Part shown: positions 1 to 63,117 of the stretch, one piece after another
Layout: the number at the start of each line of letters is the position of its first letter
Numbering within the stretch: position 1 is the first letter of the stretch
NCBI GenBank assembly: GCA_903873905.1
Contig: CAIQQJ010000045.1
Location: 1-63,117 of the forward strand
Length of the DNA: 63,117 nucleotides
From: an uncultured Flavobacteriales bacterium
GTDB taxonomy: Bacteria > Bacteroidota > Bacteroidia > Palsa-965
Direction: 5' to 3'
Program-made: the position numbers and the translations under genes
Notes under the pieces: generated by a model
What the model was told of the DNA's origin: nothing
Database searches by the model: none
The model's input: only the letters and a program-made list of their open reading frames with translations

Positions 1-30
1 ATAAATTATTTACTTATTACAGAAAAGAGG

Positions 31-62
31 GATTGGGTGATTAGGTGATTGGGTGATTAGGT
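31..62. repeat. Octamer tandem repeat (GTGATTRG word)
   Basis: Four imperfect copies of an 8-bp word (GTGATTGG / GTGATTAG) lie head to tail. The same word, in the opposite orientation, builds the longer array at 25461-25562. It lies about 65 bp before the first gene of the window; the gene it follows is outside the window. Confidence 0.7.
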
Positions 63-77
63 TTACAACAAATATTT

Positions 78-121
78 TCCAAATTCCAAATTCCAAATTC
101 CAACTTTTCAACCTTTCAACT
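78..121. repeat. Short-word tandem repeat (CCAAATT, then TTTCAAC words)
   Basis: Three and a half copies of CCAAATT run directly into repeated TTTTCAACC words and end about 5 bp before the ATG of the DMT transporter gene. No promoter consensus is visible in it. It may simply be low-complexity intergenic DNA. Confidence 0.55.
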
Positions 122-126
122 AAACT

Positions 127-999
127 ATGATCTGGTTAATTCTAAGCATTCTCGCCAATACAATACTCCTTCTCATTCTGAAGGCATTTCCAAAATTCGG
201 AATCATCACAATTCAGGGAATTGTAGTAAATTATTTTGTGGCAGGCGCAATGGGGATTTTACTTTCGGGAATCCCAATTTCCATTGCTGAAATCCCACAT
301 CAACCTTGGTCATGGGTCCCTCTCGCACTGGGCTTTTTATTCATCACCATTTTTCTTTTGCTTGCAAAAACGGCACAGACCATTGGAGTTTCAGTTGCAA
401 CGGTGGCCAACAAAATGTCAGTGGCAATTCCAGTAATTGCCGCCATTTTTCTTTATAATGAATCCATTACATTTTGGAAAATCGCTGGGTTGGTCATTGC
501 GATTGCTGCTGTCTATTTGACTTCCGTTCCACCGAAAAGTGAAATTGCAAAAGGGAATGTAAAAGGGAATTTATGGATGCCAGCATTAATTTTTCTTGGG
601 AGCGGTCTTATTGACGCATTGGTAAATCATTCAAAAAGAGAACTTGTTCCTGATAATCAAATTCCATTTTTTCTTTCCTTGTGTTTTGTAACGGCAGGAT
701 TAATTGGATTGACAATAATTATTTTCCGTAGAATAAAATTTACAGAAAAATTTCAGTCGAGAAGCATCATCGCCGGAATCATTCTTGGAATTCCAAATTA
801 TTTTTCATTGTATGGAATTACACGTGCGCTTGGAAGCAATGTCATGGAAAGTTCAGCTTTGTACCCTGTAAATAATATGGGAATAGTAGCCTTATCGGCG
901 ATTGCTGCAATGCTGATTTTCAAAGAGAAATTTTCAACGATCAATTGGTTGGGAATTCTTCTTTCAATGGGAGCGATTGCTTTGATTGCATTTATGTAG
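127..999 (+). CDS. DMT-superfamily (EamA) inner-membrane transporter
   Basis: This 290-residue protein is almost entirely hydrophobic and has the two-fold repeat typical of EamA-type drug/metabolite transporters: about five membrane segments in residues 1-135 and five more in residues 150-290, joined by a short polar linker rich in Lys. The ATG at 127 begins directly with the first membrane helix, so no leader is missing. EamA proteins export or import small metabolites; the substrate cannot be read from sequence. The gene stands alone, and a 31-bp inverted repeat follows its stop codon within 5 bp. Confidence 0.85.
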   Translation: MIWLILSILANTILLLILKAFPKFGIITIQGIVVNYFVAGAMGILLSGIPISIAEIPHQPWSWVPLALGFLFITIFLLLAKTAQTIGVSVATVANKMSVAIPVIAAIFLYNESITFWKIAGLVIAIAAVYLTSVPPKSEIAKGNVKGNLWMPALIFLGSGLIDALVNHSKRELVPDNQIPFFLSLCFVTAGLIGLTIIIFRRIKFTEKFQSRSIIAGIILGIPNYFSLYGITRALGSNVMESSALYPVNNMGIVALSAIAAMLIFKEKFSTINWLGILLSMGAIALIAFM

Positions 1000-1003
1000 A
1001 AAG

Positions 1004-1078
1004 GGTAGCAGGTATCTGGTAGCAGGTATCTGGTAAAAAAATAAAAAACCAGCTACCTGATACTTGATACCTGATACC
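1004..1078. terminator. Long imperfect hairpin made of repeated words after the DMT gene
   Basis: The left arm (1004-1034, built of GGTATCTGGTAGCA words) and right arm (1048-1078) are inverted complements matching at about 26 of 31 positions, with a 13-nt A/T loop containing an A-run. It begins 5 bp after the DMT stop and ends 2 bp before the next start. It could end transcription or protect the 3' end; there is no T-run after the right arm, so it is not a textbook terminator. Confidence 0.6.
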
Positions 1079-1080
1079 AA

Positions 1081-1695
1081 TTGTTATTCTCCGATACATA
1101 TTTAACAATAGCATCTCCATCCGAAGGAATTTTTAAGGATCGTGGAAGTAAATTTCTTGCTTTTGCATTTCCAGTTTCCAATGAAATTCAAGTAAAAGAA
1201 TTTTTGTCAGAATTGCGAAAAGAACATTTCAGTGCACGACATCACTGTTATGCATTTCGCATTGGTGCAGATAAACAATTGTTTCGCGCGAATGATGATG
1301 GTGAACCTTCTGGCACAGGGGGAAAACCAATTCTTGGCCAATTGCAATCGAAAGATCTTACGAATACATTGGTTGTTGTTGTTCGCTATTTCGGTGGAAC
1401 ATTATTAGGTGTAAGTGGATTGATCGCAGCCTATCGTGGCGCAGCAGCAGAAGCATTGGCCAATGCAAAAATCATTGAGAAACAAATCAAGGAAGTTTAC
1501 CAATTGGATTTTCCATATGCAGCGATGAATGATGTAATGAAAATCTTGAAGGATGAAAATCTTGCTCAATGGGAACAGGATTTTCAATTGGAATGCAAAT
1601 TGAAATTTTCCGTCAGGAAAAAAGATGCTGATTTGATTATTGAGAAGTTGGGGAAATTTGAAAATGTGAAGTCAGCATATCTAATGACGATTTGA
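1081..1695 (+). CDS. YigZ/IMPACT (UPF0029) family protein
   Basis: A 204-residue protein with the YigZ layout: an IMPACT N-terminal domain at about residues 15-125, including the family signatures FSARHHCYAF, DDGEPSGTGGKP and VVVVRYFGGTLLGVSGL, followed by a DUF1949-like ferredoxin-fold domain to the end. The family is linked to translation control (eukaryotic IMPACT binds GCN1), but the bacterial role is not settled. The TTG at 1081 is the only plausible start because family members begin a few residues before the conserved SDTYLTIASPSEG block. The start lies directly against the upstream word-repeat hairpin, leaving almost no room for a normal leader. Confidence 0.9.
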   Translation: MLFSDTYLTIASPSEGIFKDRGSKFLAFAFPVSNEIQVKEFLSELRKEHFSARHHCYAFRIGADKQLFRANDDGEPSGTGGKPILGQLQSKDLTNTLVVVVRYFGGTLLGVSGLIAAYRGAAAEALANAKIIEKQIKEVYQLDFPYAAMNDVMKILKDENLAQWEQDFQLECKLKFSVRKKDADLIIEKLGKFENVKSAYLMTI

Positions 1696-1715
1696 ATTTC
1701 TGAAATGATTTTTTC

Positions 1716-1811
1716 CTTTTCGCGTGAGGGATAGTAGCGAAAAGCCCACAGTCCCAACATTTCTGTTGGGACGAGGACTTGTAGCGAATAGCCCGACCCT
1801 TGGGGCACGCC
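1716..1811 (-). repeat. Dispersed hairpin element, copy A
   Basis: Read on the minus strand it starts with GGCGTGCCCC, contains GGTCGGGCTATTCGCTACAA and ends with TATCCCTCACGC followed by a short A-rich tail. An internal perfect 7-bp stem is formed by CCCAACA (1753-1759) and TGTTGGG (1764-1770) with a 4-nt loop. Copies B, C and D are at 18484, 40834 and 48627. It sits in the gap between two convergent genes. No coding potential is credible in it. Confidence 0.75.
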
Positions 1812-1976
1812 ATAATAAAAAAGAATATCGAATATTGAATATCCAATATAGAATTTCGAAGTGAAAGTTTTTTTTGAATTATGGATTTGGCAGACAGGGT
1901 GCTATTTGTCAATGGAAATCATCAAACGTGAAGTGATTTTTTTCTGACAAAAATATATCGAAGACTGACCGATTTA

Positions 1977-2381
1977 TCAGAAATACTTTCTCAACACATC
2001 TACAAATTCATTCGGTGCACTCATCGGTTTTTTTGTTTTCGCATCTACAAATACCAAAGTGGTTTCCCCTTCATTGATCTTCTCCCCTTTCGGATTATAC
2101 ATTTCATAATCGAAACGAATTCTCGTACGTGGCAATTCCTTTATCATGGTTTTTACCACTAGCAACTCATCATAGAAAGCGGGCTTCAGATATTTTATTC
2201 CGAATGTATATACGGGCAAAAGAATTCCACCATCTTCCATTTCCTTGTAATTCCAACCGAGAGCGCGCAACGCTTCCACACGACCAACTTCATAATATTG
2301 CGCATAATTTCCATAATAAGAATAACCCATGCGATCAGTTTCACCGTAGCGAACACGAATTGTAGTTTCCGAAATAAACAT
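1977..2381 (-). CDS. YbgC/FadM-like acyl-CoA thioesterase (hotdog fold)
   Basis: A 134-residue single-domain hotdog protein of the 4-hydroxybenzoyl-CoA thioesterase family. The N-terminal active-site stretch is present: RYGETDRMGYSYYGNYAQYY, in which the Asp after GET is the expected catalytic residue, followed by the helix leading into VEALRALG. Such enzymes hydrolyse acyl-CoA thioesters in the cytoplasm; chain-length preference is unknown. The length is normal for the family. The gene is monocistronic, with a structured intergenic element downstream. Confidence 0.88.
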   Translation of the reverse strand: MFISETTIRVRYGETDRMGYSYYGNYAQYYEVGRVEALRALGWNYKEMEDGGILLPVYTFGIKYLKPAFYDELLVVKTMIKELPRTRIRFDYEMYNPKGEKINEGETTLVFVDAKTKKPMSAPNEFVDVLRKYF

Positions 2382-2545
2382 ATACGATTTTTATTATTTA
2401 AACGAAGATACGAATGGAAAAAACGCGAAAAATATTTTCCAAAAATTGGAATTTATTTATTTTTAATTATTGATAAAAATCTAATTTCTTTGATTCGTAT
2501 TTAGTAAATTCGTACAAATTACAAAAATCCCCAAGTAGCCTTCAA

Positions 2546-3328
2546 ATGAACTTTCGCAAAATTTTCCCAGCATTGTTTTTTTCTGCTGCATTTTTCATGG
2601 TTGCATGTCACCATGGCGCAAATGTGACAGGAGTTGAAGTGCAATACGTGGAGATGAATAAAAATGCTTCTCAGTTCGATTCTGCTACAGATTACATTTT
2701 ACATCCCTACAAAGATTCTCTTGATAAAATAATGAATGTAAAAATTGGTTTTGCTGATGTAGCAATGCCAAAGGAATCTGGAAAAACAGAAACGCTTCTT
2801 GGGAATTTCGTGGCAGATCTTTGTCTGGAAATAGTAAATCATCCTACAAAGCCGACAACAAATGCTTTGAAAGCAGACATCTGTTTGTTCAATAACGGAG
2901 GAATGCGTTCATCCCTTCCAAAAGGAGATATCACCCGCAAGAACGTTTTTGAATTAATGCCGTTTGACAATGAACTTAATCTTGTCACCATCAGTGGAAA
3001 ACAAATGTGGAATCTGTTGAGATTTGTTTCAATGTCGGGAGGAGAACCTTTGTCGGGAATGAAAATTGGCGTAAAGCCAGACAAAACTCCAGGGCAAACA
3101 ATTATTCAAGGACAGGTTTTTGATTCTACAAAAACATACACTGTATTAACATCCGATTATTTAGCAAATGGTGGAGACAGGATGGACTTCCTGAAAAACC
3201 CAATTAAACTCACAACAACAGGAATAAAAATCCGTGATGCAATTCTTCAGTATTGCGAAGAACAAACAGCACAAGGGAAAACATTGACAGCGACACTGGA
3301 CGAAAGATTTTATTATGAAACAAAATAG
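2546..3328 (+). CDS. 5'-nucleotidase C-terminal-domain lipoprotein (split nucleotidase, substrate-binding half)
   Basis: This 260-residue protein has a lipoprotein signal peptide (hydrophobic residues 7-20 ending in FMVAC, with the Cys as lipid anchor). The rest matches the C-terminal substrate-binding domain of UshA-type 5'-nucleotidases: TETLLGNFVADL, DICLFNNGGMRSSLPKGDIT, ELMPFDNELNLVTISGKQM and TSDYLANGGDRMDF. In UshA this domain follows the metallophosphatase domain; here it is a separate gene that comes first and overlaps the start of the metal-binding half by 14 bp. It should act outside the inner membrane on nucleotides, together with the next gene product. Confidence 0.9.
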   Translation: MNFRKIFPALFFSAAFFMVACHHGANVTGVEVQYVEMNKNASQFDSATDYILHPYKDSLDKIMNVKIGFADVAMPKESGKTETLLGNFVADLCLEIVNHPTKPTTNALKADICLFNNGGMRSSLPKGDITRKNVFELMPFDNELNLVTISGKQMWNLLRFVSMSGGEPLSGMKIGVKPDKTPGQTIIQGQVFDSTKTYTVLTSDYLANGGDRMDFLKNPIKLTTTGIKIRDAILQYCEEQTAQGKTLTATLDERFYYETK

Positions 3329-4250
3329 ACGCGATTTCCTTCGTGCTGTAACAGGCGCTGGTTCATTGTTAGGACTCGGTCTATTGAGCAGTGCTTTTAA
3401 ATCTGAAGATGATAAGCATGTTCGCATTGTCATTCTTCATACCAATGACGTACATAGTCACATTGATCCATTTCCTGACAATGATCCGAAATACCCAGGG
3501 CTTGGTGGTGTTGAACGTCGTGCTGCCTTGATCAATCAAATTCGTGCTAGTGAAAAAAATGTTTTACTTCTTGATGCAGGAGATATTTTTCAAGGCACTC
3601 CGTATTTCAACATGTATGGTGGAGAAATTGAAATGAAGTTGATGACGAAAATGGGATACGATGCCTCTGCAATTGGTAATCATGATTTTGATGGGGGCTT
3701 GGAAAATTTATCCAAACAATTGCAGCATGCCTCCTTTCCATTGCTCTGCGCGAATTATGATTTCACTGGTACGCCAATGGAAGGAAAAAGTATTCCTTAC
3801 AAAATTTTTGAAAAAGATGGAATTCGTATTGGTGTATTCGGTTTAGGAATTGAAATGGCAGGATTAGTTGACAGTCGCCTATATGGAAAGACACAATATT
3901 TGGATCCCATTGTGAAAGCAGCGGAAATGGCACACACATTAAAAGAAAAAAAATGTGACATTGTTGTTTGCCTATCTCATCTCGGATACAAATATGAAAA
4001 CGAAAAGGTGAGCGATATCATATTGGCAAAACAATCTTTGGGAATTGATGTAATTATTGGCGGACATACACATTCTTTTATTGATAAACCAGTAATAATT
4101 AAGAATAGAGAAGACAAAGATGTATATATAACGCAAGTAGGTTGGGCAGGAATCAGATTGGGCAAAATAACAATTTCCACGAATAAAAAAACAAGAAAAA
4201 ACACGCTGGAAACTCACTCTGTTATTATTTCCAAAAAGTCAAGCGTATGA
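3315..4250 (+). CDS. Metallophosphatase half of a split 5'-nucleotidase, Tat-type signal
   Basis: The 311-residue protein starts with a twin-arginine signal (NRRDFLRA then a hydrophobic Gly/Leu stretch ending near SSAF). It has the calcineurin-like metal-site motifs of UshA: ILHTNDVHSH, LLLDAGDIFQGTP, AIGNHDFD, VVCLSHLG and IIGGHTHSF. It ends where UshA would enter its C-terminal domain, which is encoded by the gene just upstream (14-bp overlap). The two halves therefore carry different export signals, a lipoprotein type for one and Tat type for the other. Likely role: release of phosphate and nucleosides from extracellular nucleotides. Confidence 0.92.
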   Translation: MKQNRRDFLRAVTGAGSLLGLGLLSSAFKSEDDKHVRIVILHTNDVHSHIDPFPDNDPKYPGLGGVERRAALINQIRASEKNVLLLDAGDIFQGTPYFNMYGGEIEMKLMTKMGYDASAIGNHDFDGGLENLSKQLQHASFPLLCANYDFTGTPMEGKSIPYKIFEKDGIRIGVFGLGIEMAGLVDSRLYGKTQYLDPIVKAAEMAHTLKEKKCDIVVCLSHLGYKYENEKVSDIILAKQSLGIDVIIGGHTHSFIDKPVIIKNREDKDVYITQVGWAGIRLGKITISTNKKTRKNTLETHSVIISKKSSV

Positions 4251-4272
4251 CAAACTTTTTTTAAAATAAATA

Positions 4273-4281
4273 TGTGAATAA
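4273..4281 (-). promoter_or_regulatory. Single DnaA-box-like site upstream of dnaA
   Basis: TTATTCACA on the minus strand matches the DnaA-box consensus TTATNCACA, 87 bp before the dnaA ATG. It is the only such match seen in this gap, so it may be an autoregulatory site rather than an origin. One 9-mer with this much degeneracy can arise by chance. Confidence 0.4.
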
Positions 4282-4367
4282 ATAGTTGTTACTGTCAATG
4301 AAATGATAATTTTACGCAACGATAGAAAATCACACACACAACATATATAGCCAAGGAGTTTTTTAGA

Positions 4368-5801
4368 ATGGAAAAATCACACGATAAGGTCTGGGATAGT
4401 TGCTTAAACATCATCAGGGATAACGTTAGCACACAAAGTTTCAAAACTTGGTTCGAGCCAATTAAAGCACTCAAACTTGCATCAAGTGTTCTTACCATTC
4501 AAGTTCCTAGTCAGTTTTTCTATGAGTGGTTGGAAGAGCATTATATCACTCTTTTGAAAAAAACAATCAAGAAGGAACTTGGTAGCGAAGGTAAATTGGA
4601 GTATTCCATCATTATGGAAAATGCGTTCAGTTCCAATACAAAACCTTACACTGTAAAAATTCCAACTTCAAATCGCCGTGATGCAAAAAATCCTGCGGTG
4701 AATATGCCACTTGATCTCAACACAAAAACAATTCGCAATCCATTCATCATTCCTGGTTTGAAAAAAGTAAGTGTTGAATCACAACTCAACGTAAATTATT
4801 CTTTTGAAAATCTTGTTGAAGGTGATTGCAATAGACTTGCGCGTTCTGCAGGTTGGGCAGTTGCCGACAAACCAGGTGGAACAGCTTTTAATCCACTCCT
4901 TATATATGGTGGTGTTGGATTAGGAAAAACCCATTTGGCTCATGCTATTGGTCTTCAGATTAAATACAAACATCCAGGCAAAACTGTTCTGTATGTTTCT
5001 TCTGAAAAATTCACACACCAGTTTATTGATGCTATCAAAAACAATAATCAGAATGATTTCATTCATTTCTATCAAATGATTGATGTTCTCATTATTGATG
5101 ATGTACAATTCTTCGCTGGCAAAGACAAAACACAAGACGTATTCTTTCATATTTTCAATCATTTGCATCAAACAGGCAAACAAATTGTCCTTACATCCGA
5201 CAAACCTCCTGTTGAAATGCAAGGAATGGAACAACGTTTGCTTTCTCGTTTCAAATGGGGACTTTCTGCAGATTTGCAGATTCCAGGTCTAGAAACCAGA
5301 ATTGCGATTCTTGAAAAGAAACTTTATATCGATGGAATTGAACTTCCACGCGAAGTAGTAGAATATCTTGCTTACAGCATCACAACAAATATCCGTGAAC
5401 TCGAAGGCGCTTACATTTCTTTGCTTGCTCAAGCATCCTTGAACAAAAAAGCAATTACGCTTGATCTTGCAAAACAGATGATTGACAAATTTGTCAAGAA
5501 CACTGCTCGCGAAGTTTCTATCGATTACATTCAGAAAGTGGTTTGCGATTATTTTGATCTTCCTATTGAATTGCTTAAATCAAAAACTCGCAAGCGTGAA
5601 GTTGTACAAGCTCGCCAAATTGCAATGTATTTTGCGAAGAGCATGACAAAATCTTCATTGGCTACAATCGGAATGCATTGCGGTGGAAAAGACCACGCTA
5701 CAGTTTTGCATGCTTGCCGTACTGTCAATAATTTGATGGATACCGACAAACGTTTCCGTGCCTACATTGAAGAATTAGAAAAGAAATTGAGTATTCAATA
5801 A
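4368..5801 (+). CDS. dnaA: Chromosomal replication initiator protein DnaA
   Basis: A 477-residue DnaA with all four domains: domain I (about 1-85, with TQSFKTWFEPIKAL), a short linker, the AAA+ domain with Walker A GGVGLGKTH (near residue 181) and Walker B LIIDDVQFF (near 240), and the DNA-binding domain IV with the signature GGKDHATVLHACRTV (near 437). It binds DnaA boxes and opens oriC. The ATG at 4368 is preceded by a good AGGAG ribosome site about 9 bp upstream. A strong terminator follows. In many Bacteroidota the tyrosine phosphatase and methylase genes come next; here a divergently placed kinase gene intervenes. Confidence 0.98.
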   Translation: MEKSHDKVWDSCLNIIRDNVSTQSFKTWFEPIKALKLASSVLTIQVPSQFFYEWLEEHYITLLKKTIKKELGSEGKLEYSIIMENAFSSNTKPYTVKIPTSNRRDAKNPAVNMPLDLNTKTIRNPFIIPGLKKVSVESQLNVNYSFENLVEGDCNRLARSAGWAVADKPGGTAFNPLLIYGGVGLGKTHLAHAIGLQIKYKHPGKTVLYVSSEKFTHQFIDAIKNNNQNDFIHFYQMIDVLIIDDVQFFAGKDKTQDVFFHIFNHLHQTGKQIVLTSDKPPVEMQGMEQRLLSRFKWGLSADLQIPGLETRIAILEKKLYIDGIELPREVVEYLAYSITTNIRELEGAYISLLAQASLNKKAITLDLAKQMIDKFVKNTAREVSIDYIQKVVCDYFDLPIELLKSKTRKREVVQARQIAMYFAKSMTKSSLATIGMHCGGKDHATVLHACRTVNNLMDTDKRFRAYIEELEKKLSIQ

Positions 5802-5870
5802 TGCTTCGATACGATTCGCTGAAAAAACGCGAATCTACTTAGCATGTCAAATTAAATTTCATATAGAACG

Positions 5871-5907
5871 ACGCCTTCCAAGAAAAACTGGAAGGCGTTT
5901 TTTTTTG
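5871..5907 (+). terminator. Rho-independent terminator of dnaA
   Basis: A 10-bp perfect stem (ACGCCTTCCA with TGGAAGGCGT) with an 8-nt loop is followed by a run of T residues. It lies 70 bp after the dnaA stop codon. Confidence 0.9.
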
Positions 5908-6037
5908 AAAAAAGGGTACGAAATACGAATTAGTTCGAATAGTTACGAATTGCAAACTGCAACCAATAATTGTTTCAGGGGAAGGAAATCTTAAAACCGG
6001 ATTGGTAACTATACGTACAAATTCGTAATTCGTGCAC

Positions 6038-9000
6038 CTAAAATCTATCCTTCACCTCTTCTTTAAACTCAATTCGATATTTAGTTCCATTCTCATTTAA
6101 CATGGAAACAGTTCCGTTGATTTGTCCACTCAACATTTGAATGAGTTGCATTCCTAACGTTTCAGCATGATCGAAATTTATTGAAGATGGAATTCCCTTC
6201 CCATTATCTGAAACTTCAAGGACAAAATGGTTTTCGGATATTTTATGCAGTGTAACAGTCAGGTCACCTTCTTTTTTTTCTTCGAAGGCATATTTCAAAG
6301 CATTAGAAATAATTTCATTGAGGATCAAACCAAGAGGAACAATGGTATCGATACGGAGCGGATGGTTTTCGATATCCGTATGCAAGCGAATGCTTTTATT
6401 TGAATCGTAGGTATCAATCAAGGAACGAATCAATTCATCAATGTAATTACTAATATCAATATTGACAAGATTATTGCTTTGATACATTTTTTCATGGATG
6501 AGCGCCATGGAATTCACTCTGTTTCTACAATCCTCGAATAAGGAGAGCACACGTTTATCCGTAATTCCATCGGCCTGCAAATTGAGTAAGCTGGAAATAA
6601 CTTGTAAATTATTTTTCACTCGATGATGAATTTCCTTTAGCATCACCGTTTTCTCCTGATTCTGCCTAGAAATTTCAAGTGTACGTTCGCGCACTTCCGC
6701 CTCCAATAATAATTTTTGTTTCAAAATTCTTCGCGTGCGACCAATTACAACATAAAATAATATAGCTCCAAATGCAAGAATAGAAAATGTAACAAACCAC
6801 CAAGTTTTCCAGAATGGTGGCGGTGGAGGAAGAATAGAAATAAGTCCTGAGGTTGCCACAACTTCACTCCATTTATTTGGCAGACTCGAAGCTCTCACTT
6901 TAAAAACATAATTTCCAGGAGGAAGATTTGTATATGAAAATTGACTTGAAGTTGTCGATGGCTGCCAAGTAGAATCAAATCCGCATAACATAAACTGATA
7001 TCTGACAGATTGAGGGTTTTGCAAATTAATAGCTTGATATAAAAATGTCAAGTGGTTTTGATCCGATTCGAGCGTGAGTTTTTCCGGAATATGAAAAAAT
7101 CCTGTTTCAGGAATTCCTGTCCAAGACCAATCCGTTTTCTCAAGAAAAAGCCGAATCGAACTTAAATGAATAATTGGGTTGTCCCCTTCCTCCTCCTCGA
7201 TGTTTGGATTATATCGAATAACTCCTTTCACAGTACCAAACCAAAGACAACCATCGCGAGTTTTACAAACAGCTCGAGAATTACATTCGATTCCTCGAAA
7301 TCCCTCATTACGAGAAAAATTCTTCACTGATAAAAATCTTCCCGCATCATCAATACGCACACGATCAATTCCTTTGTTAGATCCTACCCATAAATTGCTG
7401 TCATTATCAAATGCGACCAAATAATAATTATTTGATGCCAATCCATTATCATCAGTGTAGGAAAGAAATTGCTTTCCATCAAATCGCATCACACAAACAT
7501 CTGTGTAAAACCAAATCTTACCATAAGGATCTTCAACTATGGATCCAACATATGCATTGAATAATCCATCAGCTGTACCAAAAGATTTGAATGCATTTCC
7601 ATTGGAGATTTTCGGATCATACATGCACAAACCAGATCCTGTACCAATCCAGATAATTCCCTTTTTATCTTCAAGAAACGCATGAACAAAATTTCCAGGA
7701 AGCTCCTTCTTTTCCTGATTGTGTTCGACTAAATTTTTTCCGTCAAAAACGAATGCTCCTTTTCCCCAAGTGCCAATCCAAATATTCCCTTTCGAATCTT
7801 GCATCAATGCACGGATTCTTTGCCCAGCAAGAATTGTTTTAATAACATGTCCATTTTGAATACATGAAACTCCATCAAAATGGCCCACCCAAATGCAATT
7901 ATTTTTATCCTCAATAACAGCTACTGGCTGTTTAAATGGTTTTCCATTAGTTAGAATTGGAAAAGATTTTTTTCCATCAAAACAATACAGGCCATCCTGA
8001 TTGGATCCAATCCAAATATTTCCTAAATGATCTTCAGTCAATCGGAAAACAGTTCCAGATCCCATTCCCGGTTGATTTCCAAAATAGGTAAATGTGTTGC
8101 TTCTTAATTTGAGAAGACTTTGTTCACGTGTAGCGAACCACATGTGATGCGTATTGTCTTCCGTCATTTGGAAAACCCCTTCTGCAGTTAATCCATTTTC
8201 AGAATTGAATAATTTTATTTTTCCATCAACCGCATAATTCGCCACCAGATTATTTAAAGTCGCAACCCAAACTGCACCTAAATGATCGACATAAACTGCA
8301 TGCACTGTTTTGTCTTTAAATAATTCAGTAAATAAATTTTCAGTAAAAGTTCCAGTTGCAGGTCGATAAATGATTAACCGATCACTTAATCCAATGTATA
8401 ACAAACCTTTTTTATCACTGCACACTGAAAAAATACTGCCTTTGTAACCTCGTGGTAATTTCAGATCAACAGTATCGTATGCATAACCTTTGAAACGTAA
8501 CAAGGTTGATCCACCTCCAGCCCAAATAATTCCCTGTTCATCTTTACAGAGTGTATGAATTATTTTTTCGGAAATTATTTTTCTGATCGCATGAGATGCG
8601 TAATTATATTCAGAAATTCCATTTTGCCCAGCAACCCAGAGAGAGTTTTTTTGGGGAAGTAATGACAATATTTCACTGAATCCCAATTGTTCTTTTCCAA
8701 ATGTTGAAAATGTTTTTCCATCGTAAATATTGAGACCGCCCTGTGTTCCGAACCACATATTCCCAATTGAATCTTCTGCAATACAACTTACAACTTGTCC
8801 AGCCAGACCATTTTTTTTACCATACTCCACAAATGAAATCCCATCGAAACTACAGACTCCGCCTCCAGTAGTACCCACCCAAAGATAACCGCGACTATCC
8901 TGAAAAACAGATTGAACTTCTGATTGGGAAATCCCATCTTCCACGCCATAAGAAATAAAATCGTTTGATTGAGCTATTGATTTTCCAAAAAATAGAAAAA

Positions 9001-9067
9001 AAGAAAATAATAACAGGAATATATTCCTATTCAAAAAAATGGTCGGAGGAATTATAGATCTTCGCAT
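6038..9067 (-). CDS. Membrane sensor histidine kinase with two-component-regulator propeller and HisKA_2 domain
   Basis: The 1009-residue protein has an N-terminal signal/anchor (residues 13-32), then a long periplasmic region of repeated propeller blades (about residues 33-640; blades read as DSRGYLWVGT, DSIGNMWFGT, DHLGNIWIGS, DSKGNIWIGT, DKKGIIWIGT), a Y_Y_Y-type domain (about 650-745, LPPGNYVFKVRASS), a membrane helix near 752-775, a short coiled coil, the HisKA_2 phosphoacceptor motif EIHHRVKNNLQ (His near 809) and an HATPase with NALKYAF and DNGKGIP. There is no receiver or HTH domain, so its partner regulator must be elsewhere. The signal sensed is unknown. It sits alone on the minus strand between dnaA and the phosphatase gene. 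Confidence 0.93.
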   Translation of the reverse strand: MRRSIIPPTIFLNRNIFLLLFSFFLFFGKSIAQSNDFISYGVEDGISQSEVQSVFQDSRGYLWVGTTGGGVCSFDGISFVEYGKKNGLAGQVVSCIAEDSIGNMWFGTQGGLNIYDGKTFSTFGKEQLGFSEILSLLPQKNSLWVAGQNGISEYNYASHAIRKIISEKIIHTLCKDEQGIIWAGGGSTLLRFKGYAYDTVDLKLPRGYKGSIFSVCSDKKGLLYIGLSDRLIIYRPATGTFTENLFTELFKDKTVHAVYVDHLGAVWVATLNNLVANYAVDGKIKLFNSENGLTAEGVFQMTEDNTHHMWFATREQSLLKLRSNTFTYFGNQPGMGSGTVFRLTEDHLGNIWIGSNQDGLYCFDGKKSFPILTNGKPFKQPVAVIEDKNNCIWVGHFDGVSCIQNGHVIKTILAGQRIRALMQDSKGNIWIGTWGKGAFVFDGKNLVEHNQEKKELPGNFVHAFLEDKKGIIWIGTGSGLCMYDPKISNGNAFKSFGTADGLFNAYVGSIVEDPYGKIWFYTDVCVMRFDGKQFLSYTDDNGLASNNYYLVAFDNDSNLWVGSNKGIDRVRIDDAGRFLSVKNFSRNEGFRGIECNSRAVCKTRDGCLWFGTVKGVIRYNPNIEEEEGDNPIIHLSSIRLFLEKTDWSWTGIPETGFFHIPEKLTLESDQNHLTFLYQAINLQNPQSVRYQFMLCGFDSTWQPSTTSSQFSYTNLPPGNYVFKVRASSLPNKWSEVVATSGLISILPPPPPFWKTWWFVTFSILAFGAILFYVVIGRTRRILKQKLLLEAEVRERTLEISRQNQEKTVMLKEIHHRVKNNLQVISSLLNLQADGITDKRVLSLFEDCRNRVNSMALIHEKMYQSNNLVNIDISNYIDELIRSLIDTYDSNKSIRLHTDIENHPLRIDTIVPLGLILNEIISNALKYAFEEKKEGDLTVTLHKISENHFVLEVSDNGKGIPSSINFDHAETLGMQLIQMLSGQINGTVSMLNENGTKYRIEFKEEVKDRF

Positions 9068-9141
9068 GCGCAGTTGACTAAATTAGTTAAAAATAATCGG
9101 TTATGCTGCAAGCACTTTATTTTACATAAATCAAGCATAAA

Positions 9142-9612
9142 ATGAAATCAATTTTGATGGTTTGTCTTGGAAATATTTGCCGATCTCCATTGGCAGAAGG
9201 GATTTTGCGGCACAAACTTTTGGACGCGGGAATATTAGACTTAAAAGTGGATTCAGCAGGGACGTCCAACAATCACATTGGACAACATCCCGATTCACGT
9301 TCAATTAAAAATGCACTTTCACACGGAATAGATATTTCAAAATTACGTGCGCGTCAATTTTCTGTTGCTGATTTTGATAGCTTTGATCTCATTTATGTAA
9401 TGGACAGTTCTAATTACAAAGATGTGCTTGCGCTTGCAAGAAATGATTCAGACAAAAGAAAAGTTGAATTGCTCTTAAATGTAAAATGGACAGGGAAAAA
9501 CATTGCAGTTCCTGATCCTTATTATGGTGCTGGAGATGGTTTTGAAACCGTTTTCCGTTTGGTTGAACAAGCGTGTGATGAAATTGTAAAAGCGGTGAAA
9601 AGTGACATTTGA
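9142..9612 (+). CDS. Low-molecular-weight protein-tyrosine phosphatase
   Basis: A 156-residue cytoplasmic enzyme. The catalytic P-loop CX5R is at C8-R14 (CLGNICRS), and the general-acid Asp lies in PDPYYG near residue 124, followed by the family's C-terminal helix. It dephosphorylates tyrosine on proteins; bacterial members often act on tyrosine kinases that control polysaccharide export, though none is visible nearby. The stop is 24 bp before the methylase start, so the two are probably cotranscribed. Confidence 0.93.
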   Translation: MKSILMVCLGNICRSPLAEGILRHKLLDAGILDLKVDSAGTSNNHIGQHPDSRSIKNALSHGIDISKLRARQFSVADFDSFDLIYVMDSSNYKDVLALARNDSDKRKVELLLNVKWTGKNIAVPDPYYGAGDGFETVFRLVEQACDEIVKAVKSDI

Positions 9613-9636
9613 ATTGTAAAAAACAAATTGATTTAT

Positions 9637-10347
9637 ATGAATGGTATTCTTTATTTAATTCCTGTTCCACTTGGTGATGAAAGTTCACCTTCAGAAGTTT
9701 TGCCTGAGTCTGCGCTTGTAATTTTGCGTGAAGTGAAAGAATTCATTGTTGAAAATGAAAAATCGGCAAGAGCATTTTTAAAAAGTGCAGGGACAAAAAT
9801 TCCTATGCCAGAATTGATTCTACATCCAATTGGAAAACATATTTCTCCAGTTGAAATGAATTCCTATTTGAACGCGGCAAAAAAAGGAGCAACGATCGGA
9901 TTACTTTCGGAAGCGGGTTGCCCTGGCGTGGCTGATCCAGGTGCAAATATTGTACGCTTTGCACATCAGGCCGGAATTAAAGTTGTTCCACTTGTTGGCC
10001 CTTCCTCTTTATTGTTGGCGTTGATGGCCTCAGGTTTGAATGGACAGGAATTTCATTTTCATGGATACATTCCCATTGACAAATCGGAGCGTGCGGGATT
10101 TTTAAAACATATTGAACGGGAAACGAAAAAATACGGAACAACACATTTCTTTATTGAAACACCCTTCCGAAATAATCACATGCTTGAAGATCTTTTGAAA
10201 AGTCTTGACAATGGAACAAAACTTTGTCTTGCTTGTGATCTAACATTACCAACTGAATATATCAGAACATCAACGGTAAGTGATTGGAAAATAAATCCTG
10301 CGCCAGATTTGCACAAACGACCAACTGTTTTTTTGATTGGGAAATAA
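9637..10347 (+). CDS. RsmI-like SAM-dependent methyltransferase (tetrapyrrole methylase fold)
   Basis: A 236-residue protein starting at the ATG at 9637 (MNGILYLIPVPLGD); a TTG 9 bp upstream is less likely. It has the tetrapyrrole-methylase fold motifs SEAGCPGVADPGANIV (near residue 91) and VPLVGPSSLLLALMASG, typical of the RsmI family that 2'-O-methylates C1402 of 16S rRNA. It is shorter than E. coli RsmI (286 residues) and diverges in the N-terminal glycine motif, so a different methyl acceptor is possible. It follows the phosphatase gene closely and meets the next gene tail to tail. Confidence 0.85.
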   Translation: MNGILYLIPVPLGDESSPSEVLPESALVILREVKEFIVENEKSARAFLKSAGTKIPMPELILHPIGKHISPVEMNSYLNAAKKGATIGLLSEAGCPGVADPGANIVRFAHQAGIKVVPLVGPSSLLLALMASGLNGQEFHFHGYIPIDKSERAGFLKHIERETKKYGTTHFFIETPFRNNHMLEDLLKSLDNGTKLCLACDLTLPTEYIRTSTVSDWKINPAPDLHKRPTVFLIGK

Positions 10348-10357
10348 AAAATATTTT

Positions 10358-10882
10358 CTAGAAATTATTTCCTTCGATAATCAATTCATCAAATCGAATT
10401 TCAAGTTTTTCGTTTGAACCTCGGATCTTCCCGACAACAGCATTCGCCCACACGATATAATCTTTTCTTCTTTCCAAGCCCCAGTCGCCTGGTGGAGCGT
10501 AGAGAATATCATACACATTACATATTTTATCACTGATACGAATATGTTTCGCGGACTCAGAAAGTTGAATTGCAGAAATTAATTGCTGCATTTTACGCTC
10601 TTCCTTTGTCAAAGACTTATCATCTGTCAATTCCAAAACAATTTTCGCAACCTTTTCTCCAAATCGATCCGTGATTTCTTGAATAGTAATGTTTGTATCC
10701 TCCACAACATCATGAAGTACAGCTGCAATTAAAATTTCAGGATCGTTTATTTCTCCTGTATGAATTAGCAGATGCATTACTTCAAGCGGATGATTTATAT
10801 AGGGTGTAATTCCATCTTTTCGGAATTGACCAGCATGACTTTCTGCAGCAAATAAAATGGCGTCTATTACTTTTTTCATCAC
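10358..10882 (-). CDS. HD-domain protein, ppGpp-hydrolase-like (MESH1/SpoT-type)
   Basis: A 174-residue single-domain HD phosphohydrolase. Metal ligands are visible at H31 (NHPLEV), the HD pair H57-D58 in AAVLHDVVEDT, and a later Asp. ESHAGQFRKDG at the start is the signature of Rel/SpoT hydrolase domains. There is no synthetase domain, so this looks like a small alarmone hydrolase that removes the 3'-diphosphate of (p)ppGpp, although substrate is inferred. It overlaps the end of the upstream DUF721 gene by 4 bp, indicating translational coupling. Confidence 0.85.
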   Translation of the reverse strand: MMKKVIDAILFAAESHAGQFRKDGITPYINHPLEVMHLLIHTGEINDPEILIAAVLHDVVEDTNITIQEITDRFGEKVAKIVLELTDDKSLTKEERKMQQLISAIQLSESAKHIRISDKICNVYDILYAPPGDWGLERRKDYIVWANAVVGKIRGSNEKLEIRFDELIIEGNNF

Positions 10883-11175
10883 CTTAAAACAACATCATCA
10901 ATTACATTTCCACCTGCTTCCTCATTCAGAAGTTTTACCATTTTCGAACGGCCATAAGAAAGTTCCTCCCGCAATGCCGCTGAATTTAGTTCAACATAAA
11001 GAATACGATTATCAATATGAATTTTTCGAGTGTACTTGGCGATGACCTCTCCCATCACTTTTTCCCATCCATTAATCAATTTCATTTCATCCATCTTGCC
11101 CTGCAAACGATAAGTCTGCATCATCTCCTGGATAGCCTGCTTCAAGGTGTATTCGTTACTTTTTTTGATTGCCAT
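10879..11175 (-). CDS. DUF721 (DciA-like) protein
   Basis: A 98-residue protein of the DUF721 family. It has an N-terminal helical part (LKQAIQEMMQTYRLQGKMDE), then the family core with WEKVMGEVIAKYT, an Ile/Leu-rich strand and LREELSYGRSKMVKLLN. DciA proteins of this family help load the replicative helicase DnaB in bacteria that lack DnaC; that role is inferred here by family and is plausible given dnaA in the same region. It is the first gene of a two-gene unit with the HD protein. Confidence 0.8.
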   Translation of the reverse strand: MAIKKSNEYTLKQAIQEMMQTYRLQGKMDEMKLINGWEKVMGEVIAKYTRKIHIDNRILYVELNSAALREELSYGRSKMVKLLNEEAGGNVIDDVVLR

Positions 11176-11426
11176 AGTAATTAATACTCATTTGTAAATC
11201 CTTTCCGCCTGAAAAAAAAACGTTTCTGACAGCTAAAAGGTATCTAAAATGAATACGTAAGAAAGGTAGAAAATATTCAGGTAAAATTCTTGATGAATCG
11301 ATAATTGGCCTATCAATGCTTGTATCTTTATTTGAAACAGCCATTATATGTATGGCAAACACCCGTAATATTCACTAATTAACAGAAAATTAGTATATTA
11401 GCGGGTCTGGTAAACACTATAAAACG

Positions 11427-13922
11427 ATGAATAAAAAAATTACACTTCTTTTCACGGCTACTGCATTGTATTTTTTGCCTGCTTTTTCACAGGTATCTAC
11501 AAGCACGGATAATGATAACGGCATTGATTCCCTTCAGGGTTTTCAAGCTGATGTTGCCATGATGCAAACCGGTGAAGAGCATGATGCGGTTTGTGCAGCC
11601 AATCAACTCCGACTTCTAAAACGGGATTACATTGACAAAAAATTCCAATTGGGAAGATATTCTCCTGAGTTTATAGCGGCGCATCCTAAACAAATAGGAC
11701 CAAATACGCCACAGGCATCCTGCTCAAACGTGAATTTTGAGTCTGGTGATTTTACAAGTTGGAATGGAGCTATTGGAGACAATAACGTTTCGAATGCCGG
11801 GCCACTTTCAAATATTGTGAACGGATTTTTCACAACAGGAAATGATTCGCCTATTACAGATGCAAATGCACGGCACACCATTATAACTTCAGCATATGGT
11901 AATGATCCTTATGGTGGATTTCCAGGAGTGCCTCCGGGATCTGGAAATTATACTGTACGCTTGGGTGGCCAAACACCAAACTACCAAGGCGAAATAATAG
12001 AGCAAACATTTGTGGTATCACCAGCTTCAACAAGTTTTGCCTATCGCTATGCTGTTGTATTAAATGACCCACAAGTTGGTCATGCTTACACTGACAAGCC
12101 TTATTTCAAAATTGAAGTGCTTGACCAGAACAACCAACCTATTTCAACTTGCACACAATACTTCGTTGTTGCTGACGCTGCCTCATTAACTGGTTTTACC
12201 TTATCCCCGCTTACTCCTCCAACTGGTGGTGTTGCATATTACAAGGCATGGACAGATGTAAATTTTGATTTGAGCGGATACGTAAATCAAAACGTCACTG
12301 TTCGTTTTACAGTAGGAGGATGTACACAAAGTGGTCACTTTGGTTATTGTTATTTAGATTGTTCTTGTTCTTCATTTGCAGCGAATGTCAACTTCTGTCC
12401 CGGCAATACTTTCCTATGGCTGAATGCTCCTGCTGGATATGGAACTTACCAATGGTTTGATCCGAATCACATAGCAATTCCTGGTGCTACAAACGATACA
12501 TTATTTGTAAATAACCCTGTTGTTGGGGATACATTCTGGGTTTATCTTGTTTCAGGCGTTGACACGAGTTGCCATAATCTTTTACCTGTTGTACTTCACT
12601 ACACGGCTATCCTTCCAAATGCTACAGCAACAAATCCAAGTTGTACTGGATTTGGTGATGGGGCGGCCACGGCTATAGGTACTAGTGGCTATGCGCCCTA
12701 TATTTACGAGTGGTTAACTAGTCCAATTCAAGCAACGCAAACAATTTCGGGACTTTCACCTGGAACCTACATTGTCCATATGACAGATTCACTTGGCTGT
12801 CAAGCGTGGGACACAGTTCAAGTAGTTGATCCACCGAGACCGGATACTTCAATTGTACTTTACCATTATTGTCCTGGAAATCCAAACGTGATTTTTTATG
12901 CACCTCCGGGTTATACAAATTATGTTTGGACTGACCCAAGTGGAAATCCTATACCAAATGGAAATCCAGCATATACTGTGGTAATTGTTAACCCCGTTGT
13001 TGGTTCTCAATACAATTGTATTTTGACGCCAAATCCTGGATGTCCTATTTTGGACTCAGTTATTATCCCGGTATTACAATGGACAGATGTTGTTGCAACT
13101 GCAGTTTCCACAGGTGTAAGTTGTTTTGGTTATACTAATGGTACGGCTTCAACAAGTGCTGCTTTAGGAATATTACCTTACACCTATAATTGGAATACCA
13201 GTCCAGCACAAACTACTGCTGCAATTTCAAACCTAGCTGCTGGAACATACATTGTTCATGTTGTTGATTCAATGGGTTGCCAAGGTTATGACACAGTAGT
13301 TGTTACTACACCACTTCGTCTGGACACTTCCCTTTTCACTTATACTTATTGTACTGGCGATCCTCACCTAACTATGTTTGCACCTTCAGGCTATTCATCA
13401 TACACATGGGTAGGACCAAGTAATGATACACTTGCTGTAAATTCTCCAGTAAATAATATTCTAATTTCCAATCCGCAAATTGGTGCAGAGTATTTGTGTA
13501 TTCTCAATAATCCACCTGCTTGTCCAATTTATGATACGACAGTTTTGACATTCGCTCCACCATCCTATTTCTTTAATCCGGATTCAACGGTGAATGTATT
13601 TACACCAAATGGAGATATGAGAAATGATATTTTCTATCCTTACTTTGACTTTTCTATTTACAACCAAACACCAGCTTCCTTACAACCTCAATATGATTTC
13701 TTTGCCTTCCATATCAAGACATATGAAATCTGGATTTATGATCGTTGGGGAAATCAGGTTTTTTATTCGAATGATTATAAGTTCGGATGGGATGGAACAG
13801 TTGACAAAGGAAAAAATTGTACCGATGGAGTTTATTATTGGGTTTGTCAAATGACTTCTGCTTGCAGTTTCGATAACACTCCGCCAACCGTTAGCAAAGG
13901 CTTCGTACACTTACTTCGCTAA
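11427..13922 (+). CDS. Secreted T9SS cargo protein with SprB-type repeats and gliding-motility C-terminal domain
   Basis: An 831-residue exported protein: Sec signal peptide (residues 1-21, ending PAFSQ), a beta-rich N-terminal part (about 95-330), two SprB-type repeats (about 400-470 and 555-625, each with AxxGTYIVHxxDSxGCQ) alternating with related modules beginning YCPGNP or YCTGDP, and from about residue 724 a type-B T9SS sorting domain (FTPNGDMRNDIF, IYDRWGNQVFYS, GWDGTVDKGKNCTDGVYYW). It should be carried across the outer membrane by the type IX system and held at the cell surface. Repeats similar to those in SprB adhesins suggest adhesion or motility. A strong terminator follows. Confidence 0.92.
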   Translation: MNKKITLLFTATALYFLPAFSQVSTSTDNDNGIDSLQGFQADVAMMQTGEEHDAVCAANQLRLLKRDYIDKKFQLGRYSPEFIAAHPKQIGPNTPQASCSNVNFESGDFTSWNGAIGDNNVSNAGPLSNIVNGFFTTGNDSPITDANARHTIITSAYGNDPYGGFPGVPPGSGNYTVRLGGQTPNYQGEIIEQTFVVSPASTSFAYRYAVVLNDPQVGHAYTDKPYFKIEVLDQNNQPISTCTQYFVVADAASLTGFTLSPLTPPTGGVAYYKAWTDVNFDLSGYVNQNVTVRFTVGGCTQSGHFGYCYLDCSCSSFAANVNFCPGNTFLWLNAPAGYGTYQWFDPNHIAIPGATNDTLFVNNPVVGDTFWVYLVSGVDTSCHNLLPVVLHYTAILPNATATNPSCTGFGDGAATAIGTSGYAPYIYEWLTSPIQATQTISGLSPGTYIVHMTDSLGCQAWDTVQVVDPPRPDTSIVLYHYCPGNPNVIFYAPPGYTNYVWTDPSGNPIPNGNPAYTVVIVNPVVGSQYNCILTPNPGCPILDSVIIPVLQWTDVVATAVSTGVSCFGYTNGTASTSAALGILPYTYNWNTSPAQTTAAISNLAAGTYIVHVVDSMGCQGYDTVVVTTPLRLDTSLFTYTYCTGDPHLTMFAPSGYSSYTWVGPSNDTLAVNSPVNNILISNPQIGAEYLCILNNPPACPIYDTTVLTFAPPSYFFNPDSTVNVFTPNGDMRNDIFYPYFDFSIYNQTPASLQPQYDFFAFHIKTYEIWIYDRWGNQVFYSNDYKFGWDGTVDKGKNCTDGVYYWVCQMTSACSFDNTPPTVSKGFVHLLR

Positions 13923-13945
13923 TAACGAACAACATATTGTTTAAG

Positions 13946-13979
13946 AAAAACCCCGAGTCATTTCGGGGTTTTTCTTTTT
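13946..13979 (+). terminator. Rho-independent terminator after the T9SS cargo gene
   Basis: An 11-bp perfect stem (AAAAACCCCGA with TCGGGGTTTTT), 6-nt loop and T-rich tail lie 23 bp after the stop codon. The symmetry of the A and T runs would let it work in both directions. Confidence 0.93.
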
Positions 13980-13995
13980 GATACTATTTTTAGAT

Positions 13996-14415
13996 ATGAA
14001 AAAATATATTCTACTATTACTTCTTCTAGCTGGACTTTCCGGATTTGCATTTATTAAAGCATACCGCCCAACACTGCAATACGATGGAATTTATGTGAAT
14101 AAGCTTGATGCGGAAAACTCAGCAATCATTCGATTTTATGAAGATGGTGTGGTAATTGTTTCCTCTTCTGTAAATGATTATTCAAAAGTGATGACATGGT
14201 TTAATCGCGATAAAGAAAATTTATCACGTGTGCTTACTGGAAAATACAAAATGGGAAAAAGAGATGCGTCCCTTCGATTTCGTGTAAAAGGAGAAACAGG
14301 AGAACAAAAATATTCTGGATTCATTACCGCTGACAAAACGCTAGAGTTGCACATTTTCAATCCGAAAGATCAAACGAGCACAGACAGAATCTATACGTTT
14401 GTGAAGCCCAATTAA
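13996..14415 (+). CDS. Small exported protein of unknown function
   Basis: A 139-residue protein from the ATG at 13996; an upstream in-frame TTG would start inside the terminator tail. Residues 1-22 form a signal peptide or anchor (KKYILLLLLLAGLSGFAF). The rest is a polar beta-rich domain with YDGIYVNKLDAENSAIIRFYEDG and later LTGKYKMGKRDASLRFRVKGE, which reads like a lipocalin- or DUF-type module measuring text-like values, but I do not recognise the family. It is monocistronic between a terminator and the mntR-like gene. Confidence 0.75.
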   Translation: MKKYILLLLLLAGLSGFAFIKAYRPTLQYDGIYVNKLDAENSAIIRFYEDGVVIVSSSVNDYSKVMTWFNRDKENLSRVLTGKYKMGKRDASLRFRVKGETGEQKYSGFITADKTLELHIFNPKDQTSTDRIYTFVKPN

Positions 14416-14423
14416 CTGTGCTT

Positions 14424-14452
14424 TCCACTCTTTCAAGTGATTTGAAAAGTGT
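14424..14452. other. Inverted repeat between the small exported gene and mntR
   Basis: CACTCTTTCAA and TTTGAAAAGTG pair as an imperfect stem around a short loop just after the stop at 14415. There is no T-run behind it, so a terminator role is only possible. Confidence 0.35.
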
Positions 14453-14560
14453 GTGCGCCAAATTTTCACGCTACTATTTCTGCCAAATATTCATAAGAAA
14501 ATTGATTAGGTTTTATTTTTAGACACCCCTAACTTTATTTTTTTGCCTATGTAATTTCGC

Positions 14561-14568
14561 TACCTTTG
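14561..14568 (+). promoter_or_regulatory. TAnnTTTG promoter box before mntR
   Basis: TACCTTTG matches the Bacteroidota -7 consensus and lies 11 bp before the mntR start. The nearest upstream TTG is only 15 bp away, shorter than the usual 18-20, so the -33 element is uncertain. Confidence 0.5.
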
Positions 14569-14579
14569 GAATCGCAACT

Positions 14580-15245
14580 ATGCAAACCCATTCGGAAGAA
14601 AATTATCTGAAAGCAATCTGGAAACTCGTCGAGCATTCCGGAGAAAATGTCAACACTAATGCAATTGCCGCATTGGTGCATACGCGCGCTGCTTCAGTAA
14701 CAGATATGATGAAAAAATTATCTGACAAAAAACTGATCAGTTATCAGCCTTACAAAGGTGTGTCATTAACTGCAAAAGGTGAACGTGTTGCAATTGAAGT
14801 GGTGCGCAAGCACCGATTATGGGAAGTATTTCTTGTTGAACAGTTGGGATACAAATGGGATGAAGTGCATGATATCGCTGAACAATTGGAACACATTCGC
14901 TCCTCTACCTTGACGGAAAAACTGGATAAGTTTCTTGGGTTCCCTAAAGTTGATCCGCATGGAGATTTGATTCCGGATAAATCAGGCAAGATTTCCAAAC
15001 AACAACAAATTCCACTTGCGCAACTTGAATCTGGCAATAAAGCCATCATGACTGGAGTGGCGGATCATAGTACGCTCTTTCTCCGATTTCTTGACAAACA
15101 TAAAATTCATCTCGGCGACACGATTGAAACAAAAGAAAAAACAACCTACGATTCGTCAATGGAAATTTCTGTAAACAGAAAAAAAAACATCCATATTAGT
15201 AATGAAGTTGCAAAAAACATTTTGGTAAGAAAATCACGTTCCTGA
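14580..15245 (+). CDS. DtxR/MntR-family metal-dependent transcriptional regulator
   Basis: A 221-residue repressor with a winged-helix domain (residues 1-65: HSEENYLKAIWKL, VNTNAIAALVHTRAASVTDM), the iron-dependent dimerisation and metal-binding domain (about 66-135, with RKHRLWEVFLVEQLGY, WDEVHDIAEQLEH and FLGFPKVDPHGDLIP), and a C-terminal FeoA/SH3-like domain. It senses Mn2+ or Fe2+ and controls metal uptake. The gene lies 12 bp upstream of an Nramp transporter gene, so it very likely regulates that operon. The Mn or Fe preference cannot be read with certainty. Confidence 0.92.
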   Translation: MQTHSEENYLKAIWKLVEHSGENVNTNAIAALVHTRAASVTDMMKKLSDKKLISYQPYKGVSLTAKGERVAIEVVRKHRLWEVFLVEQLGYKWDEVHDIAEQLEHIRSSTLTEKLDKFLGFPKVDPHGDLIPDKSGKISKQQQIPLAQLESGNKAIMTGVADHSTLFLRFLDKHKIHLGDTIETKEKTTYDSSMEISVNRKKNIHISNEVAKNILVRKSRS

Positions 15246-15257
15246 TTAGGAAAATAA

Positions 15258-17135
15258 ATGAACCCCACTAATAAATCACTTTCTGAAGTACATGATTCCG
15301 TTGATACCACCTTACAAAAGGGTACTTGGAAAAGATTGCTTGCATTTCTAGGCCCTGCATATCTCGTCAGTGTTGGCTATATGGATCCTGGAAATTGGGC
15401 AACGGATATTGCGGGCGGAAGTCAATTCGGCTATACACTTATTTGGGTTTTGGTTTTATCAAATCTCATGGCTTTATTATTACAAAGTTTAAGCGCACGA
15501 CTTGGACTTGCATCAGGCCTCGATCTTGCACAAGCATCACGTGCGCATTACCCGAGAAAAATAAATTTTGTATTGTGGATCATGGCGGAAATCGCAATTG
15601 CGGCTTGTGATCTTGCTGAAGTAATCGGAATGGCCATTGGGTTGCAATTATTATTTGGCTTGTCTTTGCTTGCCGGTGTTCTCATTTCCATTTTCGACAC
15701 CTTTCTCCTACTCGTCTTGCAAAAATTTGGAATACGGAAAATGGAAGCATTTATCATTGGGCTCATCAGTGTTATTGGTTTGGCTTTTATTACAGAATTG
15801 TTTTATGCGAAACCATCGGTCAGCGGAATTTTTTCTGGACTCAAACCAATTATACCTAACGATGCAGCTTTATACATTGCAATTGGAATTATTGGAGCAA
15901 CGGTAATGCCACATAATCTTTATTTGCATTCTTCATTGGTGCAAACAAGAAAAATTGGTCGATCATCTAAAAGCATTTGGGAAGCAATTCGTTTTAATGT
16001 GATCGATTCTTTTATTGCGCTCAACATTGCCCTATTGGTAAATGCCGCCATCCTTATTCTTGCTGCTGCTGCATTTTACAATCATGGTTTGCATGAGGTG
16101 ACTTCCATAAAAGGTGCGCATGATTTGTTGAGCGGAGTTCTCGGAACAAAAGTTGCACCAACATTATTTGCGATTGCGCTGATTGCTGCAGGACAAAGCT
16201 CAACACTTACTGGAACACTTTCCGGACAAATTGTAATGGAAGGATATCTCAATCTGAGAATACAACCATGGATGCGCCGATTGATTACACGTTTGCTCGC
16301 GATTATCCCTGCAGTCATTACAATTTTAATTTTCGGAGAAGAAAAAATGGAAGGTCTGTTGATTCTCACACAAGTAATTCTAAGTTTGCAATTGGGATTT
16401 GCCGTCATTCCTTTGATTCATTTTGTGAGCAATAAAAAACTAATGGGCGAATTTGTTGCGACAAAAAGATTAATAATTCCTGCTTGGATCGCAGCTGCTA
16501 TTATTGTTGCACTCAATGGAAAACTAATTTATGCCACACTTTCAGATTGGATTGCAAAAAGTGAAAATCCGATTTTGCTTTGGCTGACAATTGTACCACT
16601 TGCAATTGTAATAACACTGCTGTTATTATGGATTACCTTCCGCCCAATAATAGGAAAAGCATTTGTCAAGAAAAATTCACAACCACATGATATTCCACAT
16701 CAGCTTCAATTGATTGAAAAGGATAAATATTCCCGAATTGCAGTTTGTGTTGATTTTTCATCAAGTGATTCAGAAGCCTTGAGCAGGGCCATTCAACAGG
16801 GTGGAAAAGATGCTACGTATTTATTGATTCACATAACAGAATCGGCAGGAGCTCGTGTCATGAATAGTGAAACGGGCGATTACGAAACTGAATTTGATCA
16901 AATAGAATTGGATAAGTATTCCGAAAAATTAAGAAGTGAAGGCTATTCAATTGAAGCCACACTCGGTTTTGGAAATCCGAAAGAAACAATTCCTCAAATC
17001 GTAAATGCTGCCCATGTGGATTTACTTGTGATGGGCGCACATGGTCACAGCATGCTTAAGGATCTTTTATTGGGAACTACAGTGGAGAAAGTCAGACACA
17101 ATGTAAAAGTCCCCGTTTTGATTGTGAGAAAGTAA
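15258..17135 (+). CDS. Nramp-family Mn2+/Fe2+ transporter with C-terminal UspA domain
   Basis: A 625-residue fusion. Residues 1-475 are an Nramp transporter with about 11 membrane segments. The metal-binding DPGN motif of TM1 is at residues 43-46 and MPHN of TM6 at 217-220, the pairing that selects Mn2+/Fe2+ against Mg2+. From about residue 490 to the end is a universal-stress-protein domain (RIAVCVDFSSSDSEAL, ending VMGAHGHSMLKDLLLGTTVE and VPVLIVRK), which has the GxxG-type nucleotide-binding loop. The Usp domain is cytoplasmic and may tie transport to ATP or stress state; this is inference. Cotranscribed with the DtxR-type gene 12 bp upstream. Confidence 0.94.
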   Translation: MNPTNKSLSEVHDSVDTTLQKGTWKRLLAFLGPAYLVSVGYMDPGNWATDIAGGSQFGYTLIWVLVLSNLMALLLQSLSARLGLASGLDLAQASRAHYPRKINFVLWIMAEIAIAACDLAEVIGMAIGLQLLFGLSLLAGVLISIFDTFLLLVLQKFGIRKMEAFIIGLISVIGLAFITELFYAKPSVSGIFSGLKPIIPNDAALYIAIGIIGATVMPHNLYLHSSLVQTRKIGRSSKSIWEAIRFNVIDSFIALNIALLVNAAILILAAAAFYNHGLHEVTSIKGAHDLLSGVLGTKVAPTLFAIALIAAGQSSTLTGTLSGQIVMEGYLNLRIQPWMRRLITRLLAIIPAVITILIFGEEKMEGLLILTQVILSLQLGFAVIPLIHFVSNKKLMGEFVATKRLIIPAWIAAAIIVALNGKLIYATLSDWIAKSENPILLWLTIVPLAIVITLLLLWITFRPIIGKAFVKKNSQPHDIPHQLQLIEKDKYSRIAVCVDFSSSDSEALSRAIQQGGKDATYLLIHITESAGARVMNSETGDYETEFDQIELDKYSEKLRSEGYSIEATLGFGNPKETIPQIVNAAHVDLLVMGAHGHSMLKDLLLGTTVEKVRHNVKVPVLIVRK

Positions 17136-17137
17136 TA

Positions 17138-17247
17138 GAAAGGGACGAGGAACATGGGTCGCGCGACGAAATTGATATTCATTACTTTTTATAATAACAA
17201 TTAATTTTCCCCTCTTGTCACTTGTCTCTCGTCCCTCGCCCCTTTTC
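17138..17247. terminator. Word-repeat inverted arms after the Nramp gene
   Basis: The left arm GAAAGGGACGAGGAAC starts 2 bp after the stop codon. The right region (17211-17247) is made of repeated CTTGTC and CTCGTCCCTCGCCCC words whose reverse complement matches the left arm at about 13 of 16 positions. The loop of about 75 bp is A/T-rich. It is probably a 3'-end structure; no classical T-tract is present. Confidence 0.45.
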
Positions 17248-17249
17248 CG

Positions 17250-17257
17250 TAATTTTG
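17250..17257 (+). promoter_or_regulatory. TAnnTTTG promoter box before the rhomboid gene
   Basis: TAATTTTG fits the Bacteroidota -7 consensus 17 bp before the ATG of the rhomboid gene. No well-spaced TTG -33 element is seen. Confidence 0.4.
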
Positions 17258-17274
17258 CGTTCAAATAATTTTTC

Positions 17275-18420
17275 ATGGATCAAGGAAATTCCAATCATAC
17301 TTATCAGCAACAGGAAGAAGCGCCGAAAAAATTGCATCCGCTTCATGCCTTGATTCCGAAAGGAGAATATTTTTTCACACCCATTATTCTCAACATAAAC
17401 ATTCTTGTTTTTGTAGCGATGGTTGCATCGGGTGTAAGTCCTATTGTTCCTGATGGAGAAGCATTGATACATTGGGGCGCGAATTATATGCCTTTAACTG
17501 TGAATGGAGAACCATGGCGACTATTCACTTCCATGTTTTTGCACTTCGGCATCATTCACTTGGCAACCAACATGTATGCATTGTACAGCATAGGAAGAAT
17601 GTTGGAACCTTTCATTGGTAAAAACAGATTTCTACTGCTTTATTTATTTGCTGGCCTCGGTGGAAGCGCAGTGAGTTTATGGTGGCACTCCAACAGCATG
17701 AGTGTTGCAGCAGGTGCATCGGGCGCAATTTTCGGTTTGTTTGGAGTTTTTGCTGCTTTACTCACTACAAATCTGATTGAGCAAACCGTGAGAAAACAAT
17801 TGATGAAAAGCATGGCGATGGCAATCGGATTAAATTTGATGATTGGACTTTATGCCGGCATTGATAATTCCGCACATATTGGTGGTTTGATGACTGGAGC
17901 AATGGGCGGATGGTTGAGTTATTTCGATTTGAAATCATGGTACCATCATCGCGTGAAAAAATATACCGGACTGATTATTTCAGGATGCTTAACGGTTTGC
18001 GCAATTATTTTTTTCTGGGTTATCACTCCGAAAATTTCTCCAATGGCAATGCCGCTTTCCGAATCCGAAATTCAAAACATCTTGAAGCGAGCTGATGCTG
18101 AAGAAAGTCGTGCACTTAACTTTTGGGATAAAATGGATTCAACAACAACGACAGATGAATTCCAGAAAAATGTAAGCAAACCTTGGCAACATTATCTTGC
18201 CATTATCGATACCATGCAAGCGCAGCAACTCAATGAGCAGGCTGAAAAAACATTTCCCAAATTAAGAAAATACGTTTTGTGGCGATTGAAAGGTGCTGAA
18301 TATTACGAACGGTCGCAAAAAGAAAAACGTCCTGACCTTCGCGACAGTGCAAATGCCATTATGAAAAAGGCCGACAATACGATTACGGAAATCAATGAGG
18401 AGTTGAAGGAGAAGAAGTAA
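17275..18420 (+). CDS. Rhomboid-family intramembrane serine protease
   Basis: A 381-residue protein with a six-helix rhomboid core in residues about 35-245. The catalytic pair is visible: S149 in GASGAIFG and H201 in IDNSAHIGGLMTG. The L1-loop and TM2 signature HFGIIHLATNMYALYSIGRMLE is also present. After the core there is another membrane helix (GLIISGCLTVCAIIFFWVI) and a C-terminal polar, helical domain of about 120 residues rich in Lys and Glu that I do not recognise. It cleaves membrane-anchored substrates inside the bilayer; the substrate is unknown. Confidence 0.93.
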   Translation: MDQGNSNHTYQQQEEAPKKLHPLHALIPKGEYFFTPIILNINILVFVAMVASGVSPIVPDGEALIHWGANYMPLTVNGEPWRLFTSMFLHFGIIHLATNMYALYSIGRMLEPFIGKNRFLLLYLFAGLGGSAVSLWWHSNSMSVAAGASGAIFGLFGVFAALLTTNLIEQTVRKQLMKSMAMAIGLNLMIGLYAGIDNSAHIGGLMTGAMGGWLSYFDLKSWYHHRVKKYTGLIISGCLTVCAIIFFWVITPKISPMAMPLSESEIQNILKRADAEESRALNFWDKMDSTTTTDEFQKNVSKPWQHYLAIIDTMQAQQLNEQAEKTFPKLRKYVLWRLKGAEYYERSQKEKRPDLRDSANAIMKKADNTITEINEELKEKK

Positions 18421-18480
18421 TTTGATGAGGTAATGAAGTGATGAGTTTTTTTCCCTGCCACCTTTTTGATCACTTCTCTT
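18421..18480. terminator. Word-repeat inverted arms after the rhomboid gene
   Basis: GAAGTGAT (18435-18442) and ATCACTTC (18469-18476) are perfect inverted complements with a T-rich loop, within GATGAGG-type word repeats that begin right after the stop codon. The words resemble those downstream of trmD. Confidence 0.4.
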
Positions 18481-18483
18481 TTT

Positions 18484-18690
18484 AGGGCGTGCCCTTAACA
18501 GGTCGGGCTATTCGCTTCAAGTCCGTCCACCCACATGCCATCGCACTTCGGGCATTCCGCTGCTATCCCTCACGCAAAAAAAAACTTGCCATCCCAACAA
18601 TTCTGTTGGGAACACAGCGTCACAATTTTTTTTCAATCTGCACATCCGCACATCTGAAATCTGCACATCATTTCCCTCACGCAAAAAAGA
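18484..18690 (+). repeat. Dispersed hairpin element, copy B
   Basis: AGGGCGTGCCC opens the element, followed by GGTCGGGCTATTCGCTTCAA and a block ending GCTATCCCTCACGC with nine A residues (to 18584). Next comes the hairpin CCCAACA (18593-18599) / TGTTGGG (18604-18610), here outside the end block, and a second CCCTCACGC with an A-run (18674-18688). This and the preceding word repeat fill the whole 300-bp gap between the convergent rhomboid and queuosine-transporter genes. Confidence 0.75.
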
Positions 18691-18723
18691 AATATCTAAT
18701 TTAGAATGAATTATTTCGCATTT

Positions 18724-19451
18724 TCAAATCGTTTCATTCAACGATTCTTCCGCTACAATTTCTTCCTGCACATGCGCAACTTCCTTGCCCAAATATTTTT
18801 CCGCAATCCAATGGAATAAATAAATTGCTGGAGTCAGTCCAATGGCAATAATTAATTTGATGGTGTAATTAGTAAAGCCCAATTCCCAAAACCCGTGTCC
18901 AGGTGGCATGTTGTGCGGTAATACAAATCCGATATACAAAACGATGAATGAATCGATGAGTTGTGAAATGACCGTGGAGCCAGTTGAACGAAGCCAAATC
19001 ATTTTTCCACCAGTGCGTTTTCTGAAAAACCAAAAAACATAATTATCCACCAATTGAGAAACAAGAAAGGCTACAATGCTTCCAACAATAATCCACAAGC
19101 CTTGTCCAAATACATTATTGAATTCTTGATCGGTCGGCTTTTTCAAAATGGTATTGAATTGCATAGCCGAAAATACAATGAGAAAAGAAAACGCAATCAT
19201 GCAACAAGTGGTTACAGATAATCTTCTCACTACGTTTCGTCCATAAAATTCATTGATAATATCTGTCGCGAGAAAAACAATTGGCCAAGGAAGAATCCCA
19301 ACTACAGCTGCGAAAGTTCCAATTTCAAAACTTCCCAGATGCAGATGAATGAGAAATACCTTGGAACTGATTAATTCAGCGGTAATCGCACTCGTAATGA
19401 AAATGGCAGAGAGCGTGAGTAAGAGTCTTGTTTTTTTGATTGTAACATCAT
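18724..19451 (-). CDS. Queuosine precursor transporter (YhhQ/DUF165), start broken by a homopolymer
   Basis: The conserved YhhQ frame runs from about 19437 down to the stop at 18724 and contains ELISSKVF, EIGTFAAVVGILPWPI, FLTDIINEFYGR and SQLVDNYVFWFFRKRTGG, with about six membrane segments and a Glu-rich tail. This family imports queuosine precursors (preQ0/preQ1). No ATG, GTG or TTG begins the complete frame. Two tandem ATG codons (19451, 19448) lie just upstream in another frame and would join it if the A7 run at 19431-19437 (minus strand) had one more A, giving MMLQSKKTRLLLTL. A GTG at 19230 is in frame but would remove the conserved first third. So this is a sequencing or natural frameshift, or a non-standard start. 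Confidence 0.82.
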
Positions 19452-19491
19452 GGCGGATGATGGAGTTAAGAATTGATTTTTTGAAAATAAA

Positions 19492-20784
19492 TTAGTTTTG
19501 GTTGGATAAGAATGTTTCTATTGTTGTAAAAACTTTTTCCAATTGATCATTTGTAATGCAATATGGTGGTAAGATATAAAGAATATTCCCCAATGGGCGC
19601 AAGATGATTCCGTGTTTTGGAAAAAATTCATGCACACGATCCGCAAGTGGATTTAGATATTCGGTGGCTTCGGGTGTTTTTATTTCAAGCGCCAGAATTG
19701 TTCCAAAACTTCTTGCCTCATTTACTGATTTGTTTTTCGAAAATTTTTCACAAGCATTTTTCATGGACGAGGAAATATTCTCAATTGCATTCCAACATTC
19801 ATTTTTCTCCAACAAATCCAAACTCGCCAATGCGGCTGTGCATGCAATTGGATTTGCAGTATAGGAATGTCCGTGAAAAAAAGTTTTCGTTTTATCAAAA
19901 GTAAGAAACGCTGTATGAATTTTTTCTGTGCAAACCGTAGTTCCCATTGGAAGAAAACCTCCTGTCAATCCTTTTGACAGACAAACAATGTCCGCCTTAT
20001 TGACGCAATAATCTGTCGCGAACATTTTTCCTGTTCTGCCAAATCCAGTCATAACTTCATCAGCAATTGCAATGACATTTTTTGATTTACATTTTCCAAT
20101 CAAAACATCCAAGGCTTTAGCTTCATACATTACCATTCCACCCGCACCTTGAATCAAGGGTTCGAAAATAAACGCCGCTACATCATCCTTCTGCAAGGCA
20201 TTGTCCATCGCTAAAAAACTTTTTTCTTCGCAACCTTTCAATGGAACAGGAATGTGAATGACTTCAAACAACATTTTATCAAAGGCTTGAGAAAAAACAT
20301 TCCTCGCTCCTACCGACATACTTCCAAACGTATCGCCATGGTATCCATTTTCGAACGCTACCACTTTTATTCTTGGACGATCGGAATTGTGCCAATATTG
20401 AAAAGCCATTTTCAGTGCTACTTCCACTGCAGTGGAACCATCATCGGAATAAAAAACCTTGTTCAGGTAAGGTAAATGACCAAGTAAACGTTCAGCAAGT
20501 AAGACTGCAGGTTCATGCGTGTAGCCGGAAAATAGAACATGTTCAAGATTTTTCAGTTGCGCTGAAATTTTTTCCGCTAGGTAAGGTTGCGCATGTCCAT
20601 GCAAATTCACCCACCAGGAAGCAATTGCATCTATATAGGAATTCCCTTCTTCATCAAACAACAATGCGCCATCTCCACGCACAATAGCGACAGGAGGCAT
20701 TACATTAAGTTGTGGAGTGAAAGGATGCCAAATTGAAATTACATCTCGCTCTGAAAGGGAATTTTTCGCTCTGCTCATTTTCAA
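19492..20784 (-). CDS. bioA: Adenosylmethionine-8-amino-7-oxononanoate aminotransferase
   Basis: A 430-residue PLP enzyme of class III that converts KAPA to DAPA in biotin synthesis with SAM as amino donor. Visible motifs are SIWHPFTPQ at the start, ASWWVNLHGHAQP, YSDDGSTAVEVALKMA, the Asp of IADEVMTGFGRTG, and the PLP lysine K271 in LSKGLTGGFLPMG. It belongs to the minus-strand biotin operon, 55 bp after bioD. The stop codon is shared in frame with the region just before the queuosine-transporter gene. Confidence 0.96.
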   Translation of the reverse strand: MKMSRAKNSLSERDVISIWHPFTPQLNVMPPVAIVRGDGALLFDEEGNSYIDAIASWWVNLHGHAQPYLAEKISAQLKNLEHVLFSGYTHEPAVLLAERLLGHLPYLNKVFYSDDGSTAVEVALKMAFQYWHNSDRPRIKVVAFENGYHGDTFGSMSVGARNVFSQAFDKMLFEVIHIPVPLKGCEEKSFLAMDNALQKDDVAAFIFEPLIQGAGGMVMYEAKALDVLIGKCKSKNVIAIADEVMTGFGRTGKMFATDYCVNKADIVCLSKGLTGGFLPMGTTVCTEKIHTAFLTFDKTKTFFHGHSYTANPIACTAALASLDLLEKNECWNAIENISSSMKNACEKFSKNKSVNEARSFGTILALEIKTPEATEYLNPLADRVHEFFPKHGIILRPLGNILYILPPYCITNDQLEKVFTTIETFLSNQN

Positions 20785-20839
20785 TAATTCAACAATTCAA
20801 AAATTGAATGCTAATTTGTTTATTCTAAAAATTATTGAA

Positions 20840-21454
20840 TCAAAGATTTTCCTTAAACAGTGCAGCGTATTTGCTGACGATTTCTTTATTGATCACACTT
20901 TCCTTGTTAATGCGTCCAAGACATTTCAAACCACTATAAGAAAGTATGATGTTTTCAGAAAGTTTGTGCGAAGGACCATTAAAAACGATTCCGAGCACTG
21001 GAATATTCCGAGTGCGCAAGGCATCAATTGTCAAAAGAGAATGATTAATGCTTCCAAGATAATTCTGAATGACAAGAACCGCTTCTGCTTTTAATTTTAT
21101 AATAATATCAACAATGAATTCCTTGTCGTTCAATGGAACCATCAAGCCACCAGCTCCCTCAATGATGAGTGTATTGTTCGTTGCAGGAGGAATGATATTT
21201 GCAAGTGTAATATGTTGCCCTTCGAGTTCAGCTGCAGCATGAGGCGACATATATTGTTTTAAAACATAACTTTCAGGATGGATAACAGTTTTTGAATTGC
21301 TGATATATTTTTGAAGTTTATCGGAATCTGTTGAGAAAAAACTCCCCGTTTGAACAGGCTTCCAATAATCAGCATGCAGCGCCTCGCAAAGAATTGCAGA
21401 GACTACCGTTTTGCCAACATCGGTTCCAATTCCAGTGACAAATATTTTTCTCAT
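20840..21454 (-). CDS. bioD: Dethiobiotin synthetase
   Basis: A 204-residue ATP-dependent carboxylase that closes the ureido ring of dethiobiotin. The P-loop GIGTDVGKT is at residues 8-16, followed by YWKPVQTG and the Mg/substrate stretch IEGAGGLMVPL. The protein is slightly short but complete. It is positioned between bioF and bioA, matching the order of pathway steps. Confidence 0.95.
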   Translation of the reverse strand: MRKIFVTGIGTDVGKTVVSAILCEALHADYWKPVQTGSFFSTDSDKLQKYISNSKTVIHPESYVLKQYMSPHAAAELEGQHITLANIIPPATNNTLIIEGAGGLMVPLNDKEFIVDIIIKLKAEAVLVIQNYLGSINHSLLTIDALRTRNIPVLGIVFNGPSHKLSENIILSYSGLKCLGRINKESVINKEIVSKYAALFKENL

Positions 21455-21508
21455 AACTATGGATCAAGTGATATACCAAATGTCGTGATTAGATTCCTTA
21501 AACCAAAA

Positions 21509-22663
21509 TCAGGAAGCCTCTGCAATTATTCTCAATAATTCGTCAATTTCCAAAGGATGATTGTATGCATGAATGACAACCCGCAATCGTTCTTCTCCCT
21601 CTGCAACGGTTGGAGAAAGTATAGCTCTAACATCCAAATTATTTTCAGCACATTTTGCAGAAATCCTTTTTGCATTTTCATTTCCTCGAAGCAAAATACC
21701 TTGAATTGGACTATTGGAGGCAAGAAGATTGATGGATGAATATTGCTCGGCTTGTTCTCTAAAATAATTCACGAATGAAAATAATTGTTTTCGTAATTGA
21801 TCCTGTTTGCCGATATTCTGAACTGCCATTTTTATTACTGCCAAATCGTGAATAGGCAATGCTGTTGTATAAATAAAGGGTCGGGCAAAATTGACCAGAT
21901 AATCATGCAGCAATGTGCTTCCAGCAACTACCGCACCATGACAACCTGCTGCTTTACCAAATGTCAATAAACGCGCGAAAATTCTTGCATGCAAATTTTT
22001 AGCGACAGCAATTCCTTCTCCCTTTTCTCCATACAAACCATTCGAATGTGCCTCATCGAGGATGAATGCTGCATTGTATTTTTCACAAAGGGTAACCAAT
22101 TCCTCAAGCGGACATTCATCACCATCCATCGAATAAACAGCCTCAGCGGCAACATAAACTGTGCCTGTAGATTTTTTTAGAAGCTCTTCCAGATTTGAAA
22201 GATCATTATGCGTAAAACTCCATGATTTTGCAGTTGACATTCGAATGCCATCACGAACGGAAGCATGAATCAATTCATCGTAAAGAATTGTATCGCCACG
22301 TTTGGGAATGGAAGAGAACAATGCAATGTTGGCGGTGTAACCAGAATTAAAAAGCAAAACAGACTCTGATTTATAAAATACGGCAAGTTCGTTTTCCAAT
22401 TCTTGCGCGTAATCGGAATCTCCTGCAAGTAAACGCGAGCCACCAGAACCAATTAACTGATGATTACCAAAGGATTTTAATCTTTTCCATTCAGCCTCCA
22501 CTTCTCGTAATACAGTTTCCGATCGAGCCAATCCAAGATAATCATTGGAACAAAAATCGATCATTGATGAATTCGCAGGAATTAATTTACGAATGGAATG
22601 GGAAGCACGGCGTTCCTCGAGTTTATCCGCCATTTTCTGTTCAGCAGAAAAATTTGAAACCAT
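21509..22663 (-). CDS. bioF: 8-amino-7-oxononanoate synthase
   Basis: A 384-residue PLP-dependent alpha-oxoamine synthase that condenses pimeloyl thioester with alanine. It has FCSNDYLGLA, GSGGSRLLAG, the Asp of LDEAHSNGLYG, and the PLP lysine K237 in TFGKAAGCHGAVVAGS, where a Gly-Cys-His-Gly follows as in the family. The ATG at 22663 lies 5 bp after the outer-membrane-protein stop, so the two are translationally close. It belongs to the oxoamine-synthase family, so KBL (glycine C-acetyltransferase) was considered, but the operon context favours BioF. Confidence 0.93.
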   Translation of the reverse strand: MVSNFSAEQKMADKLEERRASHSIRKLIPANSSMIDFCSNDYLGLARSETVLREVEAEWKRLKSFGNHQLIGSGGSRLLAGDSDYAQELENELAVFYKSESVLLFNSGYTANIALFSSIPKRGDTILYDELIHASVRDGIRMSTAKSWSFTHNDLSNLEELLKKSTGTVYVAAEAVYSMDGDECPLEELVTLCEKYNAAFILDEAHSNGLYGEKGEGIAVAKNLHARIFARLLTFGKAAGCHGAVVAGSTLLHDYLVNFARPFIYTTALPIHDLAVIKMAVQNIGKQDQLRKQLFSFVNYFREQAEQYSSINLLASNSPIQGILLRGNENAKRISAKCAENNLDVRAILSPTVAEGEERLRVVIHAYNHPLEIDELLRIIAEAS

Positions 22664-22668
22664 AAATT

Positions 22669-23406
22669 TTACTTGTACGGATCAGCCATAGAAGGATCGA
22701 TACGAATACCGATCATTCCGCTATAGGTCCAGATATTGTGAACAATAGATCCACCCGGATCAACTGCTGGATTCTTGAAATATTTGTATTCAGCCATTGG
22801 CTGCAAAAAGAAAAAGAATCCTGGATACAATTGTATGTCAGCTACAGGACTAACAGTAAAGAACATACTGTTCGCCATCGCATCGCTTCCGAAAAGATTG
22901 ATTCGATCCACATTATTGAAACTGAAAAATCCTACTCGACCATTCGCACTCAATGAAAAACGTGAGCGAGCTGTAGGCCAGAATGGAAATTCACATTGAA
23001 CAAACATTTTATCGAATCGAAAACTCTCATCATAAAGAATTACCTGGCTCGTTGTAACCGTTTGTTTCACTTCCAATTTGGTAAGGAAAAATTTCTCGAA
23101 ATTCATCCCAAGACCAAGGCGAAAATTATTTATCGGACAAAGAACATTCAAATCGTAAAAAGTAGTGGCGTTGTTCGCGCGGAATTTAAATGTTCCCGTT
23201 TCAAGCGTTGTGCCCTGCTTATCATAAATGGAAGAATGCGTCAATTGGGAATACCAATAGGCCTGACCAACACCATAACCAACAGAAAGAAAATATTTCT
23301 CGTTATTCTGACTGGGCTGCGAATACCAATGCATCTGAAACTGCGCGAAACAATTTCCACTGATCAGTAAGGCAATCAAGACCAATAAGCGGAAAGTTTT
23401 TTTCAA
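22669..23406 (-). CDS. Uncharacterised outer-membrane beta-barrel-like protein inside the biotin operon
   Basis: A 245-residue protein with a Sec signal peptide (residues 1-21, ending NCFAQ). The mature part is rich in alternating polar/hydrophobic strands with aromatic residues (YFLSVGYGVGQAYWYS, FRLGLGMNFEKFF, RFSLSANGRVGFFSF, FFFFLQPMAEYKYF) and ends in a strand followed by a short tail, as in small outer-membrane barrels. I do not recognise a named family. Its position is notable: 12 bp after bioB and 5 bp before bioF, within the biotin operon. It could serve export or uptake of a biotin-related compound, or be a passenger. Confidence 0.72.
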   Translation of the reverse strand: MKKTFRLLVLIALLISGNCFAQFQMHWYSQPSQNNEKYFLSVGYGVGQAYWYSQLTHSSIYDKQGTTLETGTFKFRANNATTFYDLNVLCPINNFRLGLGMNFEKFFLTKLEVKQTVTTSQVILYDESFRFDKMFVQCEFPFWPTARSRFSLSANGRVGFFSFNNVDRINLFGSDAMANSMFFTVSPVADIQLYPGFFFFLQPMAEYKYFKNPAVDPGGSIVHNIWTYSGMIGIRIDPSMADPYK

Positions 23407-23418
23407 ACTGTTTCTGGA

Positions 23419-24426
23419 TTATTTTGTTTCAGATATATTTTCGCCTACAGCAGTTTTCATTCGACCGAATTTAAATGCTGCACTAGGTTTCAATCCAAGA
23501 TTTTCAAACAACGCGACATCCTCATTGATTGAAGGATTCGGTGTTGTCAATAATTTATCTCCTGCAAAAATGGAATTTGCTCCTGAAAGAAAACACAAGG
23601 CTTGTCCTTCTTGACTCATGCCCAATCTTCCAGCTGATAAACGTACTGCCGATTTCGGCATCACAATTCTCGCCGTTGCAATCATGCGTACCATATCCCA
23701 AATTGGAACAAGGGGTTGATTTTCCATTGGCGTTCCTTCAACAGGTACCAAAGAATTAATCGGAACGGATTCTGGATGTGGATCCAATCCACTTAATGTT
23801 TTCAGCATTCCCAAACGATCATCAATGGATTCTCCCATTCCAATAATGCCACCGGAACAAATTGTCATTCCCGCTTTTCTAACATTTTTCAATGTATTCA
23901 AACGGTCATCATATGTTCTTGTTGTGATTACTTCGCTATAAAATTCTTCAGAAGTATCGAGATTGTGATTGTAAGCGTAAACGCCTGCATCGGATAATTT
24001 CTGCGCTTGCTCTTCTGTCAACATTCCCATTGTGCAACAAACTTCCATGTCAATTGCATTGATGGATTTCACCATTTCCAACACATTGTCGAAATCGGAA
24101 TTATCGCGAACTTCTCGCCATGCAGCACCTAAGCACATGCGCGAAGCTCCTCCTAATTTTGCTTTTTCTGCAAGGCCACGCACTTCTTCAACGCCCATTA
24201 TTTTATGGACTTTAACTTCTGTATGATGCCTTGCCGATTGAGGGCAATAACCGCAATCTTCAGAACAGCCTCCTGTCTTAACAGAGATCAGTGAACTGAT
24301 TTGAACTTCCAGCGGATTGTGATATTGTCTATGAATAGTTGCTGCGCGAAATATCAACTCCATCAAGGGAGTATTATAAATATTCAGCAACTCTTCTCTT
24401 GACCAGTTGTGTCGGATGTCTTTCAT
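23419..24426 (-). CDS. bioB: Biotin synthase
   Basis: A 335-residue radical-SAM enzyme that inserts sulfur into dethiobiotin. The [4Fe-4S] cysteines are C54, C58 and C61 in [14 protein letters not shown]. The family motifs [29 protein letters not shown] and SAGRLGM are present, including the conserved Arg of the auxiliary [2Fe-2S] site region. It is the first gene of the biotin operon; a TATCTTTG box (24444-24451 on the minus strand) 17 bp before the ATG is a possible -7 element. Confidence 0.97.
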
Positions 24427-24443
24427 AAAATTTGCCTGATTAC

Positions 24444-24451
24444 CAAAGATA
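24444..24451 (-). promoter_or_regulatory. TAnnTTTG box before bioB
   Basis: TATCTTTG on the minus strand matches the Bacteroidota -7 consensus 17 bp upstream of bioB. No properly spaced TTG is seen, and no clear inverted repeat resembling a BirA operator was found. Confidence 0.45.
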
Positions 24452-24725
24452 GTAAATTAGTTCGGAGTTAGGAGTGATGCGTTCGGAGGTTAATTTTTAA
24501 GGAAATAGCAATGATTTTTGTGATTTGGAGCGCAACAATTGATGCAATAAATTTCGTTCTCTCCTGCTTTCCCTATTGCAAGCTTACATCCCAAAGCAAA
24601 GCTTGCGTGGCTAAGGCATGGCAAAGCGGTCAATCAGGGCTAATAAATCAAACACCTGTTCAACAAATTATCTGTGCTTTTTTTTCTCAGCTAAAACCTG
24701 CACAATCTGTGGTTATCTTTGTCCC
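24452..24725. other. Intergenic gap between bioB and trmD without a credible gene
   Basis: The gap between the divergent bioB and trmD genes holds an AAGCTT-containing inverted pair (around 24579 and 24600), a T-tract near 24678, and the TATCTTTG box before trmD. An open frame spanning 24511-24765 has no recognisable domain, no ribosome site and overlaps trmD in another frame, so it is not called. Confidence 0.5.
24714..24721 (+). promoter_or_regulatory. TAnnTTTG box immediately before trmD
   Basis: TATCTTTG ends only 4 bp before the trmD ATG. If used as the -7 element the transcript would begin at or next to the start codon (leaderless). No TTG is found at the normal distance. Confidence 0.4.
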
Positions 24726-25400
24726 ATGCGAATTGATATCATTTCAGTTGTCCCCGATCTTTTAAAAAGTCCATTCGAACATTCCATCATGAAGCGCGCA
24801 CAAACAAAAGGCGTGGCAGAAGTTCATCTCGTTAACCTCCGCGATTATTCCACCGATAAACACAAATCAGTTGATGATTATGCTTTCGGTGGTGGTGCTG
24901 GAATGGTCATGCAAATAGAACCAATCGCTGCATGCATTGAAGATTTGAAAAGCATAAGAGATTATGATGAGGTAATATACATGTCACCCGATGGAGAATT
25001 GTTTGATCAACCATTGGCGAATCGACTTTCTACTTTGAAAAACATCATCCTTCTCTGTGGCCATTACAAAGGCGTTGACGAGCGAGTTCGTGAGCACTTG
25101 ATTACGCGTGAAATTTCTGTTGGCAATTATGTTTTGTCTGGCGGAGAATTGGCCGCAGCCGTAATTGCCGATGCAATCATCCGATTAATACCTGGAGTTC
25201 TCAACGATGAAACTTCCGCCCTGAGCGATTCATTCCAAGATAATTTAATTGCACCGCCTGTTTACACAAGACCCGCAGAGTTTCGCGGCTGGAAGGTCCC
25301 AGAAATTTTGCTTTCGGGACATGAGGAAAAAATCCGACAATGGAGATTAGATCGTTCGGTGGAAAGAACGCAAGAAAGAAGACCTGAACTGCTCAAATAG
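24726..25400 (+). CDS. trmD: tRNA (guanine-N1-)-methyltransferase TrmD
   Basis: A 224-residue SPOUT methyltransferase that makes m1G37 in tRNA and prevents frameshifting. The ATG at 24726 begins the standard [13 protein letters not shown] start; longer upstream readings are not conserved. Motifs include [33 protein letters not shown] (trefoil-knot SAM loop), [16 protein letters not shown] and the tail [13 protein letters not shown]. As in many bacteria it lies before rplS, but an octamer-repeat array and a strong separate promoter divide the two here. Confidence 0.97.
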
Positions 25401-25562
25401 TGATTGGGTGATGAGGGAATTGTATCGAGGGAATTAATAATGAATTTTAGCAAATTACTTCATCGCCCAATCACTCCATCACTTAACCACCCAATCACTC
25501 AATCACTCAATCACTCAATCACTTAATCACCCAATCACTTAATCACTTAATCACCTCATCTC
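25399..25562. repeat. Octamer word array with inverted left arm downstream of trmD
   Basis: Just after the trmD stop, AGTGATTGGGTG (25399-25410) is the exact reverse complement of CACCCAATCACT at 25488-25499. The right side (25461-25562) is a tandem array of the 8-bp word YYAATCAC with varying pyrimidines, about ten units. The same word occurs at 31-62. The structure could fold into several alternative hairpins and separate trmD from rplS. Confidence 0.7.
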
Positions 25563-25585
25563 ACCAGTATTTTGTAAGCAAGCCC

Positions 25586-25614
25586 TTGTATTTTCCCCAA
25601 AAACCCTATATTTG
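25586..25614 (+). promoter_or_regulatory. Bacteroidota-type promoter of rplS
   Basis: TTG (25586-25588), an 18-nt spacer and TATATTTG (25607-25614) match the TTG-N18-19-TAnnTTTG form. The leader to the ATG at 25651 would be about 30 nt. Confidence 0.8.
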
Positions 25615-25650
25615 CATCCCTTTTCAGAATAAACATAAAAAATATTGACC

Positions 25651-26022
25651 ATGAATTTAATGCAATACGTTGAAGAACAATTGATTACTAAGTCAAAACA
25701 CCCTGATTTCAAAGGTGGAGACACAGTAACAGTCCATTATAAAATTAAAGAAGGCGAAAAAGAACGCGTTCAGATGTTTACAGGTGTTGTTTTACAACGT
25801 CGTGGACATGGTCCTGTTGAGTCTTTCACTGTTCGCAAAATGTCAAACGGTGTTGGAGTTGAACGTATTTTCCCAGTAAACTCTCCTTATATCGAGAAAA
25901 TCGATATCAAGAAAAAAGGTGTTGTTCGTCGCGCTCGTATTTTCTACCTACGCGAATTGACTGGAAAGAAAGCTCGTATCCAAGAGAAAATTCAAGTTGC
26001 AGAAGTAGCACCAACAGCATAG
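25651..26022 (+). CDS. rplS: 50S ribosomal protein L19 (bL19)
   Basis: A 123-residue bL19 starting at the ATG at 25651 (an in-frame TTG 6 bp upstream is unlikely). It has the family blocks FKGGDTVTVHYKIKEG, QMFTGVVLQRRG, FTVRKMSNGVGVERIFPVNSP and VVRRARIFYLRELTGKKARIQE. It sits at the 30S/50S interface. It has its own promoter and is followed by a terminator. Confidence 0.97.
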   Translation: MNLMQYVEEQLITKSKHPDFKGGDTVTVHYKIKEGEKERVQMFTGVVLQRRGHGPVESFTVRKMSNGVGVERIFPVNSPYIEKIDIKKKGVVRRARIFYLRELTGKKARIQEKIQVAEVAPTA

Positions 26023-26040
26023 GATTTTATATCACGCGCA

Positions 26041-26075
26041 AAAGCCTGATTGTTCTTGAACAGTCGGGCTTTTTT
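26041..26075 (+). terminator. Rho-independent terminator of rplS
   Basis: AAGCCTGATTGTT and AACAGTCGGGCTT pair (with two G-U) around a CTTG loop and are followed by six T residues, 19 bp after the rplS stop. Confidence 0.9.
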
Positions 26076-26148
26076 GTGGAAGAATATTTTTACTGTTTTT
26101 ATTATTAAGATTCGATTTTCCAAGCCCTTCAAATCAACACTTTCATTT

Positions 26149-26610
26149 ATGAAATCAACTGCAACAACACCAAAAGAATATGTGGAGAATTTACCTGAAG
26201 ACAGGAAAAAAGCAGTTACTGAATTGAGGAAAGTTATGCTAAGAAATCTGCCGAAAGGATTTAAAGAAGTGATTGGTTATGGAATGCTGGGGTATGTGGT
26301 TCCGCATTCCACTTATCCAAACGGCTACCACTGCGACCCAACGGTTCCACTTCCCTTCATCAACATCGCATCACAGAAGAATTTCATTGCGTTGTATCAC
26401 ATGGGACTCTATATGAATCCGGCCTTACTGAAATGGTTCACGACTGAATATCCTAAACATAGCAAGGCGAAATTGGACATGGGGAAAAGTTGTATTCGAT
26501 TTAAAAAGCCAGAGGAAATCCCATTCAAACTCATAGGAGAACTCTGCTCAAAAATCACAGTTGAGAAATGGATTTCAATGTATGAAGGTGTGCTGAAAAA
26601 GAAAAAATAA
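26149..26610 (+). CDS. DUF1801 (YdhG-like) protein
   Basis: A 153-residue protein from the ATG at 26149; the open frame extends further up into the rplS terminator, which is not plausible coding. It has the DUF1801 layout: an N-terminal helix pair (TPKEYVENLPEDRKKAVTELRKVM), the YGMLGYVVP strand and IASQKNFIALYHMGLYMN, and a C-terminal DMGKSCIRFKK strand. The fold resembles frataxin and is found in iron-chaperone-like proteins (YdhG), but no function is established here. Monocistronic, convergent with bshC. Confidence 0.88.
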   Translation: MKSTATTPKEYVENLPEDRKKAVTELRKVMLRNLPKGFKEVIGYGMLGYVVPHSTYPNGYHCDPTVPLPFINIASQKNFIALYHMGLYMNPALLKWFTTEYPKHSKAKLDMGKSCIRFKKPEEIPFKLIGELCSKITVEKWISMYEGVLKKKK

Positions 26611-26617
26611 TCAGAAT

Positions 26618-28210
26618 TTAATTCTGATTGATAATCAAAAGACCATCCACAGGAAATTCAAACTGAGTTTGAATTTCAGCAATAAAACGTTCTCCTGCCT
26701 TCAGGTAAAAAGGAATGAAATTTTCATAACGTTCCTGCAGAATTCCTCCAGGCAATAATTTTTCGCGCAACTTCCTAATTTGTGTAATTGCCGTTTCCTG
26801 TTTTTGTTTTGCAGCACGCATCACTTTCGCCTCAAGATTTTCCAATGCATTTAACTGTTTCTGCAATTCCGCATCCACAGCACCTTTCAATGTAGGATCA
26901 ACAGGAACAATTTTATCTCTCACTGCATCAAATATCTTTTTCAATCCTTCCTTTTCAGATTCAAGTGAAGTTGCATCTCCGCTATTTTTCTTGACAAAAC
27001 TTTTCACTAATTCTTCCACATCACCAAACAATTCCTCCAGTGTAATTTCAAATTTAGACATTCGATCGATTGTCGTTTTATCAAGCATCATTGCAAAATG
27101 CCTTGGCTGAAGAATTGGGAAAGCGATCTTAAAATGATCGAACATGTCCTTGTATTCCAACCAATAGGAAATTTCACCAGGGCCACCAACGTAAGCAATA
27201 TTGGGAAGAATTATTTGCTGAAAAAGTGGACGCAAAACAACGTTCGGACTGAAATTCCCAGGATAATTTTCCATTTCATAAATCAATTCCGATTTTGAAA
27301 ATGTAATTTTAGAATTCAGCACTACAAATTTCCCATCCTTCTCCTCTATTCGTTCACGGATATTTTTCTTCATGAAGAAAAAATTCAATTTCCGAGGTTT
27401 CACTTGCGCATCATATCCAAGTTTTGCAAGTTTTGAAATGGAAGCATTGACCTGTAATTCTGAATTCTGATTTTCAAGTTCATCAATGAATTGAGGAACA
27501 AAATATTTTTTCAAACGCGCGTCATTTGAATCAAGAATCAAAACTTCTCCATTGAATAATTCATTCACAAATTCACGGGTGGCTTGCGTGAGTGTACGTC
27601 CTTCACGATATGCTTTTTCAATATTTCCAAAAAGTTTTGTGGCAACAGGAGATTCGCCAAGCAATGTTTTTAGCTCCAAAATGATTGGTGCCAAGGAATC
27701 GGTTTTTAAATCGCCGACTGCTCCTTTTGCCAAAAAATCCCAAGCCAATGTTTTTCCAAAAATATTTACAGAACGAATTTCATCAAAATCATGATCTTCA
27801 GAAGCCATCCAATAAATTGGAACAATATTTTTTCCGAGAAGTTTCGATTGCTTCTCCGCAATATTAATTGTAGTGATGATTTTATAAATGAAATACATTG
27901 GCCCAGTAAACAAACACAATTGATGACCCGTACAAATCGTAAAGGTTCCTTCTTGTGCCAATTTCGAAATCAAATTTTCGTTGATTGTAATTCCAGTGGT
28001 TTCATATTGTTTCCGAATTACTTCAACAAGAATGGGTCGAATGGACTCATTGTATTGAAAACTTTTTGCAGCGTCAGCATAACCCGTATTGTTTGGAGGA
28101 TAGGAATAAAACGGGAAAAGTTTTTCAGCGCCAGAAGCATAATCAAGAAACAGTTTTGGAAACTGATTGGTGGAGGAAAATGGAATTGTATTTTTAGAGG
28201 AATTATTCAC
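26618..28210 (-). CDS. bshC: Bacillithiol biosynthesis cysteine-adding enzyme BshC
   Basis: A 530-residue protein of the BshC family, which adds Cys to GlcN-malate to finish bacillithiol. Typical motifs are TGHQLCLFTGPMYFIYKI (Rossmann N-terminus), YWMASEDHDFDEI, VVLRPLFQQIILPNIAYVGGPGEI and a long C-terminal coiled coil (about 420-490). Two GTG starts exist; 28210 gives the family-length N-terminus, and a TACCTTTG box (28215-28222) ends 4 bp before it, while GTG 28231 would lie upstream of that box. Other bacillithiol genes are not in the window. Confidence 0.93.
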   Translation of the reverse strand: MNNSSKNTIPFSSTNQFPKLFLDYASGAEKLFPFYSYPPNNTGYADAAKSFQYNESIRPILVEVIRKQYETTGITINENLISKLAQEGTFTICTGHQLCLFTGPMYFIYKIITTINIAEKQSKLLGKNIVPIYWMASEDHDFDEIRSVNIFGKTLAWDFLAKGAVGDLKTDSLAPIILELKTLLGESPVATKLFGNIEKAYREGRTLTQATREFVNELFNGEVLILDSNDARLKKYFVPQFIDELENQNSELQVNASISKLAKLGYDAQVKPRKLNFFFMKKNIRERIEEKDGKFVVLNSKITFSKSELIYEMENYPGNFSPNVVLRPLFQQIILPNIAYVGGPGEISYWLEYKDMFDHFKIAFPILQPRHFAMMLDKTTIDRMSKFEITLEELFGDVEELVKSFVKKNSGDATSLESEKEGLKKIFDAVRDKIVPVDPTLKGAVDAELQKQLNALENLEAKVMRAAKQKQETAITQIRKLREKLLPGGILQERYENFIPFYLKAGERFIAEIQTQFEFPVDGLLIINQN

Positions 28211-28214
28211 CCTG

Positions 28215-28222
28215 CAAAGGTA
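28215..28222 (-). promoter_or_regulatory. TAnnTTTG box directly before bshC
   Basis: TACCTTTG on the minus strand stands 4 nt before the GTG at 28210. If active, it would produce a leaderless or nearly leaderless bshC transcript. No TTG lies at the right distance (TTC is found instead). Confidence 0.4.
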
Positions 28223-28455
28223 ATAAACCACAGAGCTTCGTGAAGAAATAATATTCCCAAATTAGCCCTGATGGAGGTATTTGTTTGAGCTCTTTTTGTT
28301 CAGGAATAAATTCAATGGAAACCAGGATTACAAAAAAGCGAGTGCCGAGAGCAGGTGAAGTGCTTCTAAAAAACAAAAATGCTGCTGCTCTCAAATCATA
28401 AAGAAATCTTCCAAATTCTTATTCGTAAATTCGATCCAATAATAATTCGCGTGTT

Positions 28456-29034
28456 ATGACAAAACTTCCTCCCAATCTCCACGAAAATCCGTGGAAAACG
28501 CATTCTTCAGAAGACGTTTATGAATCACCTTGGATTAGTGTGCATAAACACATTGTTACAAATCCTGGGGGATTGCCTGGAACATATTCCGTCGTACATT
28601 TTAAGAATCTTGCAATTGGAGTGATTGTTTTGGATGAGGAAAATAATACTTGGTTGGTTGGACAATATCGCTATCCGATTGAGCAATACACTTGGGAAAT
28701 TCCGGAAGGTGGTGGAAAATTGGAAATTGATCCGCTGGATTCTGCAAAGCGGGAATTATTGGAAGAAACAGGAATCGTTGCAAAAAAATGGACCAAAATT
28801 CAGGAAATGTATTTGAGTAATTCTGCGAGTGATGAATTTTGCATTCTCTTTTTAGCGCAAGACCTTTCCGTTGGTAAATCACAACCAGAACCGGATGAGG
28901 AATTGCAATTGGTAAAAATCCCTTTCGAAGAGGTTTACCAAATGGTGTTGTGTAATAAGATAACCGACAGTTTGACCGTAACGGCTGTACTAAAAGTGAA
29001 ATTGATGATGTTGGAGAATGACTTGAAAGGTTGA
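28456..29034 (+). CDS. Nudix hydrolase, ADP-ribose-pyrophosphatase-like
   Basis: A 192-residue enzyme. The Nudix box is visible as GGGKLEIDPLDSAKRELLEETGI, close to GX5EX7REUXEEXGU, with the catalytic glutamates in RELLEETG. The preceding WEIPEGGG and the N-terminal VVHFKNLAIGVIVLD fit the ADP-ribose/NDP-sugar pyrophosphatase group, which hydrolyses nucleoside diphosphate sugars to avoid protein glycation. Substrate is inferred from family. It meets the S46 peptidase gene tail to tail. Confidence 0.9.
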   Translation: MTKLPPNLHENPWKTHSSEDVYESPWISVHKHIVTNPGGLPGTYSVVHFKNLAIGVIVLDEENNTWLVGQYRYPIEQYTWEIPEGGGKLEIDPLDSAKRELLEETGIVAKKWTKIQEMYLSNSASDEFCILFLAQDLSVGKSQPEPDEELQLVKIPFEEVYQMVLCNKITDSLTVTAVLKVKLMMLENDLKG

Positions 29035-29048
29035 ACTTTGGAAAGTTT

Positions 29049-31265
29049 TTATTTAGCGAATTCCATTTCTTTTAATAAATATCCTGCTCCAGCATATTTG
29101 TCGATGATAAAAAGTGTGTAGCGAACATCGAGAACAATATTTCTGCAAATGTTTGGATCGTAATTCACATCACTCATGGTTCCTTCCCAACAACGATCAA
29201 AATTTGTTCCGATCAGGTTTCCATTGGCATCAATAACAGGACTTCCTGAATTTCCACCCGTTGTGTGATTGGTTGCGATGAACGTTGTATGCATTTTCCC
29301 ATCTTTCTTGTCGGCATAATTTCCAAAATCCTTTTTCTCCCAAAGTTGATGTAAACGCGCTGGTACTTTATAATCGAGAGAATTTGGATCTTCCTTTTGC
29401 ATCACACCATCAAGAGTACAAAACCAATTATATTTAATGCCATCACGTGGAATAAATTCATTGATCTTTCCAAAAGCCACACGCAATGTTGAATTCGCAT
29501 CTGGATAAAATTTCTGCTCTGGGAAAACTTCCATTTGCGCCTTCATGTACAATCGATTCAAACGATTGATCTCATCATTTCTCAAATTGAATTGAGGATA
29601 GGTTGAGGTGTAATAATAATCTGTCAAACCTTTTACCATTGCGTAAGCAGGATCATTTGCAATTTTCTTCCAATCACTTGACTTAAATTTTGCAATCAAT
29701 GCCATTAGTTTTGTCGAGTCGGTGAAAATTGTTTTGGCATAAATCATGTCAAAATATTTTTCAAAATCTCCTTTGTATTTATCATGTACCAAAGTAAAAA
29801 CACTTGGCTGCATTCCAAATTGGATAAATGCATTGTGGTTTCTATCAAAAATCTCAATTGAACAAACGGGTTGATTCATCTGAGCCCCAACAGAAGAAAA
29901 CAATGCCACTGCAATTCGTTTATCCGTATTCGAATTGTAATTTTTGAAAAACCCAGGAAAGGAGCCTTTTAACGCTACAAGTTGTTTTGAAATTTCAGCT
30001 TGATTTGGTTTTTCAACTTGACTTGAATCAACCAATCTTTTGAACGAACGAACAAATGCAACCAACTCAACAGAAAAACATCCTTCACTCATCAAGTCGG
30101 TCGATTTTTGCCAAGGTTCAAGATTTTTATAAGCAGCATTCATTTGAGAAAGCAAATTTCCATACTTCGCTTTCATAATTGGATTGGCATCGACACGATT
30201 TTGAAATTCCAATTCGTGTGCCTGTTTTTTTGCAATGGCGTTGTTTTCATGCAAACCTTTTGCTTCGCCTTGCCATTTTTTCCAAGCATTGGCAGCGCCG
30301 TTTCTTTTTGCTGCATATTGAATTCGCACAGCTGAATCTTTCAACATATCTTGTTCCATTATTCCGATTCGGATAGTACGCAAATCAACTTTCGCCGGAT
30401 CAGAAACATTTTCAATAAGGTTTACTCCCCAAGAACTCAAATATTCTGTCGTTCTTCCAGGAAAGCCATATACCATTGTAAAATCATTTTCCCCTACTCC
30501 ATTCGCATTGATCTTGAAAAAATGTTTTGGTACATAAGGAATATTATCTGCAGAATAATTTGCTGGATTATTGTTTTTGTCAGCGTAAATTCTGAACAAA
30601 GAAAAGTCACCTGTTTGTCTTGGCCACATCCAATTATCTGAATCGCCACCAAAATTTCCGATTGTTTGTGGAGGAGCGCCAACCATGCGGATGTCTTTGA
30701 ACGTTTGTGTGAAAAACATATAAAAAACATTTCCATAATAGAATCCACGCACCATCGCATCGATTCCATTCTTAGAATTTTCTTTTTCTAAAATTCTTGC
30801 ATTTTTCTCAATGATTTTTGCCCGTGAAATTTCACTCATGGTATCTTGAACACCAACAAGAATTTTTGACGTGACCTCTTCCATACTCACAATGAATGTT
30901 GCGGTTAATCCAGGACAAACCAATTCTTCATTCTGATTCATTGCCCAAAAACCATTGTCGAGATAATTATTTTTCAATGAACTGTGTGATTGAATATATC
31001 CATAACCACAATGGTGATTCGTTAGCAACAATCCTTTTCCTGAAATTAATTCTGCCGTGCATCCGCCGCCGAATTGCACCACAGCATCCTTCATGCTGGA
31101 TTTATTCACGCTATAAACATCTTCAGCGCTCAATTTAAATCCGTTGGCCTGCATGTCGGCAATGTTGAGTTGATCCAACAACATGGGCAACCACATCCCT
31201 TCGTCGGCGCGAAGAGAAAAGAAAATTGAACTGCATAGAAAAATGGAAAGGAGAATTCGCTTCAT
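29049..31265 (-). CDS. S46-family dipeptidyl-peptidase, DPP11-like (acidic P1)
   Basis: A 738-residue periplasmic serine exopeptidase with a signal peptide (1-20). The catalytic His is H85 in LLTNHHCGYG and the nucleophile S673 in TTGGNSGSPV. R691 in TNFDRCWEGTMSD lies exactly 18 residues after the nucleophile, the position of Arg673 in P. gingivalis DPP11 (Ser655), which gives preference for Asp/Glu at P1; DPP7 has Gly there. It removes dipeptides from exported peptides for uptake. Length and C-terminal GYLLKEMEF tail fit the family. Monocistronic. Confidence 0.94.
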   Translation of the reverse strand: MKRILLSIFLCSSIFFSLRADEGMWLPMLLDQLNIADMQANGFKLSAEDVYSVNKSSMKDAVVQFGGGCTAELISGKGLLLTNHHCGYGYIQSHSSLKNNYLDNGFWAMNQNEELVCPGLTATFIVSMEEVTSKILVGVQDTMSEISRAKIIEKNARILEKENSKNGIDAMVRGFYYGNVFYMFFTQTFKDIRMVGAPPQTIGNFGGDSDNWMWPRQTGDFSLFRIYADKNNNPANYSADNIPYVPKHFFKINANGVGENDFTMVYGFPGRTTEYLSSWGVNLIENVSDPAKVDLRTIRIGIMEQDMLKDSAVRIQYAAKRNGAANAWKKWQGEAKGLHENNAIAKKQAHELEFQNRVDANPIMKAKYGNLLSQMNAAYKNLEPWQKSTDLMSEGCFSVELVAFVRSFKRLVDSSQVEKPNQAEISKQLVALKGSFPGFFKNYNSNTDKRIAVALFSSVGAQMNQPVCSIEIFDRNHNAFIQFGMQPSVFTLVHDKYKGDFEKYFDMIYAKTIFTDSTKLMALIAKFKSSDWKKIANDPAYAMVKGLTDYYYTSTYPQFNLRNDEINRLNRLYMKAQMEVFPEQKFYPDANSTLRVAFGKINEFIPRDGIKYNWFCTLDGVMQKEDPNSLDYKVPARLHQLWEKKDFGNYADKKDGKMHTTFIATNHTTGGNSGSPVIDANGNLIGTNFDRCWEGTMSDVNYDPNICRNIVLDVRYTLFIIDKYAGAGYLLKEMEFAK

Positions 31266-31315
31266 GGAAGATGGAATTTAGAAGCGTAAAAGTACGAAAA
31301 ATGAGGGGTGAAATT

Positions 31316-31750
31316 TTATTTCATGTAGTGCATATAATCATTTTCAACGCTCACCTTATTGGCGATAATTGGCTCCGATTTTCCGTTGAATAAGATAATT
31401 GCCCATGTCAATTTTGAAATTGGATAATCAATGATTTTCCCATCCGACATTTTGAATTTGACAGAACCTTTAGCCTCCAAATTTTTAATGGGGAGTTTTT
31501 TTGAATCGAGAAACATTCTTCCATTTGTCAAATAGGCCATATTATCATCTACCATATTATAAAAGTCCTTCTCCGACATTTTCGCTTTCATGGAATCCAA
31601 TTGTGCATCGGTTGGTGCAACAACAATTGCACAAAATCCTTGCAGCACTTCATCGCTGTTTTGAAAAAACAATTCGGGGGAATGATCAGCAGCCTTGAAA
31701 CAACAAAGGAGGATCAGTGCTGAAATTAAAAATGAATTTCGTATCGTCAT
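31316..31750 (-). CDS. Exported protein of unknown function
   Basis: A 144-residue protein with a signal peptide (residues 1-20, FLISALILLCCFKAA). The mature part is predicted to be small and mixed alpha/beta with no motif I recognise; it contains LDSMKAKMSEKDFYNMVDDNMAYL. It ends 7 bp after the stop of the next upstream lipoprotein gene begins its coding region, so both are probably cotranscribed with that gene and rimO. Confidence 0.72.
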   Translation of the reverse strand: MTIRNSFLISALILLCCFKAADHSPELFFQNSDEVLQGFCAIVVAPTDAQLDSMKAKMSEKDFYNMVDDNMAYLTNGRMFLDSKKLPIKNLEAKGSVKFKMSDGKIIDYPISKLTWAIILFNGKSEPIIANKVSVENDYMHYMK

Positions 31751-31757
31751 TGCAATA

Positions 31758-32453
31758 TTATTTCATCCAATTATTAATGTCTTCATTACTTTCCTTTATT
31801 CCCTTTTTATCTCCAGTGAATTTTTTATTTATCGATTCGCGTAAAACAAATGCACCATCCTTTATAATAAAGTTAAGCAAGGTAATGTCAATTTGATTCC
31901 CAGGTTGATTCACAAAACTTTTTCCCTTATTGGGAGTTTTCATTAGTGTATTTCCAAAAGCGTTACCAATTCTAACGGAAACTATTCGTGAATCCATGGC
32001 TCCACTATTACCCTTCATTAAGCTCAGAATCAATTGTACTTTTTCAGGTTGCTCCGCATTAACACTTGGACTTTCAGTCAATAATAGAACCGCCTGAGTC
32101 ATGCCATCCACATAATATTTACCGAGCGCACAAGCTTTTGTTCCTGAGGAAAATTCTAAAAAATCAGCAAACCAAGGGAGATTCTTATTAAGCGTAATGG
32201 GAAACCTTTTCTTATTTAGAAATGAATCCACATTAAGAATCAATTGAAATTTCAATACAGGCAATTGAGACAGTATTGATTTTACTTCGTTTGCACTCGA
32301 TGCAGATTGCACTCGAATTGAATCCAATTTTGCTGCAATGATTTTTGCAGAATCTGACACGAGTGAAACCTCTTTTATGTTTCCGTTTTCAGAATGGCAT
32401 GAAAATAATCCCGCAAAAAAAATAAAAACAAAAATTCCGTAAAACTTCGACAT
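31758..32453 (-). CDS. Lipoprotein of unknown function
   Basis: A 231-residue protein with a lipoprotein signal (FIFFAGLFSC, Cys near residue 19). The rest has no recognisable domain; a region around LKFQLILNVDSFLNKKRF could be part of a beta-sandwich. It lies 15 bp after rimO and 7 bp before the following exported-protein gene, in an apparent three-gene unit. Function unknown. Confidence 0.7.
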   Translation of the reverse strand: MSKFYGIFVFIFFAGLFSCHSENGNIKEVSLVSDSAKIIAAKLDSIRVQSASSANEVKSILSQLPVLKFQLILNVDSFLNKKRFPITLNKNLPWFADFLEFSSGTKACALGKYYVDGMTQAVLLLTESPSVNAEQPEKVQLILSLMKGNSGAMDSRIVSVRIGNAFGNTLMKTPNKGKSFVNQPGNQIDITLLNFIIKDGAFVLRESINKKFTGDKKGIKESNEDINNWMK

Positions 32454-32468
32454 TTAACTGGCTAGATT

Positions 32469-33788
32469 TTATTTTTTATCAGTGACTGTTCCGTACAAAT
32501 CAAACTCTTCCGCTTTATCAATTTTTACATTGGCAAAATCACCAACACGAACATAGTTATCTTTTGCTTCAACCAAAACCTCATTATCAACTTCCGGAGA
32601 ATCAGCTTCCGTGCGACCAATAAAATAATCACCTTCCTTGCGATCAAAAAGAACCTTGTAAGAATTGCCCACTTTATTTTGATTGACATCAAAAGAAATT
32701 CCTTGCTGAATTTCCATCACCGCTTCTGCACGCTTTTGTTTCACCTCTGGACTCACATCATCCTTTAATGCATACGCACTCGTATTTTCCTCATGAGAAT
32801 AAGTAAAAACGCCAAGTCGATCGAAACGTGTTTCCTCCACCCACTTCAACATCTCCTCATGATCCTTTTCAGTTTCACCAGGATAACCGGTGATCAATGT
32901 TGTGCGCAATGTAATTCCAGGGACTTTATCACGAATACTATTTACGAGATCAATAGTCTTTTGTTTTGTTGTTCCACGTTTCATGCTCTTCAACATATTA
33001 TCGCTGATGTGCTGAAGTGGCATGTCGAGATAATTGCAGATTTTTGAAGATTCGCGCATCACATCGAGCACGTCAAGTGGAAAACCATTTGGGAAAGCGT
33101 AATGCAAACGAATCCAATCAACACCATCAACATCCGAAAGTTTCATCATTAACTCATTGAGATTTCTTTTTCCGTAAATGTCAAGTCCGTAATAAGTTGA
33201 ATCCTGTGCAATGAGAATCAATTCCTTTGTTCCATTTTTTGCAAGTGTTTTGGCTTGAGAAACCAATTCGTCAATTGGTGTTGAGATATGTTTTCCTCGC
33301 ATCAATGGAATTGCACAAAATGAGCAAGGGCGATCGCAACCTTCTGAAATTTTCAGGTAAGCAAAATGTTGAGGTGTTGTAAGAATTCTTTCACCGACCA
33401 ATTCATGCTTATAATCCGCTTTTAACGTTTTAAGCAAACGTGGCAAATCGCGTGTTCCAAACCATGCATCCACTTCAGGAATTTCCTTTTCAAGTTCGGG
33501 CCGATATCTTTCGCTGAGACATCCAGTCACATAAACTTTATCGACTAGTCCATTTTCTTTCGCGTCCACAAATTGCAGAATGGTATCAATGCTTTCCTGT
33601 TTCGCATTATCAATAAAACCACAGGTATTGATGATTACAATCGACGAATCATCACTTTTACTCTCATGTTCAACCAAATAATTGTTTGCTTTCAGTTGAC
33701 CCATTAATACTTCTGAATCAAAAATATTTTTTGAGCAACCGAGCGTAACGACATTGACTTTATTCTTTTTAAGCGTTTTAGTTTTCAT
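32469..33788 (-). CDS. rimO: Ribosomal protein S12 methylthiotransferase RimO
   Basis: A 439-residue radical-SAM enzyme that adds a methylthio group to Asp of S12. The N-terminal UPF0004 domain begins VNVVTLGCSKNIFDSEVLMGQL, the radical-SAM cysteines are C151, C155 and C158 (EGCDRPCSFC), and a TRAM domain closes the protein (VLVEAKDNYVRVGDFANV). The start at 33788 is preferred: an upstream in-frame ATG at 33809 would put a TACATTTG box inside the coding region. It is the first gene of a unit with a lipoprotein and an exported-protein gene. Confidence 0.96.
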   Translation of the reverse strand: MKTKTLKKNKVNVVTLGCSKNIFDSEVLMGQLKANNYLVEHESKSDDSSIVIINTCGFIDNAKQESIDTILQFVDAKENGLVDKVYVTGCLSERYRPELEKEIPEVDAWFGTRDLPRLLKTLKADYKHELVGERILTTPQHFAYLKISEGCDRPCSFCAIPLMRGKHISTPIDELVSQAKTLAKNGTKELILIAQDSTYYGLDIYGKRNLNELMMKLSDVDGVDWIRLHYAFPNGFPLDVLDVMRESSKICNYLDMPLQHISDNMLKSMKRGTTKQKTIDLVNSIRDKVPGITLRTTLITGYPGETEKDHEEMLKWVEETRFDRLGVFTYSHEENTSAYALKDDVSPEVKQKRAEAVMEIQQGISFDVNQNKVGNSYKVLFDRKEGDYFIGRTEADSPEVDNEVLVEAKDNYVRVGDFANVKIDKAEEFDLYGTVTDKK

Positions 33789-33793
33789 TGTGA

Positions 33794-33801
33794 CAAATGT
33801 A
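33794..33801 (-). promoter_or_regulatory. TAnnTTTG box directly before rimO
   Basis: TACATTTG on the minus strand is separated from the ATG at 33788 by 5 nt, the same arrangement as before bshC and trmD. A -33 TTG is not seen at the expected spacing. Confidence 0.4.
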
Positions 33802-34001
33802 CGAAGCATCCACTTGAAGTCTCCATTTTTTTAGGCCATTTTTAACAATAGCTATTAGCATATTCCAGAATTGAAACAGATTCGAAATTTATTTTCGATT
33901 TATTTGCAAAACGTCTTCAAATACAAATAGTGTTAAATAATCCTCACCCAATGCTTTTGGATCATCATTTGTGAACTCTAGAAATACAAAACGCCAAAAT
34001 C

Positions 34002-34454
34002 ATGAAAACTACCGTCCTTTTCCTTTTTTTGCTGTTACCCATTTTTTCTCCATTTCTGCATGCGACCCAAAATCCAGATGCAATTCTAGGTTATTGGATG
34101 ACAACTGAAAATAATTTGAAAGTGGAGGTTTACAAAGTGAATGGAGAATATCGTGGGAAAATAATTTGGTTTGATGAAAAGGGTTATAAAGCAAAAATGA
34201 ACGATTGCAAAGATGATTTGAATCCCCAACCTGCTTTACGAAACAGGAAAATTCTCGGTTTAGAATGCATGACTAGTCTTCACTACAGTGCAAGTGATGA
34301 GGAATGGGAAGGTGGTTCAATTTACGATTCAAATTCCGGACACACTTACGATTCAGTAGTAACAATGAATTCTCCTTCTACCATTACTGTTACAGGATAT
34401 TGGATGTTTACTTGGCTTGGAAAAGATTTGAATTTTTATAGAGTCAGTCAATAG
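34002..34454 (+). CDS. DUF2147 exported protein, paralogue 1
   Basis: A 150-residue protein with a signal peptide (residues 1-21, ending LHA). The mature part is the compact beta-rich DUF2147 module: ILGYWMTTENNLKVEVYKVNGEYRGKIIWF, a central DLNPQPALRNRKILGL and the end TVTGYWMFTWLGKDLNFYRV. The family has a lipocalin-like barrel in known structures; no function is established. A close paralogue is at 35393, with a fatty-acid hydroxylase gene between. Confidence 0.88.
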   Translation: MKTTVLFLFLLLPIFSPFLHATQNPDAILGYWMTTENNLKVEVYKVNGEYRGKIIWFDEKGYKAKMNDCKDDLNPQPALRNRKILGLECMTSLHYSASDEEWEGGSIYDSNSGHTYDSVVTMNSPSTITVTGYWMFTWLGKDLNFYRVSQ

Positions 34455-34480
34455 TTTTTATTAAACAAACACGCTACATT

Positions 34481-35311
34481 ATGAATTGGCTCGAACATTA
34501 TCTTACAAATTCACCTGATTTACCACGGTTGTTCATTCTTGTTTTCACTTTTCTAATTTGCTGGCTCATTGAAAAAAGGATTTCAACTAAAGATGGCAAA
34601 TTAAAAACCAAACATGCATTTTTCAATGCTCGGTTCATTCTCATTGATGTTCCTGTTCAAGTTGTTTTAGGCTTGTTGTTTTCAGTTGTCATTGGTTATG
34701 ACATGAAACATCGATTCGGAATGTTTGATCACCTTGGCCCTATCCAAAACCCATTAATACAATTCGCGTTAATGTTTATTATGCTCGACTTCTTGGAATA
34801 TGTTTACCATGTGATCATGCATAAAGTGAAACCATTCTGGATGTTTCATCTTGTTCATCATAGTGATAAAAAAATTGATGTTTCATCAACGTTGCGAGAG
34901 CATCCAGGCGAAACATTTGCACGTTTGAGTTTCACTTTGCTTTGGGTATTTATCACTGGCGTTCCACTTTGGATTTTCATACTACGCCAATTCATACAAA
35001 TTGCCTCTAACATCCTTGCACATGCAAGTGTCCGATTGCCGGAAAAATTAAATTCTGTTGTTTCACTTATTTTCATAACACCAAATGTGCATCAGGTCCA
35101 TCACCATTACAAATTGCCTTATACCGATTGTAATTATGGTGACGTGTTGAGCATTTGGGATCGAATGTTTGGGACCTTCATCACCTTGCCAATGGAAAAA
35201 ACTATTTATGGAATTGACAGTTGCTTTGAAGAAAAGGAAAATACAAATTTCAAAACAATGGTTACCATTCCGTTTTCCGGCTACAGAACATCAGCAACTG
35301 TTGAGAATTGA
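34481..35311 (+). CDS. Sterol desaturase / fatty-acid hydroxylase family membrane protein
   Basis: A 276-residue integral membrane di-iron protein. The three histidine clusters that bind iron are present as YHVIMHK, HLVHHSDKK and VHQVHHHYK, with membrane segments between and around them. The family hydroxylates or desaturates lipids such as fatty acids or sphingoid bases. The ATG at 34481 follows the DUF2147 stop by 26 bp. Lipid product is unknown. Confidence 0.92.
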   Translation: MNWLEHYLTNSPDLPRLFILVFTFLICWLIEKRISTKDGKLKTKHAFFNARFILIDVPVQVVLGLLFSVVIGYDMKHRFGMFDHLGPIQNPLIQFALMFIMLDFLEYVYHVIMHKVKPFWMFHLVHHSDKKIDVSSTLREHPGETFARLSFTLLWVFITGVPLWIFILRQFIQIASNILAHASVRLPEKLNSVVSLIFITPNVHQVHHHYKLPYTDCNYGDVLSIWDRMFGTFITLPMEKTIYGIDSCFEEKENTNFKTMVTIPFSGYRTSATVEN

Positions 35312-35392
35312 ATTGGCCTGCATAAGAAATATTTTTTCCAAGGTTAGCAAATCCATATTTCCTTGCTTAACTTTATACAATAGGCATAACTC

Positions 35393-35845
35393 ATGAAAAT
35401 CTCCGCACTTTTTCTTTTCCTTCTATTTCCTGCATTGTCACCACTACTAAATGCGACCCACAATCCTGATGATGTTATTGGTTATTGGATGACATCTCAA
35501 AACACCTTGAAAGTCCAAGTTTATAAAGTGAATGGTGAGTATCGTGGAAAAATAATCTGGTTCAAGGATGAACATTACAAAGCAAAAATGAATGATTGCC
35601 GCGATGAACTAAATCCAGATCCTGCTTTAAGAGACCGAAAAATATTGGGACTAGAGGTTATGAAAAATCTTCATTATGATGCTGACGGAGATAACTGGAG
35701 CGGTGGTTCAATTTATGATTCCAACACAGGTCACACTTACGATTCCGTTGTGAACATGAATACGGCCTCTACAATTACAGTAACTGGTTATTGGATGTTT
35801 ACATGGATTGGAAGAGATTTGAATTTTTATCGGGTAAGCGAATAG
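35393..35845 (+). CDS. DUF2147 exported protein, paralogue 2
   Basis: A 150-residue protein, same length as and very similar to the paralogue at 34002 (shared blocks KVNGEYRGKIIWF, RKILGLE, GGSIYDSN, GHTYDSVV, TITVTGYWMFTW, RDLNFYRVSE), with its own signal peptide (1-21). The two copies flank the hydroxylase gene, which suggests a duplication around it. Its stop is 4 bp from the stop of the convergent phosphatase gene. Confidence 0.88.
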   Translation: MKISALFLFLLFPALSPLLNATHNPDDVIGYWMTSQNTLKVQVYKVNGEYRGKIIWFKDEHYKAKMNDCRDELNPDPALRDRKILGLEVMKNLHYDADGDNWSGGSIYDSNTGHTYDSVVNMNTASTITVTGYWMFTWIGRDLNFYRVSE

Positions 35846-35849
35846 TCAA

Positions 35850-37217
35850 TCATTTTATTTTCACACCGATCACAAGTACATCATCAACTTGCTCTAAATT
35901 TCCTTTCCATTCTTCGAATGTTTTTTCAAGAATGTCTTTCTGACTATTAAGGTTTTTATTTCCGATCGACAAAAACGTCTCTTTCAACTGACTGTATTTG
36001 AATTTCTTTCCTTTGGGCCCTCCGAATTGATCTGCGAATCCGTCTGTGAATGTATAAACGATATCACCGGTACGAAGATCAAATGAATGAAGTGTGAAAT
36101 CTTTTTTGTCGCCTTCGTGAATTCCAATTGGTTGCTTGTCTGCTTTGAAAGTCAACATTTCTCCATCCCGCAATATCCAGAGTGGATTATTGGCACAAGC
36201 AAATTCAAGTTTCATATTCTTAAAATCAAAATTGCAAACAACACAATCCATTCCGTCTTTGGATCGTTCTGCAACACCTGGAGGATTCAGCGACATGATG
36301 ATTGCCTCTCGTTGAATATTTAATATTTTATCAGGTCGTGTTGTATTCATTCCAATAACAACTTCATGCATGATTGAAATGTTTAGCAATGACATGAATG
36401 CTCCAGGCACACCATGCCCAGTACAATCACCGGTCATTAGAATGAATTTTCCATCAGGAATTTCATCCGCCCAATAAAAATCACCACTGACAATATCTTT
36501 TGGCTTGTATAAAATAAAATATTCCGGCAAATTATTTTGCAGCAATGTATCTGAAGCGAGAAGTGCACGTTGAATCCGTTTTGCATAATGAATGCTGCTG
36601 AGAATATCCTTATTCTTTTCTTCAATCAAATCATTCTTCAATTCCAATTCCTTTTCATAATCCTCATTGTCTGACCTGAAATAGCGAATTACAAAATACA
36701 ATAATGCAAAAACAGAAATTACAGTAAAATACCAGTATTGCTTTTCCAATTCATTGGGAAGTTTTTTTAATGGTTCATGGGTCGACTGATACCATTCAAC
36801 CACTAGGAATGCAAAAGCGCTAAAAAGAAATAACAAAAACATGACAAGCTTCTTTCGGAAAATTATCAAAGGAATCATTGCGGTGGTCAGCAAGAAAAAA
36901 CGATCACCCATTTGTGCACCGTTATGAATGCAGACAAAGAAAATACACAAGACAGGAGAAAATGTAAACAGGTATTTGGAAAACAGAATCCACCCATTTC
37001 TCTGTAGCAGTGGTATGATAGAAAAAATAATTCCGAATGGAATTGAAAAAAGAAGAATGTCCCACAATCCCAGAATCGGTGCCAACAAGGAAAACAGCAA
37101 CATCATTGCAGTAAGAATCACACTCATCCTATTGATAAGAAGAATGGTCTTTCTATCGTGAACAGTTTTGGCAAATTGCAAACCGCCTGAACTGAATGAT
37201 GACCAGATTTTTTTCAT
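35850..37217 (-). CDS. Membrane-anchored SpoIIE/PP2C-type serine phosphatase
   Basis: A 455-residue protein. Residues about 25-170 contain five or six membrane helices, then a short coiled coil (EKELELKNDLIEEKNKDILSSIHYAKRIQRALL), and from about 240 a SpoIIE domain with SGDFYWADEI, MTGDCTGHGVPGAFMSLLN and the C-terminal DVLVIGVKI that form the metal site. Such phosphatases usually remove phosphate from an anti-sigma antagonist (STAS) protein; no partner is visible near it. It starts 97 bp from the ftsY stop, and its ATG follows GGTTAAATTAATTG. Confidence 0.93.
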   Translation of the reverse strand: MKKIWSSFSSGGLQFAKTVHDRKTILLINRMSVILTAMMLLFSLLAPILGLWDILLFSIPFGIIFSIIPLLQRNGWILFSKYLFTFSPVLCIFFVCIHNGAQMGDRFFLLTTAMIPLIIFRKKLVMFLLFLFSAFAFLVVEWYQSTHEPLKKLPNELEKQYWYFTVISVFALLYFVIRYFRSDNEDYEKELELKNDLIEEKNKDILSSIHYAKRIQRALLASDTLLQNNLPEYFILYKPKDIVSGDFYWADEIPDGKFILMTGDCTGHGVPGAFMSLLNISIMHEVVIGMNTTRPDKILNIQREAIIMSLNPPGVAERSKDGMDCVVCNFDFKNMKLEFACANNPLWILRDGEMLTFKADKQPIGIHEGDKKDFTLHSFDLRTGDIVYTFTDGFADQFGGPKGKKFKYSQLKETFLSIGNKNLNSQKDILEKTFEEWKGNLEQVDDVLVIGVKIK

Positions 37218-37313
37218 AATCGTTCAGGGGTTAAATTAATTGAAATCTGAACAATAACAAACCAGAAATGAGTAATAAAGGGAAATCTCGGGCAACAAAT
37301 ATGCCCCCAATAA

Positions 37314-38270
37314 TTAGCTCTGCTTGAAAAGAGAATCTACAAACTCTTCTTTGTTGAACACTTGAAGATCTTCCATCTTCTCTCCCACTCCAATATATTT
37401 CACAGGAATTTTAAACTGATCAGAAATTCCAATAACCACTCCACCTTTTGCAGTGCCATCCAGTTTTGTAACGGCAAGTGCTGTAACATCGGTTGCAGCA
37501 GTGAATTGTTTGCATTGCTCAATAGCATTCTGTCCCGTTGAACCGTCTAATACAAGTAAAACTTCATGCGGAGCGTCTTTCACTACTTTCTTCATCACCA
37601 TTTTTATTTTGGTGAGCTCATTCATCAAATTCACTTTGTTGTGCAAGCGTCCTGCTGTATCTATTATGACAACATCAATATCTTTTGTAATGGCAGAATT
37701 CAAGGTATCGTAAGCAACAGACGCCGGATCTGCACCCATTCCTTGCTGCACAATTGGAACATCCACCCGTTTTGACCAAATCGTCAATTGATCCACTGCA
37801 GCCGCACGAAAAGTGTCAGCAGCACCAAGCATCACATTCTTCCCTGCCTTCTTAAATGCATTGGCCAATTTTCCGATGGTAGTAGTTTTGCCCACTCCAT
37901 TTACGCCAACAACCATAATAACATATGGCTTTATGCCCTCAGGAACTGTAAACTCTTGTAAATCGGAAGTGTTATTTTCTGAAAGCAAGCCTGCGATTTC
38001 TTCTCGAAGAATTCTATTCAACTCTTCTGTGCCCACGTACTTATCTTGTGCCACACGTTTTTCAATTCGCTTGATAATTCTCAAGGTTGTTTCAACACCA
38101 ACGTCAGAAGTGATAAGGATTTCCTCCAGATTATCCAGCACTTCCGCATCAACAGAAGACTTCCCTGCAACCGCACGCGCTATCCTTGAGAAAAAATTTT
38201 CCTTCGTTTTAGAAAGTCCCTGATCAAGACTTTCTTTTTTTTCCTTACTGAATAATCCGAAAAATGCCAT
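37314..38270 (-). CDS. ftsY: Signal recognition particle receptor FtsY
   Basis: A 318-residue SRP GTPase with an N domain (residues about 20-100) and G domain. GTPase motifs are G1 VGVNGVGKTTTIGKLA, G2 region DTFRAAAVDQL, G3 DTAGRLHNKVNLM and G4 TKLDGTAKGG. No long acidic A domain precedes it, which is common in Bacteroidota. It docks the SRP-ribosome complex at the membrane. It follows DUF4295 and rpmG on the same strand. Confidence 0.98.
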   Translation of the reverse strand: MAFFGLFSKEKKESLDQGLSKTKENFFSRIARAVAGKSSVDAEVLDNLEEILITSDVGVETTLRIIKRIEKRVAQDKYVGTEELNRILREEIAGLLSENNTSDLQEFTVPEGIKPYVIMVVGVNGVGKTTTIGKLANAFKKAGKNVMLGAADTFRAAAVDQLTIWSKRVDVPIVQQGMGADPASVAYDTLNSAITKDIDVVIIDTAGRLHNKVNLMNELTKIKMVMKKVVKDAPHEVLLVLDGSTGQNAIEQCKQFTAATDVTALAVTKLDGTAKGGVVIGISDQFKIPVKYIGVGEKMEDLQVFNKEEFVDSLFKQS

Positions 38271-38384
38271 TATAAATTCAAGGATTCAAAACCTATACTT
38301 TGATCGGTGATTATGATGTGCGTTTATTAAACAACGAAAGCTCCTTTCAAGGGAAAGAAGCTTCATTATCGCACTAAAGCGAAA

Positions 38385-38543
38385 TTATTTTTTGTCCGTA
38401 AAAAAATCTTTGATGTGATCGTTGTGAACAACAGCTTCTGCAAAAGAGAAAGCTCCTGTTTTAGACGATTTCACCAATTTGATTACGCGTGTGAATTGTT
38501 TTCCTTCACCTGTTTTTAGCGTCGCTACTACTTTCTTAGCCAT
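38385..38543 (-). CDS. DUF4295 small protein (Bacteroidota-specific, next to rpmG)
   Basis: A 52-residue basic protein (starts MAKKVVATLKTGEGKQFTRV, ends DHIKDFFTDKK). It is conserved among Bacteroidota between rpmG and ftsY and is called DUF4295; a ribosome-associated role is likely from context only. It lies 24 bp after rpmG and 114 bp before ftsY, and is short enough to be missed by length filters. Confidence 0.9.
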   Translation of the reverse strand: MAKKVVATLKTGEGKQFTRVIKLVKSSKTGAFSFAEAVVHNDHIKDFFTDKK

Positions 38544-38567
38544 TGTATTTAGACTTTAGGATGCTGA

Positions 38568-38750
38568 TTATTTAATCTCTTTATGAACCGTCATTTTTTT
38601 CAAAATGGAGTTGTATTTTTTCAACTCGATACGATCAGGCGAATTCTTTTTGTTCTTCGTCGTGATGTAACGCGATGTTCCCGGCTTGCCGGTTTCTTTG
38701 TGTTCTGTGCATTCAAGAATTACTTGTATGCGATTGCCTTTCTTTGCCAT
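38568..38750 (-). CDS. rpmG: 50S ribosomal protein L33 (bL33)
   Basis: A 60-residue bL33 beginning [20 protein letters not shown] with [22 protein letters not shown]. The two Cys pairs of the zinc form are absent (only one Cys), so this is the zinc-free type. It has a strong promoter of its own and heads a unit with DUF4295 and ftsY. Confidence 0.97.
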
Positions 38751-38776
38751 TATTTTTGTGCTTTACTTTGGGAGGG

Positions 38777-38806
38777 CAAAGGTAATAATTCTCCTGTCTA
38801 ATACAA
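38777..38806 (-). promoter_or_regulatory. Bacteroidota-type promoter of rpmG
   Basis: On the minus strand TTG (38806-38804), a 19-nt spacer and TACCTTTG (38784-38777) form a perfect Bacteroidota promoter, 26 bp before the rpmG start. Confidence 0.85.
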
Positions 38807-38922
38807 GCACCTGAAGAATTTCCAATTTAATAATTTCCAATTGCCAATTAAACACCATCTCATATTACTGATATTCAACTATTTAAACACGCATTGAAAA
38901 TTGGAAATTAACAAATTGAAAA

Positions 38923-40380
38923 TTATTTCTTGTTGAGATAGCTCTTTTCTGCCATCATTTTCTCAATATCCAAGGTTGTTTTAGGTACAAATCCAGAAAG
39001 TACCTCTGGAAGATACGCAGAAACCAAAACGTCATCTTCAATGCGGATTCCAATGTTCCACCACTTCGGATCGCAAGGTGAACCTTCAGGAATATAAATC
39101 CCAGGCTCTACAGTAATAACATTTCCACCTTCCAACTTCCCATACATTCCGGCATCATGAACATCCAATCCCAGATAATGCGAAGTGCCATGGAAAAAAT
39201 ATTTTATATAATCTTCCTCATTGGCAATAATGCCTAATTCTTTCAACCTTTTTTTGATGACTCGAACGGCAGCTTTGTGTGGTGCACGAAATTCATTTCC
39301 AGGAATGCATTCTTTTATGCCAGCTAATTGTGCTTCTAAAACAATATCATAAATCGCTTTTTGTTCCATGGTGAATTTCCCGTTGGCGGGTAATGTTCTC
39401 GTAATGTCGGCCGAGTAACCGTGATATTCCGCGCCCGCATCCACTACAATGAGATTGTTTTTTTCCATCGGTTTTCGGTTTGTGGTATAATGAAGAATGC
39501 AGGAATTTTCTCCCGCTCCACAAATGCTTGGATAACCCACCGATTCCGCTCCACGTTTCTTGAATTCATATTCAATAATAGCCTGACCTTGATATTCGGT
39601 CATGTCCGACTCCAAAGCTTTCATCAATTCAATATGAGCTTCTCCACTAATCGTAATGGCTTTTCGCATCAACACTAATTCCTCTGGCAGTTTTATCTGT
39701 CGCATCATCGACATGTATTCTGATAAATACAAAGAATCGTTATTGGTGTTTTTATAAATTCCATTACGGAATTTGCGAATCAATTCTGATAAATCATTTG
39801 GATCCTCAGCATCATCGCGAACATCAGGTTCCATTGGGAAAAAGAAAACCTTTTTGTATTTCTTCCAATCAATGTTCAGATTCCGAAAAGCCTCATCCGT
39901 CAATACAGAATTTATCTCAAGTCTTTTTTTTGCGCCATCCGCCCCCAACCTTCTCCCATGCCACGACTCCGCATTCGGATCGCGATGCATCACAAATAAA
40001 ATTTCATTGGTGAAAAGCGTGTCGATTTGCTGTTTTTCCTTGAAAAGGACAAAAACGGAATTCGGTTCGCGCAAACCTGTCAAATAAAATAGATTGGGAT
40101 CTTGGTGAAAATCAAATTCCACATCATTGGATCGCGTACAAACCGGATTGGAAAAAAAAACCGCTACACTGCTATCCGGCAAAAGTTGTCTTAACGTTTC
40201 ACGTCGGTCTTTATGAAAATACGAAGGAAGTAGATCGGTGTCGTATTCGTAATTGCCTTTAAAAGAAAAACTAAAAAACAGAAAAATGAGTCCAAAGAGA
40301 ATAAGACTTGAAACAAGGCGTTTTTTCCCCTGTCCCCTGTCACTTGTCCCCTGTCCCCTGTCACTTTCTATGCAACTCAT
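38923..40380 (-). CDS. Xaa-Pro aminopeptidase (M24B, aminopeptidase P)
   Basis: A 485-residue exported metallopeptidase. After a hydrophobic anchor (about residues 25-45) come an AMP_N domain (about 60-200) and an M24 pita-bread domain with metal ligands in VVDAGAEYHGYSADITRT, GTSHYLGLDVHD and ITVEPGIYIP. It removes N-terminal residues preceding Pro. Its N-terminus is odd: from the ATG at 40380 the first residues include SDRGQGTSDRGQGKK, encoded by a GTGACAGGGGACA word repeat that lies exactly before the hydrophobic stretch. No other ATG, GTG or TTG in frame precedes the hydrophobic region. Confidence 0.9.
   Translation of the reverse strand: MSCIESDRGQGTSDRGQGKKRLVSSLILFGLIFLFFSFSFKGNYEYDTDLLPSYFHKDRRETLRQLLPDSSVAVFFSNPVCTRSNDVEFDFHQDPNLFYLTGLREPNSVFVLFKEKQQIDTLFTNEILFVMHRDPNAESWHGRRLGADGAKKRLEINSVLTDEAFRNLNIDWKKYKKVFFFPMEPDVRDDAEDPNDLSELIRKFRNGIYKNTNNDSLYLSEYMSMMRQIKLPEELVLMRKAITISGEAHIELMKALESDMTEYQGQAIIEYEFKKRGAESVGYPSICGAGENSCILHYTTNRKPMEKNNLIVVDAGAEYHGYSADITRTLPANGKFTMEQKAIYDIVLEAQLAGIKECIPGNEFRAPHKAAVRVIKKRLKELGIIANEEDYIKYFFHGTSHYLGLDVHDAGMYGKLEGGNVITVEPGIYIPEGSPCDPKWWNIGIRIEDDVLVSAYLPEVLSGFVPKTTLDIEKMMAEKSYLNKK
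40327..40368. repeat. GTGACAGGGGACA word repeat at the 5' end of the aminopeptidase gene
   Basis: Tandem words built on TGTCCCC and TGTCACT (five to six units) occupy this stretch, and related words occur at 17211-17247. If the ATG at 40380 is the true start, the repeat is translated as two DRGQG units. Confidence 0.6.
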
Positions 40381-40485
40381 TTGAACATTATTTATGAATG
40401 ACCAAAAATACAAAAACGTTGCCCGTAAGAACAGACAACGTTTTTAAAATGATTTATCAGAAACAAACGGCTGCAAACCGTCAAA

Positions 40486-40725
40486 TTATCTTTTGATCAA
40501 ACCTAATTCACGTCCACGTTTCAAAGCTTCATTGATACCAATTTTGTTAATGGTACGAAGAGCTGAAGTGGAAACTTTCAAAGTGATCCATTTGTTTTCT
40601 TCTGCAATGAAGAATTTCTTAATATGCAAGTTCGGCATGAACGTGCGTTTAGTTTTATGGTTGGAGTGAGACACTTTGTTTCCAACGATGGTCTTCTTTC
40701 CTGTAATCTGGCAGACTTTTGACAT
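40486..40725 (-). CDS. rpmB: 50S ribosomal protein L28 (bL28)
   Basis: A 79-residue bL28 from the ATG at 40725: MSKVCQITGKKTIVGNKVSH, SNHKTKRTFMPNLH and TLKVSTSALRTINKIG are the family blocks. Longer upstream readings would run into its promoter. In related genomes rpmB, rpmG, DUF4295 and ftsY are often contiguous; here the aminopeptidase gene lies between rpmB and rpmG. Confidence 0.97.
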   Translation of the reverse strand: MSKVCQITGKKTIVGNKVSHSNHKTKRTFMPNLHIKKFFIAEENKWITLKVSTSALRTINKIGINEALKRGRELGLIKR

Positions 40726-40752
40726 GACTTCTATTATTAAAAATTTGGAGTG

Positions 40753-40783
40753 CAAATGTAGGGGTTTTATTGAAACTGGCAAA
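40753..40783 (-). promoter_or_regulatory. Bacteroidota-type promoter of rpmB
   Basis: On the minus strand TTTG (40783-40780), a 19-nt spacer and TACATTTG (40760-40753) lie 27 bp before the rpmB start. It is the best match in the window to the full -33/-7 consensus. Confidence 0.87.
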
Positions 40784-40833
40784 CTTCTTTGTATTTCACT
40801 GTTTTACTAGATACCTGCCGCTCTTTTTTTTAA

Positions 40834-41012
40834 GGGAGTGTCCCCACAATACTGTGGGGTAGGGCTCTCAACAGTCGCTTTTTTTCGATGAAAATCAGGA
40901 AAAAGAGCTCCAATCCCAACACTGCTGTTGGAACCTCCATCCCTCACGCATTATAAAACTATCCCTTCGTCCACCCAAGCTATTTCAGCGCAGGTGGGCT
41001 CACGCAAAAAAA
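40834..41012 (+). repeat. Dispersed hairpin element, copy C (two hairpins)
   Basis: Starts AGGGAGTGTCCCC. The first hairpin is CCCCACA (40842-40848) / TGTGGGG (40853-40859), differing from the CCCAACA/TGTTGGG stem of other copies by a compensating pair. A second hairpin CCAACA/TGTTGG is at 40916-40931. CATCCCTCACGC (to 40949) and a second GGGCTCACGC plus eight A (to 41012) close the element. It lies between the divergent rpmB and MBOAT genes, unlike the other copies. Confidence 0.72.
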
Positions 41013-41298
41013 ATGTCCATAAACACAAAGCATAATTCCCAATCCCATAAAATAAATTAAGATCACTAATCAGCTTTCCTCCAACACTTATTCGAGGGAA
41101 CAAACAATTCTTCATTTACCCAATTAGTTTTCGCCTGTCATTTTACATTTGATTCATAGGAAACCAAAATGATAAGCAGTTTCATCCGCTCTCAGGACAA
41201 AACAAAGTCCTCCCAAGGAGAAATATGCTAATTTTGGCAACTCAAAAAATGTCAGTTGGCAATAATAAAACTGCCCACTGAAGACCCCAGACTGAATT
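41013..41298. other. Leader region of the O-acylation module
   Basis: This 286-bp stretch before the MBOAT gene has no credible gene. A TAATTTTG box (41229-41236) fits the -7 consensus, giving a leader of about 55 nt, but a spaced -33 TTG is missing. An open frame at 41256-41579 overlaps the MBOAT gene in another frame and is rejected. Confidence 0.5.
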
Positions 41299-42720
41299 AT
41301 GGTATTTGCAAGTTTGACTTTTCTTTACATTTTTCTGCCGCTGAATTTGCTGCTCTATTATGCATCGAAAAATCCGACGTACCGCAATTTAATTCTCACT
41401 ATTTTTTCATTTGTTTTTTATGCCTGGGGCGAACCAATCTGGATTGGCCTTCTTGCACTTACAGCATTGATCGATTATGGCAATGGTCGTTTCATCGAGG
41501 CAAACCGCGGAAAAGCAATTGCGAAAATCGGCGTTATCTGTTCCTTGATTTTCAACATCAGTACTTTGTTGACATTTAAATACAGTGCCTTTTTCATTTC
41601 CAACTTCAACCATCTTCTTGGAACGCACATGACAGTTCCATCCTTCGCATTACCAATCGGAATTTCGTTTTACACTTTTCAATCCATCTCCTATGTAATT
41701 GACGTGTATACCGGAAAAGTAACGGCACAAAAATCATTGCTCAAGTTTTTGATGTTTGTGAGTTTGTATCATCAATTGGTTGCCGGTCCTATTGTGCGTT
41801 ATGTACACATTGCGAATCAAATTGACAAACGAAGATTCAACATTGTCGATATTTCCACTGGAATTACGAGATTTTGTGTAGGGCTTTTCAAAAAAGTTTG
41901 CATCGCGAATATTGCAGGAACCTTTGTTGTGAAATATCTCGATGGCGATCTCTCTCATCTTTCTGTAGCGGAAAGTTGGTTTGGAATTCTCATGTTCACC
42001 ATCCAAATCTATTTCGACTTTAGCGGTTATTCCGATATGGCAATTGGATTGGGAAGAATGTTCGGCTTTCATTATTATGAAAACTTCAATTATCCGTACG
42101 TTGCTAAATCGGCAACGGATTTCTGGAGACGTTGGCACATTTCTCTTTCAACATGGTTCCGCGATTACATCTACATTCCATTAGGAGGAAATAAATCGAA
42201 AGGCTATAGAAATCTTTTCATTGTTTGGTTTCTAACCGGTTTCTGGCATGGAGGATCTCATGGTGCGTGTTGGAATTATATTTTGTGGGGATTGTTCTGG
42301 GGATTTTTGATTTTGATCGAGCGCATGTTCCTTGCTAAATTCATGAAAAAAATTCCGGCTGTTTTTGGACACATTTATTTATTGGCGGCAATGATTTTTG
42401 GTTGGGTGCTATTTTATTTCACCGACTTGAATCGCATGTGGGAATTTCTCAGAATCATGTTAGGCGTTGCAGGACACGACTTGTCGAGTTTCGAATTCCG
42501 AATTGTATTTCAGGAAAACATTTTCTGGATGTTCTTGGCTATATTATTCTGCATGCCAATTTATTTGATTATTCACCGAAAAGTAAAACGTCAATTGGTG
42601 AGTGGCACAGCACAAATTTGGTACGGAATGAATATTGTGGTTAACTTTCTCTTGCTTTTCCTTGCAACATCCATGTTGGTTGGCAACAGCTACAATCCAT
42701 TTATCTATTATCGATTCTGA
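41299..42720 (+). CDS. MBOAT O-acyltransferase (AlgI-like)
   Basis: A 473-residue membrane-bound O-acyltransferase with about 11 membrane helices. The AlgI/DltB-type core is clear: DFWRRWHISLSTWFRDYIYIPLGGNK and the active-site His in WFLTGFWHGGSHGACW. These proteins pass acetyl (or other acyl) groups from a cytoplasmic donor across the membrane to a periplasmic acceptor. It is the first gene of a four-gene plus-strand unit, 10 bp before the DHHW-type partner gene. Confidence 0.95.
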   Translation: MVFASLTFLYIFLPLNLLLYYASKNPTYRNLILTIFSFVFYAWGEPIWIGLLALTALIDYGNGRFIEANRGKAIAKIGVICSLIFNISTLLTFKYSAFFISNFNHLLGTHMTVPSFALPIGISFYTFQSISYVIDVYTGKVTAQKSLLKFLMFVSLYHQLVAGPIVRYVHIANQIDKRRFNIVDISTGITRFCVGLFKKVCIANIAGTFVVKYLDGDLSHLSVAESWFGILMFTIQIYFDFSGYSDMAIGLGRMFGFHYYENFNYPYVAKSATDFWRRWHISLSTWFRDYIYIPLGGNKSKGYRNLFIVWFLTGFWHGGSHGACWNYILWGLFWGFLILIERMFLAKFMKKIPAVFGHIYLLAAMIFGWVLFYFTDLNRMWEFLRIMLGVAGHDLSSFEFRIVFQENIFWMFLAILFCMPIYLIIHRKVKRQLVSGTAQIWYGMNIVVNFLLLFLATSMLVGNSYNPFIYYRF

Positions 42721-42730
42721 CGTAAATAAA

Positions 42731-44122
42731 ATGAGACCGAGAACCTCCAAACAAAAATTCGCTTTCTTCAACTTGATTGTTTTTACAATCGTGTTGGGAG
42801 TAATGGGCATTTTGTTTTTTGTTCTTCCCCATTCAAAAATTTCCATTGTGGAAAAACGAAAACTGGCAGAAATGCCAATCCTTTCCACCAAATCACTTTT
42901 TGAAGGAAATTATTTCAAAGGATTGGATCTATTCCTCGCTGACAATTTCCCATTCAGAGAAGGATTTGTAAGTACTTCCTTTTATCTCAAGGAAAATCGT
43001 GGAGTTCATTCCGAAAAAATCGGTTTCTACAAAACGGTTGCCGTAGACGCACAATTACCAGCCAATGTTGATACCACCTTGGGGAAATCAGATACACTTG
43101 CACTTGATTCTGCAGATCGTGGCTCGGCGGAAACAACAGAAGGCGTTGTAATATATGACAACCGTGCAATGGAAGTGTTTGGAGGAAGTAGTTCTATGGC
43201 AAAGTCGTATGCGGCTGCTGTAAATAAATACCAGGAAGCATTGCAAGGGAAAGCAACGATTTACGACATCGCTGTTCCTTCTTCCATCGCTTTTTATCCG
43301 CCAACGGAATATCGAAAAATGGCTGCGTCGGAAAAACTAAACATCGACCAGATATATGGAAATTTGGTTTCCGGAATAAAAACAGTTGATGCCTATTCCG
43401 AAATTGCAGCACATCGCAATCAGTATATTTATTTTGGCACCGATCACCATTGGACAGGATTGGGCGCATATTACGCTTACGTTGCATTTTGTCATGCAGC
43501 AGCAATTAATCCAATTGCGCTCGAAGCGATGACGCATAAAGTGAAAAAAAATTATCTAGGTTCTTTGTATTATCTCACGCGCGATTCAAAACTGAAAGAC
43601 AATCCTGATTCTGTAGAATATTGGATGGTTCCTGGAAAACAGAAAACCATTCGCTATGGCCCAACACTTTCAAAAGGTACGGGAGGTTCCTTGTATGCTG
43701 AACATGCGAGTGGCGGAAATTCTTACGGTGTTTTTCTTGGTGGTGATAATCCATTAATGCGAATTGATACCGACGTTAAGAACGGAAGAAAAGTTGTTGT
43801 AGTGAAAAATTCCTATGGAAATCCATTCTCCACGTATCTAGTTGCGAATTATGAAACTGTTTTTGTAGTGGATTACCGTTATTACAATGGAAGTTTACTT
43901 GATCTGATAAAGGACAATGGCATCAACGATGTCATTTTCATCAATGGAGTTTTCTCTGCCAATACTTCTTGGCATATAAAAATGATGTCGAAAATTATGA
44001 ATGGCTCGGGAACAAAAAACCCTAAATCTCCTAAACAAGATTCAACACCTAAGGATGCGGACTCCATCAAAAACAATGTTAATGATTCCGTAAAAAACAA
44101 AGGACTAAAAAAAATTCCGTGA
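42731..44122 (+). CDS. AlgJ/AlgX-like DHHW-domain O-acetyltransferase partner
   Basis: A 463-residue exported protein with an N-terminal anchor (about residues 12-35). It has an SGNH-like fold of the AlgX/AlgJ (DHHW) type: the signature DHHW is at residues 238-241 (YFGTDHHWTGLGAYYAY) and there is a later NSYGNPF with YRYYNGSL. Such proteins receive acyl groups from AlgI and transfer them to a polymer. The start at 42731 is chosen because earlier in-frame codons overlap the MBOAT gene. The C-terminal tail is Lys/Pro/Asp-rich and likely disordered. Confidence 0.9.
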   Translation: MRPRTSKQKFAFFNLIVFTIVLGVMGILFFVLPHSKISIVEKRKLAEMPILSTKSLFEGNYFKGLDLFLADNFPFREGFVSTSFYLKENRGVHSEKIGFYKTVAVDAQLPANVDTTLGKSDTLALDSADRGSAETTEGVVIYDNRAMEVFGGSSSMAKSYAAAVNKYQEALQGKATIYDIAVPSSIAFYPPTEYRKMAASEKLNIDQIYGNLVSGIKTVDAYSEIAAHRNQYIYFGTDHHWTGLGAYYAYVAFCHAAAINPIALEAMTHKVKKNYLGSLYYLTRDSKLKDNPDSVEYWMVPGKQKTIRYGPTLSKGTGGSLYAEHASGGNSYGVFLGGDNPLMRIDTDVKNGRKVVVVKNSYGNPFSTYLVANYETVFVVDYRYYNGSLLDLIKDNGINDVIFINGVFSANTSWHIKMMSKIMNGSGTKNPKSPKQDSTPKDADSIKNNVNDSVKNKGLKKIP

Positions 44123-44204
44123 GCATGTTGGCGGATAAACTCTATCTTGAAGCGTGACTAAAAACTATAATTTGAAAATATTTTCTCCCAACATTTTTTC
44201 TCCA

Positions 44205-45761
44205 ATGAAAACATTCAATAAAGCCGTATTGATGGTTTCATTTTTTTCTTTTTTGTTCGTGAATGTGTGGGCGCAGGATTCAACTGAAATCTATGCAACA
44301 AAATATCCCTTTTTGCATCCCGAGTTTGGCATGATTCAATTTTACAGTAGAACTGCTTTAGATACATTCAACAAAAGTTGGAATGAAACAAAGGCTAAAA
44401 AAATGTCTATCGTCCATCTAGGTGATTCACATTTGCAATCCGATTTGTTTCCAGGGAAAATGCGGAAATATTTGCAGGCAGAACTTGGTGATGGTGGAAG
44501 AGGAATTATGTTTCCCTACTCGACTGCAAAAACATATTCGTCTGTGGAATACCACACCACCCACACGGGTGAATGGACCTATGGGAAAAGTTTGATCCTG
44601 CCGCCAAAAATACCGTTAGGTGTTTCTGGAATGACTTCCAAAACCATTGACACGAACGCCAGTTTCACGTTCACATTTATAAATGATGTTCCCTCAAATT
44701 ATTCAAAGCTGAAAATATTCTGCAAAAAAGATTCTATCAGTTATGATCTTGTGGTGGAAGTCGGTGGAAAATTTATTCCTGTAAATGTGGACACTATTGC
44801 CGGTGACTCGCTTCCCTATTATGAAATTGATTTGCCTTCATTCAAGAATGAAATAATTTTTCACGTCAAGAAAAATCATCCTAACGAATCTGAATTGGTT
44901 TTTTATGGAATGAGTTTAGAAACACCAAGTGACAATGGATTGATTTATCACAATTGCGGAGTGGGTGGTGCGATGTATAAATCCATCTTGTACGAAAATC
45001 TTTTCGCAGAACAAATTCCAGCATTACATCCTGATTTGATCATTATTGATTTTGGTACAAATGATTATTTGTATGATGATAGTATAAAGGCTAATGAAGA
45101 AACTATCATCACACAAGTTGTTCAAATGGTTCACGCAGCTTCACCAAATGCAAGTATCATTCTAACATCCACAATGGACATGTATCACAAAGCCGATCAT
45201 GTTACATCAGGAGAAATTTTTTCCAACCTGATCAAGAAAGTGGCGAAGGCACAGAATTGTGGCGTTTTCGATTGGTATTGGGTTGCTGGTGGGTGGAATG
45301 TGATGCCGAAATTTCAGGAGCAAGCATTGGCAAATCCCGATGGAATTCACATGTCACCCCGAGGATATCGCTTGAAAGCGAATTTGCTGAGTCAGGCTAT
45401 GGTGAAAACGGTTTTGTGGATGAAAGAAAATCCAACAAAAGATTCACTCGTTTTCCAAATGGATAGTTTGAAAAAACTACAACTATCAATTCGTTTGGGA
45501 GAAGATTCCGATTCAATTGCGCCTGGACCAAGGGTTAAGGTGATGCACAAAATCAAAAAAGGTGAAAGCCTTTCTGTCATTGCAAAAAAATACCATGTAA
45601 CCGTTGCACAACTACGTACCTGGAATCACATGCAAAGCAATTTGATTCACACAGGAAAATACTTGCTTGTTTATTGCGATCCAAAATTCAAACCAAAACC
45701 CAAGCCAAAAGCAAAGCCGAAGCCTGCTGGAACTAAACCTACATCTCCAAAACCGAAGTAG
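44205..45761 (+). CDS. SGNH/GDSL hydrolase with C-terminal LysM domain
   Basis: A 518-residue exported protein (signal peptide 1-22, ending VWAQ). It has SGNH block I GDSHLQSD (G73-S75), block III GTNDY (284-288) and block V DGIHMSPRGY (D379, H382), giving the Ser-Asp-His triad. A LysM domain spans about 445-490 (KIKKGESLSVIAKKYHVTVAQL) and a K/P-rich tail follows. LysM domains bind peptidoglycan or chitin-like glycans, so it may act on acyl groups of peptidoglycan or a linked polymer. It is 82 bp after the DHHW gene. Confidence 0.93.
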   Translation: MKTFNKAVLMVSFFSFLFVNVWAQDSTEIYATKYPFLHPEFGMIQFYSRTALDTFNKSWNETKAKKMSIVHLGDSHLQSDLFPGKMRKYLQAELGDGGRGIMFPYSTAKTYSSVEYHTTHTGEWTYGKSLILPPKIPLGVSGMTSKTIDTNASFTFTFINDVPSNYSKLKIFCKKDSISYDLVVEVGGKFIPVNVDTIAGDSLPYYEIDLPSFKNEIIFHVKKNHPNESELVFYGMSLETPSDNGLIYHNCGVGGAMYKSILYENLFAEQIPALHPDLIIIDFGTNDYLYDDSIKANEETIITQVVQMVHAASPNASIILTSTMDMYHKADHVTSGEIFSNLIKKVAKAQNCGVFDWYWVAGGWNVMPKFQEQALANPDGIHMSPRGYRLKANLLSQAMVKTVLWMKENPTKDSLVFQMDSLKKLQLSIRLGEDSDSIAPGPRVKVMHKIKKGESLSVIAKKYHVTVAQLRTWNHMQSNLIHTGKYLLVYCDPKFKPKPKPKAKPKPAGTKPTSPKPK

Positions 45762-45788
45762 TATAAAGTTGGGAGTCATTTATTTGAA

Positions 45789-46400
45789 ATGAAAATACGC
45801 AAGTCGAATTTCAAATTTTTTATTTTGTTTTTTGCAATGGGAATTTTTCTTTCCTCTTGTGTTGAAGCAGAAAAGAAAAACGAATCGAGAATCGATTCTT
45901 TGGTTTCATTGCCAATTCCTTTGGACACGGTTAATGGAAATGTTATCCAAAAAGATTCCATTAAAAAAGACACTGCCAATTCCCATCTTTCGGATTCATT
46001 GTCAAAAAAAACTATTCCATACAATGGTCCAACACCTGAAATAGGAGGTGAAGTTTTTTACAACCTTCCCTATTGCGGAGGAGCGCGACCAACAGAAGAA
46101 ATACTTGTTCAACTTGCAATTTGGAAACCGCTTACAAATTCAACCTTGGAATTCAGAAATAAATCACGTGGATATTTAATCAGCATTAATAAAGATGGAT
46201 TTTTCAGCGAAGCAATTCCTGAAGGTAACTACGACGTTTTTCTAACGCGTAAAGTGAATAAAGAAATTTACAACGTCGAACCCAATGCTTGCGAGAATTG
46301 TCTTACCGAGCCAATCGCAAAAATAAAATTGGTGCTTAATGGGAAAAATGAAATCCGTTTTACTTTCCGCTGCGATCCAGGTGCAAGGATGAGACCTTGA
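45789..46400 (+). CDS. Lipoprotein of unknown function in the O-acylation unit
   Basis: A 203-residue protein with a lipoprotein signal (FAMGIFLSSC, Cys near residue 22), a polar Ser/Asp/Lys-rich linker to about residue 80, then a beta-rich domain (EVFYNLPYCGGARPTEEILVQL, YLISINKDGFFSEAIPEGNYDVFL, NEIRFTFRCDPGARM), which resembles a carboxypeptidase-regulatory-like sandwich. It ends 1 bp before the stop of the convergent WcaF-like gene. Function unknown; its place implies a part in the same surface process. Confidence 0.75.
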   Translation: MKIRKSNFKFFILFFAMGIFLSSCVEAEKKNESRIDSLVSLPIPLDTVNGNVIQKDSIKKDTANSHLSDSLSKKTIPYNGPTPEIGGEVFYNLPYCGGARPTEEILVQLAIWKPLTNSTLEFRNKSRGYLISINKDGFFSEAIPEGNYDVFLTRKVNKEIYNVEPNACENCLTEPIAKIKLVLNGKNEIRFTFRCDPGARMRP

Positions 46401-46961
46401 TTATTCTGCATTAATTTCCCGCTCACGCATTTTCACTGCAGGATTGCCCTGATAAATCCCATACGCTTCCAAATTCGATGTTGCAATAGATCCTACCGCT
46501 AGTAAAGAATGTGAAGCACAAATCACTCCCGGACAAACAACTGCCTTCGCTCCTATCCACACACCTTCTTCCAAAACTATTTCACCCGTCATCAAATCAA
46601 ATGTTGACTTTTTATAATTATGATTTCCAGTGAGCAACATGGCTCCTTGCGAAAGGCAAACATTGGAAGCAATTGAAACTTTTACAAGATTGTCAATCCA
46701 AACATTTTCGCCAATCCAAACAAAATCTCCAATTGAAAGAAACCACGGCGCTTTAATATTCACACCTGGTTTTATCACCACTTTTTTCCCAACCCGCGCC
46801 CCAAATAGTTTTAAAAGAAATATTTTAAATCCACTGAAAGGAAATCGCGAACAAAAAAATGCATTATTCATGCAATACCACAAACCTCGCTTCAAAAAAG
46901 AAGCGCCCGGTTTATACCAGCTATTGTTGAATCTCGCCAAGTCCGTTTTTTCAGTCGACAT
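46401..46961 (-). CDS. WcaF-family hexapeptide acetyltransferase
   Basis: A 186-residue left-handed beta-helix acetyltransferase. Hexapeptide repeats are seen in GARVGKKVVIKPGVNI, IGENVWIDNLVKVSIASNVCL and VWIGAKAVVCPGV, and the family block LTGNHNYKKSTFDL includes the catalytic His. It matches WcaF-type enzymes of extracellular-polysaccharide clusters that O-acetylate sugars with acetyl-CoA. It is alone between the O-acylation unit and the CNNM gene. Confidence 0.92.
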   Translation of the reverse strand: MSTEKTDLARFNNSWYKPGASFLKRGLWYCMNNAFFCSRFPFSGFKIFLLKLFGARVGKKVVIKPGVNIKAPWFLSIGDFVWIGENVWIDNLVKVSIASNVCLSQGAMLLTGNHNYKKSTFDLMTGEIVLEEGVWIGAKAVVCPGVICASHSLLAVGSIATSNLEAYGIYQGNPAVKMREREINAE

Positions 46962-47095
46962 GTTGTAAAGATAATGTGTGTATGGAGAAATATCTACTCA
47001 TTACCGTCTTGCAGTAATTGAAAATGTGCAAATACACCCTATTTGCTCTAAAAAGTCCGTCATTACTGAATTCTTTCACATTCCTGCTAATATCG

Positions 47096-47103
47096 TATAT
47101 TTG
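47096..47103 (+). promoter_or_regulatory. TAnnTTTG box before the CNNM/CBS gene
   Basis: TATATTTG, a perfect -7 consensus match, is 27 bp before the ATG at 47131. No well-spaced TTG precedes it. Confidence 0.5.
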
Positions 47104-47130
47104 CAGTTCAAAGAGCGTTCCTCTTTCCCT

Positions 47131-48459
47131 ATGGTACCAGATCTGATACTGATTATTTTCCTCATCCTTCTCAATGCTTTCTTCGTCGCAGCCGAATTTG
47201 CGATGGTGAAGGTTCGTTCCTCACAAATTGATCTCAAAATAAATCAAGGAAGTGCGAGAGCTAAAATTGCAAAAAGCATTCTCAACAAAATGGATCGCTA
47301 TTTATCAGCGACCCAACTCGGAATTACCGTAGCAAGTTTGATTCTTGGTCGTGTTGGTGAACCTTACATTTCTTCCCTACTCGATATTCTATTTCTCAAA
47401 ATGCATTTTATGGTCAGCGAGCCTACCATGCATACCATCGCATTTGCAACAGGCATCGCATTAATCACCATCGTTCACATGGTTATTGGTGAACAGGTTC
47501 CCAAAACATTATCGATTCGTTATTCGCTTGAAACATCCATGTTTGTTGCTTTGCCATTACGCGCATTCTACTATATTTTCGCACCATTCATTTGGCTCGT
47601 AAATTTCTTCACACGACTTACACTTCGGATTTTTGGAATAAGTATTTCTGCTGACCATGACGATATTCATACCGAAGAAGAACTTCGCTTGTTATTGACA
47701 GAAAGTGAAGAAGGCGGTGCCATCAAACAATCAGAACACGAATTGATTCAGAATGTTTTTGAATTCGATGATCGCGCTGTAAAAAGCATTCTTGTTCCTC
47801 GCAATAAAATTTCTGCAATTGATATTGAATTGGGAAATGATGAGATTCTCGACAAGATGATCGAGGAAGGTTATTCCCGTATGCCGGTTTATAAGGATTC
47901 GTTGGACAATGTAATCGGAATTATTTACGCGAAAGATTTACTCAAACTTTTGAAAATCGGAAAGATGGGTCGTGCTGAAATTGAAAGCATGATTCGTCCC
48001 GCGCATTTTATTCCACAAAGCAAACGCATCAATGATTTGCTTCGTGAATTTCAAACCTTGCACATTCAAATGGCAATGGTTACAACAGAATTCGGTGGAA
48101 TTGCTGGACTTGTAACAATGGAAGATGTCATTGAAGAATTGGTTGGTGAAATTCAGGATGAATACGATGAGGAAAAACCAGCAGTCGAGAAAAAGTCCGA
48201 TACTGAATTTATTGTAAACGCAATGGCCAGCATTTCCGATGTCAACGATGTCTTGCCAATTGCATTGCCTGAAAGTCCACATTACGAAACAGTTTCCGGA
48301 TTGATGAATTATCTATTCGGTCGTATTCCTGCTGTGAATGAGAAAAAAGAATTCGGTGGTTATGAATTCATGATCATGAAACGTTTCAAACACAGCGTTG
48401 AATCCGTGAAGATGAAAGTTTTGGAGGAAGGACAATTCTCAACAGAAAGTGAAGATTGA
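47131..48459 (+). CDS. CNNM/CorC-family membrane protein (hemolysin-like, CBS domains)
   Basis: A 442-residue protein with an N-terminal DUF21/CNNM membrane domain (residues about 1-195, AAEFAMVKVRSSQID and IGEQVPKTLSIRYS), a CBS pair (about 210-335, ILVPRNKISAIDIE and FIPQSKRINDLLREFQ), and a C-terminal CorC_HlyC domain ending in the sequence before SESED. The family acts in Mg2+/Co2+ efflux; in Bacteroidota the related GldE is linked to gliding. The ATG at 47131 is chosen, as the upstream in-frame extension is not conserved. Confidence 0.94.
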   Translation: MVPDLILIIFLILLNAFFVAAEFAMVKVRSSQIDLKINQGSARAKIAKSILNKMDRYLSATQLGITVASLILGRVGEPYISSLLDILFLKMHFMVSEPTMHTIAFATGIALITIVHMVIGEQVPKTLSIRYSLETSMFVALPLRAFYYIFAPFIWLVNFFTRLTLRIFGISISADHDDIHTEEELRLLLTESEEGGAIKQSEHELIQNVFEFDDRAVKSILVPRNKISAIDIELGNDEILDKMIEEGYSRMPVYKDSLDNVIGIIYAKDLLKLLKIGKMGRAEIESMIRPAHFIPQSKRINDLLREFQTLHIQMAMVTTEFGGIAGLVTMEDVIEELVGEIQDEYDEEKPAVEKKSDTEFIVNAMASISDVNDVLPIALPESPHYETVSGLMNYLFGRIPAVNEKKEFGGYEFMIMKRFKHSVESVKMKVLEEGQFSTESED

Positions 48460-48829
48460 TTTTATATTTGAAGATTCGAAATTCGAACATTTGAGATTTT
48501 TCATTGACGTATGTTTTCCCTGCCTCCTGCCATCTTTCCCCTGCCGTCTTCACATCAATTTATTATTTGAAATAGCTCCCCCTTCTTTTTCATTTGTAAT
48601 CTGAAATCAGAAAATCGGTAATCATTAGGGCGTGTCCCCCAACAGTGCTGTTGGATGTCGGGTTATCCGTTTCAAGTCCTCAGCCGCAGTATAGGGTTTG
48701 AAAAGCCGACACTGCGACTTCCGGGCTTTCTCCCGAAGGGACCACTATGTGGCTCTACTATCCCTCACGCGAAAAAAAAAACACTTTTCAATCAGGAATA
48801 CCGTCGTGCCTTAGTGGCAAAAAAAATAA
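48460..48829. other. Gene-free gap before the polysaccharide locus
   Basis: This 370-bp gap between convergent genes contains CCTGCC-type word repeats (48517-48545), the dispersed element copy D and a short A-rich tail. Open frames at 48655-48921 and 48747-49037 fall inside the element and have no protein-like features. Confidence 0.55.
48627..48779 (+). repeat. Dispersed hairpin element, copy D
   Basis: Starts AGGGCGTGTCCCCC with the 7-bp hairpin CCAACAG (48639-48645) / CTGTTGG (48648-48654) right at the front, then GTCGGGTTATCCGTTTCAAG, a second stem CCGCAGT/ACTGCGA (about 48683-48716), GGGCTTTCTCCCG, and CTACTATCCCTCACGC with nine A residues. It lies between convergent genes. Confidence 0.78.
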
Positions 48830-49984
48830 TTATGAGAAAAGTTTCCTATTATCCACTATCAACTTCTCATTCGAAGCATACTGCTTTGAAAAACGAATTG
48901 CCCCTTCCGACCAAATCCTGAATTCACTTTCATTCATTCCCCAAATTGATTCAATAATCTTCACAAAGGCATCTTGCGATTGGAGTGGCAAATCCCATCC
49001 TGCATTTTCTTTCACCAAATTTTTCCAAGGCGTTTGATCTGAAATCAACACTGGCGTTCCCGATTGCAGTGATTCAAGAATAATGTGACCGAAATTTTCA
49101 CCCCGTGTTGGCATGAAAAGCAAATCATAATTCGCTAAGCTTTTTGAAATCTCATCAGCAGCAATTGCACCAAGGAAATTCAAATTAATATTCGCAGGAA
49201 GTTTTTCAGCAGCAGCTTTGCATTCCAACCAATACTCTTCGCTGTAAATTGGACCATAAAAATCAGCAGACAGTTGAATCTTCACTTTTGACAACACTTC
49301 AATTGCATAAAGCGTGTTTTTCTCAGGAGAAATTCGCGCGACAGAAATAATTCTTAATTCCTTAGGCTTTTTCGCTGCATGTTGAAATGTAGCAGCTATC
49401 ATTCTCGGAAGATTTCCAGCAACAAGGATTTCTGTTTTATCTCCAATCGCATTTCTGATATCACTCGCTTCTTTCAAATCAGTGGCATGAAAAATGACAT
49501 TTGAAAAATCATTTCTCCATTTGGCAAGATGCAAATACAACTTTTTCTTGGTTGCCTTAATGGCCAAAGCAGAAGGGGCCAACATTCCCCTCGCTGCAAC
49601 AATGACTTCCCCCTTGAACTTCGATCGCTTCAATTCTTTCATTGGCCAAGCTGTAAAAGCCTGTGACCAAATTCCATTCAAATAAACAGCATCGTATTTT
49701 TCATCGCGCAATAATTGTGCGATTGTATTTTTATTCAACTGCCCCGCAGAAATATAATAAACTCGTTTCCCATCTGGCAAAACATTCCACGCATCGCTAT
49801 TAATTCCTGAATAAGGTTTTGATTCCGTGTAATCCGTATCACGCGTTATGATTGAAAAATCAAATTCAGTATCAAAATGGTCTATCAAATTTGCAACAGA
49901 ACGAATTGGACCGCCCGCTTTGTTACCGGGCAAAAACCAATCAATAAAGACCAGTACTTTCTTTTTGGATTTAATTGATGTCAT
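48830..49984 (-). CDS. Glycosyltransferase family 4 protein
   Basis: A 384-residue GT-B enzyme. KVLVFIDWFLPGNKAGGPIRSVANL is the N-terminal domain start, and the C-terminal domain has LRIISVARISPEKNTLYAIEVL and the donor-binding PTRGENFGHIILESLQSGTPVLIS (E-x7-E-type motif). It should add a sugar in surface-polysaccharide synthesis. The ATG at 49984 overlaps the asnB stop by 14 bp, indicating coupling with the amidotransferase gene. Confidence 0.92.
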   Translation of the reverse strand: MTSIKSKKKVLVFIDWFLPGNKAGGPIRSVANLIDHFDTEFDFSIITRDTDYTESKPYSGINSDAWNVLPDGKRVYYISAGQLNKNTIAQLLRDEKYDAVYLNGIWSQAFTAWPMKELKRSKFKGEVIVAARGMLAPSALAIKATKKKLYLHLAKWRNDFSNVIFHATDLKEASDIRNAIGDKTEILVAGNLPRMIAATFQHAAKKPKELRIISVARISPEKNTLYAIEVLSKVKIQLSADFYGPIYSEEYWLECKAAAEKLPANINLNFLGAIAADEISKSLANYDLLFMPTRGENFGHIILESLQSGTPVLISDQTPWKNLVKENAGWDLPLQSQDAFVKIIESIWGMNESEFRIWSEGAIRFSKQYASNEKLIVDNRKLFS

Positions 49985-51836
49985 TTTTTTCAAGCCAATG
50001 TGACAATACAACAAGTGGCCAAATTCTTGACCAAGTTACTTTCGGATCATCATTCAAAAAACTATTCCACAATTCATTTAGTCCTTTTGCATTGAAAGGT
50101 TCTCGTTTCCCAAGTTCGCTTATTCGAGTTTCGCAAAAATTCCTCAATTCATTTTTCATCCAATTCTTCCACGGGAAAGTAAATCCCATTTTCGGACGAT
50201 TCACTATTTCACTCGGCAACAAATCAGAAACTGCATCCACAAGCAACTTTTTCGTTGTAATTGGATATTTCATTTCATCCGGAAGATTCAAAACATATTC
50301 CACCAATTTATAATCCAGAAATGGAACACGAACTTCCAAAGCATGCGCCATGCTCATTTGATCCGTATCTCGCAGCAAAATATTTTGCATATAAGTTGTA
50401 ATTTCCGCAATGGAAACACGACTCATCAGAAAATCTTCTCCCAAAATTTCCTTATCAATTGAACGAAGCATTTCGGCAACAACATTCGAATCTTCAAATT
50501 TCGAATATCGAATTTTTCCAATCTGTTCCTTTAGCAATACTTGTCTTGAAATCGGATAAAAAGATGCAAAATTAATTTTCTCCATTCCCAAGATCACAGC
50601 TTTCTTTTCTCCCGCAACACCAGGTTTTTTTTTCTTTAAAATATTTCCTGCAACATTTCGTAAGGATCGTGGAACAGAATTCAACCATTTCTTTCTTTCC
50701 AATTCTGCAGATCTTTTGAAAATATCATAACCACAAAACAATTCATCGCCACCCAAACCAGAAAGCGCCATTGTAACACCGGCATTTTTTGTTGCCTTCG
50801 CAACCACATAGGTATTCGGTCCATCACCACTCGGATGATCCATTGCATCCAAGGCATTGGGAAGATCATTTAAGAAATCTTCCGGCTTCAATTTTATTTC
50901 ATGATGAATCGTTTTGAATTTTTCCGCAATTTGATTCGCATAAACCGCTTCACTGAATTCCGAATCATCAAATGTGATTGAAAAAGTATTGACAGGAGAA
51001 CTCGCTACCTCACTCATTAAACCAACAATTGCACTTGAATCTATTCCTCCTGACAAAAAAGCTCCAAAAGGAACATCGGCAACCAATCGTCGTTCTACTG
51101 CGTCTCTCAACAATTGTCTAACATCCTTGCAAACCGATTTGTAATCAGGAATAATTTCATTTTTATTAATTGTGGGTTTCCACCAACATTTCATTTCAAT
51201 TGCGCCATTTTCAATCAGCATAAAATGTCCGGGCATTAATAGTTGAACATTTTCAATGATTGTTTTTGGAGCATGAACAGTTTGATAATGCAGATAATCA
51301 TCAAGGGAATTCAAATCCATTTTTCTTGCAATCATTCCAGATGAAAGCAAAGCACGGATTTCAGAGGAGAAAATTACATTTCCATCAATTGTAGAAAAAT
51401 AAAGTGGCTTAATTCCCAATCGATCGCGTGCAATAAAAAGAGATTGTTTTTTCTTATCGAAAATCGCGAAGGCGAACATTCCATTAAAATGTCGCAAACA
51501 ATCCTCGCCCCATTTTACAAAGGCCGCAAGAATAACTTCCGTATCCGTATTGGTGTGAAATGAAACTTCAGTCATTTCACTTTTTATTTCCTTGAAATTA
51601 TAAAGTTCTCCATTGTAAACAATCGTATAACGATCATTGGCGTACTTCATCGGTTGATGGCCCGCACTCGACAAATCGATAATGGAAAGTCTGCGATGCC
51701 CTAATGCAATTCCATCTTCAGAAAATATTCCTTCATCATCCGGCCCCCGATGTGCAAGCGCAAGATTCATCTTCCGAACTTGTGATTCGAAGTTTCCTTG
51801 TGATTTAAGATGAATGATTCCGTTAATTCCGCACAC
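49971..51836 (-). CDS. asnB: Asparagine synthase (glutamine-hydrolysing), AsnB type
   Basis: A 621-residue amidotransferase: N-terminal Ntn glutaminase starting at catalytic Cys2 (MCGINGIIHL) with RGPDDEG and YNGELYNF, then an ATP-dependent synthase domain with SGGIDSSAI (P-loop), LGGDELFCGY and FPISRQ. The start is GTG at 51836, fixed because Cys must be residue 2. Inside a glycan locus these enzymes may amidate a sugar or peptide group of the polymer rather than make free Asn. Transcribed with the neighbouring glycosyltransferase genes. Confidence 0.95.
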   Translation of the reverse strand: MCGINGIIHLKSQGNFESQVRKMNLALAHRGPDDEGIFSEDGIALGHRRLSIIDLSSAGHQPMKYANDRYTIVYNGELYNFKEIKSEMTEVSFHTNTDTEVILAAFVKWGEDCLRHFNGMFAFAIFDKKKQSLFIARDRLGIKPLYFSTIDGNVIFSSEIRALLSSGMIARKMDLNSLDDYLHYQTVHAPKTIIENVQLLMPGHFMLIENGAIEMKCWWKPTINKNEIIPDYKSVCKDVRQLLRDAVERRLVADVPFGAFLSGGIDSSAIVGLMSEVASSPVNTFSITFDDSEFSEAVYANQIAEKFKTIHHEIKLKPEDFLNDLPNALDAMDHPSGDGPNTYVVAKATKNAGVTMALSGLGGDELFCGYDIFKRSAELERKKWLNSVPRSLRNVAGNILKKKKPGVAGEKKAVILGMEKINFASFYPISRQVLLKEQIGKIRYSKFEDSNVVAEMLRSIDKEILGEDFLMSRVSIAEITTYMQNILLRDTDQMSMAHALEVRVPFLDYKLVEYVLNLPDEMKYPITTKKLLVDAVSDLLPSEIVNRPKMGFTFPWKNWMKNELRNFCETRISELGKREPFNAKGLNELWNSFLNDDPKVTWSRIWPLVVLSHWLEKNDIN

Positions 51837-51864
51837 AAAAGTGTTTTTTATTAGTGAATAAAAT

Positions 51865-52911
51865 TCATTTCAAATTTATCAAATGATACAGTTTTTCAGC
51901 CCAAATTTTCGGCGTATGTAAAGATGCAATTCGATTGGAATTTTCTCCCATTGCGTAAAGTTCATTATCACTCATTTTAATAACAGACTTCAGTACGGAT
52001 TTAAGATTGTTGGAATTCCCATGTTCAATCTTAAACCCATTTGTTTCATTAAGAAAAAATTCAGCTGCGCCAACTTGATCACTGAGAAGGAGAGGAAATC
52101 CCGCCGCTGCAAATTCATGAGCAACCACACCCCAAGGTTCGAACAGACTTGGCAAAACAAAAACACCAGTTTGTTGAATGTAACTTCTCATTTCAGAAGG
52201 TTGAACAAAACCAAAATGTTTGATTTTGGGATGTTCATAAGGTTTCAATTCACCTTTTCCCAAGCACCACAGTTCCCAATCATTTGGACTTTCATTTTGA
52301 ATTTCAGAAAAAGCCTTCCAGAGCATATCTATTCCTTTTTCCTCTACATAACGACCCACAAAAATGAAACGTTTGGGGAAGGAATCCCTTTTTCCTTCAC
52401 GATTTTCAAGAAAATAATTGTTGAACTGAACAAAATCGCACGCATACGCACCTGTTTCAATTCTCGATTCTGCAAACCCAAGACGAATTGCAAAATCCTT
52501 TTGAGGTGTTGCAGGAACAAAACATCGATCAAACCGTTTCGAAAAATATGATTTTGCCAATGATGTTGAAATGCGTTGCTTTATTGAACCATTCCACCAG
52601 TTGTCAAGTCCAAGAATAATGGGAATAGTTGGCTGGAAATGTTTGCAGATTTTCAGATAAAATTTATTGGACCATCCTGCGCAAAAAATGGCTTGGGCTG
52701 AAAAAGATTTCATTCTATGAAACAAATCAGATTCCGAAACCAAATTACGATCGAGGATCTCAATCATAGGATGCTTTTCAAATCTGAATGGAGCAGAAGG
52801 ATTTGATTCTTTCCTTATGACCAAAACCTGCGCGTCGTATCTTTCCGCAAAATCAGTAATACAGGCCATAAAATAGCCCGCCAATTCTTCATATAGTACT
52901 ATAATTTTCAT
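51865..52911 (-). CDS. Glycosyltransferase family 4 protein
   Basis: A 348-residue GT-B enzyme starting at the second in-frame ATG (52911, MKIIVLYEELAGYFMACI); an ATG 12 bp earlier is also possible. The C-terminal domain has RFIFVGRYVEEKGIDMLWKAF, LWCLGKGELK and VLPSLFEPWGVVAHEFAAAGFPLLLS, which are GT4 donor-site motifs. The N-terminal part is less typical. It lies 29 bp before asnB. Confidence 0.9.
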   Translation of the reverse strand: MKIIVLYEELAGYFMACITDFAERYDAQVLVIRKESNPSAPFRFEKHPMIEILDRNLVSESDLFHRMKSFSAQAIFCAGWSNKFYLKICKHFQPTIPIILGLDNWWNGSIKQRISTSLAKSYFSKRFDRCFVPATPQKDFAIRLGFAESRIETGAYACDFVQFNNYFLENREGKRDSFPKRFIFVGRYVEEKGIDMLWKAFSEIQNESPNDWELWCLGKGELKPYEHPKIKHFGFVQPSEMRSYIQQTGVFVLPSLFEPWGVVAHEFAAAGFPLLLSDQVGAAEFFLNETNGFKIEHGNSNNLKSVLKSVIKMSDNELYAMGENSNRIASLHTPKIWAEKLYHLINLK

Positions 52912-53013
52912 ACTGTTTCGCATCTCGAAGATAGGCTAATTCCTTTTTCTCAAAACGGTTTTTCGTGATTGAAACTAGAATACTTTTTTTATCTTCAACG
53001 CAGATTAAATAAA

Positions 53014-53976
53014 ATGAAAATAGAGATAGGCGACTTTGAAGACTGGATGAAACCACAGGTTGCTCAATTGTTCAGCATGCAATATGGTGTTAACTCCAAG
53101 GATTTTGCTGAACTCATGACTGATTTTTATGAACATCCTTACCAGCAGGAGAAGTGTATTCGTGTGGTGGCAAAAGAAGGGAATAAGATAGCAGGCTTTC
53201 AATCATTTTTTTACTGGCCCTACTCGTATGAAGGAAAAGAATATTGCTCTTATCAATCTGGAAATTCTTTGGTTCATCCTGATTACAGAGGAAAAGGCAT
53301 ATTTCAAAAATTGCTAAATGCCATTGAAGAAAAGAGATCGAAATATGGTATAGATTTTCTAGTTGGATTTCCTGTCGAGGATTCCTATAAGAGTTTCATT
53401 CGAAATGGATGGACTAATGTTTTAGATATGAAATGGTATATAAAGATTGTGAATCCAATAGCTGGTATTTTCAGTCCTGATAAGCGGCGTTTAAAAAAAA
53501 TATTTCCAGATGAAAAAAGTCAGCTTCATGAGCAGCTGCCTTTGGGATCCTTCAGGCTCACTTCTGATGCTGAATTTTCAGAATGGCGAAAAAACTACTC
53601 AAAAAACGAATATTTCATATTTAATTATGAGGAAAAGAATGAATTTGTTCGTTTTGAACTAAAGTACAACAGAAGAAAACGAATGATAAATGAACTTATT
53701 GTTGGGAACATTGTTTCGTCGACAGAAGATAATTTGATGGTTGAAAGAGGACTAAGAGCATTGTCCAGAAAAGCTTTTGCTTCATTTGTAATTAGTATTA
53801 TTTCTATTGCGATTAACAAATTATCACTAAATAGTCTTTCACCCTCGCTCTATTCTAGTGGATTTAAAGAGTCGAAAAAGAAAATTTTCTTTATCGTAAA
53901 ATCATTTAATGAATCACTCCCTGTAATGGATTCAGGGAAGTGGGATTTATTCAGAAGTGATATAGACACCTGGTAA
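53014..53976 (+). CDS. GNAT-family N-acetyltransferase
   Basis: A 320-residue protein with a GNAT domain in residues about 1-150. The acetyl-CoA motif is visible in LVHPDYRGKGIFQKLLN, preceded by IAGFQSFFYWPY, and the DFLVGFPVEDSYKSFIRNGW region follows. The second half is a further domain that may bind substrate, as in FemX-type or sugar N-acyltransferases. It overlaps the deacetylase start by one base (TAATG), so both form a two-gene plus-strand island in a minus-strand locus. Confidence 0.85.
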   Translation: MKIEIGDFEDWMKPQVAQLFSMQYGVNSKDFAELMTDFYEHPYQQEKCIRVVAKEGNKIAGFQSFFYWPYSYEGKEYCSYQSGNSLVHPDYRGKGIFQKLLNAIEEKRSKYGIDFLVGFPVEDSYKSFIRNGWTNVLDMKWYIKIVNPIAGIFSPDKRRLKKIFPDEKSQLHEQLPLGSFRLTSDAEFSEWRKNYSKNEYFIFNYEEKNEFVRFELKYNRRKRMINELIVGNIVSSTEDNLMVERGLRALSRKAFASFVISIISIAINKLSLNSLSPSLYSSGFKESKKKIFFIVKSFNESLPVMDSGKWDLFRSDIDTW

Positions 53977-54869
53977 TGAAGTACTCGTTTCATAAACATA
54001 ACATTAAACACCTGACCAAAGCGGTTCTAGGTAGGATTGAATATTCCATTCATGGTGTAATTGCAGATAGAAATGAATTAGTGGTGCTCAATTACCATGG
54101 AGTACAGCAAAAGTTTTTGAAGGATTTTAGTAAACAGATTGCTTTTTTTAATGAGCATTTTGAATTTGCAACTATTGCCGACCTGGACGATATTTTATCT
54201 AAACGTAAGAAAGGGAAAAGACCATTTCTTCTGCTGACTTTTGATGATGGCATAAAAAACAATCTTTTGACCATTGAAGTGCTAGACAAATACAATATCA
54301 AATGTATTTTCTTTATAATACCTGAATTTGTAAATACTCCATCTGAAAATCAGAAAACGTTTTTCCTAAAAAACATTAGGCCGGAAATTAATTCTGAAGT
54401 AGATAATGCCATTGAAGATTTTTCTGCCCTTTCCTGGAGTGATTTAAAAATCCTTATTTCCAAAGGTCATTCAGTTGGGTCGCATACAATGTCCCATTCC
54501 TTATTGAAGGGAGGAACCAATAATGCAGCAATTGAATATGAGATTCTAGCTAGCAAGAAAGAAATTGAAAATCAACTTGGAATTACCGTGAAATCCTTTT
54601 GCAGTCCCAATAACACTTTGGAAAGTATAGGTGAAAAAGAACTTCGTTTGATCTGCAGTAATTATGATTATCATTTCACTACAATTCCTGGAAGCAATAT
54701 TGGCGCTTCACCCTATTTTATTAGGAGAGTGAATATTGAAGCGCATTGGATGAAAGGTGCTGTTATAAGGGCAACTGGAGAATGGGACCGTAAGAGGTGG
54801 AAGAGTCGAGAAATGACGTTTATTTCGTTATTAGATTCAATAGGTGCCTATAAGTCTTTAAAAGATTAA
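53976..54869 (+). CDS. Polysaccharide deacetylase
   Basis: A 297-residue NodB-homology (CE4) protein with LLTFDDGIKNN (D90-D91) and the metal-binding SVGSHTMSHSLL (H170, H174). A C-terminal region after residue 210 has the FCSPNNTLESIGEKEL motif. It probably removes N-acetyl groups from an amino-sugar-containing glycan. Coupled by a TAATG overlap to the GNAT gene upstream. No signal peptide is obvious, so it may act in the cytoplasm. Confidence 0.92.
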   Translation: MKYSFHKHNIKHLTKAVLGRIEYSIHGVIADRNELVVLNYHGVQQKFLKDFSKQIAFFNEHFEFATIADLDDILSKRKKGKRPFLLLTFDDGIKNNLLTIEVLDKYNIKCIFFIIPEFVNTPSENQKTFFLKNIRPEINSEVDNAIEDFSALSWSDLKILISKGHSVGSHTMSHSLLKGGTNNAAIEYEILASKKEIENQLGITVKSFCSPNNTLESIGEKELRLICSNYDYHFTTIPGSNIGASPYFIRRVNIEAHWMKGAVIRATGEWDRKRWKSREMTFISLLDSIGAYKSLKD

Positions 54870-56176
54870 ATGGGCGGAATTTCGTCGGATTTCTCAATCA
54901 CATTTTCTTCATCAACCAAAATAGTCTCATTTAATTCTTGAATTCGTTCAACATGTTTTTTCCTATTATAATAATACAACCAAAGAAATAATGGAAATCC
55001 ATTTAGAAAATAATTTCCTTGTCGAAGTAAATAGAGAAGAATAATAATTAAAATCGCATTTGAAATAATCCAATGAGTGCCCTCTTCATCGAACTCATTT
55101 CTTCGTACATAAAACCTACGGATAAATACAAAAATGAAAATAAGCCCCATCAAACCAGTTTCCGACATCAATCGGATAAAGAGTGAATTCCCATCCGATT
55201 TATTGAATTGTAAATCTATTATATCCGCCCTGTTTGTCAATGAATATTTATCAAACGCAACTTTATGGGAACCAAGTCCTGTTCCTGTAAAAGGATTTGA
55301 CAAAAAGTTTTCTTGCGCGATATGGTAATTGTTATAGAGAATAAAGCTGGAAGAATTTACATTCTCAAGTTTAAAGTCTTCCTCCACCCAAAGTCCAAGA
55401 GAAGAATCAACCCTGGATTTGAAATCCGGCACATTGTTATAGAGAATAGATGATGCAAGAATGATAACAGGAAAACCGACTAGGAAGTATGATATTTTTC
55501 CATAATTAAGTAGAAGAAAAAACAGGATCAGGAAAAGTCCCATATAACCAGTGGATGAAGTGGTAAGGAAAGTGGCCAACAAAATAACTGCCGATTGAAA
55601 TTTTGAGAAAATATACTTTTTATTTCGAGGTAACATATTATATACGGCAACAAAACAAGCAGGGGAAAGAACAATAGCGCATTGAGAAGGTTCGGAAAAA
55701 ACAGAATTAATCCGAATTCCAAATCCCCCAGGGATGACCCCCCATTTATTAAATAGCCAAGAATAATCATATCCTAATTGGAAATGAAACTGGTAACTAA
55801 AAAACTGGAACAACCCTATGTATGAAACAATAAGAGCCCCCTTTAAGTAATAACCAAATATCTTTTGTGTATCAAAATCAAAATATTCCATCACATATCC
55901 ATAAAAACTTGCAGAAAGAAGTACACCTATAAAGATTTTTAGAAACAAATCCCATGTGTTGTTTCCCATGAAAATTTCGAGGATACCCGCGATTAAGGGA
56001 ATAACCAAAAGTCCCATCACTTTTTTGGGAGCCCCAAAATTGATCATGAATGGTGGTAGCAGAAGAATGAAGATGATATAATGAAAATAACCTTCAAAGG
56101 GTGTATTAAAAAACGTAATGGAGCTGATAAAAACAGAAAGAAAAATCAGCACATTGATCAATCTGGTCTGTCTCAT
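54866..56176 (-). CDS. O-antigen ligase / polymerase (Wzy- or WaaL-like) membrane protein
   Basis: A 436-residue membrane protein with about ten to twelve helices and one long periplasmic loop (roughly residues 250-330, containing NPFTGTGLGSHKVAFDKY), as in O-antigen polymerases and ligases. The conserved pattern of a Gly-rich loop motif between helices fits Wzy/WaaL. The C-terminus is acidic and cytoplasmic. It overlaps the next upstream acyltransferase gene by 4 bp (ATGA) and touches the deacetylase tail by 4 bp. Confidence 0.85.
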   Translation of the reverse strand: MRQTRLINVLIFLSVFISSITFFNTPFEGYFHYIIFILLLPPFMINFGAPKKVMGLLVIPLIAGILEIFMGNNTWDLFLKIFIGVLLSASFYGYVMEYFDFDTQKIFGYYLKGALIVSYIGLFQFFSYQFHFQLGYDYSWLFNKWGVIPGGFGIRINSVFSEPSQCAIVLSPACFVAVYNMLPRNKKYIFSKFQSAVILLATFLTTSSTGYMGLFLILFFLLLNYGKISYFLVGFPVIILASSILYNNVPDFKSRVDSSLGLWVEEDFKLENVNSSSFILYNNYHIAQENFLSNPFTGTGLGSHKVAFDKYSLTNRADIIDLQFNKSDGNSLFIRLMSETGLMGLIFIFVFIRRFYVRRNEFDEEGTHWIISNAILIIILLYLLRQGNYFLNGFPLFLWLYYYNRKKHVERIQELNETILVDEENVIEKSDEIPPI

Positions 56177-57348
56177 GATGACTTTTTTATTGCATCACTC
56201 CCACTGAGAATAGAAGAAAATTTCTTTTTCAATCTGATAAAAGGCTTTTCATAAAGATAATAGGATAAGGTGCAAAATCCGATTGTCAATGCAAATGTAA
56301 ATCCATAATAAGCGAAGTTCACAAGAACTATATTATTCACATTTATGAACTCAGGAACAATTCTTAAAACCAGCACAACGATGAACATATGAAACATATA
56401 CATGCCATAAGAAATATTCCCAAGAAAATTTAAACTCTTATTTTCAAGTTTAATAAATGATTTTGAATTCATTGCCACATTCATGATAATAACAAGAAAA
56501 CACAAGGAATAAATAAGATGCTCCCCATCTTGTATCGCAGGTGGAGTGAAAAAAATCAAAATCGGCAACATTGCATAGGAAATCAATTGTACAATTGGGT
56601 TAAATATAATTTCCATTATTTTTTTATAATCACCAAACGCAATACATGCTCCTAGCCCACCAATTGCCATGCATTCAATTTTTGTCATTGCAATAAAAGC
56701 CTTCGTTGCTTCCAACCAGGCATGACCAGGAAAATAAGTGCAAATGAAAAGGACTCCGGTCTTAAAAATCACTATCCCTATTCCTAGATAAATAATTGTA
56801 CGTAAAACATTTTTCGTTTTCCTTACAATCCATGGCCAAACAATATAAAATTGTTCTTCCACTCCAATTGACCATGCCTGTCCAGCATGCGGAACGGAAT
56901 GAAACATGGCCAATGCAAGGTTGGGCAAGATCAAGAGATAAAGCAAAAGTTTCACACCAAAATGTTCGGGTAAAAACTTATCGAAATAATCGAGTCGAAG
57001 AATATGAATATGCGGAAAAACAAAAAATGCCAGAATGACCAACAAATAATAAACAGGCCAAATCCTGAAAACCCTTCTCAAATAAAAATTACGTACGCTT
57101 ATTTTTCCTTCTTTCCTTTTTTCTGCCATCAACAAATAAGTAATCAAAAAACCACTCAGTACAAAAAAGAAATAAACTCCCAATCCACCTGCATTATAGA
57201 AAAAAGGATGTTTTTTTTCATCCCAAAGACTTGGCAAGCCCACTTGTTGTTTGAGCAATTCAATGTGCGTAATAATGACAGCTGAGGCCGCTAGAAAACG
57301 AAGTCCGTTAAGACCTGGGAAATAAATTTTACCAGCACTGTTTTCCAT
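56173..57348 (-). CDS. Acyltransferase-3 family membrane O-acyltransferase
   Basis: A 391-residue protein with about ten membrane helices of the acyltransferase-3 family (OafA-like). Family motifs are LNGLRFLAASAVIITHIELL with the catalytic His, FFVLSGFLITYLLM, FYLRRVFRIWPVYY and GVEEQFYIVWPWIV. It likely O-acetylates surface polysaccharide. It lies in the minus-strand polysaccharide operon, overlapped by the ligase-like gene. Confidence 0.94.
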   Translation of the reverse strand: MENSAGKIYFPGLNGLRFLAASAVIITHIELLKQQVGLPSLWDEKKHPFFYNAGGLGVYFFFVLSGFLITYLLMAEKRKEGKISVRNFYLRRVFRIWPVYYLLVILAFFVFPHIHILRLDYFDKFLPEHFGVKLLLYLLILPNLALAMFHSVPHAGQAWSIGVEEQFYIVWPWIVRKTKNVLRTIIYLGIGIVIFKTGVLFICTYFPGHAWLEATKAFIAMTKIECMAIGGLGACIAFGDYKKIMEIIFNPIVQLISYAMLPILIFFTPPAIQDGEHLIYSLCFLVIIMNVAMNSKSFIKLENKSLNFLGNISYGMYMFHMFIVVLVLRIVPEFINVNNIVLVNFAYYGFTFALTIGFCTLSYYLYEKPFIRLKKKFSSILSGSDAIKKSS

Positions 57349-57463
57349 TGATGAGACCGAAATAGGTAAATCTGATGAGCAAATAGGAGAGCTTAGTCAA
57401 AACGAATTCGGAACAAATATAAGTATACAAATCGGCAAAATAATTTATGCCTTTTCGAACCAT

Positions 57464-58609
57464 TTATCCCTTGAAAAAGCTTTCAATGCAATGGCAAATC
57501 CGATTTACTCCAGCTTCATCCAATTCATAAAATAATGGGAGTCGCAAGAGACAACTGCTGAAACGATCAGCATTGGGAAGTGGGCGATTGTCGTGTTTTC
57601 CCTTGTAAAAAGGGCTTTTATGCAAAGATTGATAATGAAAAACAGCAAGAATATTTTCATCAGCCAATGCTTTGATCAATTGTATCCTGTCTGATTCTGA
57701 ATTCAAGACGAGATAAAAAATATGCCCATTGTTGCTTGCATTTTCAGGAATCTGTGGAAGGGAAAAACATCCACTAGAGGCCAATTCCGACAGATTTTCA
57801 TAATAAAGATTCCAAAGCAAAATTCTTTTCTTTAGAATTTTCTCCTTTTCAATCAACTGCGCCATAAGAAATGCTGCTGTCAATTCGGAAGCCCGAAAAG
57901 AGGAGCCGATATCTACCCATTCGTATTTGGATGTTTCTCCTCTGAAAAATGAGCGGCGATTTGTTCCTTTCTCCACAATGATATCTGCGCGCTCGAAAAA
58001 TTGTTCATCATTGACACACAACATTCCTCCCTCACCAGAAATAATATTTTTTGTTTCATGAAAAGAAAATGTTCCAAATGACCCGAACGTTCCAAGGTAT
58101 TGTGAGCCTTTCCATGTTGCATCAATTGCATGCGCTGCATCCTCAATGAGATGAATATTATTTTCCTTGCAAATTTCCAATAAGCGTTCTACATCACAAG
58201 CCATACCGGAATAATGAATACAAATAATTGCTCTTGTCTTCGGTGTAATCAATTCCTGAATGGTTTCCACATTTATATTCGGATGATTGTCACAAGAATC
58301 CGCGAAAACAATTTTTGCTCCACGCATTACAAAAGGATTTACTGTGGAAACAAAAGCAAAAGATGGAGCAATGATCTCGTCTCCCGGTTGAATATTCAAC
58401 AATAAGGCAACCATTTCCAACGCATCCGTGCAAGACGAAGTCAAGACTGCATTTTTTACACCGAATTTTTTCCTGAAAAAACTTTCTGCTGCTTCGGAAA
58501 ATTTTCCTCCTCCAGAAAGATGTCCCCATTCAATCGCCTTTTGGATATTTTCCAACTCGTTCCCAATCTTGAAAGGTTTATTGAACGGAATAGCAGACTT
58601 ATTACTCAT
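57464..58609 (-). CDS. dTDP-4-amino-4,6-dideoxygalactose transaminase (RffA/WecE)
   Basis: A 381-residue PLP aminotransferase of the DegT/DnrJ/EryC1/StrS class. It starts MSNKSAIPFNKPF and shares the RffA layout: TSSCTDALEMVALLL, EDAAHAIDATWKGSQYLG, SFHETKNIISGEGGM with the PLP lysine at K187, and AVFHYQSLHKSPF. In enterobacteria this enzyme makes dTDP-Fuc4N from the 4-keto-6-deoxyglucose. The start at 58609 is chosen because it gives the normal N-terminus. The glycosyltransferase gene upstream ends 3 bp from an alternative start. Confidence 0.94.
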   Translation of the reverse strand: MSNKSAIPFNKPFKIGNELENIQKAIEWGHLSGGGKFSEAAESFFRKKFGVKNAVLTSSCTDALEMVALLLNIQPGDEIIAPSFAFVSTVNPFVMRGAKIVFADSCDNHPNINVETIQELITPKTRAIICIHYSGMACDVERLLEICKENNIHLIEDAAHAIDATWKGSQYLGTFGSFGTFSFHETKNIISGEGGMLCVNDEQFFERADIIVEKGTNRRSFFRGETSKYEWVDIGSSFRASELTAAFLMAQLIEKEKILKKRILLWNLYYENLSELASSGCFSLPQIPENASNNGHIFYLVLNSESDRIQLIKALADENILAVFHYQSLHKSPFYKGKHDNRPLPNADRFSSCLLRLPLFYELDEAGVNRICHCIESFFKG

Positions 58610-58648
58610 ATGGAAATCTCTTCTAAATCTAATCTTTTCATTCATGGC

Positions 58649-59800
58649 TTACAAACTTTTCAAATGATTCTTAATGCCTTCGATCGTCTCTTTTGCAATT
58701 TCTTCCCAGCGAAATTTTTCTTTAGTCCTTTTCACTGATTCTCTTTTAAGAAGATCGAGACTTTTATTATCCATTGTTATCACTTCATCTATTTTTTTCT
58801 GAAGTGTTACCTTGTCTCCTGGCTGAATTAACCAACCGTTCGATTTTTCCACCAATACTGATGTTGCGCCTGTGTCGGTGGCAATAATTGCAAGTCCACT
58901 TGCCATGGCTTCCAAAATTACATTTGGCATTCCTTCCGAAAAACTTGGACAGACCAGTACATCCATTGTACGAAGTAAAGTTTGCAATTGAATGGTATCC
59001 ACTATTTTTCCGTGATAGGTAATCTGCGATGAACTGAATTGTTTTGATACAGGTATTTCACCCACAAAATGAAATTCAAAGTTTTTATTTATTGGAATTG
59101 TTTTTTTCAAAACAGTTGTCAGTTCCTGAATTCCTTTTCGTCGCTCATATCGTCCAACAAAAACAAATTTTTTTACTCCTGAAGTTGGAATTGGATTTTC
59201 ATTTATCCAATCAGAAGAAATGCCGGTTGGAATCTCAATGATTCTAGTCCTTGGAATTCCTAGACTCAAAATTATTTCAGTAATTTTTCCTCCGTAAGAA
59301 AAAAGGTAATCGGCATTTTTTACATTGAACAAAACAGGAGACCGCAATAACAATTTTGATTGAATCCAACTTTTGAAAGATGCCTGTTTCTGAAACATTT
59401 CATATCCGTGAAAATTCAAACCGATGGGAGGAAATTTTTCACCTTTTTGTTTTCTATTCAACAATTCCCAACCCGAAAAGCCTTTCACATAAATAAAATC
59501 AGGTGTACGTTGCCGTGAAAATTCCTCCATTATTCTTCTGGAATACTCATAGGATTCACGTATGTAATGACCAGGACTTTGTCCGAATTTTGGAAATTCT
59601 ATTACAATGGATCGGATATTTTTCCTTTCATCTTCTGAAAATCCTTCAAGAAGCGAAATGTTTTTATCACTTTGATTGGTATGATACAAATCCACTTCTA
59701 CACCCGCAGCCGCAAGATATTTTGCGAGATAAAATGAATGGCGTTGCATCCCTCCTACCACATAAGGGAAAATACCATCGGTAAGCAGCGCGACGATCAT
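58649..59800 (-). CDS. Glycosyltransferase family 4 protein
   Basis: A 383-residue GT-B enzyme starting MIVALLTDGIFPYVVGGMQRHSFYLAKYL. The C-terminal domain has KKFVFVGRYERRKGIQEL and VLVCPSFSEGMPNVILEAMASGLAIIATDTGA, the GT4 donor-binding motif with two conserved Glu. It should be a sugar transferase of the polysaccharide pathway. Its start codon overlaps the end of the next upstream gene by 4 bp. Confidence 0.94.
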   Translation of the reverse strand: MIVALLTDGIFPYVVGGMQRHSFYLAKYLAAAGVEVDLYHTNQSDKNISLLEGFSEDERKNIRSIVIEFPKFGQSPGHYIRESYEYSRRIMEEFSRQRTPDFIYVKGFSGWELLNRKQKGEKFPPIGLNFHGYEMFQKQASFKSWIQSKLLLRSPVLFNVKNADYLFSYGGKITEIILSLGIPRTRIIEIPTGISSDWINENPIPTSGVKKFVFVGRYERRKGIQELTTVLKKTIPINKNFEFHFVGEIPVSKQFSSSQITYHGKIVDTIQLQTLLRTMDVLVCPSFSEGMPNVILEAMASGLAIIATDTGATSVLVEKSNGWLIQPGDKVTLQKKIDEVITMDNKSLDLLKRESVKRTKEKFRWEEIAKETIEGIKNHLKSL

Positions 59801-60921
59801 GAAAGAAGTTTAAAATAAAGTTCGCGATAATTTTCCTTTAGAAAATCCTTTTTTGCCAATTCCATAATGCGTTTTTTCTGAGTAAGATCAGGTTTTAATA
59901 ATTTTGAAAGAGAAGGATTAGAACTCAAAATCATTCCAACATTATTTTCAATTACATACTTCGAATAATCTCCAAGATTTTCCGAAATAATCACTTCAAG
60001 GCCAGCGGCAAGATATTCCGCAAATTTCACAGGAGAAGCCACCTGATTGGTAACCGTATTTTCCCTGACAAGCCATCCATAATCACAAACAGAAAGATAA
60101 TCACCAACTTCATCAGATTTCAACCATTTAGATTTTACACGATCAGGATATTTTTTCAAAACCTGAAGTTCATTAGGGATTTCATTTGTCAACAACAACA
60201 ATTTCAATTCTGCATTATTATCAAAAAGGGGAATCATTGCCTCATCCAATCTTTTCAATGATTGCCAACCTGCAGAAGAGCCAGAATAAACGATGACCGT
60301 ATCAGTTATGGTAAAACCCAAGTTCTTTCGGATTTCAGCTTTTTTCAATTCTGTAATTTCAATCAAGGATTTACCATTCAATGTGCATGGAACGATCACA
60401 TGGTTATCCGAATGATAGGAAAATTTATCTTTCCAATAATTTACAAGTTGATTTGAAACAGCCAAACGAAAATCACTTTCCAAAACAGCTTTTCGTTCAA
60501 GCATGGAAATTTCGGATTTCACTTTTTCATCAGGAATCACATCATATTCATTCAGTTCTGCCTCGTAAGCACCACGAGCATCAAAACAAAGTTTTCTGCC
60601 TGAGCGAAATTCCATTGCCAAAAGTGTAGCAAAAACACCACGACAAACTATTACTTCAGGATTTATTTTTTTGATTTTTCTTCCGAGAAACCAACTATTC
60701 AATCTCCAATTCCTCGCTTTGGGAAACATGGGAACAACAATAGCTTTTGGGAATGCGTTTTTGATTTTATTTTTATTCACCTTGAAATTTCTCAGGGAAA
60801 TAAAAGAAACAAGCGTGACATCAAATCCTAATTCTTTCCAATAAAGGCAAACATCAATAACCTGTCCCGAAAAAATTCCGGAAGGTGCATCATTGAATGT
60901 GAGATAAAGAATTTTTTTCAA
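59797..60921 (-). CDS. Glycosyltransferase, GT-B fold (GT4-like)
   Basis: A 374-residue protein. The N-terminal half begins KKILYLTFNDAPSGIFSGQV, and the C-terminal half has VIVYSGSSAGWQSLKRLDEA, LLLLTNEIPNELQVLKKY and VASPVKFAEYLAAGLEVIIS, matching GT-B donor sites though with less typical acidic residues. Probably a polysaccharide sugar transferase; the specific sugar is unknown. Overlaps wecB by 4 bp (ATGA), so the genes are coupled. Confidence 0.85.
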   Translation of the reverse strand: MKKILYLTFNDAPSGIFSGQVIDVCLYWKELGFDVTLVSFISLRNFKVNKNKIKNAFPKAIVVPMFPKARNWRLNSWFLGRKIKKINPEVIVCRGVFATLLAMEFRSGRKLCFDARGAYEAELNEYDVIPDEKVKSEISMLERKAVLESDFRLAVSNQLVNYWKDKFSYHSDNHVIVPCTLNGKSLIEITELKKAEIRKNLGFTITDTVIVYSGSSAGWQSLKRLDEAMIPLFDNNAELKLLLLTNEIPNELQVLKKYPDRVKSKWLKSDEVGDYLSVCDYGWLVRENTVTNQVASPVKFAEYLAAGLEVIISENLGDYSKYVIENNVGMILSSNPSLSKLLKPDLTQKKRIMELAKKDFLKENYRELYFKLLS

Positions 60922-62024
60922 AGCATTTTATTAATTACTTCAAAAATCCGTTGCGTTGCATGACCATCCCAAAGCGGAGGAATGTTGCCCTTTTTGAATT
61001 TGCCATTTTCAATTTCCGAAATCTTTGAAAGAATCGTATTGATTTCAAATTCCACCAACTCATTTGAACCGACAGCAATTGTAATTGGCCTTTCTGTGTT
61101 CGGTCGCAATGTTAAGCAGGGAACCTGAAGAAAAGTGGATTCTTCTTGTATTCCGCCACTATCCGTAATGATAAAAGCAGCCTGTTGAATTAATTTCTGA
61201 AATGAGAAATAATCAAGTGGTTCTGTAAAAATAATTTTCTCATTACTTCTGAATCCCGTTTCAAGTCCGAGCGCTTGCATATTTTTCACCGTTCGCGGAT
61301 GAACAGGAAAAACTATTGCATATTTTTTTGAAATTCCATTTACAAGTTCCAGCAATTTTTCCAAGCCTTCTTTTGAATCCACATTGCCTGGCCGATGCAT
61401 GGTCATCAACACAAATTTTTTCTCTTTGACTTTTAATGTCTGTAAAATTTGGGATGCATTTATTTTTTCTGAAAATGCAACCATTGTGTCAATCATGGTA
61501 TTGCCAACAAAAAATATTCTTTCATTATCTTTCCCTTCATTTGCTAGATTATCCAATCCCGCCTGTTCCGTTACAAAAAGAAAATCCGCCATACCATCAG
61601 TGAGAATGCGATTGTATTCTTCGGGCATGGTATCATCAAAACTTCTCAAACCGCTTTCCACATGCGCTAATCTTATTCCCATTTTCGATGCCGTCTGTGC
61701 AGCAGCAAGCGTTGAATTCACATCTCCAACCACCATCATCAAGTCAGGAGAAAATTCCGCAATTGTTTTCTCCAAGCGATTTCGTATTTCCTCCATTTGT
61801 TCATTCGGGCTTCCGGGTGGAACATTGAGAAAAAAATCAGGAACAAGATTGAACTGTTCAAAAAACACATCTGCCATTTTCCCATCGTAATGTTGGCCGG
61901 TGTGTACAATTTTCAATTCTAAATCAGGGAATTTAGAAGCGACTTTACGGAATTGCGTGACCTTAATAAAGTTGGGGCGGGTACCGATTACGACGAGGAT
62001 TCTTTTTTTATTTTCGGTATCCAT
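60918..62024 (-). CDS. wecB: UDP-N-acetylglucosamine 2-epimerase (non-hydrolysing)
   Basis: A 368-residue enzyme that converts UDP-GlcNAc to UDP-ManNAc. Motifs are VVIGTRPNFIKV, HTGQHYDGKMA, VVGDVNSTLAAA, HVESGLRSFDDTMPEEYNR, FPVHPRT and ITDSGGIQEES followed by TLRPNTERPI. The ATG at 62024 is followed by a normal start. UDP-ManNAc feeds the glycan synthesised by this locus; a ManNAc dehydrogenase (wecC) is not in the window. Confidence 0.97.
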   Translation of the reverse strand: MDTENKKRILVVIGTRPNFIKVTQFRKVASKFPDLELKIVHTGQHYDGKMADVFFEQFNLVPDFFLNVPPGSPNEQMEEIRNRLEKTIAEFSPDLMMVVGDVNSTLAAAQTASKMGIRLAHVESGLRSFDDTMPEEYNRILTDGMADFLFVTEQAGLDNLANEGKDNERIFFVGNTMIDTMVAFSEKINASQILQTLKVKEKKFVLMTMHRPGNVDSKEGLEKLLELVNGISKKYAIVFPVHPRTVKNMQALGLETGFRSNEKIIFTEPLDYFSFQKLIQQAAFIITDSGGIQEESTFLQVPCLTLRPNTERPITIAVGSNELVEFEINTILSKISEIENGKFKKGNIPPLWDGHATQRIFEVINKML

Positions 62025-62112
62025 TTGTACTTCAAAATTAATCTGATTTTTGTCTTTTTAAGCCTAGCCAATCAAAATTCAACAAGAAGAATAAGTTAAG
62101 CTGATCACCTCC

Positions 62113-63117
62113 TTAACCATTTATTTTCTTACTAACAATTCTTGTTCGTAATTTGATAAATGGTTCATGAATGAATTTGTATAATAGAAAACTGATTGTT
62201 ATAGCCACACAAACCATTAAGGAAGTAGAAATTGCTGGATGCAAATGAATTATGCCAGGGAAAAAATGGTTCACCAACTTGAAAACATCCAAATGAACAA
62301 GATAAATACCATAGGACAGAAAACTAATCCAAGTAATAATGAAATTTAAAGGTTTCAATTTTGCCAGCCAAAGAATTGAGACCGATGCATTGAGAAATGG
62401 CAATAACAATGCAATACTTATGCTGATTAGAGAAAACCAAATTGTTCGCAACCATAGTAACTGATTTTCACCCAAATTTCCGCCATTATCCATCCTGAAA
62501 AAATACAGCAGTACAATGAAAACTGAAAGTGCGCAAATGAAAAACCATGTACGTGCCATTTTCTTATAAATAGATTCAGAAAATAGCTTTATCGCAGCAA
62601 GTCCAACACCAATGAGAAAGGAATCCAAACGAAATGGGAAATTTCCAACAATTGCACCATAAGGGCGATTGGTATACAACACCCAACCCAATCGCATCAC
62701 GTTTGACAAGAAAATAAAAAGTAATACAAAAAGTAAAAATTTTCGTGCTTGGATTCCCTTCCTAAAAAAAAACAAAGAATAATAATGGCATGACAATATA
62801 AAACCATTCTTCTAGTACAAGCGTCCAGCTAACAGGAAGGAAGTTGATTCCATAAAAATTATTTTGTAGGAAAAGAAAATAATAGCCTATGTGATAGGAA
62901 ATGGAATGGTCAATGAAAATAAATTTCAAAATCAAAACACAATAATAAAGTGGAAGGGTTCTGAACCATCTTTTTATCCAGAAATATTTCAGATCTGTAA
63001 AATTGAACCCGTCTTTAAATTCACGTATCAACATTTCACCAATGAGAAACCCACTCATCACAAAGAATGATTCTACAGCTATAACACCATGTCGCAAACC
63101 AAAAAGTTTATCATAGC
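62113..63117 (-). CDS. Acyltransferase-3 family protein, frameshifted at a T9 run and cut by the window edge
   Basis: Two minus-strand reading frames form one acyltransferase-3 protein. The first (63117 to about 62765) holds LRHGVIAVESFFVMSGFLIGEML, IKRWFRTLPLYY and VSWTLVLEEWFYIVMPLL; it meets TAG within a run of nine A/T (62764-62772). Eight residues in that run would join the second frame (FFRKGIQARKF onward), which continues to LLYKFIHEPFIKL and the stop at 62113. The N-terminus is beyond the window. It is either an assembly/sequencing error or a homopolymer-based on/off switch. Function: O-acyltransferase on surface polysaccharide. Confidence 0.85.

Follow-up and report, generated by a model that had tools for sequence, protein, structure and literature searches.

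A conserved MBOAT, DHHW and LysM-bearing Ape1-type gene set as a probable peptidoglycan O-acetylation cassette in an uncultured Flavobacteriales bacterium

A cassette of three consecutive genes, encoding an MBOAT acyltransferase, a DHHW-family transferase and an Ape1-type SGNH protein with a C-terminal LysM domain, was characterized in a contig of 63,117 nucleotides from an uncultured Flavobacteriales bacterium (the window). We consider it probable that this cassette is a rare, re-partnered set for peptidoglycan O-acetylation and de-O-acetylation with a wall-tethered esterase. What sets it apart is the pairing of a DHHW (PatB1-type) transferase and its own MBOAT lineage with Ape1. We favour peptidoglycan because of the Ape1 identity of the third protein, the DHHW and MBOAT motifs, the conservation of the three genes, the division of labour between membrane anchor and signal peptide, a chromosomal slot shared with another arrangement, peptidoglycan O-acetylation in Bacteroides that carry this other arrangement, neighbouring glucosaminidase genes and the trees. 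The genes considered are as follows.

37314 to 40413, minus strand: flanking ftsY (37314-38270) and aminopeptidase P (pepP, 38923-40413), from Pfam and relatives' gene order
41299 to 42720, plus strand: MBOAT acyltransferase (PatA/AlgI/DltB-like), 473 aa, from PF03062, DltB structures and motifs
42731 to 44122, plus strand: DHHW-family O-acetyltransferase (PatB1-like), 463 aa from ATG, from PF14286 and profile and fold matches
44205 to 45761, plus strand: putative Ape1-type peptidoglycan O-acetylesterase with C-terminal LysM (SGNH-LysM), 518 aa from ATG
45789 to 46400, plus strand: lipoprotein, 203 aa, lipobox LSSC

The four open reading frames between 41299 and 46400 run in one direction with gaps of 10, 82 and 27 nt, and their coordinates, Pfam matches and lipobox agree with the preliminary description, which had placed an AlgI-like MBOAT, a DHHW protein, an SGNH-LysM protein and a lipoprotein one after another on one strand. 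A GTG at 44154 is a possible alternative to the ATG start of the SGNH-LysM frame. We compared 20 loci (19 fetched plus the window, several of them being one locus from two collections), in which the MBOAT and DHHW families were present in 19/20 and the SGNH-LysM family in 20/20, with constant gene order in unrelated surroundings. The description had claimed a four-gene module and proposed a search for the conserved set in Bacteroidota; linkage in the same order held for three genes in 19/20 loci, whereas the lipoprotein adjoins the cassette in the window only and in none of the other compared loci. The lipoprotein gave no match in a Pfam search, and what weakly resembles it in other places are small secreted proteins, unlinked to the cassette, that share a YCGGARP motif. 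We rejected it as a fourth member, and it is best explained as a chance neighbour or as an accessory peculiar to this locus. The conserved unit is the three genes for MBOAT, DHHW and SGNH-LysM.

The SGNH-LysM protein carries Lipase_GDSL_2 (6.4e-17) and LysM (3.1e-10) on one chain, both over the Pfam cut-off, and is laid out as a signal peptide (about 1-23), an SGNH core, a beta-rich CBM-like insert (about 100-250) and LysM (about 448-488). Profile comparison matched it to Ape1 of N. meningitidis (4k3u, E=5e-45) and of C. jejuni (8gkd/8gld, about 5e-31). Its predicted structure (pLDDT 88) superposed on 4k3u with a VIA-align Z of 36.9 over 339/349 residues (rmsd 2.6) and on C. jejuni Ape1 with Z of 32.1/31.8, while the next structure scored 18.9; Foldseek gave E 8e-24 to Ape1. 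The similarity extends over the whole Ape1 chain and takes in its CBM35-like beta domain, an insertion that follows block I. PatB structures were absent among the structural matches listed for this model, which is no proof of difference. Every catalytic and oxyanion residue of NgApe (S80, D366, H369, G236 and N268; PMC6174289) has its counterpart in S75, D379, H382, G255 and N286. By fold and catalytic residues, the SGNH-LysM protein is a putative peptidoglycan O-acetylesterase of the Ape1 type, and this identity supports peptidoglycan as the likely acceptor, as initially proposed. Nothing was found for the chitin-like glycan that had been named beside it.

By definition, an O-acetylpeptidoglycan (OAP) cluster brings together an MBOAT gene (pat) and one or more ape esterase genes (PMC1199599), and the cassette has both an MBOAT gene and an Ape esterase gene. 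The earlier view that a LysM-SGNH fusion lies outside the standard sets is therefore to be narrowed, since an Ape1-type esterase belongs to the OAP cluster and it is the LysM domain that is added. The cassette resembles the OAP cluster of Bacteroides and Porphyromonas, members of the same phylum, in combining one MBOAT with a secreted Ape1-like SGNH protein, but has a DHHW protein in place of the second Ape1-like protein, an MBOAT of another lineage, the MBOAT gene in first position and LysM on its Ape1. In the family of the window, full-length Ape1-like proteins occur in 12/12 genomes. Within the 11/12 whose neighbourhoods were fetched, they always lie either in the cassette or in another arrangement that has no DHHW and shares the gene order ape1b-ape1c-pat with Bacteroides and P. 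gingivalis; one genome has both. The two arrangements alternate in the family, partly at the same chromosomal site: the slot between cinA and pepP-ftsY, of which the latter pair also flanks the cassette in the window, holds the cassette in G006 and the other arrangement in G008, in G009 and, as a second copy, in G004. We take this alternation as a sign that the two arrangements are functionally equivalent. Among Bacteroides with ape1b-ape1c-pat, 69% of the peptidoglycan is O-acetylated in B. fragilis and 27% in B. thetaiotaomicron (PMC1199599). The two Ape1-like groups were matched to Ape1b and Ape1c of B. thetaiotaomicron by gene order only. Subfamily 1c is described without the segment of about 100 aa after motif I (PMC1199599), but at this place the SGNH_A group carries an insert; the 1b and 1c labels may therefore not correspond exactly to the two groups.

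In the trees, the Ape1-like proteins of the cassette form one clade (support 98) that is sister to the protein of locus L098 (support 95), and MBOATs from the cassette and from the other arrangement fall in separate clades. L098, from one related genome, has a LysM-bearing Ape1 in the known arrangement without DHHW; the LysM-Ape1 fusion is therefore not confined to the cassette. Its position as sister to the cassette clade is best explained by re-partnering, in which LysM-Ape1 was kept and the MBOAT/transferase pair was exchanged. The trees and this intermediate argue for such an exchange, and its direction would run from the known ape1b-ape1c-pat cluster to the DHHW-type pair. Strict co-occurrence of LysM and DHHW was also considered; all complete loci of the first scan agreed with it (L054, where the esterase stands without MBOAT or DHHW beside it, apart), but it was broken by L098 and by L097, in which MBOAT-DHHW lacks an adjoining esterase.

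At the position of Ape Asn235, all aligned SGNH-LysM proteins of the cassette have Gly; at that of Gly236, 7/13 of them have Ala and the window has Gly. Changes in block II are characteristic of the transferases PatB and SpOatA (PMC12148441), and the other arrangement is without DHHW, which leaves one of its two Ape1-like proteins as the expected transferase. Both points would fit SGNH-LysM as a second transferase, passing acetyl from DHHW or MBOAT to peptidoglycan at a site chosen by LysM in a two-enzyme relay. However, we regard such a relay as quite unlikely, because Gly255 is kept in the window, the fold is that of Ape1 with its insert, and SGNH_B, the membrane-anchored partner protein in the other arrangement, is a better candidate for the transferase there.

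The more probable transferase of the cassette is the DHHW protein, which matched PF14286 over the cut-off with E=2.4e-58 (198.7 bits) and PF16822 marginally (27.7 vs 26.5 bits), BcPatB1 with E=3e-20 and 4nzk with E=4e-62. Its predicted structure is closest to 4nzk, PatB1, AlgJ and AlgX, the first two ranking above the last two, in a model of moderate quality (pLDDT 74) that is poorly predicted at 101-136 and in the tail from 427. The motifs TDHHW (237-241), KNS (359-361, KDS in some relatives) and DYRY (381-384) are conserved among 14 aligned proteins and, together with the Pfam match, provide the catalytic S, D and H and the oxyanion R of the PatB1 type. The protein has a single N-terminal membrane anchor; such an anchor is found in nearly all DHHW and SGNH_B proteins, while Ape1-like proteins mostly have a signal peptide. 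The MBOAT protein matched PF03062 over the cut-off (E=7.5e-24) and DltB structures at E of about 1e-36. It possesses all features of the PatA/AlgI type, namely the domain, FWRRWH at 275-280 (the FWxRWH motif), His317 within WHG and a C-terminal hexapeptide FIYYRF that fits the FxYxxF tail, a tyrosine-borne acyl shuttle as in PatA/DltX (PMC12148441); H317 and F468/Y470/F473 are invariant among 13 aligned proteins. Its sole NCBIfam match is DltB, a D-alanyl transferase component, far under the cut-off, which raises the thought that the MBOAT could transfer an acyl group other than acetyl, or that the recipient could be a different wall-linked polymer or protein. This is very improbable: no gene for a DltA/DltC-type carrier protein was noticed among the cassette neighbours in the gene-order comparison, and characterised relatives whose MBOAT itself bears the FxYxxF tail work with acetyl (PMC12148441).

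Motifs and folds support the initial comparison of this extracytoplasmic O-acylation module with PatA/PatB/Ape and AlgI/J/X. AlgI/J/X O-acetylates alginate. The cassette shares with it an MBOAT and a permuted SGNH acetyltransferase fold, but lacks AlgX-family transferases in an alginate cluster: its DHHW protein is nearer PatB1 and its third protein is Ape1. Like patA-patB-ape1 of Neisseria and Campylobacter, it has an MBOAT with an FxYxxF tail, an anchored transferase and a secreted Ape1 with CBM insert. By contrast with the non-permuted PatB with Ser/Asn in block II of these Gram-negative systems, the anchored partner here is a circularly permuted DHHW protein, and block II of the other SGNH protein, which carries LysM, still has Gly. 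The MBOAT and DHHW pair with TDHHW, K(D/N)S and DxRY motifs recalls PatA1/PatB1 of B. cereus, which is Gram-positive, however, and for which the literature consulted describes no Ape1 partner; BcPatB1, the characterised DHHW enzyme, acetylates GlcNAc in a secondary wall polysaccharide and did not yield O-acetylated peptidoglycan (PMC9487903). Clostridial MBOAT/DHHW pairs have been proposed for cellulose (PMC7710045).

These non-peptidoglycan acceptors, the structural closeness of DHHW to AlgJ/AlgX, and a hexapeptide acyltransferase, glycosyltransferases and other polysaccharide genes downstream in the window (46401-62800) would agree with an AlgI/J/X-style cassette that O-acetylates the secreted or capsular polysaccharide of this cluster, LysM merely anchoring the second enzyme near the wall. 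We think this rather unlikely, because that neighbourhood recurs beside the conserved cassette in just one genus mate (L037), the third protein is Ape1 instead of AlgX, and glucosaminidase (PF01832) genes repeatedly adjoin the cassette and its relatives (L052, L058, L057, L097, L086 and L088). Because exopolysaccharide genes were seen linked to the cassette only in the window and this genus mate, we did not count that linkage as support. PF01832 genes number 0-3 per genome in the window's family. It is conceivable, but doubtful, that acetyl is placed on GlcNAc instead of C6 of MurNAc, given a PatB1-type transferase, with the Asn235-to-Gly change in block II of the tethered Ape1 tuned to that position. 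The acceptors of BcPatB1 and the clostridial pairs, the downstream polysaccharide cluster, the block II changes, L097 and L054 were all counted against the peptidoglycan reading.

In the favoured peptidoglycan pathway, MBOAT would load acetyl from cytoplasmic acetyl-CoA onto the tyrosine of its FIYYRF tail, by analogy with PatA/DltX, and the tail would present it to the membrane-anchored DHHW protein. Ser361 of DHHW, helped by Asp238/His240 and with Arg383 in the oxyanion hole, would then transfer acetyl to a sugar hydroxyl of the predicted acceptor, peptidoglycan; motifs and fold speak directly for the transferase role. The secreted SGNH-LysM esterase (Ser75/Asp379/His382; Gly255/Asn286) may strip acetyl off again, letting glycan-cleaving hydrolases work, and LysM would keep it attached to the wall; this activity and binding are suggested by its fold, its catalytic residues and the LysM domain. 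The cassette joins the DHHW family of Gram-positive wall polysaccharide and the Ape1 family of peptidoglycan in one operon-like set, and would represent a natural case of an O-acetylesterase with its own predicted peptidoglycan anchor. In open-licence papers, our literature search found none on LysM-Ape1 fusions or on DHHW proteins of Bacteroidota. L098 as a phylogenetic intermediate makes partner exchange around a conserved esterase testable. For Bacteroidota such as Saprospira grandis, a cultured species that carries the cassette (L053 and L055, the latter from S. grandis Lewin), peptidoglycan O-acetylation that depends on DHHW is predicted; if true, this would extend the range of acceptors known for the DHHW family.

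The window carries a same-strand run of four genes, with gaps of 10, 82 and 27 nt, of which the first three products (MBOAT, DHHW and an SGNH protein with a C-terminal LysM domain, SGNH-LysM) match Pfam families well over cut-off, and the fourth, a lipoprotein, has no Pfam match.

41299-42720, forward strand: MBOAT gene
42731-44122, forward strand: DHHW gene
44205-45761, forward strand: SGNH-LysM gene, with the LysM domain at residues ~448-488
45789-46400, forward strand: lipoprotein gene
46401-46961, opposite strand, convergent: hexapeptide acyltransferase gene, its end one base past the lipoprotein stop

The preliminary description had treated all four genes as one module and proposed a search for the conserved set. 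Among 20 loci compared, several being one locus taken twice from two collections, only three families recurred, SGNH-LysM in 20, MBOAT in 19 and DHHW in 19, in constant order, while the remaining neighbours differed between loci. The three-gene core of the module is thus upheld, and the fourth gene falls away, the lipoprotein standing beside the cassette in the window only. Its YCGGARP motif also occurs in small secreted proteins from other loci of the family (L092, L093), and the lipoprotein itself fits no Pfam model. The cassette is a real, conserved and rare three-gene unit: DHHW proteins of its kind were found in 2/395 sampled Bacteroidota genomes and Ape1-like proteins of the same group in 78. 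Carriers include both Saprospira grandis genomes and MAGs named Flavobacteriales, Cytophagales and Chitinophagales. One MAG labelled Oligoflexales (Bdellovibrionota; L059:273-4747) also has it, reflecting either inter-phylum transfer or misbinning. At L097:6852-10074 (genome G126), an MBOAT-DHHW pair occurs without an adjacent Ape1-LysM.

The SGNH-LysM protein is a relative of the peptidoglycan O-acetylesterase Ape1. A 23-protein profile matched N. meningitidis Ape1 at 5e-45, and the predicted model (pLDDT 88) aligned 339 residues with this enzyme at Z 36.9, compared with Z ~32 for C. jejuni Ape1 and 18.9 for the next structures. All NgApe catalytic and oxyanion residues (PMC6174289) are kept, and a beta-rich stretch between blocks I and II is the counterpart of the Ape1 CBM35-like insert. 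Block II, a region differing between esterases and transferases, is altered in the cassette clade, with Gly in place of Asn235 and, in 7/13, Ala in place of Gly236. The DHHW protein has every motif of B. cereus PatB1 (TDHHW, K(D/N)S and DxRY; PMC9487903), matches BcPatB1 (E=3e-20) and a further DHHW structure (4e-62), and both rank first in comparison with its predicted structure, followed by AlgJ/AlgX. Two findings weigh against the pathway proposed below, the change in block II and the fact that the DHHW enzymes characterised or proposed to date work on glycans other than peptidoglycan, so esterase activity and peptidoglycan as acceptor are taken here as probable.

The MBOAT protein contains FWRRWH, the WHG histidine and FIYYRF as its last six residues, with H317 and F468/Y470/F473 invariant in an alignment of 13 proteins; in the FxYxxF motif of PatA and DltX, the tyrosine bears the acyl group and passes it to the SGNH partner (PMC12148441). 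Built on the observed families, folds, residues, gene order and conservation, the pathway we infer would move an acetyl group from acetyl-CoA to MBOAT Tyr470, then to DHHW Ser361 and onto a glycan, presumably peptidoglycan, from which SGNH-LysM Ser75 would take it off with LysM gripping the wall.

The alternative arrangement in Bacteroidota (TWO ARRANGEMENTS) is SGNH_B - SGNH_A - MBOAT without DHHW, both SGNH proteins being Ape1 relatives. Its order, matched by gene order alone, is that of ape1b-ape1c-pat in B. thetaiotaomicron, B. fragilis and P. gingivalis; subfamily 1c is said to lack the segment after motif I (PMC1199599), which the SGNH_A group fits poorly. O-acetylated peptidoglycan amounts to 27% in B. 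thetaiotaomicron and 69% in B. fragilis (PMC1199599). A full-length Ape1-like protein was present in 12/12 genomes of the window's family, lying within one or the other arrangement in the 11 with neighbourhoods fetched (G004 has both). The cinA/pepP-ftsY slot holds the cassette in G006 and SGNH_B - SGNH_A - MBOAT in G008, G009 and G004, and the window keeps its pepP-ftsY side. This common site, together with the presence of one or the other arrangement in each genome, points to a shared function for the two. In both arrangements an N-terminal membrane anchor is usual in the presumed transferases (DHHW, SGNH_B), as is a signal peptide in Ape1-like proteins.

In quick trees with SH-aLRT support only, the cassette Ape1-like domains formed one clade (98); its sister (95), L098 (L098:8104-13422; G195:C1:364000-382000), is Ape1-like, bears two LysM domains and belongs to an SGNH_B - SGNH_A - MBOAT cluster without DHHW. 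The MBOATs of the two arrangements formed separate clades (95-100), that of L098 grouping with SGNH_B - SGNH_A - MBOAT, albeit on a long branch. Most simply, an Ape1 would have acquired LysM inside the established cluster and later been combined with a DHHW/MBOAT pair as new partners; losses in separate lineages, or an exchange running the opposite way, may instead have produced the pattern. The cassette is best read as a new form of the established peptidoglycan O-acetylation cluster rather than a new kind of system: each part belongs to a known family, and the combination, with the L098 intermediate, is informative and testable.

The Ape1 identity, the LysM domain and adjoining glucosaminidase genes together suggest a link to peptidoglycan. 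Small glucosaminidase (PF01832) genes adjoin the cassette or its relatives at L052 (match under the Pfam cut-off), L058, L057, L097, L086 and L088 (local profile only), with another ~6 kb off at L083. Genomes of the window's family have 0-3 such genes, and adjacency by chance is therefore unlikely, though the pattern was noticed post hoc, the copies form perhaps three related groups and the rate comes from this family alone. Neisseria Ape1 complexes with the lytic transglycosylase LtgA (PMC7083599), a precedent for pairing an esterase with a hydrolase. In Chitinophaga, a glucosaminidase-like gene (L086:7893-8414, L088:7778-8395) lies directly upstream of the SGNH_B - SGNH_A - MBOAT cluster.

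The window's genome has three further MBOAT genes, one adjoined by an ALGX-family partner (L046:3848-6600) and two by uncharacterised, possibly SGNH-like neighbours (L047:7979-10477, L048:7156-9593), and apparently operates several distinct O-acylation systems. Downstream of the cassette, 46401-62800 is a glycosyltransferase and polysaccharide gene cluster including asparagine synthase-like, acyltransferase-3-like and UDP-GlcNAc 2-epimerase-like genes (assigned by eye); of this cluster, just the initial part is found again next to the cassette, in one genus mate (L037). A fatty acid hydroxylase gene (34481-35311) lies between the genes of two very similar 150-aa secreted proteins (34002-34454, 35393-35845), apparently a duplication.
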